DNA of 64,000 bases from Eucommia ulmoides (taxonomy: Eukaryota; Streptophyta; Magnoliopsida; Garryales; Eucommiaceae): NCBI GenBank assembly GCA_016647705.1, contig CM028326.1, positions 29,027,401-29,091,400 on the forward strand. Reading direction: 5' to 3'. The notes beneath the pieces were generated by a model that worked only from the letters and a program-made list of their open reading frames with translations, was not told where the DNA came from and did not search any database. Below are positions 1 to 64,000 of the stretch, piece by piece; position 1 is the stretch's first letter; the number at the start of each line of letters is the position of its first letter. Made by a program: the position numbers and the translations under genes.

Positions 1-1985
1 CCTTTATGACCGTCCAATTTGAGTATGCACCGGGCGACCATGGATTTGGACTAAAGAGTCGCCTCGGTATTCCTGTCGGCACATCATTAACCGGTATGTA
101 AGAAACAGCAGTCCACACAAGAATCATAAATGGGACACCATAATCAGCGATTAATCCGCGAAGCCAACCTTTAAAGTACATTTAAGAGACAAAATTAACT
201 AAAGGAAGACAGTATATTTTTTCTGACACACAAAATAGGACAATCTAATAATTAGTACTAGAAAGCAAGAAAAAAAACTAAATAAAGAGATTATATGACA
301 AAAGATGATTTCATATTCTGGTATTATAAGATTTTTAACGTAAAATCGTATACCTGCTCCATATCTCCATGACCTGGCTTTACGGCTCCTCAATGCGGTA
401 AGAAGAAGGCCAAAGGAGAGGACTAGTGCAAACATTCCATTTCCGAAGCGCCAAGAAGGTAGAAGGGCAGTCTGATTACGATTTTCTCTCTGGGGTACGC
501 CAAACTCCTCAACAACTCCCTACAAGATAAAACTTGATATACTGGGAAATTTCGAGAAAAAAAAAAAAAAAAGTAGCATTGCAAGGCTGCTTAGGAGTGC
601 GCCCATTGATAGGCAGTGAAAGTTTTTCTCTAGAAGTTGTGGAAAATGAGGGGTTTTAGTGAAAATATGGAGTTCAGCAATGCTTTTCATCTGCCAAATC
701 TGGCTAGTGAAATAGTTGAATTCAACTTCATACCAACAAAACTACTAGGTAACCTACCAAATATATAATGGAGCATAAAAAATGGGTCACACACATAATA
801 TTGTGTTATCCGCTGACCATTTAAAAAAAAAAAAAGAACTTTTCTTTTCTCCTTCCAGACACTGAGCAGGAAAAAATGAGAATATTTATACGCACCCGAA
901 TTGCTTGCTGCATAAAAAGCATTGCAATTAGAAGGCCAAATAGTTCGCCAGCAAGACGTGTAAATCTATTAATAATCGAGCAGGCCCCCAGAACGGACAG
1001 CAAGAAGAGCAAAAGAGCCGTCCACACACAAACCCTAAACATAATAGTAAAAACAAGCAAATTAGTAACAGTAGATAGTAAATTTCAAGATGCGTAAGAG
1101 TGTGTTTGGGTGAGGTATTTGAAGAAAGAATTTGATTTAGAATTTGACTTAGAAATTATAGAAATCCGTTCTATAATCAAATTCCTTCTTTCAAATACCT
1201 CACCTGAACGCATTCTAAGTTTTCAGAGCTTACCATCCAGTCCAAGCCAAGAAGAGCTTCTCTCCCAAATCTTTTCGATCTTTTGCAAACTTGAACATAA
1301 ATGTGTACATCAACACCGTTGGCTCAGCAACACCTAGTATAAGTAGTGGTTGTCCACCAATTATTGAATGGATCATGCCACAAAGTGCCGTTGATGCGAG
1401 AGTCTGCACTGCAGTTAGGGCTCCATCTGTGGGAAGATAAAATTACCAAACACACCTTTGCATATCTATGATTGAAGGGTCAAAGTAGGAAATTATCAAT
1501 AATTAAAAAAACTAATTTGGTACCGGTATCTCTTTCTAATTGCTCCCCAAAAGATATAACTGGAATTGCTGAAGCAAAGAAAATATATGTCGTTGGAGCC
1601 AAGATCCTGATGAACAAATGGCACGAATGACAATGAAAAATGATTGCATGGCTCAAACGTAAGTACTTAGGTAGCGTTTTGTTTCATGGGATTGGAGCCT
1701 AGGAAATAGAATTGGAAATTAATGCATATAAAAATTCAAAAGTTTAAACGCGTGCATCTCCAATTCCAATTTAGAGACTCTAATTTCATGCAAACAAATG
1801 CTACCTTAATCCAAAAAAAAAGCAATATTTTGCTACACACTAAAATCAAGTCCAAGGAGATGTTGTCAAATAATCACAAACCTTATGCCAGCTCGGATTC
1901 CGCCAGTCCAGTCTTGCTTGTAGCACAAAAGTCTTCCTTTGAGATCATTCTTGATACCACGGAAGGGAACAAATGTTTCCTCCAT
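1..1985 (-). CDS. BOR1: Boron (borate) exporter, BOR1 type, N-terminal 284 codons, gene continues past the left edge
   Basis: BOR1-type proteins are SLC4-like plasma-membrane borate exporters that load boron into the xylem and remove excess boron. Exons in order on the minus strand are 1882-1985, 1524-1606, 1234-1426, 896-1034, 354-519 and 168-1. All five introns have GT-AG ends, and the phases (1882 to 1606: split AG|G; 1524 to 1426: G|AT; 1234 to 1034: TG|G; 896 to 519: phase 0; 354 to 168: phase 1) keep one open frame. The protein starts [18 protein letters not shown], and [36 protein letters not shown] and [12 protein letters not shown] are recognisable family blocks with hydrophobic membrane segments between them. 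The start ATG (1985-1983) sits in a good context (ccaccATGG). From memory of Arabidopsis proteins, it is nearer BOR1/2/3 than BOR4. The last visible codons are in the middle of the transport domain, and the C-terminal half with the sorting and ubiquitination sites lies outside the window. No break is seen. Confidence 0.95.
1098..1215. mobile_element. Tourist-like MITE in BOR1 intron 3
   Basis: This 118-bp palindromic element fills most of the 199-bp intron 1035-1233. Ends read GAGTGTGTTTGGGTGAGG and, in reverse complement, GAATGCGTTCAGGTGAGG; the similarity continues for about 40 bp on each side. A TAA lies directly outside both ends (1095-1097 and 1216-1218), the target duplication typical of PIF/Harbinger. 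It does not touch the splice sites. Confidence 0.75.
1670..1805. mobile_element. Tourist-like MITE in BOR1 intron 1
   Basis: A 136-bp element with imperfect terminal inverted repeats beginning GGTAGCGTTTTGTTTCATG and, from the other side, GGTAGCATTTGTTTGCATG. TTA flanks both ends (1667-1669 and 1806-1808). It sits inside the intron 1607-1881 and leaves both splice sites intact. Confidence 0.7.
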
Positions 1986-2902
1986 GGTGGAATTTGGCAA
2001 AACAAGGAGCAATTACAATTTTCTATTTTTTTCTTTCCTGTTTTTCTTTGAACGATACAAACTTGGACGCAAATTTGAAGGGACTCAAGAGGCCAGTAAC
2101 AGAAAAAAACTAGATTTTGAATAAAGAGAAGGCAAAGAATGGGCAGATAGACATGGATTACTTAATCATGATCGAAGTTAGGAGAATTTGGAAACTTCAA
2201 TGTATTGTTGTTTGTCCTAAATTATACTCGACCCCCTTTGAGGTCCATGGAAGAAAATTTCCCTGAGTAGAGAGAATTACTACATCTCAATGAAGAATGA
2301 ATTTTTATGTACTAATTAAAATAATGAAAGAATCAGTTTAGAAACCATGTGAATCAGGAGAGGCTTCACTGAAAAACTGTTAAATTCCACACTATGATAT
2401 TTAACAAAATCAATTAGCGAAATGAACCCATTGGTAAAATAGACATTCAAAACTAACGAAGAGAAAATGAAGTCTCCATCATTTGAGAGCTCAAATCAAC
2501 GATTGAATTCAACAAAGATGAGATACATGGCCTCAATTACTTCCCCATGAAATGAATTCCCACCGGTAAAGCACTCAAACCAGGCATAAACTCAACAGAA
2601 GCCTAAAGATAAGTTACATGGTTTGCATATTCAATCCAAAGACATTCAACTCAAGATACTGAGATTCAAAAACCAGGAAAATGAAATTAGCGAATACCCA
2701 TTGTTTTAAAATACTTTGGGCATCAGCAGAAGATCACAAGCACAGCCTTAAAATCTGAAGAAAACGAACCTAAATTTGAACCCAGGACAATGATTAGCGA
2801 CAAGACATGATTAAATTCCAGATTGAAACGATTCAAATCAGTTTAGAGGAAATGTGCAGTAACCAAACAGAAAGAACAACGAAATCAAATGCGCCCTTCA
2901 CC

Positions 2903-2989
2903 TTACATTATCAAAATATCAATAGACCTTCAGATTAAATAGGAGTAAAGAAGCTCAACTACGCAGACAGATTTAATTTGCAGTTACAT
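2903..2989 (-). promoter_or_regulatory. Two AUG-stop (ATGTAA) minimum ORFs in the BOR1 leader
   Basis: The minus strand reads ATGTAA at 2989-2984 and again at 2908-2903, the second directly before a usable donor (AAG|GTGAAG). A third copy at 2619-2614 would fall in the presumed leader intron. AUGUAA is the boron-responsive minimum ORF described in plant boron-transport leaders (best known for NIP5;1, also studied for other boron genes). Presence of the hexamers is seen; function is inferred. Confidence 0.45.
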
Positions 2990-3049
2990 GACCTGATAAC
3001 GGAGATATAGACTGAAAGGTAGGAATGAGTATCCAATCTACAGCAAGAA

Positions 3050-3157
3050 TCAAAGAGAACTGGAGAGAGAGAGAGTTAATGGAAGTCCTCGTGGACAAAA
3101 AACTCTGAAGCAGTGGGATTTTTCGCGTGAATGAGATAGTGTGCGGTGAGCAAGCAT
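3050..3157 (-). promoter_or_regulatory. Upstream ORF of 35 codons in the BOR1 leader
   Basis: Reading the minus strand, an ATG at 3157-3155 opens a frame that ends at TGA 3052-3050, giving a 35-residue peptide starting MLAHRTLSHSREKSH. It lies upstream of the BOR1 start and downstream of the TATA/CT-patch candidate, so it would be in the first leader exon. Upstream ORFs in BOR1 leaders are known from Arabidopsis to lower translation under high boron. Whether this peptide is conserved cannot be told here. Confidence 0.45.
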
Positions 3158-3194
3158 AAATAGCGCTGCTCGAAAGCAAACAAAAATAATTGAA

Positions 3195-3230
3195 ATGTAG
3201 AGAGAGAGAGAGAGAGTGATATATATGTAA
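3195..3230 (-). promoter_or_regulatory. Candidate BOR1 core promoter: TATA stretch and CT patch
   Basis: On the minus strand a CATATATATCA stretch (about 3228-3218) is followed by a run of CT dinucleotides (about 3216-3198) and then an A/T-rich start-like region near 3190. A TATA box followed by a pyrimidine patch is a common plant core-promoter layout. The transcription start is not proven. Confidence 0.35.
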
Positions 3231-3240
3231 TGCTCAAGTT

Positions 3241-5508
3241 GAAGTATAAATAGGTAATCTATATTAATTTAACCATTGGAGCTTTTATCAGCCGTTAGAA
3301 TTACCAAAAAGATACAGTCGAACGTGAGAGAGGGAGGAGAGCGAGATGCAACTGAAAGGTTTCTGTTGTTAACCAAGAAAGGCCATTGAAAAGACTCACA
3401 AGGGGTGAGGCACTTATTGCATTTGCACACCCCAAATTGTCCTTTTCTTATGAAGTTAATATTACAATTTTACGAGGCACAAAATTAATCAAATTCTCCT
3501 CTATCATTTAAAATATAATTTATTCTCTTTGACCATTTTTTTAATAAACCCATCCCTACCCCCACCTCAACTTGCCGGAATAACAACTCCACCCCCACCT
3601 CGCTGGAAAAAATCCACCTTCACCTTGCCGAAAAAACTCATCTTCAACGGTCCTCTCTCTCCCTCGCTGGCATGGTGTCGGATTTGTGTCGGCGGCATAC
3701 CCGACGACGGCTTTATATTCGCTGGCACAAATCCGTCGAGCAGGGATCTGTGTTCGCTACATATCCACAATCAACTCGTTGGATATTAAAATCACTTTAT
3801 ATTTTAAATCAAAAGGTAGCAATAAGCTAGAAGAGTAAAATGTCTCTTTGTACAAAGAAAGGGCAGCAAAGCTTAAGAAAACCAAAGTAAGTCCAAGAGG
3901 TTCCACAACACAAATTACACATAACACCCAAAATTGTGCGCAATCTTGTTTTACTCCCACTGCCATCCTCACCACCAGAGCTAAAGAACAAATCAATCAA
4001 CTCGCGGACAATGAATCCGATGAGCACATATCCGGCCCAAATCTCTGCTTTCCGGCACAGATGCATGCCGGATCTAGAGAGAGAGAGGGATGAGTGGGGT
4101 TTACATAGTGAGGTGGGTGGGTTTTCCGAAGCTGGTGGAGCGGGTGGGTTTTCCGGCGAGGTGGGGGGTGGGGGAGAAGAAGTATGGAGGAGGGGTGAGA
4201 ACTGACAACCTCTCACTTTTTTCTTTTTCTTTTTTTGAATGAAAGGGGTTTAAAATTTTTTTATTTTTTTAAAAAAGTAAAGGAGAAAAATATAAAAATA
4301 AATAAATAAAGAGATATTTATGTATTATAATTTTTAATTGTTTAATTATTTTTAAATAACTAAAGGTAAAATTGTCATTAAAATAAAAAGTATATATAGT
4401 AATTTTTAGCCTATAAGAAAACTAAGTAGCTTTTGACTAAAAATAATAAAACGTTGATTGGTATTTAGTAAATAACAGAAAAAAAAAATTGGTTAATGAC
4501 AAAAGACAGAAGAGATAAATGATTTATACCCATTCTCCATGTCTTTTTTTTTGTTTTTTAAAGATTTTAACAATGTAGCAAAAGTCCTAAAAATGACACT
4601 ATGTTAATAAAAAATCACAAATCAAATAAATATTTTAATTTTAATTTTATCTATTAGAATTTATAAAAACACTAATATTCCAATCAGGGTTGTGTTATCA
4701 TCCGCTGCCCCATCGCCGTCGGCTACCATGACAAGATGTCGATTTTTGGGCACTGGTTGTTAAAAATCAGGTCGTCGATCGTTGAAAATTTTTTTAGTTA
4801 TATTAATCCTAATACTTAGTAATATTTTTTATATACATTTTAGTAATATTTTTTTAATATACTTTTTAATTAGATTCAACTAATTTTTTGGTTACTCATA
4901 TGAAAAATTAGATGAATAACTAAAAATTAAATATATTAAAATATAATTAAAAATACAATTAAAATTTTTTAACTAGAAAAGTACATTAAAAAAATTGTTA
5001 CATTTAATTAAAAAAATACACTAGAAAAAATAATTAAAAATAACTAAAAAAAGAATTGGCGGTCAGTGGCCGGACTTCAACAACTGGAGGTCTGAGATTC
5101 GACAGAGGACAATGGCAAAGAGTGGCGTCAATGGTCTACAATGTAAATTTTAATTGGAAGTATAGAAAATACAAAGGAGAATTGATCATAAGATTAAAAC
5201 ACAAAATAAAATATAGTTATAGGATTAATACTCAATTTGATATTAAAATAGGATAAATTAAACGTATTACGATTGAATTTTCGATAAAATAAAAATAATC
5301 TGTTACTTCGATTTAGAAGTCAACCTTATCGCGACACGCATGCTTTCACCTTCAACCAATGACGACTAAAAATTTGTTAAATTAATCTTACATTATGCCA
5401 ACTGATTTTCTATTTAAAAAAATATATATATATATATCCCTCTCTAGTGGTGTAAGCTGTTACTTTTCATAAAAAAAAAATAGATTTTTGACCCCTAATA
5501 TTTGCACT
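3241..5508. other. AT-rich intergenic DNA
   Basis: Long A and T runs and no supported gene apart from the GC-richer island described separately. A second short GC-richer patch (about 4690-4790 and 5050-5130) has no coherent frame. Confidence 0.6.
3530..4216. other. GC-richer island with inverted CCACCTCGCCGG-type segments, possible captured fragment
   Basis: The base composition rises sharply compared with its AT-rich flanks. The left part carries CCCCCACCTCGCTGGAAAA near 3592 and the right part carries the reverse complement of CCCCCACCTCGCCGGAAAA near 4150, so the ends are partly inverted. A minus-strand frame 3827-4216 (129 codons) has a Pro-rich start and hydrophobic stretches such as WAGYVLIGFIVRELIDLFF. 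I do not recognise it. A foldback element carrying a gene piece is possible; a chance frame is equally possible. Confidence 0.25.
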
Positions 5509-6291
5509 GGGAAACTTACACAATCAATTTTGTAAATTTAGTCCTTCAACTATTACATTATTATTTGAGTGGTCCAACTATTAACAGCTCTCAATTTTTT
5601 TCCCCAAAAAAAGCATGTCGTAAGAGACCTCCTAAACTATGTCTACATTTTATACCATGTTTGATAACCACTTAAATTTTAAATGCTGATTTTTTTATTT
5701 TTTTTGTAACATAGTGCTAAATTTATTAAGTACTGAATATATTAAGTATTCAATTTTTTTATATTTTTAACTTTATAAAAATATTTTTTTAGAAATTTTT
5801 ATTTTTAAAATAATTTTCACAACTTTATTTTTCTAGAATATTTTCTCTCTACAATTTTCTCTCTCTATTCTTTCTCAATTTATAATTTTTTTTATATAAC
5901 TTTTTTTAATGAAATTTTATAGTGTTGGTTGTGATAATTAGATATTCTATAACATTAAGTGATAAGTGCTAAAAAATTAATTGAATAACATTACAATTAA
6001 AATTTTGAACAATTTTTTAAGTGATACTTATATTTAAGTGATTATTTAATGATATTATCAAATGTGGTATTAATATATTCAATTTTAAGTACTTAATTGC
6101 TTTAACAAACGGGTATTTATACTTTTTTGTCCGATTGGTGTCTTTTGGTAATGTTAACAGAGGTAAATATGTAAATATTTGGACCATTTGGACAAGAAGG
6201 TAATAATTGAGGGACCAAATTAACAAAATTGAGAGTTCAGAGACTAGAGTGTAATTGGGCCATAACTGAGAGAGCAAAGTGTAGGTTACCC
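5509..6291. mobile_element. Foldback (Mutator-like) non-autonomous element
   Basis: The left end GGGAAACTTACAC (5509-5521) is matched by the reverse complement of the right end, GGGTAACCTACAC (6279-6291). Inside, TCAATTTTGTAAATTTAGTC on the left pairs with TCAATTTTGTTAATTTGGTC from the right, and the similarity runs on for some 60 bp (about 5523-5585 against 6150-6235). The left arm lacks a stretch that the right arm has. No transposase frame is present. The long arms suggest a MULE-type MITE; the class is inferred. Confidence 0.55.
5653..6069. mobile_element. Tourist-like MITE nested in the foldback element
   Basis: Ends TACCATGTTTGATAA and, from the right, TACCACATTTGATAA, with TTA directly outside both (5650-5652 and 6070-6072). 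The 417-bp interior is AT-rich and non-coding. It lies between the two arms of the larger foldback element and so inserted after it. Confidence 0.65.
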
Positions 6292-6319
6292 TTATAAACG
6301 TGATTTTAGATTTGGGATC

Positions 6320-6321
<2 letters not shown>

Positions 6322-6361
<40 letters not shown>
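6322..6361. repeat. (GA)n microsatellite
   Basis: About twenty uninterrupted GA dinucleotides just right of the foldback element. Confidence 0.95.
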
Positions 6362-6364
<3 letters not shown>

Positions 6365-7733
6365 TAGGCTTATAAAGATAAAAGGTTTAGGGATTTCAAA
6401 GAGATAAAAAAAACAGAGGGAAAGGACAAAGAGCCGTGCTGACTTCCAAAGTGGAAAGGTACGTATGACCTAACCTTCCTTTTTCTCTACTATTGCTTCA
6501 TTGGACCTCTTGCCCCTTACTTTTCTTCAACATATTTATCTTACTCGGCACATTTCAATGCATTCGACAAAAATATTAAATTATACTTTACACGCTAAAC
6601 TTCATCATTATCTTCACTTTTTACTTCAGGTGTAACGAAATAAAATGATAATAAAATTAAAATTAAAATTAATAAAATAAAATAATTATTATTATTGATT
6701 TTAATGTGATATTAGAATGACATTAAAAAGTAAAATAATAATTTAATTAAACTTATAAATGATATAATAATTATTTAATTAAATTTCATTACAATTCAAA
6801 TATTTGATTATTATTTTGTTTTATTTTTTGGCTGATAAATAATTAAAATCTAATTCTAAATAATTGGGATTAGTTAATACCAAATTTATCTTGGTATAGG
6901 TTAATCTCATATTTTGTGAGATTAGAGATTTTTTAGTAATGAAACTGTGATTTAATCTCATGTACCAAATATAAGAATAGAATGACTATTTTTATAGCTA
7001 TTCCAATCTCTTCTCAAATCTCGTGTACCAAACGCAACGTTACATGTTCAATTCAAACACATTTTCGGTGTTCGGGATCAAAAATTTTGAAACAAAACTC
7101 GGAAGGAAAAAAAACATTTTTATTCTGATTTAGAACTTTGGTCGAAATAATGAGAACAAAATATTAATATATTTTTTTTTTCTTTGTCTTATGAAAAAAC
7201 AAAAACAAAATATGATAATCTAATCAAATGTGACTTAAGCTCATTCTTACTGTCCATTCAAATCCAAATCTCACTTATATGTGATCGCTACCTTTTAAAA
7301 GGAGTTTAAATTCGAGATTCCCTGCATAAATATCAAATACACCACTTATATTTTTATAATATCTAAAATATTTGTTATATTTTCAATTTAGTTACCTAAA
7401 ACATCCTCTATCATATTTTATTTATCATATTTTGTTGAGAAAAATACTCTTACAACATAATATTTTTATTCTTTAATTCAAATTATATGTTTTCTCCTTG
7501 TTTTTTACTTTTTATAGTTTTATTTTTTATTATTTATTTTTATTTCTTTTGATTTATTTTTATTTTATTTTTTTATATAGCATTTCTGAAAAAAAAAAAC
7601 AAAAAAACAAAAAATCGAAAAACATGATATGAAAAAGAAAAAATGAATTAAAAAGGAAAAAGCAAAAAAAAACATATTTTTGCTTTTAAGTTAAAGTATT
7701 TTAATTTTATTTCATGGTAGAATTTTAGGATCT
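6362..7733. other. AT-rich intergenic DNA with weak inverted repeats
   Basis: No gene seen. A weak inverted pair TGTAACGAAATAAAATGATAA (about 6632) and the reverse complement of TGTAATGAAATTTAATTAAA (about 6790) may be a small decayed MITE. 7560-7690 is A-rich/T-rich low-complexity sequence. Confidence 0.5.
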
Positions 7734-8241
7734 GAAGCCTTAATGTTCATGGTAGAATTTTAGTGTTTGTGTTTTCTCTATAAAAGTTTGATTCCTTGTA
7801 GAATCGTGAAGAAAACATTAAGGTTATGTGTTTGATTTATTATTGTTAAAAACTACAAATTTGCTATGAATTTAAGGAAGGAAAAACCCCCATTTTCGGA
7901 ATTTTTTGAGTGTTTTTTCTCTGCAGAAAATAAAGAAACGACGAAGGTCGCTCGACTGACCAAACAAGTCAATCGACTGATGGTGTCATAAATTCGGAAG
8001 CCTTAATGTTCATGGAAGAATTTTAGTGTTTGTGTTTTCTCTATTCAAGTTTGATTCTTTGTAGAATTGTGGAGAAAACATTAAGGTTATGTGTTGTTTG
8101 ATTTATTATTGTTAAAAACTACAAATTTGCTATGAATTTAAGGAAGGAAAACCCCCCATTTTTGGAATTTTTTTAGTTTTTTTCGCTGCAGAAAATAAAG
8201 AAACAATGAAGGTCAGTCAACTGATGGTGTCGTAAATTCGG
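7734..8241. repeat. Tandem duplication, two units of about 263 bp
   Basis: Unit 1 starts at GAAGCCTTAATGTTCATGG (7734) and unit 2 at the same words (7997). Both run through the same landmarks: GTGTTTGTGTTTTCTCTAT, the TTGTAGAATYGTGRAGAAAA stretch, ACTACAAATTTGCTATGAA, and the CGACTGATGGTGTCATAAAT end. The copies differ by scattered substitutions and small indels, so the duplication is not very recent. Confidence 0.85.
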
Positions 8242-8465
8242 TAATCGGTCATTGACCGAATCGGTCAACTGACGCTCAAGAATTGATCAACCGACCTGTA
8301 TAGAAGGAAGTCACCGATTAGGCTAAGGTCACCAGATTTAGCTACTGTCCAAATCGACCGACTGCTAAGGGACGGAGATCGATTTGGCCACTATCCAAAT
8401 CAGTCAACCGAATTCCAAAACCGGTCGACCGACATGGATGGCTCAATGTCAAAAACTTTAACCCG
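7945..8465. repeat. Cluster of GTCGACYGAC-like palindromic words, possibly LTR-derived
   Basis: Words such as GCTCGACTGAC, AATCGACTGAT, GACCGAATCGGTC, ATCAACCGACC, ATCGACCGACT and CCGGTCGACCGACAT recur at short irregular spacing. Such clusters are familiar from LTRs of some plant retrotransposons, but no LTR ends could be defined here. Confidence 0.35.
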
Positions 8466-8614
8466 TTGCACGACATTCGATCAACTAATCTTTAAGACGG
8501 TTGACTAATAAAGTCTTATATGTTAAAATAAACTAATTGAAGCAACATGTTGTCAAAGTAACATCTTTTGCATAGATTTATTTATTTTGGGATATTAAGA
8601 TGTGGATATTTATT

Positions 8615-9258
8615 ATTTAGGAAAAAATGCATTTTAAACCCTCTAGGTATTGACACATTTCTAAATGATCCTTATCCATTTGAGCATTTCATTTTAAACC
8701 CTCTAGGTTCGTTTTTATTCGGCCCTTCCATCAAAAAATCTGTCAAACATAACAGAATAAAGGGACAAATCTATCTTTTTACATATTTTTAATTTTTTAA
8801 TGATTTTTTCTTTTTCTTTTTCTTTTTCTTTTTTTTTTTTAATCTCTCGCTCAACTCTCTCCCGCTCATCTATCTCTCTCTTTCTCTTTCCTTCCTTCTT
8901 CCTCCCTCCCTCTTTCTCTCTCTCTATTTCTATTCATCCTACCTTCTTCTACTCTCTCCCTCACTTCCTCCCTCTCTCCACTGGCCAGAACAAAGGGTAG
9001 AACCACCCCCTATGAAAAACAGGGGGTGTTTCACCCCATGTTATGGGGGATAAAACACCCCCTGCTGCCACCCCCATAATAGGGGGTGGTTCACCCCCTG
9101 TTACAAGGGTAGATTTGGTTGGCGGAGAGGAAGAGGGAGAGAGGAAGAGAAAGAGAGTGTTGAGCGGGAGAGAAAGAAAGAGAGGTCAAAGAAAAAAAAG
9201 GAAAAAAAATAAAAAATATAAAATGACGATTTTGCCCTTAAAATTCTGTTAGTTTGGC
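8615..9258. mobile_element. Foldback element with CT-rich left arm and GA-rich right arm, right end cut
   Basis: The left arm (about 8735-8945) and the reverse complement of the right arm (about 9258-9110) read through the same landmarks in the same order: CAAAC.TAACAGAAT, an AAGGG(A/C)AAATC word, long T runs, CTCTCCCGCTCA, then CT-rich sequence. The outer left flank (from about 8615, TGCATTTTAAACCCTCTAGG) has no partner on the right, where copia leader repeats begin, so the right terminus seems lost. No transposase. A MULE-like or Foldback class is inferred. Confidence 0.55.
9004..9105. repeat. Cluster of G/C-run hairpins at the foldback centre
   Basis: Three short inverted repeats lie in a row: CACCCCCT (9004-9011) with AGGGGGTG (9021-9028); CACCCCAT (9032-9039) with ATGGGG (9043-9048); CCACCCCC (9068-9075) with GGGGGTGG (9082-9089). 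Further CACCCCCTG words stand at about 9055 and 9092. Each strand also has several runs of four or more G, so quadruplex formation is possible. Confidence 0.7.
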
Positions 9259-9261
9259 TAA

Positions 9262-9600
9262 ATGATAAGAATTGATGTTTGTTATTTATGCGAATAATAA
9301 CCAGCCCAAAGGAAGGTTATTATTTGACTAAATAATGAACATTAATTTGATATTTATTATTTATGCAAACCATAATAGGCCCAAAGGAAAATTATTGTTT
9401 AACTAAATAATAGACATTGATTTGATATTGATATACGTATGGTTATTATTTATGCAATTAATAGTTGGTCCAAAAGAAGGTTATTATTTGGTCAAATAAT
9501 AAACGTACTTGCGGAAAGAAATGTGTGATGATTATCAAGTTTTCATGTGAACAGTAGTCTGTCCAAAGAAAGATTTATTGTTTGACAGGATTTATTGTCA
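9262..9600 (+). repeat. Tandem repeats in the copia leader
   Basis: About four degenerate units of 70-95 bp share the words TTATTTATGC, AATAATAG, a GGCCCAAAGGAAGG-like block and TTATTATTTGACTAAATAAT. Units begin near 9270, 9349, 9419 and 9511; the last is the most altered. They stand directly before the gag region and may be part of this family's untranslated leader. Confidence 0.65.
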
Positions 9601-9837
9601 ACATTTGATTATTACATTGAGAGTACCGCTTACAAGTTGGTGTTTCTACCCAAAGGCTACACATCAATGTTGTACTGGGTATCTTGTAATGGGGCTCACC
9701 AATACAATTATTTTGTTAATGTCGTGTATATGAATATGTGTTAGTGTCTTAATTTGATATAAACTTTGATGTTGTGAGCTTATTGTTCGTCATTATTCTC
9801 TGTTTAATTATTGTTTCTGCTACTATTACTGCCAACA

Positions 9838-10400
9838 TGATTCTATTCCAGTGCTTAATGGCACGAACTTTAAGGATTGGAGAGAAAATATTTCAATTGT
9901 TCTTAGCTGCATAGACTTGGACTGTGCACTAAGAAAAAAACAACATTCACCTCTCACTAAAGAAAGTTCCCCTGAAGCTAAAAGAGACTATGAGAGGTAG
10001 GATCGTTCTAATCGCATCAGTCTTATGATGATCAAAAGCAATGTTCCAAAAACATTCAGGAGTGGTATATCCAATGAGGTAACTGCTAAGACGTTCCTTG
10101 AGGAAATAGATAAACGTTCTGTAAATAACAAAAAAGCAGAGATAAGTACGCTGTTTGCTAATCTTGTCTTGGTGAAGTACATAGAAAAAGGAAACATAAG
10201 GGAGTACATTATGGAAATGTCCAATGTCACTTTGAAACTAAATGCACTAAAGTTAGTGTTGTTTGAGGACTTGTTCGTGCATTTAGTACTCATTTCTCTT
10301 CTTGCACAATATAATCAGTTTACAGTGAGTTATAATACTCAAAATGATAATGGACTCTTAATGAGCTCATATGTTACTATGTGCAAGAAGAAGAAATAAC
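9838..10400 (+). pseudogene. Copia gag region (fossil)
   Basis: The frame beginning near LNGTNFKDWRENIS and running through NIREYIMEMSNVTLKLNAL has the look of the UBN2/retrotran_gag family of copia elements. Broken. Confidence 0.75.
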
Positions 10401-10559
10401 TAAGTAAGAAAAGACTAAAAATTCTCATTTAGCCATTGTCTCTAAGGGAAAGAAACGACAAAAAGATAAAGGTCAGAAAACTGCAGTTGGAACACAATAG
10501 TCCAAATTGCAAAAAAATCAAGATGCGGAATTTACCTATTTTTTCTAAAAGGGGAGTGT

Positions 10560-11800
10560 TCCAAGTACGCTGCATGGCGTGCAAAGAAGGGTATGCTTCT
10601 TACTCTTATTTGTTCTAAAGTTAATTTGGCTTATGTACCAAGTCACACTTGGTGGGTAGATTCTGATGCTACTACTCAAGTAAATGTCTCTATGCGGGGT
10701 TGTTTATGGAGCTGAAAGGTAAATGATACTGAAAGATTAATCCATGTGGGCGATGGCAAAACAGTTGTTGTGGAGGCAATAAGGACTTTTAGATTATCAT
10801 TAAAGACTGGTTATTTTTGGGTTTTGAAAGAGACATATGTTGTACCATCATTTAGATGGAATTTGATTTCTATTTCTACTTTGGACAAGTTTGGTTTTTC
10901 TTGTTCATTTAGAAATAATAAATTCAGTCTCTTTCAAGATTCAAATATTGTTGCAACTGGTGCTTTGATTGATAATCTATATTTATTGGATACTATTGCT
11001 TCACATAATGAAACCTTGCAAATAATTATTCGTAGTACAAAACGCAAATTAGCTATTGAGAATTCTGTCATGCTTTGGCACAAGCGTTTAGGACATATCT
11101 CTAAACAGAGAATATAGAGGTTTTTTTCTGACGAAATTCTTGATCCCCTTGATTTAACCAATTTCAAAGTTTGTACTGAATGTGTAAAGGAAAAATAGAC
11201 AAATATAAGAAAATTGGTTGTCAATAGGACTTCCAGTGTCTTAGAACTAATACATACTGATATTTGCGGACCATTTCCTAGGGCATCTTGCAATGGACAA
11301 TAGTATTTTATTACGTTTATAGACAACTACTCTCGCTATGGGTACCTCTATTTGATTCATGAGAAGTCTCAATCCTTGGATGTATTTAAGACTTTCAAAG
11401 CTGAAGTTGAAAATCAGCTAGGCAAGAAAATTAAGGCTGTTAAATCTGACTGTGGTGGTGAATACTATGGTCGATATGAAGAATCAGGAGAACAACGTCC
11501 AGAACCCTTTGCAAAATTCCTAGAGGAATGTGGAATCATCCCACAACACACCATGCTGGTCAAATCTAGCATGAACGGTGTTGCTGAGAGACGAAACATA
11601 ATGCTTAAGAACATGGTGAGAAGTATGATAAGTCATTCTTCTTTACTAAAATTACTCTGGGGAAAAGCACTTAAGACTGCAACATATCCTGAACAGGGAA
11701 CCAAGTAAAGTAGTAGCTAAAACCCCTTATGAATTGTGACTAGGAAAAAAATCCTAGCATAAGGCATTTAAACATTTGGGGTTGTCCAGCTGAGGTAAGG
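10560..11800 (+). pseudogene. Copia protease to integrase region (fossil)
   Basis: A pre-integrase block LWHKRLGHIS lies near 11072-11102. Integrase-core words are HTDICGPFP (about 11250-11277), KSDCGGEYYG (11440-11470) and NGVAERRN (about 11575-11598). The protease part before it is weakly recognisable. Broken. Confidence 0.8.
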
Positions 11801-12071
11801 CCTTATAGGCCAAATGAAAAGAAAGTGGACTCAAGAATAGTTAGCTATTCCAAACATTGTTATTAACAATGATCAGATTCCTAACATTGTTCAAGATATA
11901 ATGAAAGATAATAAAGTACTCTCCATTCAAAATCAAGATATTACTACTAAAGATCAAACTCAACAACCTTAAGAAGAAGTGTCACTAAGGCAATCCACTA
12001 GAGAGAAGAGAAGTGCAATTTCAAGTGATTATATCGTCTGTCTCTAAGAACACGAGTTTGACATAGGGACA

Positions 12072-13370
12072 ATGGAAGATGATCCAATTAACTTCCATCA
12101 AGTCAAACAAAGTTCAGACTCTCAAAAGTGGATTGATTTCATGAATGATGAGATGAAATCTATAATGGACAACTACGTTTGGGATCTTGTCAAGTTTCCT
12201 AAAGGTGTGAAGCCCAATGGTTGCAAATGGATATTTAAAACCAAGAAGGATTCGAAAGGCAACATTAAGAAATATAAGGCTCGTCTAGTCACCAAGGGCT
12301 TTACTCAAAACAAAGGCATTGATTATAAAGAGACCTTCTCTCTAGTTTCATCAAAAGACTCTTTTTCAGGATTATCATGGCACTTGTAACTCATTTTGAT
12401 TTAGAGTTACATCAGATGGATGTAAAGACTTCATTTTTCAATAGAGACAATAAGGAAATGATATATATGGTGCAACCATAAAACATTGTATCAGGCAATC
12501 CAAAGTCTACGGTTTGCAAGCTAAAGAAATCCATCTATAATCTCAAATAAGCTTCTCATCAATGGTATCACAAATTTCATCAAATCATTATCTCATATGG
12601 TTTTGAGGTAAATGCAGTTGATAATTGTGTATACCACAAGTTCAGTGGGAGTAAATTCATTTTTCTAGTGCTCTATGTCGATGATATATTGATGGCTAGT
12701 AGCGATATAGGCTTATTGCATAAAACCAAGAGATTTCTAACTAAGAATTTTGAAATAAAAGATCTTGGGGATGCCTATTTTATATTAGGAATAAAAATAC
12801 ACTGAGATCGCTCTCGGGGTATCTTTAGGTTATCACAAAAGAGTTATATCAATAAGGTACTTGCTAGATTTGACATGAAAGATTGTGCACTAGGAGATAC
12901 TCTTGTCGTTAAAGGAGACAAGTTTAGTCTCGCTCAATACCCCAAGAATGAGCTAAAAAAGAAAGAGAAGTAAAGGATTCCTTATGCATCGGCAGTAGGG
13001 AGTTTTATGTACGTTTAAGTATGTACGCGTCCAAATTTAGCATTCATACTTGGAATGTTGGGCAGATACTTAAGTAACCCTGGGATGGATCATTGGAAAA
13101 CAGCAAAACGAGTTATGAGGTATTTACAGAAAATAAAAGATTACATGCTCACTTATCGGAAGACAGATTATTTGGAGATCATTGGGTATTCTGATTCTGA
13201 TTAAGTTTCTAGTTGCTAAAGAGAGAATTCAGAGTAAGATAGTATCTATAGAACATATGAGAATAAAATCCATGATTGTGGATCCGCTCACTAAAGATTT
13301 AGCACCTAAGGTATTTCATGAGCACACTGCTCGTATGGGTGTGGTTTTATTTGATGATATGCTGGTTTAG
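12072..13370 (+). pseudogene. Copia reverse transcriptase and RNase H region (fossil)
   Basis: The RT begins near VWDLVKFPKGVKPNGCKWIF (12176-12235) and holds the YVDDILMAS catalytic box near 12677. The RNase H end reads MIVDPLTKDLAPKVFHEH near 13270-13322. Broken by many changes, as in the rest of this copy. Confidence 0.85.
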
Positions 13371-13804
13371 TGGAAGTTTGTGTTTGTTGAGTATTCTTTT
13401 ATTAGATACGTATATTTGATTACTGCAGAATGAAGTAGATGGGTTAAAGTTTATTTACTCTAAATGTGTTCTTTGTAATTGTGGTTTAAACATAAGAATA
13501 AAAAGATTAAGGATTGATTTCACTACGGAATAAAGAGGGACCAGTTGGAAATAGGCATGTTTGAGATCACATTGTATGTAATTTCCTCTTGCACATCCAT
13601 ACTGAATCTATGTCGTTGAATATATTTGGTATAGTGACCATTGATGGATCTAGTTACGAATATAAATGTAACGAAGGTCGCTTTGATCTAATGCTGGTAT
13701 AGGAGATGGATCAGATTGTAAGGAATGTTTCTAAGGAATATAGCACTTTTGCGCACACTCAAGACTAAGAAATATAACTGTATTCGAAATTTCATATGTA
13801 ACCC

Positions 13805-14261
13805 AAGTGGGAGATTGTTAAGAAATTAATTATTTCCTATTTGGGCTCATATGATTTAATTAAATAGTTATGGGCTATCAATTATAAAGGCCCAAAAAAT
13901 AAGTGATCTAATTAATTGGGTTTAGGAAACATAAAAAGAGTAGGGGTTTTGCAATGTGTGGTGACCCATTAGGCAACTAGGGTTAATGGGGTCTCAACTG
14001 ACCTAATATATAAAGATGTTATATCAGGGTTATGGTTCCCCGAGACTATTAAGCAGCTACTCAACTCCTCATTCCCATCTGTAAGAGAGAACCCATTGAG
14101 GAATATCAGGTGATTCAGTCTGCGGAAGTACTCTGGCCCCCACAATTCATCGCCAGGGAATCAGGTACACTTATTTATATGTTTATAAAACTTTTGATGA
14201 TTTAACATGTTGATTTAAGTTTAAAGATTCTATTGAGATTTATAGGGATTAACTCCCAACA
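13805..14261 (+). mobile_element. Polypurine tract and 3' LTR of the copia element
   Basis: The purine tract AAGTGGGAGAT (13805-13815) abuts an LTR that starts TGTTAAGAAATTAATT (13816) and ends AACTCCCAACA (14261), with the inverted TGTT/AACA ends. Length 446 bp. A TATA-like ATATATAAAG lies near 14010. The following AGATA may be one half of a target duplication, but no partner is visible. Confidence 0.8.
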
Positions 14262-14654
14262 AGATAGAGAACAAAAAATAAAAACAAAAATTATGAAATA
14301 AAATGATAAGAAGAAAATATTTTACATGTGTATTTTTGTCAACAAAAATGTAATATGAGATGTCTCAAGTTTTATAAAAAGGATTGGGAATCATCTTGAT
14401 AATTATCGAAATGATAGGGATATCTAAGATATTAACTCCTTTCAAAAGTATCACCAACTTAAAAATGTAATGTGGGATATTTTAAACTAATTAAATGATA
14501 ATTTTTTATTTTTTTTTTACCAACTACAATACATCTTTGGTATTGAGTGTATTAAATACACTCAATATCATTGATTTTACTGAGACTTAATCTCATCTAT
14601 CTATCTAATATTATCCATGACTGCCTTAAAAGTAAAACAACTAGTTATTTGTTA
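14262..14654. other. AT-rich spacer, partly repeated at the right end of the window
   Basis: AAAAGTATCACCAACTTAAA and the following TGTGGGATATTTTAAACTAA (about 14444-14500) recur in slightly altered form at about 62530-62585, just outside the large gypsy element. No gene seen. Confidence 0.5.
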
Positions 14655-14715
14655 TAGTTGATTGCCTCCTTCGCTTGCTTTTGTTTTTTTTCTTCGGCTA
14701 TTCTCCAGTCTTTCA

Positions 14716-14747
<32 letters not shown>

Positions 14748-16100
14748 TCCTACCCTATGCTCGTCTATTTTTTTCTCGGTCTATCCATTTGCCACCATTT
14801 TCTCCATCTCTTTGTTGCTCAGGCCGGCGTCGATGAGTTTCCGTGATAAGTTGAAATCTAGTAATTTTACACTTCAAATAAAAAATGAACGCATGATAAA
14901 ATCTAGTAATTTTTCATCCCAAATTCAAGGAATTAGAAATGAACACATGTTAAAATCTAGTAATTTTAATGGCCTTCATTTTGAAAGTTTAATTCTCCTA
15001 AACACTGCCTTTGTTTTTGTTTTTTTTGGCCCTAACTTTCTGAAAGATTATTAGATCATTTTTGTTTTTGGTTCAAAGAGTTGTTCTTTTAAGTGGAAAT
15101 CCATCACTTTGTAGTTGTATAAGAGTCACTTTTTGGACCTAAATGAAAGGGTTTTGCTATTTTATCCCTTTTGTTTTCTACTTATTTGTGATCTATAACA
15201 ATTTTCAAGAGATGATTTTGCTATTGGGAACTATTTTAATGTTCTTGTTTGAAACTAATTTTGGCCCATAATTTTAATGAATTTTTGAAGAATGTTTAAA
15301 ACTGTTATAATATCTGTTTTCTCACTTTTTTTTTTTTTTCCTTTGAATTTTGTGATAAAAGGTTTATGGTTTTAATGGAAAAATAAGTTTGGTTTCAATT
15401 AATAGCATTTTGATAGAAACGAATTAACTTACCTTTTGATTGGGAGAAATATTTTTACAAGTTTTATTTAAATTGTTCGCAATTTACAATTTTTACTCAT
15501 GTAAATTTGTACCTATTTTAGTTTGATGTGGGTCTAACATTTTCATTCATTATGTTATGATATTTGTTAAATCAAGTACTTTGATTTTGTGAAAAACTAT
15601 TCTCATTAAGGAAAGTAAACGAGATGGACAGTAAGATAACAAATCAAAGAGAAATGATGCGTAAACTTAATGGTCAAGGATTATTTATGTAAGTATTTCT
15701 CTCAAAATTAATCATTGTGGTTGTATTTATTTAGAGAGAGATATGCGTTTACTACTTTTTGAACTTTCATTAATATTGCAGCACTGACAAAGTTGAAATG
15801 TTTAAAGCATTATGTTTTAGCAGTGACATCAGTGTCGTGGTAATCGCGTGATGTTGCGAGTTTAAGTATGTATGAAATATAATTACATAGTTTATTGGTT
15901 GTTCTTAGATTCATATTTTACAGGGGAAGTATTTTAAGTAAGTATTAGAGTAAGGCAAGTGCTAAAATGATAAAATCGAGCAACTGCTTTAATGAAAAGA
16001 GAAAACAAAGAGTTTAACGTCAATTGCAATAATAACGACTCTGGATCAAACCAGAAGACGAATGTCTCAGGTAGCGAGTCCATGATAAATCAGGTAGGTT
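14655..16100 (+). other. Possible remnant of a spliced host gene with repeated K-S-S-N-F modules, unidentified
   Basis: A frame 14662-15054 contains three tandem modules, LKSSNFTLQIKNERM, IKSSNFSSQIQGIRNEHM and LKSSNFNG, after a low-complexity Leu/Ser start from a (CT)n tract. Further on, an ATG at 15624 opens MDSKITNQREMMRKLNGQGL and meets a GTAAGT donor at 15689. A TTGCAG acceptor at 15780-15781 continues the same frame as TDKVEMFKALCFSSDISVV to a TGA. At about 15966 MIKSSNCFNEKR repeats the module again. The splice signals and frame agreement suggest pieces of a real gene, but I do not recognise the family and there is no long intact frame. Confidence 0.3.
14720..14742. repeat. (CT)n microsatellite
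   Basis: About eleven CT dinucleotides followed by CACACAC. Confidence 0.9.
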
Positions 16101-16277
16101 ATAAGGTAAGTGATCCACATCCTTGTGTTAAAGTTGGTTAGTTTTAGACAATTGTTATTGGTTCTTGTATATGGTGTCTCACCGAGAAATGAGTTATTTA
16201 TCCCTAGTGGAACCAAATGTGTTAAACCTGGTGGCACCTTAACTTAGGTCTGGTGCCACTAGTACTATGTTATATTA

Positions 16278-16805
16278 GGTGGCGTTTGGTAACCTTTTCT
16301 GTTTCTATTACAGCAGTGGAATGGGAATGAGATGAGAATTTTGTTTTCTTCTTATGAATATAATCACGTTTGGTAATGATAATTTTTTTTTTTTGGGAAG
16401 AGAATCGCATTTGGTAACAATTTTATCCTAAAACTAATTTCTTTTTTTTTTTAGTGTTTTTTTTTTTTGGCCGGCAGCGGCAGACGATGGCCGGCAGGCG
16501 GCGTCGAAAGTTGTCAGGTGGCCGGCAGCGGCGGTACCAGCCGATTGGCGGCCGGCAATGCCAGAGATGGCCGCCAGCGGATGGTGGTCGGCCGGCGATG
16601 ATCAATAATTGGGAATGGAATAGGAATTATGAGAAACAACTTTTTTTGTTTCTCATTTCTTAAGAAAAAAATGGGTACAATTCTCAAATGGAAATGGAAT
16701 GGGAACAAGAACAAAAATTACCAAACGCTATTCCCAAACAGAATTCTCAAAAATCTGGGAATGGAATGAGAATTTTTGGAATGGAAACAGTTATCAAACG
16801 AGGCC
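16278..16805. mobile_element. 528-bp Tourist-like MITE with a GC-rich core
   Basis: Ends GGTGGCGTTTGGTAAC and, from the right, GGCCTCGTTTGATAAC, with TTA outside both ends (16275-16277 and 16806-16808). The arms are rich in GGAATGGGAATGAGA-like words on both sides. The centre (about 16468-16600) switches to repeats of GCCGGCAGCGG and GGCGGCCGGCAATG, which look like an expanded or captured GC-rich piece. Frames through this core (for example 16454-16663) are compositional. Confidence 0.75.
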
Positions 16806-17054
16806 TTAGCATTCATGAAAAAGTAGCATCTGAAATAGTTGAAGTTACCAATGTTTTGAATAACGTTACAAATCTAGGGTTAATAATTATATTTTTCCTG
16901 CTGCAAGTTGTCATTGATAAAAAAATTCAATTTTATTTGAAGAATGTTATAAATTTTTTGACGAATGTTACAAGTTTTTTTTTTTTTTTTTTTAACAATG
17001 TTACAAGTTTAGGTCTAATAGTTACAATTTTTTGTAAAGTTTTTGAGTTAGTAA

Positions 17055-17123
17055 ATATATGTAGACATGCAACGATAATATATGTAGACATGCAATGACA
17101 ATATATATAGACATGCAATGATA
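17055..17123. repeat. Three tandem 23-bp units
   Basis: Units start at 17055, 17078 and 17101 and share ATATATRTAGACATGCAAYG; each differs from the next at one to three positions. Confidence 0.9.
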
Positions 17124-17529
17124 GATATATGCACCATAGTTACACTTTTTTTTGGAGTTATTAATTTACTTACATCCAATCCTACCAGTGGAACAATTAA
17201 TGAATACACTATATTTCTAAAAACTTTAATTGTTTGTCTTTGAAGCCCCCCCATTGGGACCAGACTAGCTCTGAGGCCAACAATGGATGTATTAAATAGT
17301 TTGACCGAATAACAGAAACAAGTCATCCATGAAATGGGATTCAGATAGTTGTTAGGCTTAAGTTTTAAAACATTTCCCATGAAGTTATTCTAAGGGCTCG
17401 TGGAAAGATTTGAACATGTTTCTTGTTCTTTAAATGTACATGGTAGGAGGTTGTGCATTACTTCCAAGAATGTGCACCACATCCTTGAAATAAGTTATAA
17501 GGGTCCTAGGAAAAAAAAAAGGTATAATG

Positions 17530-17830
17530 GACAAAATTGAAAAGCTTCATAGAATACCCGATTTAGGAGGCTTATCAATTTCGTTGAGGGACATTGGGGA
17601 ACAACTGTGTGCCTTTGAATCTGTTGGGGTAGAATTCTGGGTTAAGCTTATGTTAGTTATCATTGGGTGCTTCTTGCGTCCGAAAAGCAAGATATAGTTG
17701 AGCCCCTTGTAATTACATATGTTGAAAGGCTTAGACGACATTGCCAATATGAATTGGGAAAGTTTCATGCTTCAATTTCTTTGAGCAGGTTTAAAGAAAC
17801 ATTTAAAATGCTTACCAACATAGGTCTACT
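17530..17830 (+). pseudogene. Fragment resembling the plant transposon-associated DUF1985/Ulp1-type protein, broken
   Basis: One frame reads LGGLSISLRDIGEQLCAFES, then VKLMLVIIGCFLRPKSK, LHMLKGLDDIANMNWESFML and a GLKKHLKC end. The order GxxLxP, then YLxxLxDxDxIxxxNW, then a short Leu-rich stretch resembles proteins carried by plant MULE-type elements with Ulp1 peptidase domains. The frame carries internal stops and no peptidase part is visible, so it is a decayed piece. The match is from memory. Confidence 0.35.
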
Positions 17831-19120
17831 TGATGGTAAGTGCTAGCCCATAACAAAACTGAAGGATTACTTGGCATAGACTTGGTGCACTTTACTACCG
17901 AATGTGGTGCATGTGGCACAAGTGAAGGCATTGGCGACAAAGGCACCAACTTAGTGCACATCAGTGTTATGTGGCTGGCATGGAAGCGGGTAAGACCCTA
18001 GCACGCGACTAAGGAAACGAGGGCCAAGATGTGGCAGAATGTATTGGAGGAATGGGGGTGTTGGACCAAGCTGTTGGGCATGTGTTGACAAAATATTGTG
18101 TCGTTGGGCAATGTGGATACACATTGGTGGCGTTGGTAGATTATATCCATGGGTGAGGCATGGAACCAACGGAAGACCTTAGTGCGGCACGAAGGTAAGG
18201 CGGCACAACGTAAGCAGAAAGCTATGTTGTGAGCTGGGTCATGTGTACTGTATGATGCATCGTTGGGTGTAGCAGTGCATTCTGGTGTTGAAAATGCATA
18301 CGGTCTTGGCAAGTCAGTGGGTACAATGACGCAACAAATGCAACGGAACAACAAATTGTATTGGGCAGTTGGGACTTAGCTAATGGGCAAATTTCAGTTA
18401 GGTATGCCAATTTGTGGCATGTGCTGATCATGTAGGTCAGTTATGGGGCAAATTTTGTGGCTGGACAGAAAACTACCCACGAAAATTGCCTGTGCCAAGC
18501 GTCCAAAATCTGTAGGGCAATTTCTGGCATGTTTGCCTAGCTCTTTGGGGTTGTCAACTGCTATTGTTGTCTATATATAATGTATTTTCAGATTTGTGAA
18601 GGGTAGGGTAGTAAGTGTATGTTTCTGCCACCTTTAGGCCAGAAATTGTATGTGTGTTTCCTTGGTTTGTCTGAGTAATAAAACGGGGTTGGTTTCGGCA
18701 GTAAACGTTGTGTTATGTATTATTTTGGGTACGTGTACGCGCGTTTGGGTGGGCGTGACAGTGGTTGTCCAGGAACCATATGAGTGGCTGATTAGTTGGT
18801 GCGCAATTAGGCCATCACTCGGTTAAAAATTCATGGTGAAAATTTGACCTTGTGATAGTAAGTGATATTGGAGTATAATTTACACATTATTTCTAGCCTA
18901 TTAATCTCGCATCTAATTAATATTTTCCTTCATTTTTTACACAATTTTTTTACTTCGACCATTTTACGCCTGCTGGGGACGTTGTTGATCATCCCCAAGA
19001 TAGACAATATTCCCAATTAAGAGTTTGGGAAAAGAAATAGATAATCAAGAAACAGATAGATCACCTAGAAGAACTAAAAGCTTTCGAGGAGGAGGAAGTA
19101 CTTTATTTCGCATTCTTGAT
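17831..19120. other. Unassigned GC-richer DNA with an LTR-like tail
   Basis: 17880-18560 is rich in TG and GGCA words with no coherent frame on the plus strand; minus-strand frames there are low-complexity Cys/His/Pro-rich and look compositional. Around 18675-18775 come AATAAAA and then GGGTGGGCGTGACA, which could be the end of an LTR or a transcript end. No partner LTR was found. Confidence 0.3.
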
Positions 19121-19124
19121 TTTT

Positions 19125-20330
19125 TCCATTAATTTGTTTTTTCTTATTTTTTCCTTAGTTATTGGTAATTATTATTTGTATTCCGAGTACAAGCCCGGAT
19201 TGTATTCCGATTCCAAGACAAAAGGCATTGGATTATCTATGAATTTGGCGATACAATAACTTTGCGTTCGACATTATCGAGAATTGAGATTGTAGAGATA
19301 AGCTCAAATGGGATATGTGAAATTTTCCTTGATTCGCTCAATTCTACATTCAAAGCTTTCACCTATCCCATTTAATCATATATATATAGAGAGAGAGAGA
19401 GAAAGAGAGAGACAAAAGGCATTGGATTCTCTATAAATCTGGGCGATAAAGTAACTTTGCGTTTGACATCATCGCGAATCGAGATTGTAGAGATAAGGTT
19501 AAATTGGATAGGTGAAATTTTCCTTGATTAACTCATTTCTACATTCAAAGCTTTTCACCCATACCATTTAACCCAATGTATAAATACAAAGGGCATTGGA
19601 TTCTCCATTCATATAGCAATACACTAACTTTGCATTTGGTATTTTCGAGAATCGAGATTATGGATATAAGGACAAATGGGACATGTGAAATTTTCTTTGA
19701 TTGACTCATTTATTAATAAGGTGTAAACGAATCAAGTCGTTCATGAACTGCTCAAGCTCGGCTCGATAATAACTCGTTCGAAACTCGTTCATTTAATAAA
19801 TGAATCAAACTCAACCTTTTAGTTAAGCTCGTTTATTAAATAAACAATATCATATGTTCAAGTTCGGCTCGTTAATGTTCATGAACAATTCGAATAATAT
19901 AAAATTAAAATATTTTATTATATATTTAGTACAAAAAAATCGTAAACTAGATTCTTAAATTTCTTTAATAATATAATCTTACATATCTAATCATTTTAGA
20001 GGTTAATCCAATTAAATTTTATTTTTATAAATATTCATTTAACCTATTTAATTACTATAACATATTGAATTTTTTTTAAAAAAAAAATTCATATTCTTTA
20101 TAATTCATATTTTTTGTTTCACTCGTAAATTAAATATTTAAATTTTGTATACAGATTTTACGAAATAATTATAAATAACTAATTTTATAAAAAAATATCT
20201 ATTATTTATATCGTTATTAAGCATTAAAATTCATTTAATATATGTTTAAAAAAAAAAATGAAATAGCTCGTGAACAGTTCAATTATTAAATGAATAAAAT
20301 TTGAACATAAGATTTCAGTAAAAAATAAGC
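19125..20330. repeat. Duplicated block, copy I: three 175-195 bp units plus a GGCTCG-rich element
   Basis: Units start at about 19217, 19411 and 19585 with GACAAAAGGCATTGGATT and hold ACTTTGCGTTTGACATYATC, AGATTGTAGAGATAAG and GGTGAAATTTTCCTTGATT. They are followed by an AT-rich segment starting GTGTAAACGAATCAAGTCG with words GCTCAAGCTCGGCTCG. The whole arrangement recurs at 32580-33930. An AT/GA microsatellite separates units 1 and 2. Confidence 0.8.
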
Positions 20331-20434
20331 CATTTTTCTGTTCTTTGTCAACGTCAGTCTACATCTAACTTAAAGGACAAAAAGAAAACTGGAATTTTAA
20401 GTGGCGTATTTTCAAACAGTAAATAAACAAGATA

Positions 20435-22775
20435 TGTTACCAAATTGTCTTCCTTTAATTCTCATACTACTTAACTTCTATTTGACCTTTTTTCTAAACA
20501 TGTTCCTTTAGACCGCCTAATTCATGTCCATAAAATAACAAGATAAAATAGCAACATCAAATTTCCGAGTCATAACATAGTTCAAAGTTATAAGGGCACA
20601 ATTAGATCATTATTAATGATATACATATATAGGGATCCATTTCTCACTCCCTATCTGGTCGTCTTAAAACACATGTAGTATGATTTACAAGTTACGATAT
20701 TATATTGACAAAAAAATGAGGATGTCAATCTAAATTACCGTACGAATTTAAGTCTAATCACTATATAAGCGATTGACTTGAGAAATTCAACCTAGTATCT
20801 CCTCGAGTACCGACTTGAAATCTCACATTTGGTTATTCTTAGACTACATGAAATGTGGGAAAGTTTCATGTTCGGCTTTTCATAAACCTCATCTTGGCTC
20901 ATCCAAGGCGACATTGTAAATAATTTTCTAATTCAAGCTTTAGAATTCTAAAATCTCATCTCGCACACTATCTCAGCGTCGAGGCTGATTGTTGTATAAG
21001 TAGCCAACCATTTAGCCTAGTGACATCTACCATCATGGTAAAATGTGTGCTATAACAAATATCCTAAATTATTCATCATACTTTTAATGAATATAAATAA
21101 AGTATAAAATTGTAAATGTGCATCGTGATACTTAGGATCCTTGTTATGTGCGAGGGCAGCCATACTACCACAATGTATAGTTACAGGATCTGTAGAATGT
21201 GGTACTATCTCAAGACTTTTTGAAAAATATTTTTAACCAAACAACCTCTTGAACAGAAGAAGCACGAGCAATATATTTTACTTCCATAATGGATAGTGCA
21301 ATGCAGGAATGCTTTTTTCTAGACCACGAAATAGTACCGTTACTAAATATGAAAGCATATCCTGATGTCAAATTACGTTAGTCCAAGGCACCACTCCAAT
21401 CTACATCACTATATCCTTACAAATGTATATTTCCACTACGATAACAGAGCATATAGTCTACGGTTCCACGAAAAAACCGCAAGTTCCTTTTAATTACTCT
21501 CCAACGAACAATTCTTGGATTGCTCTGGAAACGGCTAATCAACCCCGCAGCATAACATATGTCTGGTCGTGTATACATCATGGCATACATTAGGCTTCTA
21601 ATTTCACTTGCATGTGGTATACGGGACATCTCTTCCTTTTCAACATTAGTTCTAGGACAAATATCAAAACTCAAGGTACTACCCTTCTCAACATGAGTGT
21701 CTACAGGTTTAACATTATGTATTCGAAATCATTCAAGTATCTTCTTAATATAAGTCTCTTGAGATGAAGCAAGAAGTTTCTTAGAACAATATTTAATAAA
21801 TTTAACACTAAGTACATAATTTACTTCACCCATGTCCTTCATATCAAAAGTAAAAGACGAGCATTTTTTAGTGGAGACAATCATCCCTATGTCATTTCCT
21901 GCTAATAAAATGTTGTCTACATACATAGTAAGGATAATATAACCCTTCTCAGACCACTTTATATAAACACAATGATCGTCCTCAATAATGATAAAGCCAA
22001 AAGAAATTATGGCTTGATGGAATTTGAGGTACCATTGTCTAGATGATTGTTTTAGGCCATAAATAGAACGTTTTAGTTTGCACACTTTGCGCTCTTGTTC
22101 CTTGGCCACAAAACCAATAGGTTAATCCATGTAGATCTCCTCATCTAGTTCTCCATTGAGAAAAGAAGTCTTAACATCCCTTTAAAAAAGTTCTAGATCC
22201 AAATGGGCGATAATAGCTAGGATTAGGCGAATAGAGGCAAACCTAACAACAGATGAAAAAGTTTTCTCGTAGTCTACACCCTCTTTTTGAGTGTAACCTT
22301 TCACCACGAGACAAGCTTTGTACCTATTAATAGATCCATCTGCCTAACGTTTAATCTTTAAAACCCATTTGTTTCCAATAGATTTTCGTCCAGACGGAAG
22401 ATCAACTAGTTCCCATACTTGATTTTTTTGCATAGAACTAATATTATATTCCATTATAATTATCCATTCTTTAGTAGCAGGCGACGATAAGGTCTCTTGT
22501 AAAAGAGGAAGGTTCGTCTTCCTCTAGTAAATAACACATAAAAAATTCCTCATCAATTCCAAATAAACATCGAGAAATATTTCCACGTTGATTTCTACCC
22601 AGCTGAAGAGTTTAAGAATTATTTTGTGGTACACTCCCACTATTCTCTAAATCTCACTCACTATCCTCAGCGATCATTGGCATACTTGTATGAGGACGAG
22701 GATTAATATTTCCACTCTCGCCGAGTAATTGTGTAGAGTTATCATTTGACTCATTCAGCTTATATTTTCGGATAA
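20435..22775 (-). mobile_element. Ty1/copia fossil A, 3' part only
   Basis: Minus-strand 3' LTR at about 20435-21134, followed (to the right) by RNase H and reverse transcriptase sequence to about 22500 and an integrase-to-RT linker to about 22775. RT words such as VCKLKRSIYGLKQSSRQWYL and MYVDNILLAGNDIGM are seen on the minus strand at 21890-22105. The LTR is clearly homologous to that of copia B (23454-24127). The 5' half is missing; the copy is broken. Confidence 0.8.
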
Positions 22776-22779
22776 TATT

Positions 22780-23052
22780 CACACACTCACTAACTAAGAT
22801 CACTCAAAATTTTTGTAATATGATGGGATAGAAATCTTAGAGGTATCAACGCATATTTATAGAGAAAATCTCAAAGGATGTGTCCGTTCCAATGGGTGTC
22901 TACCGAAAAGGTATGTTTATTCCAATGAGTGTCTACTGTAGACCTGATCCTTAAGACCAAGAGGTGCACTCATTCATATGGTAACTCTCCATGAATCATA
23001 GGGCCCATGTGGATGCTCCACAGGTCGACCCGACTTGCTCCATAATCCAACA
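22780..23052 (-). mobile_element. LTR fragment of a third copia-like family
   Basis: On the minus strand a purine tract CAAGTGGGAGA is followed at 23052 by TGTTGGATTATGGAGCAAG. A TATAAATATGCG box lies about 190 bp further on (about 22862-22851). This is the layout of a polypurine tract plus 3' LTR. The low-coordinate end is not sharply defined. It is unrelated to the LTRs of A and B and lies between them. 23053-23450 would be the 3' tail of the same element or flank; no frame seen. Confidence 0.45.
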
Positions 23053-23453
23053 TCTCCCACTTGAACACAATGGGCACCAAATATGTTTCTCTCCTTAAAC
23101 TCATGCATTATACTCTCTTCATACAGGTTACTAGTATGTGTGACTGACAAGTGTCTTCAAAAAATATGGGAGCACCATATTAAGTTTCTATCAAACTAAC
23201 ACGACAACATTCTGTTGCAAAATAAAATACTTGTCTATGCCTCAAACCAATTCAGTCATATTAAATTAAGCATTTCTAACCCCCTCTAGAGTTTAAAACT
23301 CATAACATGCTTAATATTCTTTGCAGTAACATACTTATTTTCAAAATATATAATATATATAATACAATATAATATAATTTTGAAAATAGCTTTGTATTTG
23401 GTGGCCACCATTAAGCATCGTAGACTGCAATTTTAACAAGATGTGTTACTAAA

Positions 23454-26400
23454 TTATCTTCCTTTGATCCTCATGTTACTCAACTTCTATTTGACTGTTT
23501 TCCTAGACATATCCTTTTAGACCGCATCATTCATGGCCATAGGATAACAAGCTAAAGTAGCAACATCAAATTTCTAAATCATAACATAGTTTAAAGTCAT
23601 AAGGGCACAACTAGACCATTATTACTGATCTACATATATATATAGGGCTCACACAGTGAGAAAGCAGGGATCTATTTCTCACTCTTTATGTGGTCGTCTT
23701 AAAGCATATGTAGTATGATTTACATACTACGATATTATACTCACAAAAGCAAATGAAAATGTCAATCTAAATTACCATACGAATCTGAGTCCAATCACTA
23801 CATAAGTGATTGCCTTGAGAAATTCAACCTAGTATCTCCTCAAGTACCCACATGAAATCTCACATTTGGTTATCCTCAGGCTATATGAAGTATGGGAAAG
23901 TTTCACATATTGTAAATAATTCTCTAATTCAAGCTTTAGAATTCTAAAGTCTCATCTCGCACGCTATCTCTACGTCGAGACTGGTTGGTGTATAAGTAGC
24001 CAACCATTTAGCCTAGTGACATCTACCATCATGGTAAAATGTGTGCTATAAAAAATATCCTAAATTATTCATCATACTTTTAATGAATGTAAATAAAGTA
24101 TAAAATTGTGAATTTGTATTGTGGTACAAATATATAAAGGTCAAATATATCTTTTACAATCTAAGAAGACCCAAAGACCTTACATGAGGTTGGAACAAAT
24201 CTCTAGAAATAGGTTTGCTTAAGGGAGCAGCCACCATTTTATTAGTAGAAATATATTTGAGTACTACTTCTCCAAGTGAGACTCTATCTCGGATGTAGTG
24301 ATATCGAGTCTGAATATGCTTCGTCTTTCTATGATACTTAGGATCCTTGACATATGCGAGAGCAACCATACTATCATAATGTATGGTTACAGGATCTACA
24401 TAATGTGGTATTATCTCAAGACCTTCTAAAAAATCTTTTTAACCAAACAGTCTCTTAAACTGCTGAAGCACAAACAACATATTCTGCTTCCATAGTGGAT
24501 AGTGCTATATAGGATTTTTTTTTTTGCTAGACCACGAAATAGCACAGTTGCTGATTATAAAAACATATCCTGATGTTGACTTACGTTCGTCCAAGTTACC
24601 ACTCCAATCTGTATCACCATATCCTTGGAAATATATATTTCTACCACGATAGCAAAGCATATAGTCTGCGGTTCTATGAAGGTACCGCAATATCCTTTTA
24701 ACTACTCTCCAATGAACAATTCTTGGATTTCTCTAGAAATGACCAACCAACCCCACAACATAGTGATTGGTGAAATTTATCTATCTATTTTCAAACCGAA
24801 CTTGGTAGTTTTCAAGTATTCTTGTTTTTGTTTAAAGCAGGGGTTAGGAGCGAAAATGGTCGAAAAACAAGCAAATCGGTAGGAAAACGGTGGAGGAACA
24901 TTAAAAAACATAAAAAAATCATCATTGTAGCTTTACCGCTGCAGCGGTGGCCCTCACTGCTGCAGCGGTGAAATATCAAGTTTCTGTCTATCCACCACTG
25001 CGGCGGGGGCTCTCATTGCTGCAGCAGTGAAAGGGCAAAACACCCAATGACTTCCTATCACTGCAGCGGTGAGCCTACCAACATCCCTACCGCTGCAGCG
25101 GTGAAGCCCATGATGTAAAGTATTTTTTAGATATTTTGTTAGATCTTTTGGCCCCAATTCTCTTTTCTTTTGTCTTCCCAACCATTTTGAGGAGATTATT
25201 GGGAACATTTTGGGATATGTGGTGAGCAAAAGATCAAGAACCAAATAGAAGAACATCATTCGAAAGAAGAGGAAACAATTTTGGAACGATTTTTACAGAA
25301 GTGAAACACTCCACTCCTTAAGATTTGCTATTCTATCTTTATTTCCTTCTTTGTTCTTAAGTTTTGTATATTTAATAATGATGTTGTTCTCTTGTTTGAA
25401 TGAATATTTGGTTAAGATCATGAGTAGCTAAATATCTATTGTTTAGGGATTGATATAGTTTATGAAAACGTTGTTTTAGTAAATCGTGTTCCGTTAACAG
25501 TTGTTCTTGCCTACTCGATTGTGTTTACCATTTTATCACTTCATTTATATGCTTGTTAAGATATGTTGAGAAAGCGGAGTTTGACACTTGAAAGAGGTAA
25601 CCCCGGATTCAGACTAGGGTTTAAACAAAATGCGACGATCTAATGACTCTGGAGAGTATTAGAAAGTGTGCAATCAAGAGGTTGGAGCGAGACTCATGTG
25701 ATTAGTGTCGTTAGACGGTTGACGGGGACGTTGGCATTGAGGTGAAGTCGCATATTCATTCACTTTACACTCGAGAGAGGTAGTGAGTGAGTTTTCGATA
25801 CCTAAATTGTCTGATAGTTTGAATACCATTAATATAAACTAAATTGAATCAAACACGTATAAGTAAATGAAATTAATCCCTAGATAATCTATTCCCATAT
25901 AATATATTTAGTGTTATAGTTTAATTAATTGTTAATTTAGTATAGTATGTACTAAAAATAAAAACCCAATTTTTATCGCCTAAATAAAGTTTGGTTATGA
26001 TAATCGCGGTACTTAGTGACAACTTAATCAAATTCCTATTGATACGACAACCCTTCTCATTTACTATTCTATAAAACTTGACCCGTACACTTGCAGTGAA
26101 AGTAGCGATGTAATATTTCGCTACCACATAGCATATGTATGGTCGTGTACACATCGTGGCATACATTAGGCTTTCAATTTTACTTGCATATGGTATACGA
26201 GACATCTCTTCTTTTTCATCATTAGTTCTAGGACAAAGATCAAGACTGAAGGTACTACCCTTCTCAATAGGAGTGTCTATAGGCTTAACATTATGCATTC
26301 GAAATCGTTCAAGTGCCTTCTTGATATAAGTCTCTTGAGGCAAAGCAAGAAGTTTCTTAGAACGGTCTCTAATTATTTTAACACCAATTACATAATTTGT

Positions 26401-29158
26401 TTCACCTCTGTCATTTATATCAAAAGTAAAGGACAATCACTTTTTAGTGGAGATAATCATCCATATATCATTTCCTGCCAATAAATGTCCTCTACATATA
26501 GGGTAAAGATAATAAAACCCTTCTCCAACTACTTTATATAAACACAATGATCTTTCTTAATCATGATAAAACTAAAAGTAATTATGGCTTGATGGAATTT
26601 GAGGTATCATTGTTTAAATAATTGTTTTAGGCCATAAATGGAATGTTTTAACTTGCACACTTTGTGCTCTTGTCCCTTGGACACAAAACCAATAGGTTGA
26701 TCCATGTAGATCTCCTAATCTAGTTATCCATTTAGAAAAATAGTCTTAACATCCATTTGAAAAAGTTATTGACCCAAATAGGCAACAATGGCTAGGATTA
26801 GGCGAATGGAGGCAAATCTAACAATAGGTGAAAAAGTTTTCTCGTAGTCTACACCCTTTTTTTGAGTGTAACCTTTCACTACAAGACTAGCTTTGTACTT
26901 ATCAATAGATCCATCTACTTGACGTTTAATCTTTAAAACCCATTTGTTTCCAATAGATTTTCATCCAAGCTGAAGATCAACTAGTTCCCATACTTGATTG
27001 TTTTGCTTAGAACTAATCTCATCTTCTATTGTAGTTATCCATTCTTTAGCAGCAGGCGAAGATAAGGCCTCTTGATAAGAGGAAGGCTTGTCTTCCTCTA
27101 GTGAAGAACACATGAAAAATTCCTCATTAATTCCAAATAGATGTTGAGGAATATTTCTACGTTGACTTCTACGTAGCTGAAGAGTTTGAGAATTATTTTG
27201 TGGTACACTTCCACTATCCCCATACTGACTTGGAAGGATATAGGTGGATGTCAATAAAGCATCTCCCCAAAAATTGATTGGGAGATTAAAGTGTGCCATA
27301 ATTAACCTGAACATATCCAATAAAGTTTGATTCCTACGCTCAGCTACTTCATTTTGTTGTAGAATATCAGGAATTGTCAACTGTCTAATTATGCCTCTAT
27401 TATCACATAAGTCCTTGAATTGTTCAGACAAATACTCACATCCTCGGTCAGTACGTAAAATCTTAAGATTTTTACCTCTTTGATTCTCAACTAAATGAAC
27501 AAATCTTTGGAAGTAATCCAATGCTTCTGATTTGTGAGAAACGAGATAAACATAACCAAAACGTAAGTAATCATCAATGAATATGATAAAATAATTAGCA
27601 CTATGTCATGCCCTAACATTTATAGGTCCGCAAATGTCAGAATGGACTAACTCTAAGGAAGATGTAGCCTTTATAGCTTTACTAAAAGGTTTTGTTGTGG
27701 CATTTCCAACCAAACAAGATTCACAAACATGTAAGCTAACTCTAGATAGTGGACCTAAAAGTCCTTCTCGAGCTTACCTTGTTATTCTGTCTTGCCCAAT
27801 ATGACCAAGTCTTGCATGCCATGTAACAAATGTAGATTTAATAGAATCATTATTACTAGAAGTTAAATATGTATCAAAATTTAAAGAATAATCAACATCT
27901 AGTACATAAAATATTATCTACTATGTGTCCACTACCATAAAACATGGAGTCTAAATAAAATTGAACATAGTCTATAATGAAACTGAAAGAAAAAACCTAG
28001 TCCGACCATGGCTACAATAGACATCAAGTTTCGTCAAACTCTAGGAGCACAGAGAACATCATAGAGAAGCACGATGTGTCCAGAACGCATCTTTAATTAA
28101 TAGGTTCTAATTCATATCACATATTTTCTAGTGTTATTCCCCATGTAAATATGTTGACTCTCAATTGGAATTCTGCGATACTCAATGAACCCTACTTAAT
28201 CTTTTGCGAAGTGTCTTGTTGCTCTAGTATTTACAATCCAATCAGGATATGAATGAGCAACCAAGACATGACTACACATATAGGCATCATTTAGAAAGAT
28301 AGAATTGGTTTGTACCTTCTTCAACTCAGTGCATTCACGAGCGAAGTGACCAAATTTATCAAAGTTGTAACACTTCAACTTAGACTTGTCCTTCTTTTCT
28401 CCACTCTTTCCTTTTTGATAGTTTCTACCCTTTCTCTTTTTATAATTAGATCCTCATATTCCTCATTGTCGTGCTTTGTCCTGCCACTTTCGCTTGGACC
28501 CAAATGTCTGGCGATAGCTAGACTCAGCGACAAACGTAGAAGTATTACCTCGTGCCTCCAACCTCTCTGCCTCCAATTCCAAATGACATCGTAATTGGGT
28601 AAAAATTTGGATATTCTTATGGTGCGTCATTATGAGCTTCACTTGCTCCCAAGAATCAAGCAAAGACCAAAACACAACAAGGATCTATTGCTCATCAAAT
28701 AAGTTGTTACCAGCTGCCATTAGGCCGCGTGTCACAGCCGATATTTTTCGAAGATGCTCAACCATCTTTGTTTTGGGAAACATCTTATAAGTTTTAAACT
28801 TAAGTGTCAAGGCTCGCAACCTAGTTGCTGATGTACCGACAAATGCCAACTTCAAGGTATTCCACATATCTAGTGCAGTGACATAACCTTCATAATCACC
28901 AATCCGATCATCATGCATATAGCTTAACATAGTGAATCTTGCACTACGATCTTTCTTGGCCCAATTTTGATAGATTTTCATCTCACGCCGGTGTTAGGTA
29001 GAATTACCTTTGGGAGGTGATTACATGCTATGTGTTAGTGTTTCCAGAACTTCTCGCTCATTTAGGAGATACTGGATCTTACGATGCCAAATATTATAGT
29101 TAGTCCTATCCAGTTTCTCAACTTTAGCAAGATCCGCTACTATATTCGTTAAAGTCAT
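23454..29158 (-). mobile_element. Ty1/copia fossil B, with gag, integrase, RT and RNase H, split by a solo LTR
   Basis: Minus-strand parts: gag 29158-28190 (starts MTLTNIVADLAKVEKLDRTN; includes CYNFDKFGHFAREC), integrase about 28150-27000 (RTDRGCEYLSEQFKDLC, NEVAERRNQTLLDM), RT about 26950-26132, then a 1.36-kb solo LTR, then RNase H 24757-24128 (HIQTRYHYIRDRVSLGEVV), and 3' LTR about 24127-23454. The 5' LTR was not recognised; 29160-29340 looks like untranslated leader. Many breaks across gag and pol. It is the more complete relative of copia A. Confidence 0.85.
24764..26126 (+). mobile_element. Solo LTR of the palindrome-bearing Athila-like family, inside copia B
   Basis: The segment starts TGATTGGTGAAATTTATC and ends ATATTTCGCTACCA (TG..CA). 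It is flanked by CATAG on both sides (24759-24763 and 26127-26131), exactly between RT and RNase H sequence of copia B. Its right end, read in reverse, matches the left end of the insert at 45467 almost word for word (TCGCTACTTTCACTGCAAG). No internal region is present. Six CCGCTGCAGCGG-type palindromes lie at about 24938-25107. Confidence 0.85.
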
Positions 29159-29579
29159 TTTATTTTTTATGCACATTTAGGATATTAGCACACACACTAA
29201 TTATTTGCCGCAATAATAGAATCTAAAAATAACACATACCTCTATAGTATAAGATCAAAAATGTTGCTATGCTCATAATCATCTCTTGTATTTATAAATT
29301 TAAATATCATTTTTAGATATATTATGCACAAAATTAAAAAAAAAAAATGAGAAAAACATATCTCAACTCATTATTACCCACAAAATTCTAATTTCATGCT
29401 ATTCTAAATAATCTAAATATGTATACCAAAACTAACTAATCATGAATCTTTCAAACATAATTCATGTTAACGAGTAAATAAAACAAAATTTAAAGACATA
29501 GTATACAAGTAAGCATGATAATTGATGCATTGTATTTTAAACATGCACGTGTTATATGTAAACGTTGCAAAATGAAAAA

Positions 29580-29665
29580 CGCATCTTTTGGACTGTCCTA
29601 GCGGTTATTACACAGTTTTAGTGTTCTCAAGTGCAGGGGTTCGAATTCTATTAGACACCTTTTCG
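29580..29665 (+). other. tRNA-like pol III box pair, possible SINE head
   Basis: TGTCCTAGCGGTTATTACAC resembles an A box region and GGGGTTCGAATTCT (about 29636-29649) a B box, about 45 bp apart, followed by T-rich sequence. There is no cloverleaf and no clear SINE tail, so this is a weak call. Confidence 0.3.
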
Positions 29666-29676
29666 TTATTTTTTTT

Positions 29677-29812
29677 TCGCTATATAAAGGATTAAATCTA
29701 TATCTATATCTATCTATATATATTATATATAAAAGTGGAAGCCGTCGCTATATAAAGGATTAAATCTATATCTATATCTATCTATATATATTATATATAA
29801 AAGTGGAAGCCG
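29677..29812. repeat. Perfect 68-bp tandem duplication at a Helitron 5' end
   Basis: 29677-29744 and 29745-29812 are identical base for base, from TCGCTATATAAAGG to GTGGAAGCCG. Each copy contains a candidate Helitron 5' terminus, TCTATATATATTATATATAA. Confidence 0.95.
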
Positions 29813-30680
29813 AGGGTTGAGAATGAATCACAATCAAGTATTATCAATCTCTCCAATCCTATTCTCATTTTAAAAATGAAGGACTAAGATTCAACCAAAA
29901 CTCATAATAACTTTATTTATTACCTTCTCTATCTTTCATTTTCACTATCTATATAACAATAGAAATAATAATAACCACTACTTATTGTTCATTATTATAA
30001 TAATGACATAAAAAAAAAAATTAGATACAAAATCAATAATCTCTTACTCTATATTTTCACTATGTGTATAGTGAAAAATTAGATAATATTGAGATTAATC
30101 AAGTCAAATATAAGAAAAATTAATTATAACACTTTCTAGCTTGACACCTTCTTCTTCTTCTTTTTTTTTTTTTTTTTTATTTTACTTTTTTTTTTTTTTT
30201 TTTTTTTTTTGCATATCCTTTATTTTTATTTTTATTTTGTTTCTTTTTTTTTTTTTCCTAAATATATATTTTTAATTTTTTTCTTATCTTTTTCCCATAT
30301 GGGTCTTGATTGTGTGCAAAATTGCACTAACTAATTGAAGCAGCCAAAAAATAAATACAACAAATAAATATTTTAAATTTACAAACCAAACACACCCCCA
30401 ATTATTAGATCTCTTATTGTTTGATAATTGACACTCAACTAATCTTACTAGCTTAGCATTTTGTACCTCAATAGTTCAAATATTAGTTATACTAGCAAAC
30501 AATGTACCGACATCATTTATATTAGTTCAAATATTAATTAGCAAGAATGTACAATTTATTAATAAAAATATAATAACTAAATCAAAATGTAAAAAAAAAA
30601 ATATCGATAATTATATTGAAGTGTGAAAAAAAATAAAAAAAATATCGATAGCCCGTACATAGCGCGGGCATACAATCTAA
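29781..30680 (+). mobile_element. Non-autonomous Helitron, 900 bp
   Basis: The candidate start is TCTATATATATT (29781) after an A; the end is CTAA (30677-30680) before a T, giving insertion between A and T. A hairpin GCCCG (30651-30655) with CGGGC (30665-30669) stands 7 nt before the CTAA, as in Helitron 3' ends. The interior is AT- and T-rich with no Rep/helicase frame. The 3' end is the firmer of the two; the 5' end is duplicated (see the 68-bp repeat). Confidence 0.65.
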
Positions 30681-30721
30681 TAGGAAAAACTAAAATTTAA
30701 AACCTAACCATTGAACCTAGA

Positions 30722-31382
30722 GATGTCAATGGTTCGGTTTCGGTTTGATTTCATATAAAACCAAAATCGTTAAACATATACCGAACCAAACCCGCCGATT
30801 TTTTTAAAATGGTTTTAGAACTGAACCATTTAAATTTATACAAAACCAAAATAGCAAAATCGTGAAACCATTTAAGATTTTTTAATTTTATAAAAAGCTA
30901 AATTCAAAACCAAAATCAAAATCACGAAACTGCATACCATTATTTTTTTTATATATAAACACAAATATGAATAAAGTACAAAACATAAATTCCAAAAAAT
31001 AAAACCAAACCACAAAACTATTAATTGTTACCATAAACATTTCTAACCATAATTAAAATTCAACGATACTTGAAATAAAAAATTGTAACCATAATTGTTA
31101 ACAATAATATATATGTATATATATATATATATTAGGGGTTAAACTGTAAATACATAAAAAGTTAGGTGTATATGTCGTAAAAATATATTTAAAATATTAG
31201 TTTCGTGGTTCGGTTTCATGGTTTAGTTTCACGATTATTATCCCAAAATCAAAATCAAAACCACTTCGGTTTCTAATTTCAAAAGTAAAGCCGCAGTTAA
31301 ACCATTTAGTCGGTTTCAAAACCTAACTATTCGGTGCGATTTCTCTCGGTTATTCGCCAGTTCGATTTTTTTTTTTGTCATC
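30722..31382. mobile_element. MITE-like element rich in GGTTCGGTTT words
   Basis: Ends GATGTCAA and, from the right, GATGACAA. Both arms repeat GGTTCGGTTTCGGTTT-like words in opposite orientation (left about 30731-30750; right about 31262-31340). Non-coding. hAT-type is possible; no clear target duplication. Confidence 0.4.
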
Positions 31383-32497
31383 CATACTTGGAATGAAGGA
31401 GAGATCAACAAAAACAATATTTTTTCTCCTATTCATCGCAAACAATCTGTTATTTTCCACTATTAATGTTCACAAAATTCATTCATCTAAATTTTTCTCT
31501 CTTTTAACATTTTGTTTAAATAAATTTTAAATGATAATAAAAAAAAAAAACTATAAATGTATATTATTTTTAATAAATATGACATTAAATTAGACAAAAT
31601 AATTACATTTTCTATTTTATTCTGTCTTGATATGAATTTATTTTTTATAACCATTATTAAAATTTATAATAATAAGTACTAAATAACAAAAGTACTAAAC
31701 AGACCCTGTAATGACGTGAGCCTTCATACACTGGGCTGTCCTTTTAACAAGTACTAAACAACAAAAAATGGGAGATATTATATTAGTTAAAAAAACAAAC
31801 ATTAAAAACACAATTAAAAAACTGAAAATAAATAATAATCTTTAATATTTAAAACTTATTTATTTATCTTCCTTTAACATTTTATTTAAATAAACTTAAA
31901 TATTATTTATAATCAATATAGTAATTTGAGTGCATCTAATTATTATTTATTATTAATATAGTAAATTGAAAGAAATTTAGCATTGTAAGGTTTCCAAATG
32001 ACTAAGTACATCTGAAACTTACTCATATAGTTTATCTTCGTTTTTATTATAATTAATTATATGTAACTTATCTCTTCATCGCCTTTCATGTGTCGTACAA
32101 TTTAATATAATTCTATCTCTCCATCTATTAATTACATGTAAAATTTATTAAATTTCATTTGCTCAAAAGAGTATTCCAATAATTTTTAATCAAAGAATAG
32201 AAATTATTAAATAATATAAAAAAGGCCTCTTATATTATTGTAAAAACATTATCTAAAAAATATAAAGTTAAACAATTGAAAAAACCATCTAGGAATTGTT
32301 TACTTAATATTTACTATTTCGAAAAAATAAATATTAGTTAACGTTAATAATTTTAGAGGTCGATAGTTTTCTAGGTTATTTTTTTAACATTTCTCAATAA
32401 ATTTATTTTTTCTATACTCTCATAAAATGTATTAGATATAAAATTAAACGATTAATTGTATCTACGTATAATACTCAAATAATATTATTTTTTCTAA
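31383..32497. other. AT-rich DNA, no gene seen
   Basis: AAGTACTAAA(T/C)AAC is repeated at about 31675 and 31750 around a GC-richer piece (31706-31742); otherwise featureless AT-rich sequence, probably the body of the Helitron whose 3' end follows. Confidence 0.5.
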
Positions 32498-32526
32498 ACC
32501 CGCAAACTATGCGGGTCTAAAACTAG
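32498..32526 (+). mobile_element. 3' terminus of a second Helitron
   Basis: ACCCGC (32498-32503) pairs perfectly with GCGGGT (32511-32516) around a 7-nt loop, and CTAG (32523-32526) follows 6 nt later, before a T. This is the canonical Helitron 3' signature. The 5' end of this element could not be placed with confidence. Confidence 0.7.
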
Positions 32527-32579
32527 TTAAAACGAAAACATAAACACGCATGCCAAGACTCGAATTTCCATTCATTTAT

Positions 32580-32686
32580 TTTTTTTCTTTTTTTTTTCTT
32601 AGTTATTGGTAATTATTATTTATATTCTGATTACATGCTCGGTGGGACCAATTTCTTGATCACATATGAAGTATTAAACTTCAAAC

Positions 32687-32723
<37 letters not shown>

Positions 32724-34078
32724 ACAAAAGGCATTGGATTGTTTATGAATTTGGTAATACAGTAACTTCGCGTTCGACATTATTGAGAATTGAGATTGTA
32801 GAGATAAACTCAAATGGGATAGGTGAAATTTTCCTTGATCTGCTCATTTTTACATTTAAAGCTTTCACCTATCCAATTTAACCCAATACGCACACACACA
32901 CACATATATATATACATACACATACATACATAAAGACAAAGGGCATTGGATTCTCTGTAAATCTAGGTGATAAATAACTTTGCGTTTGACATCATCAAGA
33001 ATCGAGATTGTAGAGATAAGGTTAAATTGGATAGGTGAAATTTTCCTTGATTTGCTCATTTCTACATTCAAAGCTTTTCACCTATACCATTTAACCCAAT
33101 GTATAAATACAATGGGCATTGGATTCTCTATAAATATGGCGATACACTAACTTTGCATTTGGTATTATCGAGAATCGAGATTATAGATATAAGTATAAAT
33201 GGGATATGTGAAATTTTCTTTGATTCACTCATTTATACATAGGGTTGTGCACGAACCACGCCGTTTATGAACTACTCAAGCTTGGCTCGATAATAACTCG
33301 TTTGAAACTCGTTCATTTAATAAATGAATCAAGCTCAAGCTTTTAATTAGGCTCGTTTATTAAACAAACAAATATCATATGTTCAAGTTCGGCTCGTTAA
33401 TGTTCATGAACAATTCGAATAATATAAAATTAAAACATTTTATTATATATTTAGTACAAAAAAATCGTAAAATAGATTCTTAAATTTCTATAATAATATA
33501 ATCTTATATATCTAATCATTTTAGAGGTTAATTCAATTAAATTTTATTTTTATAAATATCCATTTAACTTATTTAATTACTATAACATATTGATTTTTTT
33601 TTTTTTTAAAAATTACATAGTCTTTCTAATTCATATATTTTGTTTCACTCGTAAATTAAATATTTAAATTTTGTATACAGATTTTTACAAAATAATTATA
33701 AATAACTACTTTCATTAAAAAATATATATTAGTTATATCGTTATTAAGCATTAAAATTCATTTAATATATGTTTAAAAAAACAAAAAAAAATTGAAAAAG
33801 CTCCCGAACAGTTCAATTATTAAACGAACCAAACTTGATCATAAGATTTCAGCTCAGCTTGAACTAAAATAGTATAAAAAATAAATGAACTAAAATTGAA
33901 TACTTAATAATCGGCTCGACTCATTTACAATCCCAATTCTACATTCCAATCTTTAACCTACCCCATTTAACCTTATCTTCATTTAACTTTATCTCTATAA
34001 CCGCCATTTTCAATAATGCAAGCGCAAAGTTACTGTATCGTCGAGGTTCACCAAAAATCCAATACCCTTTCCCTTTAT
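32580..34078. repeat. Duplicated block, copy II, with an additional inverted unit
   Basis: Units start near 32723, 32935 and 33109, as in copy I, followed by the same GGCTCG-rich segment (33240-33920). In addition 33950-34078 holds a further unit in reverse orientation (read on the minus strand: GGGTATTGGATTTTTGGTGA, GATACAGTAACTTTGCGC, GTTATAGAGATAAAG). The block therefore has inverted arms around the GGCTCG segment. It stops just before the gypsy element at 34085. (TA)n and (CA)n runs lie at 32690-32720 and 32889-32905. Confidence 0.8.
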
Positions 34079-34084
34079 AAATAT

Positions 34085-34740
34085 TTATATGGGTAAAATC
34101 GGGCTCTTTCCACGTGTCAGCCACTTGGACCTAATTTTCCACATCACCAGCTCTACGTCACAGTGACCTGATTGAGCCCGGTGTATAGATAGCTCGGGCG
34201 CCTTCCCAGGTTAGTGGATAAGAAGCACCCAAGGTCTCTAGATAGCAGCCTCCCAAAGAATCGCCATTGAGAGTAGGTCGGAACGACTATACCAACCTGC
34301 CAGGTCTGTCCCATGGGCCTTTCCATCTACAGTGAAAGGCCCAAGGCCCAAGCCCATATCTCTAATCCACTGTGCCGTCCACACGCCTGACTGCTTAGTA
34401 TTGATCCAGGCTTAGGGCCCTAATCTTGCGGACGCTAATCACATCTTTCCGTAGAAATAGAAGGCTTTATCAACACTTTTAGGAGAGGATTTTTAGAGAG
34501 AGAAACTCCACCACTGATGGCTCAGACAGGTCAAGGTAACAGTAACCTTCGGATTTGATTTTCTACCCCCAAGCTCTTACTCTCACACCAGAGGTGACAC
34601 GCCAGGAAAAACCCGGTCCGTCCTGTATGCAAGTGATAGATCAGAGCTCGACCTGGACAGTGGCTAGGAGTAGAAGATCAGGAGCATAAGACCCGGGATT
34701 AGATGTTGGTTCGACAACACCTGTCCAGCCTGGCTGTAGT
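34085..34740 (+). mobile_element. Gypsy 5' LTR, left part
   Basis: Starts TTATATGGGTAAAATCG, matching TGATGTGGGTAAAATCG of the 3' LTR at 61810. It runs to the GTAGT target site at 34736-34740; the rest of the LTR lies at 40088-40189, ending in ACATCAACA. The left and right LTRs differ also by a block of about 40 bp near 34400. Confidence 0.85.
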
Positions 34741-37700
34741 TGGTAGCGCGCGGAAGTGACACGCCGCTACTTACGCTCGCAAGTATACAAGGTCTAAGTT
34801 TTAGTATAGTATGATCGTTAAGATCGGGTTATCGTATCCATAGGGATTGCTGTCGTTACTATCGAATACCGCGTTTGTCGTGACCTAATTTTATCTAGGC
34901 GAAAAACAAATGTATTTAATTAATTAAACTAATACTAATATATCCTAAATTAACTACACTATTATGTTAACATGTTTTAGGGTGAACAATTGCATAGGGA
35001 TTAACGTGTTTACAAATACGTGTTCGATTTCAATTTTCTCACGTTTACGTTGTTCGACCTATTTGACAACCTCGGTACGTAAACTCCACCGCCACCTCAA
35101 CGAAGAAGTCACCCTCAACATCTTAAAGACCCTAAATCATGTGAGTCTAGCCCAGTGTCATTGATTGCACACAATCCTACTCTCTCCCGGGTTATTGGAT
35201 CGTCGCGTTGTATTTACGCTATCGACAATCTCCGTTCCAAAACTCTCTTGCCGCCTCTTTCGAGTGTAAGACAGGGGATATAACGCAACTTTGAGTCAAC
35301 AAAGAGGTCCCCCTCAATGTCTTAACGACCCTAGGTAGTGTGTGTCTAACCCCACGTCATCGATTGTCCACGATTCAAACCCCGACCGGGTTATAGAATC
35401 GTGGCGTTTGTTTACCCTAATTCGAATCCGGGGTTTATCAAAACCCCATATTCTCCATTTATCAATCCAAGAATAATAAACAAACAATACAATAAATACA
35501 ATCAAACTACGAAGAACAATCACAAACAAAGCACCGAAATCATCCAAACAACGTATTTATAAATTATATGTTAATCCCTACTACAATCTATATTTAACTC
35601 GTGGCCATAGCCGCATATACAAGAAAATAACGAGCTAAATATGCTCACATGCTCCTAAGATAAAGAAATAAATAAAAACGATCGAAGAACTTAGCCTCGT
35701 CCGAAGATAAACCGTTAAGAACACTCAATGATCGATTCGCCGTCTTCTCCACTTCGGGATGTGAGCTCCACCACTAAAATTCCTAACCCTTGGCTTAAAT
35801 ATAGCCTAAGGGGCTCACAAATGCAAGAGAGGGAAGAGATATCCTGGCCAAGGAGGAGGAGAGGGGATATTTATAGCAAAAATATCCTAAAAATATCTAA
35901 AGGCTGTGCAGGGCAAATTCGCCTAGGCGATGGAAATTGCGCCTAGGCGGAGTTAGGTCAGTTAAGTCTGATCGCCTGGGCGATGAAGTAGGTGGTGGAC
36001 TGAGAGAACATTCTGTTGGATTTTTGCCTAGGCGGTAGAATTTCCGCCTAGGCGAGCGGCTGTCAGTAGCCCATTTGCGTCCTCTGCTGGATTTCCACCT
36101 AAGCGGTAGAATTTTCGCTCAGGCGGTCATCCGTCAGTAACATTTTGCTCTTCTCTGTATTTTCACTGCTTAAGCGGTGGTCTAGACGCTTAAGCGGTGG
36201 GCTTGTTTCATCTTTTAGCCTCCGAGCTTGTTTATCCACCGTAACTTCAAACCGCTTTGGTTCGATCTCATCGTTTTGGCTCCAGTTTCCTATCTTTTTA
36301 CCTGACACACCTGATTTATACAAAAAGTATAAAAACTAATTAAAACATAATAAAATACTATATAAACATATTCAAAAACTAACAAATTCGGATTGGAAAT
36401 AGATAGGTTTTTCACACCTATCAATTCCCCCAAACCCAAAATTTGGCTAGTCCTCGAGCCAAACACACACACTAAAATGAAAAAAATACAAAAACAGAAA
36501 ACTGAATTAAATAACAAACAACCTAAAAACAATCTAAACATAACAACATGCGAGTTTTAAATTCTTCTAACGGCCTATTTATTTTTGCCCTCAACGGCCG
36601 CCAGTTATATCGAGTTCAGGCGGTAACACACAACATGTAATGTTCTAGAATTTCGACATGTAATAATGGTGAACGCTATTCTAGATCCTTTAAACGTGTT
36701 AGTGCGAGACTCAATAATATAACTATATAACGATCGGATTGGATTATCCACCAACGAAATTCATGACTTAGACTGTGAAGGACTAAGATTTCCATAGGCT
36801 TGATTGGGGTCCACTCTCCACTAATGTAGGTTTAGTAGTTCATGAAGATCATTAGGGCTTGGTTCGGTTAAGGTTAATTTGGCCAAGGGTAATTTGGAAT
36901 ACAAAACGGGTTAACGTTGTAAACTTAACGTTACCTAAGGCTCAACGCTTGGCATATTCACTCTCGAACCCCCATAGAAAGATTGAAAAACAATCCCAAA
37001 CATGCATTGAAGACCGACATACTCACTTGTCAAAAAGAAACAGAAATAAAAATCGTATTTACATTTGGTTCTTTATTTTTATTTTTTATTTTATTTATTT
37101 ATTTATTTATTTTCAACGAACATACCCCCAAACTTATTTGATTGTTACAATTGAAGGGGTGTGTGAAATACAAATGAAAAATGACAAGTGAGTACTCAAA
37201 TACCGAACCAATTTGAAGTTCGCCCTAATCCCAACCAATCACATCAAGAAGCCTTTGCAACGGCTAACTTGATTCACTCAACTGTGCCTTTAGATTCAGT
37301 GATAAAGGACTGGAAGGAATTCAATTGGCCGTGGTATTGGTTTATGTGTTCTGAATTGAATTTGCATTTAGGCTTTGACAGGGTAACGAGGGATAAACAT
37401 GTATCAAGGTAGGTTTAAAAAGGCTCAAGCGACAAAACGACTGCCTAAATCACGTCTCCTGAACTACCTCGCCTAGGATTTCGCCTCAAGCTTGCCCTCA
37501 ATCAAGTTCTAGAATCCTTAATGTGTCATGAATTTAGTTAATCGATAATCGTCCTCAAATCAATTGAATGACTATACATTGAGTCTATGTGCCCGTGTAA
37601 ATTAGGATCTACAATAATTTTTACCAAAAATCATAGTCAAGCACACAGAATCACACATGCATGGGTATTACCCTTGACTCCGAAAACAACCAGGGGTAAT

Positions 37701-40082
37701 TTTTATCATCGGGTGATGGCCCAGATGAACGCAAAACTTAACATATAAACAACAACACAAAAATATAAACACATGCTAACCTAAACACACATGCAATAAG
37801 GAAAAACAATAACACATAAACTAACATTACTAAATACTACACATCACTTCTGAACTCAAAATGGACAGTGTCCTCAGCGATCCCAATCATCAATCTCAAC
37901 ATATAGAATTAAAATATGCTGACGAAGGGTGTTTAGAGCACTTACCTGGGAGGTGAGAGGAACTCGCCTCCAAATCAAGTCGGATGGGATGGATCAAAAA
38001 GAATTCCTTGGGTTGCCTCCCAAGAAGTGCGTTTAATGTCCTCGGCCTAACATTTTCAGAACGCCCTCAAGATTGGTGAGGTTTTTCTTTGGATGGCTCA
38101 ATCTTTCAACGAAACACCTTATCGGCTTATGTGCTTAGCCAAGCACAATAAATGGCTTGGAATTCCATCAAAAATGATGCATCAATACCCATCGATCTAA
38201 CATCGCCAATTACCCTGCATTAGAAACAAAAACAAAACTATAAACAAAAATTATATACAAAATAAATGCCAAAAATAAAATTAGGTCACTTTCACACAAT
38301 ATTGACAATGAACGACATCGCCAATCCCGGCAATACGAAACACTTGCTTCTCCAATCTAAAACTTAAGTCCGGAGCCGTTACCACATTTTTTCGACAATA
38401 ACATCAAAACAATCCCCTGTAACGGCGTCAAAAACTTGGTAGCGCACGGAAGTGACACGCCGCTACTTACGCTCGCAAGTATACGAGGTCTAAATTTTAG
38501 TATAGTGTGATCATTAAGATCGGGTTATCGTATCCACAGGGATTGTTGTCGTTACTATCGAATATCGCGTTTGTCGTGACCTAATTTTATCTAGGCGAAA
38601 AAATGTATTTAATTAATTAAACTAATACTAATATATCCTAAATTAACTACACTATTATGTTAATATGTTTTAGGGTGAAGAATTGCATAGGGATTAACGT
38701 GTTTACAAATACGTGTTCAATTTTGATTTTCTCACGTTTACGTTCTTCGACCTATTTGACAACCGCGGTACGTAAACTCCACCGCCACCTCTTCTAAGTG
38801 TAAGACGGGAGAATACATGACTTCGAGTCAACGAAGAAGTCCCCCTGAACATCTTAACGACCCTAGATCACGTGAGTCTAGCCCAGCGTCATTGACTGCA
38901 CACAATCCAACTCCTTCCCGGGTTATTGGATCGTTGCGTTGTATTTACCCTATCGGCAATCTCCGTTCTAAAACTCCCTCGCCACCTCTTCCGAGTGTAA
39001 GACGGGGGATATAACGCAACTTCGAGTCAACGAAGAGGTCCCCCTCAACGTCTTAACAACCCTAGGTAGCGTGTGTCTAGCCCCACGTCATCGATTGTTC
39101 ACAATTCAAACCCCGACCGGGTTATAAAATCGTGGCGTTTGTTTACTCTAATTCGAATCCGGGGTTTGTCAAAACCCCGTATTCTCCATTTATCAATCCA
39201 AGCATAATAAACAAACAATACGATAAATACAATCAAACTACGAAGAACAATCACAAATGAAACACCGAAATCATCCAAACAACATATTTATAAATTATAT
39301 GTTAATCCCTACTACAATCCATATTTAACTCGTGGCCATAGCCGCATATACAAGAAAATGACGAGCTAAATGTGCTCACATGCTCCTAAGATAAAGAAAT
39401 AAGGAAAAACGATCGAAGAACTTAGCCTCGTCCGAAGATAAACCGCTAAGAACGCTCAACAATCGATTCGCCATCTTCTCCACTTCGGGATGTGAGCTCC
39501 ACCACTGAAATTCCTAACCCTTGGATTAAATATAGCCTAAGGGGCTCAAAAATGAAAGAGAGGTAAGAGAGATCCCGGCCAAGGAGGAGGAGAAAGGATA
39601 TTTATACCAAAAATATCCTAAAAATATCTAAAGGTTGTACAGGACAAATCCACCTAGGCGGTGGAAATTGCACCTAGGCGGAGTTAGGTCGGTTAAGTCT
39701 GATCGCCTAGACGGTGAAGTAGGCGGTGGACTGGGAGAACATTCTGTTGGATTTTTGCCTAGGCGGTAGAATTTCCACCTAGGCAAGCGGCTGTTAGTAA
39801 CATTTTGCTCTTCTTTGTATCTTCACCGCTTAAGCGGTAGTCTGGACGCTTAAGCGGTGGCCTGTTTCATCTTTTAGCCTCCGAGCTTGTTTATCCACCG
39901 TAACTTCAAACCGCTTTGGTTCGATCTCATCGTTTTAGCTCCAGTTTTCTATCTTTTTACCCGACACACCTGATTTATACAAAAAGTATGAAAACTAATT
40001 AAAACATAATAAAATACTATATAAATATATTCGAAAACTAACAAATTCGGATTAGAAATAGATAGGTTTTTCACACCTATCA
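34741..40082 (-). mobile_element. Non-autonomous Athila-like LTR element 1, structurally whole but non-coding
   Basis: LTRs 34741-36423 and 38437-40082, ends TGGTAGCG and CACCTATCA, target duplication GTAGT on both sides (34736-34740 and 40083-40087). It lies on the minus strand. Next to the right-hand LTR, reading the minus strand, is TGACGCCGTTACAGGGGATT (38430-38411), a slightly altered form of the primer site complementary to tRNA-Asp used by Athila-type elements. Next to the left-hand LTR is the purine tract GGGTTTGGGGGAAT. The 2.0-kb interior has no gag or pol. In the first 165 bp of the LTRs I count 8 differences, all transitions. Youngest insert here. Confidence 0.85.
36424..38436 (-). 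other. Non-coding interior of element 1
   Basis: No frame with a recognisable domain. The interior is homologous to 45720-47300 and 53425-55100 in the other inserts (shared landmarks: TGGCTAGTCCTCGAGCC, GTGTTCTAGAATTTCGACA, CATTATGTAGGTT-like and GACAGGGTAACGAGGGATAA words). CTTGGGTTGCCTCCCAAG (38007-38024) is a partly palindromic word shared with element 3. Confidence 0.6.
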
Positions 40083-40189
40083 GTAGTACAAAAGTGACGA
40101 CAAGCATCACCCCAATCCAAGCTCTATTTTCCCTTGATCCGAGGGTGTCCAGACCATACTACTGGTTGGACTAATTTCTGACATCAACA

Positions 40190-40212
40190 GTTTAGCACTA
40201 TCTATGGAAAGC
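40190..40212 (+). promoter_or_regulatory. Primer-binding-site region of the gypsy element
   Basis: Directly after the LTR end comes GTTTAGCACTATCTATGGAA, a decayed form of the GTTTGGCGCCGTCTGTGGGAA site seen after many plant gypsy LTRs. The primer tRNA is not assigned. Confidence 0.55.
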
Positions 40213-40262
40213 GTGCTAAAAGCCTTCTCCGAATCATCAGCTACCTATTTTTCTAAGGTTTG

Positions 40263-41845
40263 ATGAATACAAGGTCTGGTCACTCTCAACGATCAAGAAA
40301 CAAAAATACCTTGGTGAATAGACAGCCCGGGAAATATATGTCGCGGTATCCAAGACCAAAAACCCGGGTTGCGGCACGCAAGGCGGTCAATGGAGAAGAT
40401 ACAAAGATCAAGAGACGAAATACCAATATTGAGGGACAATCCCGTTAACCAAATCCAGCCACGGGAACCTACTCGGGCCAATCGTACAGGACAATTGATG
40501 CCACTCGGCTTGACGACATGGAACGTCAGCGCGGTAAGTTCCAGGAGTAGTTCGACATCCTCATCTCTCGCCTGCCTCTAGCCCCGGTTGAAAGGGGACC
40601 GGACTTCCACATCGTAGGGGAGATGGTCCGTCTGCAAGATCCCGATGATAGAGTGCCCACCTGTTATGGACATATAGCATAGGTTAGGCCTCAGGCCGCC
40701 AACCGGGCACAAAAGAAGAGGGACCTCAACCTCCCTGTTGCCTTAGGATTACCACCAGTCGAGGAGTACAATTACTAGGATCGCTCCGAGCATCAATCTT
40801 ACCAAATTCGGGAGGTAGACTCCCACTCCCCGCTACTAGCTTTTAGGGGGAAAGCCAGGCCTACGGCCAATCAGGTCGTATCCCCGACAAGAGTGGCGAC
40901 TGCCATGGAGCGATGCATGGCCGAGATAGAGGCCGTCCTCAGTCAGATGCGCAACACCGGAGGAATAGTCGGGCTGCATACTGGGGTCAGGTCCCCTTTC
41001 ATCGCGGAGATCACAAATAAACCAGTTCTATATCGATTTTCTTATCCACCAGCAGCCCAGTACGATAGGACGACTGATCCCCTAGATCACCTTTCGATTT
41101 ATGTCTCGCATATGGATGTACATTCTGCCTCTAACATGATAAGGTACAAGTTCTTCTCCCTTGGGCTGACCGATCTTGCTAGGACGTGGTTCAACGACCT
41201 CCCACCGACCTCAATCTTCACTTTTGTCCAGCTTGAACAATAGTTCCTGGAGAAGTTTAGCCGATCACAGCGAAGACCTAAAACTATCACTCATTTTCTC
41301 GCCGTCAGGCAGGAAGAGAACGAGAATTTGGCCGACTATGTACACAGGTTTTGGATGGAATCTCTTGCCTATGAAGGGGTGTTTGATAATGTGCCGCTCA
41401 ACGTCTTCATTCACGGGTTGAGCCACCGAATGCTCACCTACGACCTAAATTCCAAGCTAGCAACTAGCCTGCGTGAAGCCCTGGACCTCGGTGCCAATTA
41501 CTACATAGTCGATCTCATCATAAAAAAGAAGAGAGAGGATCTCCTCATGAAGAAAGACCAGCCCGACGAAGGGATGAGCCGATCTCAAGCTCCAGAAGGC
41601 TCCAAGCGGAAGGACTGTTGGGACCTCTGCCCAATGACAGGAGGCCGCCCCTTGGCCCCTGACATCTTGGCTTCGCTCTCCTAACCACGTCTGTCGCCAC
41701 AATCTTCGCTGAGAATGCTGGGAAGAGAATCTTCCTGCTAACCCCTCCCCTAAAAGGGAAGTCCCTGGGAAGGTCGGCTGATAAGTATTGCGACTTCCAC
41801 AGGAGTCGCAGTCATGCTACAAACGAATGCTTTCAGTTAAAGAAA
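40263..41845 (+). pseudogene. Gypsy gag region (fossil)
   Basis: Starts MNTRSGHSQRSRNKN. The capsid-like core includes APYD-type sequence AAQYDRTTDPLDHLSIYVSH, RTWFNDLPPTSIFTF and NLADYVHRFWMESLAYEGV (about 41050-41390). A zinc-finger-like YCDFHRSRSHATNECFQLK lies near 41787-41845. Typical of Tat gag. Broken in several places. Confidence 0.85.
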
Positions 41846-42199
41846 AAAATAGAGGCCCTCATCCGATGAGGTTACCTCAGCAATTACGTCCACCGAGCAG
41901 ATGAAGATCAGACCAGTGGCAATGACAGCTGAGATGAGCACCTTAGACAACGTAGAAGAATGAACGATAACCGGGCTCCACCCTGTGTCGAGTGTGCCGG
42001 TAATGATTTTGACCTGAGGTTTGATAGTGAGATTAACGTCATACATGGGGGCATTGGCCTTGGTTGTGAGACGTCCTCCTCCTGGAAGAGGTAAGAAAGT
42101 AAAGGGCAAAAAGAAGGTCGATCAGGGTGTTTATGAGGTTAGCACGATAGATGCTGCCTCGCATAATGTTATCTTCTTCAGCAAAACTGGCCTAAAAAT

Positions 42200-42660
42200 G
42201 TGAACTTCCGAACGATGACGCCCTGGTCATCTCAGCCCTGATCAATCATTTCAATATGATGAGGATACTTATAGATGGAGGCATCTCAACAGATATCATC
42301 TTTAAATGGGCCTTCGATAAAATGGGCATGGACTCCGGCGTTGTGCAGCCCGTAAGGTCTCTCCTCGTCGGTTTTGGGAAAGACGTGGTTAGCTCGATCA
42401 GTTGGGTCTTTCTGCCCGTCACAATCTGTTCCAGGCCCAAGATTTCCACCGTCTGGTCTAAATTCCTTATAATAGATAGGTTATCACCCTACAACGCGAT
42501 AATAGGTGAACCCACTGTGGCCACCCAGAAGGTCGTTTGTTTCCAGTATCGCCAAAAAATGAAGTTCCCAATAGGCTCCAGGGTGGGAGAAGTCCTAGGA
42601 GACCTAGAAGTCACCCGGGCCTGTGCAAGAAGGGCTATGGAGAAAAAATAGCAATTACAG
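42200..42660 (+). pseudogene. Gypsy protease region (fossil)
   Basis: The frame around MRILIDGGISTDIIFKWAFD (42256-42315) holds the aspartic-protease-like DGG site, and SPYNAIIGEPTVATQKVVC (about 42487-42543) matches the usual downstream block of Tat proteases. Broken upstream and downstream. Confidence 0.7.
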
Positions 42661-42899
42661 TTGGGGCCCAAGCTAAATGTCACTTGCCAAGCTCCCGAAG
42701 AGCCTGTGGTCCTAGGTCCTAATCGGGGACTGTGAGCCCATCATGATCAATGTCTCTATTTACCCAGGTATAGCCGAAAAGATGATGAGGGGTGGGGCTC
42801 AGCTCGGCCCATAGGAGCGATTCGACCTCATCGAGCTATTGAGGATGAACTATGATGTTTTTGCCTAGTCGTATAACGAACTTTCTGGGATTGATCCCA

Positions 42900-44180
42900 G
42901 TATCACCATACACCAGCTGTATGCTGATGTGCACCACTCACCTATTCACCAAAATAGAAAGAAGTTCCACCCATGCCGACAGAAGATAATTGAAGAAAAA
43001 ATAGATGAGCTCGTTAGATTGGACGTCGTAGATGAGATCAAATTTCCAAACTGGCTCGCCAATGTCGTGTTGGCCCCAAAGGCCAACAACAAATGAAGAC
43101 TTTGCATCGAATTTAAAGACCAAAACAAGGCCTACCCAAAAGATTTATTTTCCCTCTCGACGATCGACATCGTGATTGACGCCACAGCGGGGCATGAGCG
43201 GCTCAACTTCCACAATGCTTACGCCGGTTACAACCAGATTTCCATGTTTTTCCTAGATAAAAGCAAGACCTCGTTCATCACCGACAGGGGCACCTATTGC
43301 TATAAGGTCATGCCTTTTGGCATCCGCAACGCAAGGGCGAAGTATTAGAGGTTGGTCAACAAAATGTTTAAAGAAGAAATCAGGAACACGATAGAAGTAT
43401 ATATCGACGATATGCTCATGAAAAGTAGCCGATCTAAATACCACCTCGGCCATATCCAAGCCTGCTTTAAAAAGCTCTGGGCTCACCGCATGAAACTGAA
43501 CCCAAACAAGTGCATTTTTGGCGTGTCCACTAGCAAATTCCTAGGCTTCATGGTCTCCCAACGAGGCATTGATACAAATCCTAACCAGATCAGTGCGGTG
43601 CTTGGAATCGCTTCTGCTCAGAATAAGAAGGAGGTGCAGATGCTGACAGGTCGGTTGGCCTCCCTAAATCGGTTCATCTCCAGGTCGTCTGAAAAATGCC
43701 TCCCGTTTTGCAAAATCCTTCGGGGGAACAAGGCATTCGAATGGACCAAGGAGTGTAACCGCGCCTTTGAAGAACTAAAAAAATATCTCTCGTTGGCTCC
43801 TCTGCTCGCCACTCCTCAGAAAGGAGAAGATCTGCTCTTGTACATTGCGGCCTCCTCCACAGCTGTCAGTGCCGCCTTGGTCAGAGATAATACCGGCGTG
43901 TAGAGCTCGGTTTATTATTCAAATCGTGTCCTAACTGATGCCGAGATGAGATATACGAGGTTCAAAAAATTAGCCTATACCCTACTGATCGCCTCGAGGA
44001 AGTTTTGACAATATTTTGAGGCTCATACCATAGTGGTATTGACCAACCAGCCATTAAGGCAAATTCTCCACTCCCCTGATGTCTCAGGGAGGTTAATGAA
44101 GTACATCCTAGAACTAGGCCAATTCTATATCGAGCATCGCCCTAGGACGATGATAAAGGGATAAGTCCTGGCTGATTTCA
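42900..44180 (+). pseudogene. Gypsy reverse transcriptase and RNase H (fossil)
   Basis: RT words run in the usual order: RQKIIEEKIDELVRLDVVDE, AYPKDLFSLSTIDI-like, KVMPFGIRNA and the YIDDMLMKSS catalytic box (43399-43428), then LNPNKCIFGV. The connection and RNase H follow with EVQMLTGRLASLNRFISRS and LLATPQKGEDLLLYIAAS. Broken, but a 183-codon stretch (43352-43903) is still open. Confidence 0.9.
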
Positions 44181-44289
44181 TAGCCAAGCTGACCTTCCTC
44201 GAGGAGGAGATCGTCTCCGACCAAGATGACACTGGGAAGACATCTTAAAATCCAGAACGGGCTAGAAGCTCAGATGAACTGACCAAAAT

Positions 44290-44740
44290 ATGCTTCGACC
44301 TAGACCTCGACTCATTGCAGCTCTTCACTAACGGATCCTCAAACCAGAACGGCTCGGGTGCCAGGATGGTCCTCCTCACCTTGGATAAAGATGAGATCGA
44401 GTACGCCCTTAAGATTGGATTTCGAGCTACGAATAATGAGATCGAGTACAAAGCCTTGTTGGCCGGGCTGTGACTAGCCCAGGAATTCGATGTAAAAACC
44501 CTCCTGGTGATGTGCGATTCCCAGCTCGTGGTGAACCAAGTTAACGGTGAATACCTAGCCAAGGACCCAAGTATGGTGGTCTACCTGGAGAGGGTGAAAA
44601 ACCTAACCAAACTCTTTGAGAAAATGCAAGTCAACCAAACACCCCAATAGGAAAATGGGTTTGCTGATGCCTTGGCTAACCTGGCCTCGGCGATAAAACA
44701 TACGCTCAAGAGGACGGTCCCCATGGATTTTCTGTCCGAG
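44290..44740 (+). pseudogene. Additional archaeal-type RNase H of the Tat lineage (fossil)
   Basis: The order FTNGSSNQNGSGARMVLL, then ATNNEIEYKALLAGL, then VMCDSQLVVNQVNGEY, then ENGFADALANLASA is the second RNase H carried by Tat-lineage elements between pol RNase H and integrase. Domain identity is clear by motif order. Broken. Confidence 0.85.
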
Positions 44741-44829
44741 CCGAGCACATCCTCTTTGGATGAAGCGGCAACGATCTGCACTGTGGGCACCGAACCGACT
44801 TGGATGGATCCAATAGTAAGTTATCTCAC

Positions 44830-45466
44830 CAATGAGATGTTGTAGAAAGATAAAGCCCAATCCCAGAGAATACGATACCAAGCAATTCGATACACCCTCA
44901 TCGACGACATCCTATACCGTAAGTCCTTCTTTGGTCCATACTCTAGATGTCTCTAACCTAATGAGGTCGAGTACGTCATGAGAGAGGTTCACAAAGGCAT
45001 TTGCGGAAATAACATAGGGGATAGGTCATTAGCTCGAAAGCTGCTCCTGAAAGATTACTACTGACCCAAGATACTCGAAGACCCAAGGGAATTTGTTAAG
45101 AAATGTGACAAGTGCTAGCGATTCTCCGCATATTCTCATGCTCTACCGACTGAGCTGGTCCCGATGTCCAGCCCGTGGCTATTCGCCCAGTGTGGAATTG
45201 ACCTCTTTGGCCCATTTTCTTAGGGGATCAGCCAGAGAAAATTCTTGGTTGTCGCCATCGACTACTTCACCAAATGGGTTGAAGCTGAGCCACTCGCCAA
45301 AATCACCTAGCAACATATTCGAGACTTTTTATAGAAGCACATGATTTGCCGATTTGGCATCCCAAAAGCTATCATCTTGGACAATGGAAAGCAGTTCAAA
45401 AATGACCTATTTATCGAGATGTATGTCAGGCTGGGGATCAGAACACATTTCTCCTCCCCCGGTCAT
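44830..45466 (+). pseudogene. Gypsy integrase, N-terminal and core part (fossil)
   Basis: The zinc-binding region VREVHKGICG-like lies near 44985-45005, the core with CGIDLFGPF near 45194-45220 and LDNGKQFKND near 45376-45405. Sequence stops at the GTCAT target site of the 45467 insert and resumes at 51376. Broken. Confidence 0.85.
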
Positions 45467-48400
45467 TGGTAGCGCCTAGATACGTCGCTACTTTCACTGC
45501 AAGTGTACGGGTCAAGTTTTAGTAGAGTGAGAAGAGTAAGGGTTGTCGTATTCACAGTGATTGGTTGAGATTATTATCGAGTACCGTAATTATCATAACC
45601 TAACTTTATTTAGGCAATAAAAAATGGTTTATAATTAATAAATACTAATCTAATTAACTACTTAAACTTATTATACTATAATACTATTTTGAGATGTTTA
45701 AGGGAATAGATTATCTAATACCCCCAAACTTAGAATTTTGCTAGTCCTCGAGCAAAACACCCTAACACTAAATTAAATTAACTACACTAATTAACTAACA
45801 ATTAATCTAAAAATGAAAAATTTTAACAAAGAAAAAGTATATGCATGCGAGTTCCAAATTCAATCGAAGTAACCAAGCTGGTCCTCCCTCAACAGCCCTC
45901 AATCTGATCAAGTTCGGGAAATAATACACATCAAGTGGTGTTCTAGAATTTCAACACTCAATTTCAATAAAAACCATTCTAGATCCAATTGAAATGTGTG
46001 TGTGAGAGAGCTCAAATGTATAACTAACCAAACTCCAGATTGGATCATTCAGTAGACAAATTCATGACTTAAAACTTAAAAGATTCAGGAAAACCATATA
46101 GTTGACTGGGCTCGACTATCCAATAATGTAGGTTCGGACATTCTCAAAGATCAATAGGGTTTGGTTAAGCTTTAGAGAATGACCAATGGTATCGAAGGAA
46201 TAAAAAATAGCAAATCATTAAGATAAAACCATACCCGAGGTACAAACGCTTGTTGCTATCACTCTCTCGAAACCCCATAGTGAAAATACAACCCTGAACA
46301 AGAATTTAAGAACACTGTATTCACTTGTCAAAAGAAATGAAAATAAAAACTATATTCACAAAGTTTTTTTTATTTTATTTTATTTTTTTAAAAGAAACAT
46401 ACGAGCACACCCCCCAAACTTATTCGAATTTGTACAATTTTAGGGGCATGCAAATAGAACTAAAAGATTGACAAGTGAATAGGCTAATACCAAATCAATA
46501 GAAATTCATCTGAAACCCCGCCTGCTCACTTCAAGCAGCATAAACTAACGCTAACTTGATTTCACTCATTTTAAAAATTAAGATTAGCGACAACGGTTTG
46601 GAAAAATTTAATTGGATTAAGTATTGAAACGTGTTCAGAATTGAAACGATTATCAACTTCGACAGGGTAACGAGGGATTAAATTTTTCAGGTTAGCTTCG
46701 AAAGGTTCAAGCGATAAAAGTGAAGGCCTAAATCATGCCTCCGGAATTACCTCACCTATAATTTCGCCTCAAGTCTACCCCAAACAAGTTCTAGATTCTT
46801 CATTTCTGCCATGAACTTATTACTGAATAATCAACGTCAATTCATTCAAATAATTATACACTGAGTCTATGCGATCATACGATTTAAGGATCATGATAAT
46901 GTTATACCTAATCGACATACTAAGCACACAAAACATACATGACTAGCATTATCCCGACCTCAATATACAATTAAGAGATAATTGTCATCATCGAGAAATG
47001 GCCCTAGATGAATTCAACAACTCATCAAGCATCTACGACTTCATACATACACAAAACTATATTAAATCTAAATACTAACATACATAAACCAACTAAGCAT
47101 TTAACATGCAAAAACTTGAAAATTAAACTACAACTTAACTATTTAATTAAAGTCTACATAACATAAAACATTTAAATTAAATACAAAAAAAAAAAAAAAT
47201 TGTCCATCCTTCTTCTACAAAAATACAAAAATGGATGAACACCCCCCAAACTTAAACATGGCAGTGTCCACACTGTCTACCAGCGAACCCAATAACAATT
47301 TATAGCATTAATGAACAACATATTGGGTTTGAACACATACCTAGGAGATAAGACATAGAAGTCTTACCTCCTACTGTCCACCTAGGGAAGGATCATCACC
47401 ATCACTATCATGTCGGAATGGAAACTGTGGTGGTTGCAAAAGGTGCTGCGGCACCTGCGACATAGTCGGAAAAGAATGTATCTCGATGCCGAGATAAACC
47501 GGTTCACTTGATCTTGATACCTTCTGTATTGATCCTGACAAACAAGAACAACCTAATCATATATGCTCAATACAAAACAGCCCCCGAATCAATACTATCA
47601 AGAACAAGGCATACTCTTAATACACACACACCAATTGCAACTACTTCAACAAAATACTAACAATGTAGCATGCATTTTTGTTTTACACAATTAAACAATC
47701 CATATTAACTCAGTTTAACACAAAAAATCAGACAAAAATCCCCTAGAGAATGAAAATCGCGAAAATGGGGGGTTAAGGGGTAGGGCATATTCCATAATCA
47801 ATGATTTTTGAAAGAATCTTGCAAATCAATCAACGATTGCAAATCAATCAACGATTTCAATAAAGATATAAAATATAGAAACTTTAACACTTACTTTTTG
47901 AGAAATGGCAGCCCAAACGATTGAAAATTTAAGAAAATCACACCATCATTCCTTAAACCCTAACTTTTCGAAAATGGGGGCAAATTTGATTTTTTTTTTG
48001 GAGGGTGATTTGTGGTTGAAATGACAAGTTTTGTTAAGAGAAGGATGATTTAGAGGGTTGGAAACGGTTTGGAGGGATGGAATTTGATAGAGTTGGGAGT
48101 ATTTTGAAAAGATATGGCATTTTGGTTTTAAATGGTTGGTTTTAATCAAACAAAGGCTTCACCGCTGTGGCGGTGGGAATTACCGTTGCGACAGTGTGAG
48201 CACCTTTTTAAAACCAAAACATTCTGTCGTATCACTGCCTCAGCGGTGGGAATCACCACCTCGGCGGTGAAGCTCATTTTTCACAATTTAACATTCTGTT
48301 GTTTCACAGCCACGACAGTGGATTTCACTACCGCGGCGGTGCGTCCACGGCTGCAGCGGTGAGCCTGCTGCTGGATTTTCATTTTTTCTTCAAGTTTTCA

Positions 48401-51375
48401 CACAAAGGCTCCACACCATGTATTTCCACTTCACGTTTTCAATGATTTTAAGTACGAAACACATCCTTTATTATTCTCACTTCTTAATCTACCTGCAAAC
48501 ACGCTCCGAGGCCAATCCGGCCTCCAAAAAAAAAAAATAGCAAAAATCGGGTAAAATTTGATACCATCGGTTTTGGATCAAAAAATGTAATTTGCTTGAT
48601 TTAATGTCCCTAGCTAAACTTGGTTAAGCATTTTTCACCAAAATCCCTCATAAACTAGGAATTTGGGGAAAAAAATGCTTCGTTGGATCATGATTCATGG
48701 TATTGAAGTTGGATTCTTGTATCTCTCCTTACCCTTTTCAACTTACACTCGATCTCGAGATCAAGAGTCAAGAATTTTAACTTCTTCTACGATGCATGCA
48801 CTGTTTGATCACAACTCACGAAACAAATTAACAAAATAAATAAAAAGAAAATTAAAACAAAAGAATTGTCTGGATTAAGATCATATATTGTTCCCACAAG
48901 GACGGGTTGAATAAGTTAAATACCGTAATTGGCATAGTCTCCTATTATCCAGACAGTTAAATAAATGATTTTAAATTAAACTAATTAAAACTAAGCTAAA
49001 CTACAATTAGTGGGTTAATCCTAACTAAGTTGATTAGCTAGGGATTGATTTTGTTCACTTAATACATATTTGATTTCGTTTTAGTTAACAATAACGATGT
49101 TTATGGTATCCGACAATCTCGGTTCGTAAACTCCTCCGCCACCTCTTCCGAGTGTAAGACGGGGGAATACGCAACTTCTTGTCAACGAAGAGGTCCCCCT
49201 CAATGTCTTAACGACCTTAGGTTGCATGAGTCTTGCCCCAACGTCATCGATTGCACACTAACTAATGCCCTTTCGGGTCGTTAGATCGTAACGATGTGTT
49301 TACCCTAGTCCGAATCCAGGGTTATCTCTTCCGAACGTCAAACCCTAGATTCTCAAATTCAACCCTAATACCTTAACAAGCATATTAGAGTTGTCATAAA
49401 ATGATAAACACAATCGGAATTAAAAGCAAACAACTGTTAAAGAAACATTTATTAAACCAAACAAGTATTTACACAACTACATCGATCCCTAGCTAATATT
49501 TATCTAATCTAACAAGATCTTGGACATTAGAACATTAAACCAAGAGGTATTCATCATCATTTACAATAAAACATTAAAGTACAAAGAGAGAAACAAAGAG
49601 AGAAAGATCAAATCTTAAAGTGGAGTGATCCACTATCGCCAAAGATCGATCCGGCAATGTCTCCTCTTCTTCGGATAATGAATATCTTCTTCAAGAATGG
49701 CCAAGGATCAATGCCTAAGGGTTAGGGACGTTCCATGCTCCAAGAGGCTTCAATAGAAATAGGAGAATGAGTATTTATAGGTGCAAGGTTTCAAAATATC
49801 TAAAAATATTTATTTTGCTGTGCAGAGCCCACCACCGCGGTCGTGGGATTCACCGCCGCCAGGGTGGGTATGTCAGTTAGCTCACAGATATTTTACCGCC
49901 ACGGCGGTGGAATAATATCCAACTCTCTGATCTTTTGCCGCCGCGGCGGTGGGATTCTCGCCGTAGCTATGGGACTTTGTTTATTTCAGTACTTCTCTGC
50001 ATTCTCACCGCCTCGTCGCCGCGACGGTGGCTCTTGTAATCTTGAAACCTTGTTTTTTCATCATTTCTTCACCGTCTTCCAATCGTTTTCGCTCGTTTGT
50101 CTCTTATTTGCGTCCCTACACCTGAATTACATAAAAACAAACTAAAAAGCAATTAAATATAACTAAAACACTCAAAAACTACCAAATCCGATTTAGAAGT
50201 AGATAGGTATTTTACACCCATCAATTATCTAGGGATTAACTTTGTTTACAAAAATGTGTTTAGTTTCATTTAGTTAACAATAACGGTATTCGACCTATCC
50301 GACAATCTCTGTATCGTAAACACATTCACTCCCTTTTCCGAGTGACATGTGAATGAATATGTGACTTCGCGTTAACGCTGAAGTCCCCCTCTAGCATTTT
50401 TTAGAACACATAGTCATATGAGTCTTGCCCCAACGTCATTGATTGCACACTTTCTAACTCTCTCCTGAGTTATTAGATCGTCGCGTTGTGTTTAATTCTA
50501 CTCCGAATTCGGGATTACCTCTCCCAAGTGTCAAACCCTGTATTTTTAGTATATCTAAACAAGCATATAAACATGGAATAACAATAAACACAATCGAATT
50601 AGTGAAGAACAGCCGTTAAAGAAACACAACTCAAATAAACGACATTTTCATAAATCACATTAATCCCATAGATAATCCAAGTTTAGCTCATGGCCATAAC
50701 CGTTTATACAACAATAAACGAGCTAAACATACTCAAACCAACTATCAAAGTTAAGAAAATAAAAAAAGAAATGAAGGAATTTAGCCGTATTTCAAAGATC
50801 CGCCGCTAAAACCGCTCTAAAATCGTTTCTCCTTTTTCGCTTTGTGATCTTCTCCTTCGGATTTGGTTGAGCACTCCCCAAAACCTCTCAAATCTATTTT
50901 ATTCCTATATGAGCTCTCCTAGCCGAAATGGAGAGGAGGGACGAAAATAAAGGGAAAAAAATATCTAAAAATATCTAAAATTGCACTTTATAGCTGCAGG
51001 GGTCACCACTGCGGCAGTGGGCATGTCGGCAATGTCATCGTTACGGCGATTGCTTATCACTACGGTGGTGGAATAGTAAACAAACTCTCTGTATTTTCAC
51101 CGCTGCGACAGTGAGATTTTTGCTTTCTAGCATTTTCACCGCTGCAGCAGTAAATGCAGACTTCTGAATAATGCCGTTTTGCTCGTTTTTCCACTGTTCT
51201 TCCACCGAGTTGCTCCAATTAGCTTGATTTTCAATCATTTTAGCTTATTTTCACCCCAAACACCTGTTTTGTACACAAACAAATAAAATCTAATTAAAAC
51301 ATAATGAAACACAATAAACATATTCAAAAACTATCAAAGCCGGCTTGTAAATATATAGACAAATTACCCCTATCA
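45467..51375 (-). mobile_element. Solo LTR of the Athila-like family (element 2), itself split by a second insert
   Basis: Starts TGGTAGCGCCTAGATACG, ends TACCCCTATCA. Flanking sites are GTCAT (45462-45466) and GTCAC (51376-51380), a target duplication with one difference. The LTR pieces are 45467-45717 and 50224-51375, which join end to end at an ATTATCTA present on both sides of the inner insert. Together they are about 1.4 kb, close to the 1.36-kb solo LTR at 24764. Five palindrome words of the CCGCTGCGACAGTG kind lie at about 50990-51155. Confidence 0.7.
45718..50223 (-). mobile_element. Inner Athila-like element 2b, one LTR plus interior
   Basis: The right-hand LTR runs from about 48800 to 50223 (ends TTTACACCCATCA). 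The interior begins on the left with ACCCCCAAACTTAGAATTTTG (45720-45740), the reverse of a purine tract, and is homologous to the interiors of elements 1 and 3 up to about 47300. A left-hand LTR is not visible. Minus-strand frames near 47385-47500 contain PTMSQVPQHLLQPPQFPFRH, which could be the tail of a coding region, but no domain is recognisable. A palindrome array (48160-48370) also lies in the interior, outside the LTR. Broken copy. Confidence 0.6.
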
Positions 51376-51760
51376 GTCACCCTCATGACAACGGCCAGGT
51401 CTAACTAACCAACCGGACTATTTTGCAAAATTTAAAGACCAGGATGGACAAATACAAAGGGTTATGGGTAGAAGACCTGTACCCCGTGCTGTGGGCCTAC
51501 CATACCATAGTGCGTACTTCGACCGGCGAGACTCTTTTTGCGATGACGTTTGGCTCGGAGGCCGTTATCCTGGTCAAGATAGGCCTGCCCTCTCCCCGTA
51601 CAGCCCAACCATTCTACCGAGCTAAAAATAAGGTGGGCCTGGCTCTCAACCTCGACCTGCTCGAAGAGATGAGAGAAAGGGCTCAAGTTCACCAGGCCGC
51701 CTATCAACAAAAAACAACCCAATATTATAATCGCCGGGTCTAGCCTTGATCTTTTGATAT
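51376..51760 (+). pseudogene. Gypsy integrase, continuation of the core (fossil)
   Basis: Resumes with HPHDNGQ-like sequence and reads through VLWAYHTIVRTSTGETLFAM and FGSEAVILVKIGLPSPRT (51490-51610), the usual end of the gypsy integrase core. Ends at the GTCAC site of the next insert (51783-51787). The C-terminal end is at 57787-57960. Confidence 0.85.
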
Positions 51761-51787
51761 TAGTGACCTCATCCTGAGGAAGGTCAC

Positions 51788-54700
51788 TGTACGACGAGCG
51801 TTTGTTACACGCTCACATATTGACTACTCGCAAGTGTACGGGGTCAAAGTTTTAGTATGATGGATCTTTTAAGATCGGGTATCGTATCCACAGGGATTGG
51901 TTGTCGTTACTATCGAGTACTGTGTTTGTTATGACCTAATTTTATCTAACCTAAAAAAAATGTAAAAAAATTATTTTAAACTAAATTAATTAACTAAATT
52001 ATCTATACTAATATAATGAGATGTTTTAGGGGAAAGAATTGTCTAGGGATTAACTTGGTTTACAAATACATGTTTGATCTCATTTGACTTACGTTTACGG
52101 TGTTCGACCTATTTGACAATCTTAGTTTGTAAACTCTCCCACCACCTCTCTCGAGTGTAAGATGAGGGAATACGCGACTTCTTGTCAACGAAGAAGTCCC
52201 CCTCAATATTTTAATGAACCTAGGTCACATGAGTCTCGCCCCAATGTCATTGATTGCACACAATCCAACTCTCTCTCAGGTTATTGGATCGTCGCGTTAT
52301 GTTTACCCTATCGACAATCTCAGTCGTAAACTCCCCCGCCACCTCTCCCGAGTGTAAGACGAGGGAATACATAACTTTGTGTCAATGAATAAGTCATTTT
52401 CAACATCTTAATGACCCTAGGTCACGTGAGTCTTTCCCCAACATCATCGATTGCCCACAATCCAACTCTCTCTTGGGTTATTGGATCGTCGCGTTGTTTA
52501 CCCTAGTCTGAATCTGGGGTTACCTCTTCTGAGTGTCAGACCCCAAATTCTTGATATATCAATCTAAGCATAATAAATAAATAATATGGAAAACACAATC
52601 AAACTTCAAAGAACAATCATAAACGAAACACCGAAATTATACGAATCACATATTTATAAATATATTGTTAATCTCTATACAATCCATGTTTAACTAATTG
52701 CCATAACCGTATTTACAATAAAGCACGAGCTAAACATGCTCACAAATTCCTAAGTTAAAGAAATAAAGGAAGAAATCGAAAAACTTAGCCTAGTCCGAAG
52801 ATTTATCGCTAAAAATCGTTCAACGATCACTTAGCCGTCTTCTTCTCCTTCGGGATGTGAGATCTCCCTCTAAAACTTATCTACCCAACCCTAAGTATAG
52901 CCCAAGGGTGGTAGCATGCAAGAGAGGCCGAAACATTAGAGAAGAAAGGGGATTATATAGGCTAAATATCTCAAAAATACCCTAAAAAATATCTACACTA
53001 TGCAGAGGTCACCGCCGCAGCGGTGAGTAGGTCGGTTGGCTGATCGCCTCAGTGGTGAAGATAGTGGTGGAATTGGTGACCATCTTGCATTTTCACTACC
53101 GTGGCGCTGGATCTCACAGCTGCGGCAGTGGACTTTCAACAAGAATAGGTGCACTCTGCATTTTTACCGCCTAGGCGGTGGTCTGGACGCCTAGGCGGTG
53201 GGTTGTTATTTTGATTATTGCCTCCGTGCTTTGTTTTTCCACCGTTCTTCGACCGTTTTTGGTTCGATCTAATCGTTTACGCTCCGTTTTTCTACATTTT
53301 TACCCCCCACACCTGATTTATACAAAAAGAATAAAAACTAATTAAAACATAATAAAATACTATAAAAATGCTTGAAAACTAACTTAGTTCGGCTCGCAAA
53401 TATATAGGTAGATCACACCTATCAAATACCGCCAAACTTGGAATTTTACTAGTACTTGAGCAAAATACTCACACGAAAATGAAAAACACAACAAAATAAA
53501 ATAGCAAACAACCTAAAAACAATCTAAACATAACGACATGGGAGTTTTACATTCTTCTAATGACCAAGTTATGTTTTCCTTAACAACTGCCAGTCATATC
53601 AAGTTCAGGCGGTAAAACACATCATGTGGTGTTCTAGAATTTTGACATTCAATAATGGTGAACACTATTCTAGATCCTATAAACGTGTTTATACGAGACT
53701 CAATAATATAGCTATGCAATGACCGGATTAAATTATCCACCAACTAAACTCATGACTTAGATCGTATAGGACTAGGATTTCCATATGCATGATTGGGGTC
53801 CACTCTCCACTAATGTAGGTTGAGTAGTTCATAGAAATTAGAAGGACTTGGTTCGGTTATGGAATATTTAGCCAAGGGTATTTTAGAATAGAAAACGGGT
53901 TAACGTTACCCATGGCTCAACACTTGGTGCATTTACTCTCGAACCCCCATAGATAAATTGGAAAACAATTCTAAACTAACATTTAAGAATGTAGTACTTG
54001 TCAAAAAGAAATGTATTTTTTTTTTAACTTACCACACCCCCAAACTTAGTCAATTATTATGATTTCATGGGTGTGGTTAAAGCGAAAGAAAAATGACAAG
54101 TGAGTACTCGAATACCAAACCAATCTGAAATTCGCCCTAAACCTAACCGCTCACATCAAGAAGTATTTGCAACTGCTAACTTGATTCACTCAAATGTGCC
54201 TTTAATTTAGCGATATAGGTTTGGAAAAAAATTAACTGGTCAGGGTATTTGTTCTTGTGTTTAGAATTGAAAAAAAAAAAAAAATTAGACTTCGACAGGG
54301 TAACGAGGGATAATCATGTTACAAGGTAGGCTTAAAAAGGCTCAAGTGACAAAACGAATGCCTAAATCACATCTCTTGAACTACCTTGCCTAGGATTTCG
54401 CCTCAAGCTTTCCCTCAATCAGGTTCTAGAATCTTTAAATTGTCATGAGTTTGGCTAATTGATAATCGTCCTCAAATCAATTGAATAACTATACATTGAG
54501 TCTATGTGATTATGCAAATTAGGATCTACAATAATTTTCGCCAAAAAGTATTTTCAAGCACACAGAACACACATGCATGAGTATTACCCTTGACCTCAAA
54601 AACAAACAGGGGGTAATATCATCATCGGGTAACGGCCCAAATGAACACAAAACTCAGCATGCAATAACAACACAAACAAACACAAACTATCCTAAACAAA

Positions 54701-57700
54701 CATGCACACAAGAAAACAATAAAACATTTAACATACTATACTACACATCACTTCTGAACTTAAAACGAATAGTGTTCTCAGCGGCCCAATCATCATTCTC
54801 AAAATATGAAATTAAATTATGCTGATGAAGGGGGTTTAGAACACATACTTGGGAGGTGAGAGAATCTCGCCTTCGAATCAAGTCGAATGAGATGGATTTA
54901 ATTTATTTTTTACTGTGGGTTGCCTCCCAAGAAGCGCATGGTTTAATGTCCTCGGCCTGACACGAAGAATGGCTCATCAAAGAGCGACTTCCGCTGGTAG
55001 TACGTGTCAAATAACACAACATACGGGTCTTAGTTCAGTACGCCCTCAAACTTGGCGAGATGTTTCTTTGGATGGATCGAGCTTTCAACAACATACCTCA
55101 CCGGCTCATGTACTTGGTGGGCATGAAAGGTCGTTGCTAACGGCGATGAGGAACAAGTGAACCACATTAGATCCTCGTAGATATGATCGTCTTGGATCGA
55201 CTATGGCGTCACGAGCTGGAATCGAATGGTGAAAATTCACAAGGATCAATATGTGAATTTTCATCGCCGAACCACACTTGGGTCTCCTTTTCATTCGAAT
55301 CTTCAACATATTCTCCCAAGAGCTCCCGCTCGTCTCTGGTTCCTCACGGTGGCTTTCGCTGAATGTAGCATTAGTATATCTTAGTGCCACCGCTTATGTC
55401 TCGACCTCAATGAAGCAAAAATGATGATCGATTTACTTCTGCAAAAATGTTACGGTCTCATCAATGTCAGCACAGACCGCCTCGATATGATCAAGATGAT
55501 CCTCATGCTCGTTGATCCGGTCATGCATCTTCCTCAACAATCTCTAAGTCTCCCCCATAACGGTTGCGAGCTTTTCTTCCAGATTGGGGGAAGACTTCTC
55601 ATCGTGATTCGGAATGTCTAGCCATGGTGCCGTGGTATTGGAAAAATCCCTCGAGCATTGGTGAATGATTCCAACTCGGATAATCATAGGCCGTCATTTC
55701 TTCTAACAACCAAAAGGCATCTTCCACTATTAGGTTGTAGAAAGATGGGGTACCATTTCCTCATTCCACCTATATTCTGGTTGCGACTTGTAACCCGTCG
55801 AGGAAATTCAGAAGCTGACATTCCCTTAGGAAATCATGGTTCGAAAATAGGAACAACGGTTCCTTATATCAATCCCAAGCACTATAAAATGGCTCGAAAT
55901 TCCGTTGAAAGAATTGCATCAATACCTATTCATCTAACATCGTCGAGTACCCTACAAGAGAAAACAAAAACAAAAATAAAAACTACAAAGAAAAAATTAT
56001 AAACATAAAAAATGCCTAAAGTAAAATTGGATCATTTACTCACAATATCAATAATAATAATAATAATAAAAAACATAATCCCCGGCAACGGCGCTAAACA
56101 CTTGGTGGCGATTGCCGGAAACTGAATATTCTCAACCAATCTTCGGCAACGACGCCAAAAACTTGTACAACGAGTGTTTGTTACACGCTCGCATATTGAC
56201 TACTCGTAAGTGTACGAGGTCAAAATTTTAGTATGATGGATCTTTTAAGATCGGGTATCGTATCCACAAGGATTAGTTGTCGTTACTATCGAGTATCATG
56301 TTTGTCATGACCTAATTTTATCTAGGCTAAAAAGAATGTAAAAAAATTATATTAAACTAAACTAATTAACTAAATTATCTATACTAATATAATAATATGT
56401 TTTAGGGGAAAGAATTGTCTAGGGATTAACTTGGTTTACAAATACGTGTTCGATCTCGTTTGACTTACATATACGGCGTTTGACCTATTTGACAATCTCA
56501 ATTCGTAAACTCCCCCACCACCTTTCCCAAGTGTAAAACGAAGGAATACGTGACTTCGTGTTGATGAAGAAGTCTTCCTCAACATCTTAACGACCCTAGG
56601 TCACATGAGTCTTCCCCCAACGTCATTGATTGCACACAATGCAACTCCCTCCCGGGTTATTGGATCGTCACGTTGTGATTACTCTATCGACAATCTCAGT
56701 TTGTAAACTCCCCCGCCACCTCTCCCGAGTGTAAGACGAGAGAATAAATGACTTCGTGTCAACGAAGAAGTCCCCTTTAATGTCTTAATGACCCTAGGTC
56801 ACGTGAGTCTTGCCCCAACGACATCAATTACTCACAATCCAACTCCCTCTTGGGTTATTGGATCGTCGCGTTATTTACACTAGTCTGAATCCGGGATTAC
56901 CTCTTCCAAGTGTCAAACCTCAAATTCTCGATATATCAATCTAAGCATAATAAATAAATAATATGGCAAACACAATCAAATTTCGAAGAACAATCATAAA
57001 CGAAACATTGAAATCATACGAATCACATATTTGTAAATATATTGTTAATCCCTATACAATCCATGTTTAACTAACATTCATAATCATATTTACAATAAAG
57101 CACGAACTAAACATGCTCACAAATTCCTAAGTTAAAGAAATAAATGAAAAAATCGAAGAACTTAGCCTAGTCCAAAGATTTATCGCTAAGAACTGTTCAA
57201 CGATTGTTTCGTCGCATTCTTCTCCTTCGGGATATGAGCTCTCCCTCTGAAACTCCTCTACCCAACCCTAAGTATAGCCTAAGGGTGGTAGCATGCAAGA
57301 GAGGCCGAAAAATGAGAGAGGAGATGGGATTATATAGGCTAAATATCTCAAAAATATCCTAAAAAATATCTAAACTGTGCAGAGGTCACCGCCGCGGCGG
57401 TGAGTAGGTCAGTTGGCTGATCGCCTCGGCGGTGAAGACAGCGATAGACTTGGTGACCATCCTGCATTTTCACCGCCGCGGTAGTGGACTTTCAAGAAGA
57501 ATAGGTGCACTCTGTATTTTCACCACCTAGGCGGTGGTCTGAATGCCGAGGCAGTGGGCTGTTGTTTTGATTATTGCCTCCATACTTTGTTTTTCCATCG
57601 TTCTTCGACCGTTTTTGGTTCGATCTGATCATTTACGCTCCATTTTCTTACCTTTTCACCCCCCACACACTTGATTTATACAAAAATAATAAAAACTAAT

Positions 57701-57781
57701 TAAAACGTAATAAAATACTATAAAAATTCTTAAAATTAACTTAGTTCAGTTTGGAAATAGATATGTAGATCAAAACTATAA
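51788..57781 (-). mobile_element. Non-autonomous Athila-like LTR element 3, structurally whole but non-coding
   Basis: LTRs 51788-53424 and 56164-57781; target duplication GTCAC (51783-51787 and 57782-57786). The LTR start is TGTACGACGAGCG, a variant of the TGGTAGCG start of element 1. To the left of the right-hand LTR, ATCTTCGGCAACGACGCCAA (about 56141-56160) and a second, better copy AATCCCCGGCAACGGCGCTA (about 56076-56095) are tRNA-Asp-like primer sites read on the minus strand. The 2.7-kb interior has no gag or pol; short minus-strand frames (e.g. 55106-55390) are unassigned. In the first 175 bp of the LTRs I count about 15 differences, so it is older than element 1. An (ATA)n run lies near 56045. 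Confidence 0.85.
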
Positions 57782-57786
57782 GTCAC

Positions 57787-57960
57787 CCTTGCCACAAAAG
57801 AGTAGAACGCTGGGAAGCTAGCACCGAGTTAGGAAGGACCTTATCGTGTAACTCGTATAGCCTGGCCCAGAATATATAACTTGGAAACTGAAGAAGGGGT
57901 ACCGTTCAGGCACCCCTAGAATGCCGAACACTTAAAACACTACTACACTAGAGAAAGACC
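57787..57960 (+). pseudogene. Gypsy integrase C-terminal end (fossil)
   Basis: EGPYRVTRIAWPRIYNLETE-like sequence and a NAEHLKHYYTRE end match the final block of Tat polyproteins. Beyond this no plus-strand coding is seen. Confidence 0.75.
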
Positions 57961-58460
57961 GACCCCTTAGGCTTATCAGAAAGTTTTTTTATTTTGATCT
58001 CAGAAGATTGTAATGGAAAGGGTGAAGTCAATAAAAATTGGCTTTTTCGGTTCAATGAAATCCCAGTTTCTGAAAATTCTCCAAGACTAAAGTGGGGACG
58101 AGCAGCCCTTTGTGTGCCGAGAAGTCGGGGTGAGTCGTTCTCCCTGCTAAGGCGGAGGCAAGCAACCTGTCATGATAGAGGTCGGGGTGAGTCGTGCCCT
58201 AGCCATTCCTCCAGGCAGAGGTAGCTCTCTCGCCAAGGAGATGATCCATGGATGAAGCAATCAAATATCAGGTTGGACCCTGCAAGAAAACTCGGAAGCT
58301 CGATAAAATTGAGCCCACCGGATTGTTTGGGGGGAAAAATGACTGACCAAAACACATCAATACCAAGCCGTCGGGCTCCAAAAGATGACCACAATATCTT
58401 GTCAATACCAGCTCTTTTGGTTGCCTGGGGGGTAAGGGGGCCCGTAGCTTAAGAAATAAT

Positions 58461-58790
58461 GTGATGGGTCTTCTCAGAAATACTGTGATAGGGCTTCTCA
58501 GAGAATTACCGGGCTCATGAGAATCACCTCGATCGCTAAACCGACGAGTTCCCAATCTGAATTCTCCAGGTGTGATGGGACTTCTCAGAAATACTGTATG
58601 TGACTTCTCAGGAAATTATCGGGCTCATGAGAATCACCTTGGTTGCTAAACCGACGAGTTCCCAGTCTGGATTCTCCAAGTCGGCAACTTTCGTGAACTC
58701 TAAACATCCAACAAAATTAGAACGATGAGTTCCCTATCCGGATTCTCCAGGTCAGCAACTTTTGTAAACTCAAAACATCCAACAAACAAA
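58461..58790 (+). repeat. Tandem repeats in the gypsy 3' region
   Basis: Two units of 111 bp start at GTGATGGGTCTTCTCAGAAA (58461) and GTGATGGGACTTCTCAGAAA (58572). A shorter repeat CGACGAGTTCCCAGTCTGG / CGATGAGTTCCCTATCCGG with a following CATCCAACAAA (58650-58790) continues the array. Confidence 0.85.
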
Positions 58791-58969
58791 ATCAGAAAGT
58801 AAGGCATACGTTACATAATTAGAAAAATGGAGGAGTTTTATTAATTGTTTAAAAAGTTGTGATTACAAAAAACCAGGACTTCTGCTTGTGAATACAAACT
58901 CGCTCCTTTTTGGGTTGAGCAAAGAGACAAAACAGGAAAAAAAAAAAAGTTTTGTTGATTGGCTGGACT

Positions 58970-61395
58970 GAAGGGGAGCTACTTTTGGAATGGATCTAGA
59001 TCGGTCTATCCCCCGTCGACCTCCTTTACACCGCCCTGGTCGCCAGGTTGCCCGCTCGCTGCTCTCTGGCCCCTAGACAACCTCTACGAGCCGCTAGGAC
59101 TCTCCGAAAGTCTGCTGGGCCCTATGTCTTGGGTGGTCAGCTCATCTTTCGGCTCGTCTAGGCCCATATCCTGCTTGGCCTATGCTTCTGCAATGTCTTG
59201 TCCGAAGGGCTCGAGCTCGATTTTTGTGTAGTCGACCTCTGAGAATTAGCACCGAACTGAGTTGACAACTCCCTTGAAATCGACCTGAATCACGCTCAAC
59301 CCGATCCGATCTTGAAGCCCGATGAATTCTTCGCTCTTTTTTTAATTAGAAACTGTTTCAGCCTAGGCCATATCTAACTCGAAGGCCCGACTCCATTTCA
59401 GCTCTTTGAGCAGGCTAACAACAAGGTGCTCCGATCGCCGAAACTCTGCATTCCTCTTGGATAAGTTGTCGTTCTCGGCCTGGAGCCTTTCCAGCTCTTT
59501 CTGGTACTAGCTGAAGAGGTCGATGTGTTCGTCCCTCTACTTCGTCAATTCCTCAAGCACTTGGTTGGCGTTGTGCAAATGGATCCCCTTCTCCAGCACA
59601 AAAAAAATGGCCATGCGAGATCAATAAGAAAAGGCATTAGCGAAGTGAAAGTGGCCCTGCCAGAAGACCAAGTTCAAAATTTTCGAGGTAAAAGCTTATC
59701 GAGATCTGGTACCAGTACATGTTAGTACAAAGCCGGCCATCAGACTTGTCGGCAAACCTTGCCTTGTCCGCCGGTAGGGTGATCTGTTGAATAAAGGCCG
59801 ATAGGATGGCTGGGGTCTGGGTGACGGCCTTGTCAATTCATAGCCCGGTCTTAGAAATAAATGGATCCACTTTGTTCTCCTTTTGTTGCGCCTCTCCCTG
59901 CCCGACCGGGGCCGCAGATTAACTCTTCTTTTGTTAACCGATCGGGGTGTCGGGCACCCCAACCTTCTGCTTCTTCTTGTCCCTGACATTGGCCGGATTC
60001 TCAGAATCTGCCTCTATCGGTGCCAACCTGGCGATGGGCGGGGTAGCTGGCCTCTTTTGAGTCGAAGTCGACCTGATCTAGCCTGCCGCGCCGGTCCCTC
60101 TTGAACTGTCTAGTCCGTCTAGCCCTCCTGAGCAGGCTGGCTCTACTTGCCGCCCTGCTTCACACCTTTCGCCGCTAGCCGGGCTAGAGTCACTATGTCT
60201 ATAACCACAAGAGAAGAAGTGAGGGACGTCAGTCGACGGCGAAAAATCTCTAAGTACAAATAACCAGACGAGCAGGGGTAGAAATACTTATTGTTCCGGG
60301 TATTCCTCTTTAAGGTCAGCTCGGGTAAGGACAGATCGCTCCAAAAGTAGATGGTGTAGAGGCACGATGTAATCAAGGCCCTAACATTAATGAATAAGGT
60401 GTTAAGAATCAAGTCTCTCTCCTCAAGGATCTTCGACCTAGGCTCGTACTTCTTCGAAACTGAAAAAGACAGAAACACATCCAACTCAGAAAAAACGAAC
60501 CAAGAAGAAAATTTGTGAGTTCCGAGCTAAAACGACTTACCCATGGTCTCCCAGTGCATCTTGACCAGGAATTCATACTCCGGCGCCTCATCGGCCTCTC
60601 ATCCGGTACCACCCAAGAAGAAGAAGCCTGACTCCCAGTCCTTAATAGAGTCGGGGTAACCCTTAAGAAATTTTCATCGGGCCAAGATGTAACACCAGCC
60701 CCTCCCTCCGGGCATGGACTTCACCGTGAAGACGACATAAAATAACTAGAGGGACGGGGTGATTCCCTCGACCAGACAGATCACGTGGAAGACCACAACC
60801 ATGTACATACTATTGGGAGCGAGCTGTGACGAACACAACCCCAGATCCCAACAGACCTCCCTCACCCAAGGGTGGATAGAAAATCAGGTGGGTCGCAAGC
60901 CCGGTTGTCCTCCCTGGGAACGCGCGTCACCACCGAGCCCAGGATCGCGTATCTGGATTACAGTTCCCGAACATCCTTTTCGGTCAAGTCGGACTCTACC
61001 CTCCAAACTCAGGCCTCCGGGAAAACCTCACAAACCAGCCAATAGAAGTCGAGCTTGCCCTGAGAGGTTACCAGACGTCGAGGGCGCCCTCCTCCTCGGA
61101 GGATGTAACCTCCATGTCAAACTCAATGGTTGGACCCGCGCTGAGCTCATCTGCGAGGCCACCGGTGGATTCCGCCTCACTCTTCGTCCTCCTTCTCTAA
61201 GAATTGCTGGGCCTGACCTGCTGGGTCTCTTCAAAGGAAGACGTCCACTCAACGACGACCTCTTGCTCGCCAATTGGCTCAATTGCCGAAGGCACCTCGA
61301 GCTCATTGGCCTCGGTCGCAGACGAGTTGAGCTCGATCTGGATGACCCATGGGTCAACCGCAACCTGTTCAGATCTAGATGGGCTTTTTCTCAAC
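58970..61395 (-). pseudogene. Antisense frame in the gypsy 3' region, PF04195-like (gypsy-type transposase) with coiled coil, broken
   Basis: Read on the minus strand, an acidic start (IELNSSATEANELEVPSAIE, about 61335-61276) is followed by SQLAPNSMYMVVVFHVICL (about 60825-60769), then GGRGWCYILA and GYPDSIKDWESGFFFLG (about 60700-60612). This order resembles the plant 'putative gypsy-type transposase' N-terminal domain. Further on KELERLQAENDNLSKRNAEF (about 59500-59440) looks like a coiled coil. Antisense ORFs in the long 3' region are known for some Tat-lineage elements. The copy is interrupted many times. The plus-strand 244-codon frame 60759-61493 overlaps it and is taken as its shadow. 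Confidence 0.55.
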
Positions 61396-61793
61396 GAGTT
61401 GGACTTGGAATGGAAAAAAAAATGAAAAGAATGGAAAGAGGAATACCATGCTCAGAGGTTGGGTGGAGCTTTTGCAATACTTTGGTGAAGTAATTTGAAA
61501 AATGAAGTGTATATTTATAGAGGGGCCAAGAAGTCGAACCGTCGCATTGATCGGATGGTTCGCAAAGCGTCGATTCACGCGCCCTCAGCCATGTGTCTCG
61601 CATCTGGTCAAGGTGGCAGTCGAACTTCCTAAGCCAAAAGGCATGACCGGTCTAATTTACCTTTTCAAACAGGGCTGATATTCCGGGCTGCATCATTTCA
61701 GTCCCTTTGTCCCTTCTCTCCTTCAGCTCGGTCGACCTTTACCAGTAGTCCGACAATAGAATCCTCAACGTCTCATGTCCTATTTCCATGCTA

Positions 61794-62524
61794 AGGCTTG
61801 GGGGGTAACTGATGTGGGTAAAATCGAGCTCCTTCCATGTGTTAGCCACCTGAACCTGATCTGCCACGTCACCAGCTCTACGTCACGGCGACCTGACTGA
61901 GCCCAGTATATAGACAACCTGGGCGTCTTCCTAGGTTGGTGGATAGAAAGTACTCAAGGTCTCCAGATAGCAGCCTCCCGAAGAATCGCCATTGAGGGCA
62001 AGTCGGCGCGACCATACCAACCTGCCAAGTTGGTCCCATGGGTCTCGCCATTTATAGTGAAGTACCCAAAGCCCAGGCCCGTAACTCTAATCCGTCGTGC
62101 CACCTACACGCCTGACTACTATATCACATCTCTACCTATAAATAGAAGGCTTCATCATCACTTTTAGGAGAGGTTTTTTAGAGAGAGAAACTCTACCACA
62201 GATCGCTCAGACAGATCGAGGTAACAGTAACCTTTCGATTTGATTTTCTACCCCTGAGCTCTTACTCACGTCGGAGAGGACACACCGAGAAAAACTTGAC
62301 CTATCTTGTGTGCAGGTGACAGATTGGAGCTCGACCCGGACAGCGGCTAGGAGCAGAAGATCAGGAGCATAAGACCCGGGCTCGGACGTTGGTCGGACAA
62401 CACCCGTTCAGCCCGGCTGCAGTACACAAGCGACGATAAGGATCACCCCAATACAAGTTCCATTTTTCTTGATTCGAGAGTGTTCAGACCATACTGCTGA
62501 TTGGACCAATTTTCGACACTAACA
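61794..62524 (+). mobile_element. Polypurine tract and 3' LTR of the gypsy element
   Basis: The purine tract AAGGCTTGGGGGGTAAC stands just before the LTR start TGATGTGGGTAAAATC (61810). The LTR ends GACACTAACA (62524), and AATAT follows (62525-62529), matching the sequence before the 5' LTR. Length 715 bp. A TATATAGAC word (61899) may be the LTR TATA region. Confidence 0.85.
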
Positions 62525-62529
62525 AATAT

Positions 62530-63390
62530 AAAGTATCACCAAATTAAAAATGTCTGCCTTGATGTGGGATGTTTTGAACTAATTAAATCACTAGTTGTTT
62601 TCTTTCTTTTTAATTATATTTTGTTGGCACATAGTACTATCATGTCTAGATTATTAAATGGCGTGTGTCGGTTTATTAGCCATTTTTCTGTTCTTCGTCA
62701 ACATCAGTCTACATCTAACTTAATGAAAGCAAACTGAAATTTAAAGTGGCATATTTTCAAATACTAAATGAAGGTTAAGGTCGAAAATAACCTTAGAAAG
62801 AATGATTCTTCAAAATTGTTTTTCTATTGAAAAAATCCAAGCCGAATGTGTATGACACAATATAATATACTATGGGTAAATTTGTTTTTCCGAATATTTA
62901 ACTTTTACTTACAATAATTATTTATTCAAAATAACAACAATCATTAATTTTTTTTTTAATAATTGTTCTTTTTATTAAAGGGTAATCGGTGATATTTGTA
63001 ATATGTTATTAGTTTCATTTAAAATATAAGTTGTAATATGTTATCAGCCCTTTAATATATTAGTTTCAGCTTAAGTATTAATCTCGCATAATCTCACTTA
63101 CGTATAATATTAGTTACATGTACCTCTATAATATTAGTTACAAATAACGTGTAATTATATTACATATACTTGCTTAATATTTATTACATTTAACAAATAT
63201 TTTACATAAAAATTAGATATATAATTGTGAGAGTGTAACATGTGTATTGGATCTTTCATTTTTTTTTTTTAATGCACGACTAAAATATAACATGTGTATT
63301 CCAAAAAAGAGTTGTTTACATAAAAATTAATATTTTGTTACTTATTTTCTGAAAAATGAGTAACTCCATCTTTTTTACGAAACAATTATA
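62530..63390. other. AT-rich DNA sharing pieces with 14.4 and 20.3 kb
   Basis: 62530-62590 matches 14444-14500. GCCATTTTTCTGTTCTTCGTC and the 100 bp after it (62676-62768) match 20325-20424. The rest is AT-rich with repeated ATATTAGTTACA words (63060-63200). No gene seen. Confidence 0.55.
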
Positions 63391-63414
63391 ACTCAGGGTT
63401 GGTATCCTCGCAAA

Positions 63415-63681
63415 ACCCAGGGTTATGAACCCTGGGTATAACTCAAAAAATATTTCGTATGCCCGGGTTTGACAACCCCGGGTATACTGTCCTGTTACTA
63501 TTTTATTTTTTATTTTTTATTGCTAGACCCGAGGTTGCCAACCTCGGGTTTGGCTTGATTTTTCCATTAAACTCGGGGTTGACGACCCCGGGTTTATTAA
63601 AAAAAATTAATTAAAACCCGGGGTTGTAAACCCCGGGTTTAGACAAAAATTTTGTGAAACCCAAGGTTTTCAACCCCGAGT
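63415..63681. repeat. Array of six 23-nt hairpins
   Basis: Units start at 63415, 63461, 63527, 63571, 63616 and 63659. Each is a 10-nt arm, a 3-nt loop and a 10-nt arm of the form ACCCRRGGTT-NNN-AACCYYGGGT. Units 1, 3 and 5 are perfectly complementary although their arms differ from each other (ACCCAGGGTT, ACCCGAGGTT, ACCCGGGGTT); units 2, 4 and 6 have one to three mismatches or a bulge. Spacing is 43-46 nt except one of 66. A poorer unit may stand at 63391-63413. Spacers are AT-rich. Confidence 0.9.
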
Positions 63682-63683
63682 TT

Positions 63684-64000
63684 CCCCTCTCAAAGTACTC
63701 TCGCTCACTTCTCTCTCCTTCTTCTTCTCCTCTCTCTTCTTCTCCTCATTTTCTTCCTTTTCTTCTCTCTTTTCTTCTCCGCCATTTTCTCTCTCCTCTC
63801 TTTTTCTCCTCCATTTCTCTACTCTTTACATTAAAAAAATAAAAATAAATTATCAGTATTTTAATTTATAATTTTATAGATAATTCTAAAAATTAATATA
63901 TTTATTATATGTATCATTGTTTTAAAAATATTTTTAAAGTATAAATTTTTTAATATTTAATTGTGATAAGTATTTAATTTATAATTATAAAGAGGAAAAA
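63684..64000. other. Pyrimidine-rich tract, then AT-rich sequence
   Basis: 63684-63825 is nearly pure C/T (CTTCTTCTCC-type words), directly after the hairpin array; the rest is AT-rich. Frames through it are low-complexity Ser/Leu/Pro. Confidence 0.7.

Follow-up and report, generated by a model that had tools for sequence, protein, structure and literature searches.

A palindrome array near the edge of the window

Toward the right edge of a 64,000-nt stretch of Eucommia ulmoides DNA, analysed as a whole and referred to here as the window, a series of short inverted repeats with changing arms raises the question of what kind of element carries such an array and whether pairing between the arms is maintained. 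Searching the window with a 10-3-10 pattern (10-nt arms around a 3-nt loop) and allowing up to 3 mismatches gave six matches within 63415-63681, compared with none in 100 shuffles. This bears out an earlier reading of the letters alone (the sequence-only reading), which had reported six inverted repeats of 23 nt, and the measured start-to-start spacings of 46, 66, 44, 45 and 43 nt agree with its description of near-regular spacing of 43-46 nt with one of 66. The palindromes, to which no strand is assigned, are ACCCAGGGTT ATG AACCCTGGGT (63415-63437, paired 10/10), GCCCGGGTTT GAC AACCCCGGGT (63461-63483, 8/10), ACCCGAGGTT GCC AACCTCGGGT (63527-63549, 10/10), ACTCGGGGTT GAC GACCCCGGGT (63571-63593, 8/10), ACCCGGGGTT GTA AACCCCGGGT (63616-63638, 10/10) and ACCCAAGGTT TTC AACCCCGAGT (63659-63681, 7/10). 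All six units counted earlier are thus present, but a seventh and decayed one, ACTCAGGGTT GGT ATCCTCGCAA at 63391-63413 (likewise without strand), had been missed. This seventh unit represents slot 1 of the array, starts at +82 from the left end of the element described below, and corresponds to a consensus of ACTCGGGGTT GGT AACCCCGAGT among relatives, in which the first unit sits at the same +82 place.

The sequence-only reading also held that every arm change is matched on the other side in three units. Three units do pair 10/10, but only two of them carry changes, namely A-T at arm position 5 (unit at 63415) and A-T at arm position 6 (unit at 63527), while the arms of the third (63616) are the family consensus. 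Its statement that the loops are unrelated does not hold, because loops recur across copies, with slot 1 keeping GGT, slot 3 keeping GAC and slot 2 more loosely ACG or ATG. Folded as single-stranded DNA, 63391-63690 was far stabler than shuffles (z of −9.8). Adjoining the array, the C/T-rich tract that had been pointed out before is found at 63684-63823 on the forward strand, and its best 60 nt are 98% pyrimidine. A pyrimidine tract also comes directly after the array in L023, at 93%, and the one in L016, at 97%, lies about 660 nt further along; the best pyrimidine content in L044, of which only a short stretch was covered, was 67%. Its 5’-leader-like appearance suggests that the tract may act as a leader.

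The array belongs to a family of Mutator-like elements

The genome searched (946.7 Mb in 391 contigs) includes the window. The exact pattern proposed by the sequence-only reading occurred at 652 places, whereas the reversed control gave none, indicating that the array is not a one-off. Many of the places listed on the first contig were paired at distances of about 1.3-1.8 kb, and the loci there contain transposable elements. Elements of about 2 kb begin with GAGTTGTTTAC or a near-identical sequence and close with its complement, and their inverted repeats could be aligned over 723-948 bp in 10 of 12 cases and over 593 and 612 bp in the other two. Palindrome units are present at both element ends, with unit number and spacing differing between copies. 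Both ends could be placed for 14 elements, one of them the window copy. The 10-bp flanks of seven match at 10/10 positions, those of two at 9/10, those of two more at 8/10, and those of three at fewer (7 in L010b, 6 in L008 and 6 in L024, with L008 matching 8/8 at 8 bp), and a target duplication of 10 bp with 8-10 matching bases therefore accompanies 11 of the 14. In this count the right boundary of L010a was set one base further out, with the changed last base counted as element, and L011 and L019 were left out, the flanks of the latter being reverse complements rather than a duplication.

L019 itself contains, at 3568-3997, a small element consisting of one inverted repeat whose symmetry extends into both flanks (gggtcacttatt / aataagtgaccc); it shows no ordinary target duplication because of this flank symmetry, and it is possibly an inverted dimer. 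At about 185-240 nt from the end, L008, L011 and L014 also contain pairs of units with a distance of 33 nt, and the paired units are near reverse complements of each other (with loops such as TGG and CCA), resulting in a larger palindrome.

The position of the array relative to the element end is recurrent. Window positions 63309-63700 used as a query matched at least 58 stretches of the genome (40 of 179 candidates scored), and by manual count at least 31 of those 58, the window included, start at query base 1, corresponding to 63309. The terminal motif followed 70-72 nt on by a pattern-perfect unit was found at 82 genome places, compared with 0 for the reversed control. In the window, the decayed Mutator-like element (MULE) starts with GAGTTGTTTAC at 63309 and closes with GTAAACAACTC, ending at position 5025 of L005 (about 67524 in window numbering). 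Its left part thus occupies 63309-64000 on the forward strand, and the whole element of 4216 bp runs beyond the window. The left copy of the target site duplication, ttccaaaaaa (63299-63308, 10 bp, no strand), and the right copy, ttccaggaaa (about 67525-67534, outside the window), are identical at 8 of 10 bp, and the chance of 8 or more matches is 0.0019. The terminal inverted repeats are about 70% identical over 134 bp, and remnants of three units with loops GGT, ACC and GAC are left at the right end. Between the left end and slot 1 lies a terminal segment of 82 bp (63309-63390, forward strand), which can be aligned between MULE lineages with different palindromes. No transposase was found in this copy, the only frame of at least 90 aa in L005 810-5025 being one of 101 aa (judged by eye), and the copy is either non-autonomous or too decayed to code.

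The family combines target duplications of 8-11 bp, long terminal inverted repeats and, in its coding members, a transposase. Identification of the array as a MULE terminal array is accordingly close to certain, which answers in kind the earlier remark that no named plant element shows this pattern. A CACTA (EnSpm) element was ruled out, as the termini are GAGTTGTTTAC with a 10-bp duplication rather than CACTA ends with a 3-bp duplication. A host gene promoter alone was rejected because of the transposon ends that bound the array, and a tandem minisatellite or a one-off foldback because of the 652 genome matches together with the fixed position.

Coding relatives carry a plant mobile domain

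A profile match above cut-off to the MULE transposase domain (PF10551) was obtained in L023, a copy with an array of the window's type (hereafter the ACCC class), and the plant mobile domain (PMD, PF10536) was detected in both coding copies of this class (L025 and L026). These two copies are colinear with about 80% DNA identity, the transposase part of the second having been matched through DNA colinearity alone. Their right ends were not found within the stretches examined, and the location of the PMD inside these elements is therefore deduced from the colinearity and from L061. The latter was chosen for an ACCC-type unit about 3 kb from a PMD match and contains, at 857-8054 (G000:C8:23707056-23714253), a near-intact MULE with open reading frames for DBD_Tnp_Mut, MULE, SWIM and PMD, inverted ends of GAGTTCTTAACC and identical 10-bp flanks (ttaattttta). 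The PMD is thus colinear with the transposase in all three (L025, L026 and L061). Both ends of the L061 element carry arrays of AAACGCA palindromes, unlike the ACCC units, and the ACCC-type unit in L061 belongs to a second element starting at L061 9043. In the whole genome at least 143 PMD stretches were found (117 of 2460 candidates scored). Nine PMD matches are clustered at G000:C4:2507473-2604771, seven of them without stops and six of these spanning the whole profile; this cluster likely represents tandem PMD genes. The PMD and MULE content is in itself suggestive of a flowering-plant host.

Arm pairing is not maintained within individual copies

Counting compensated against uncompensated arm changes had been put forward as the way to see whether the pairing is kept. 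We sampled 21 left ends of the window's subfamily (the window and L041-L060), of which L047, L056 and L060 were left out for want of a placed end. For the other 18 copies, units were assigned, according to how far they lie from the end, to slots 1, 2, 3 or a later pool (18, 17, 18 and 39 units), whose consensuses pair at 10, 9, 10 and 10 of 10 positions, respectively. The results showed that pairs in which both sides depart from the slot consensus numbered 5, 9, 10 and 12, compared with 4.00, 9.88, 8.11 and 13.87 expected under independence, giving sums of 36 and 35.9. A pooled test on 131 of 140 units had appeared to indicate compensation, with 25 both-sided changes against 16.0 expected and 21 complementary changes, a number reached by 8 of 5000 shuffles. 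However, 10 of those 21 fell at arm position 9, where the variant GGGGAT...ATCCCC occurs mostly in slot 1, and removing this position left 15 against 13.9, which undid the pooled test as evidence of compensation.

Exact patterns counted over the whole genome largely point in the same direction. The consensus occurred 370 times. A T at arm position 4 was confined to one arm in 148 units and shared by both in 27, an A at arm position 5 was confined to one arm in 109 and shared by both in 21, and 31 units had one of each, such that about 85% of the units with a position-4-only or position-5-only change carry it on a single arm. CpG-type changes were counted at positions 5 and 4, where the pooled 131-unit test had shown the most changes: both-arm doubles amounted to 48 against 22.8 expected (2.1-fold) and mixed doubles to 31 against 21.8 (1.4-fold), the contrast between the two having a binomial P of 0.055 with shared descent ignored. 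Repeated loops suggest that many of the both-arm units share descent. Given that both-sided changes show no excess and most changes affect one arm, dead copies decay freely, with a small lineage effect at most. Judged from these counts, the symmetry looks like a property of lineages and not of upkeep in each copy.

Symmetry is shared by slots and lineages with different arms

Slot 1 is set apart from the other slots by matched changes, with ACTCGGGGTT/AACCCCGAGT in the window's subfamily and forms of ACCCGGGGAT/ATCCCCGGGT in several of the 2-kb elements. One-sided variants are shared as well, ATCCCCGGGT or ATCCCTGGGT standing opposite ACCCGGGGTT in L009, L032 and L035. To these we added eight PMD copies, taken from two-part PMD matches and chosen without knowledge of their ends. 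Palindromes behind an element end were found in seven of the eight, as at both L061 ends, and no palindrome array was found in the eighth (L064). They fall into two further classes. The TCCC class (L063, L065 and L066) has arms of TCCCGGGGTT, and several of its units are extended outward by matched GG/CC or CA/TG, with slot 1 pairing at only 7/12 positions in all three copies. The AAACGCA class (L062, L067, L068, L069 and both L061 ends) has 23-nt units of AAACGCA N9 TGCGTTT with varying loop lengths. A unit begins at +82 in four of its six ends (L061 left, L062, L068 and L069) and was not matched there in the other two examined (L061 right and L067). The 82-bp terminal segments of the ACCC and AAACGCA classes align without gaps and are identical at 21-24 of 38 positions over +44 to +82, a likeness that none of 20000 shuffles reached in the one pair tested, and the unit behind this segment is identical at 9-10 of 23 positions between the classes.

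Covariation between arms was also seen in these classes. Extended by one base on either side, the AAACGCA pattern matched 1884 genome places (reversed control, 5). The first 50 of these all lie on contig C1. Among them, pairing at arm positions 8 and 9, which are free in the pattern, is seen in 33 and 36 units, compared with 16.5 and 24.4 in shuffles, and 0 of 5000 shuffles reach either value; position 10 of the same 50 showed no covariation (23 against 21.3). Collapsing to 29 distinct units weakened the covariation, with 104, 286 and 2760 of 5000 shuffles reaching the values for positions 8, 9 and 10, respectively. In the examined TCCC arrays, pairing exceeded shuffles (15 of 5000, and 136 of 5000 for distinct units) with 14 of 15 units used, the unit at +183 in L063 being left out as out of register. 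The examined AAACGCA arrays gave 65 of 5000, and 551 of 5000 for distinct units, with the outer 7 bp fixed by the search pattern.

The motif class tracks the PMD lineage in the ten sampled copies. In a tree of ten PMD pieces, the five AAACGCA copies are set apart, with 100/100 support, from the five of the ACCC and TCCC classes; the tree is midpoint-rooted with a rough bootstrap and includes two decayed long-branch rows among the ten. L026, of the ACCC class, shares about 71% identity in its PMD-region DNA with the three TCCC copies, and 63-64% with the AAACGCA copies, in line with the CCCGGGG core common to the ACCC and TCCC classes. As far as searched, the retention of palindrome geometry while the arms are replaced at a conserved slot is new, no report of it having been found in the literature searched. 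Of the two earlier proposals, that pairing is kept or that palindromes are remade by copying, maintained pairing fails inside individual copies, but pairing does hold for slots and lineages, and the sequence-only interpretation as a whole is partly supported.

A model of symmetric sites for an element-encoded protein

In structural terms, the array makes up the subterminal repeats of a Mutator-like DNA transposon, and the family to which this transposon belongs has colinear MULE transposase and PMD. As for its function, we propose, with a probability of about 0.55 and judging from sequence comparison, that the palindromes act as operators, offering symmetric binding sites to a protein encoded by the element and changing together with it. 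Each palindrome would be a two-fold symmetric site bound by the protein as a dimer, with the transposase (through its MuDR-type DNA-binding domain or SWIM region) or the PMD part as candidate binders. Such sites may serve to bring the ends into synapsis, to drive transposase transcription and/or to counter silencing in the way VANC proteins act on VANDAL arrays. In active lineages symmetry would be kept because both half-sites must fit the same protein, and a joint change of protein and site would alter both arms. After insertion each copy would decay neutrally, resulting in the mixture of paired and broken units seen in the window copy.

We reasoned that the same symmetry could come from pairing itself being selected, with real hairpins formed in single-stranded DNA or in RNA, for example from a leader processed to small RNAs. 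The very stable predicted fold, the retention of complementarity while arms differ between lineages, and the covariation of positions 8 and 9 in the first 50 AAACGCA matches are in favor of this. However, both-sided changes show no excess within slots of the window's subfamily, some 85% of the single-position changes counted above affect one arm, and loop lengths vary in the AAACGCA class. Moreover, such short repeats in double-stranded DNA seldom extrude. We therefore regard selected hairpins as unlikely. The symmetry might alternatively stem from mutation and not selection, with template switching or palindrome-driven conversion copying one arm to the other and unit duplication spreading the result. 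Matched changes at apparently free positions in ACCC-class variants of slot 1 (positions 3 and 9), matched outer pairs in the TCCC class, position 8 of the AAACGCA class and the surplus of both-arm CpG-type doubles (although its contrast with mixed doubles reached only P = 0.055) could all be explained in this way. By contrast, no homogenising is seen within slots of dead copies, the repeated loops suggest shared descent of many both-arm units, and copying leaves the +82 position and the link to protein lineage unexplained, making this source of symmetry an improbable one as well. Nevertheless, matched changes at weakly constrained positions, such as position 8 of the AAACGCA class, fit copying or a hairpin constraint better than dimer sites, which do not explain them and thus leave room for either process.

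An array serving only as a promoter or enhancer region for host transcription factors, with no element-encoded binder, would account for the leader-like pyrimidine tract, which directly follows the array in L023 as in the window copy and lies about 660 nt beyond it in L016. Both transposase sites and promoters have been reported in MULE terminal repeats (PMC3310237 and the available part of PMC6446971). Opposing this, units are present at both element ends and also in the elements of about 2 kb, most of whose length is inverted repeat, and lineage-specific arms within one host genome arise more easily via an element protein than via a host factor; we consider host factors alone to be rather improbable. 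Finally, a neutral minisatellite present by chance in a transposon end is consistent with the variable unit number and spacing between copies, but can hardly be reconciled with the +82 start, the occurrence at both ends, slot consensuses that are symmetric with one pair broken of 40, and the different 23-nt palindrome that relatives carry in this position, and is very improbable.

Relation to known systems

CACTA elements carry subterminal sites for TnpA in both orientations, a likeness to the present array, but their CACTA ends and 3-bp duplications were not found here. The comparisons that follow draw on the accessible portions of the papers cited. Plant MULEs with terminal inverted repeats share with this family the MULE transposase domain, long inverted repeats, duplications of 8-11 bp and a PMD (PMC6446971), and differ from it in the arrays of 23-bp palindromes of lineage-specific sequence found here in the terminal repeats; many copies here also have longer repeats than the 14-500 bp surveyed there (PMC6446971). 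PMD-C fusions with MULE transposases occur in several grasses and in Amborella, and capture of the PMD by MULEs has been reported with a suggested use in anti-silencing (PMC5418596). The same domain is common to the silencing proteins MAIN and MAIL1 and to transposons, with its function still to be determined as of 2017 (PMC5418596). Muta1 and other Aedes MULEs resemble the present elements in long terminal repeats, short subterminal repeats and non-autonomous copies sharing ends, and 10 of 12 long-repeat Aedes families have short subterminal tandem repeats (PMC5225508). However, those are 12-bp tandem repeats with spacers of 3-4 bp, whereas here 23-bp inverted repeats are found mostly about 27-85 nt apart, start to start (PMC5225508). 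MuTAnT and foldback MULEs are similarly non-autonomous and nearly one large inverted repeat, but no array of small palindromes is described for them in the available part of PMC4486113.

VANDAL elements are plant transposons with dense arrays of short noncoding motifs, the sequence of which changes with their own protein, as proposed here. The VANC proteins of VANDAL bind these arrays, with loss of DNA methylation (PMC5735166). The nine-base VANC21 motifs stand in one orientation (PMC5735166), in contrast to the inverted repeats of this family, and by inspection no same-orientation array of YAGTATTAY was seen here, the units being inverted repeats of ACCCGGGGTT or AAACGCA. The string “palindrom” is absent from the text of PMC5735166, and a term search did not find it in PMC9168764 or PMC3310237. 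No plant MULE with arrays of small palindromes appeared in the titles and abstract beginnings among the matches listed, and no matching paper title linked the letters ACCCGGGGTT with a transposon. A link to the Arabidopsis DOWN motif was rejected, since this motif (CATGCAGTTT), tied to Arabidopsis PMD proteins in the accessible part of PMC9899485, is unlike the arms found here.

Combining these comparisons, we tentatively suggest, at somewhat less than even odds, that the PMD-bearing MULEs of this genome run operator arrays built of palindromes. Their geometry (23 bp, two-fold symmetry, first site at +82) would be inherited, while the arms would be entirely replaced at homologous slots, together with the transposase/PMD protein. 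This would be an inverted-repeat counterpart of the VANC motifs, with lineages insulated from each other. If so, specificity could be read directly from the terminal repeats, and the family would represent a clear case of site symmetry outliving site sequence. Should a PMD-bearing transposase target the palindromes, the genome would offer several natural protein-site pairs with matched changes, through which the DNA specificity of PMD proteins would be directly testable.

Other features of the window

The window contains further repeats. Doubled units of about 197-199 bp with similar sequence lie at 38774-39150, 52115-52505 and 56491-56872, doubled units of about 195-212 bp with the common string AAAGGCATTGGATT lie at 19216-19571 and 32692-33100, and a 68-bp unit is perfectly duplicated in tandem at 29677-29812. 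Retrotransposon remnants were detected at 11304-11708, 26961-27605 and 41244-43903, with matches in the window to integrase core (two, of which one is above the curated cut-off and the other below), gag (also below it), reverse transcriptase and RNase H.
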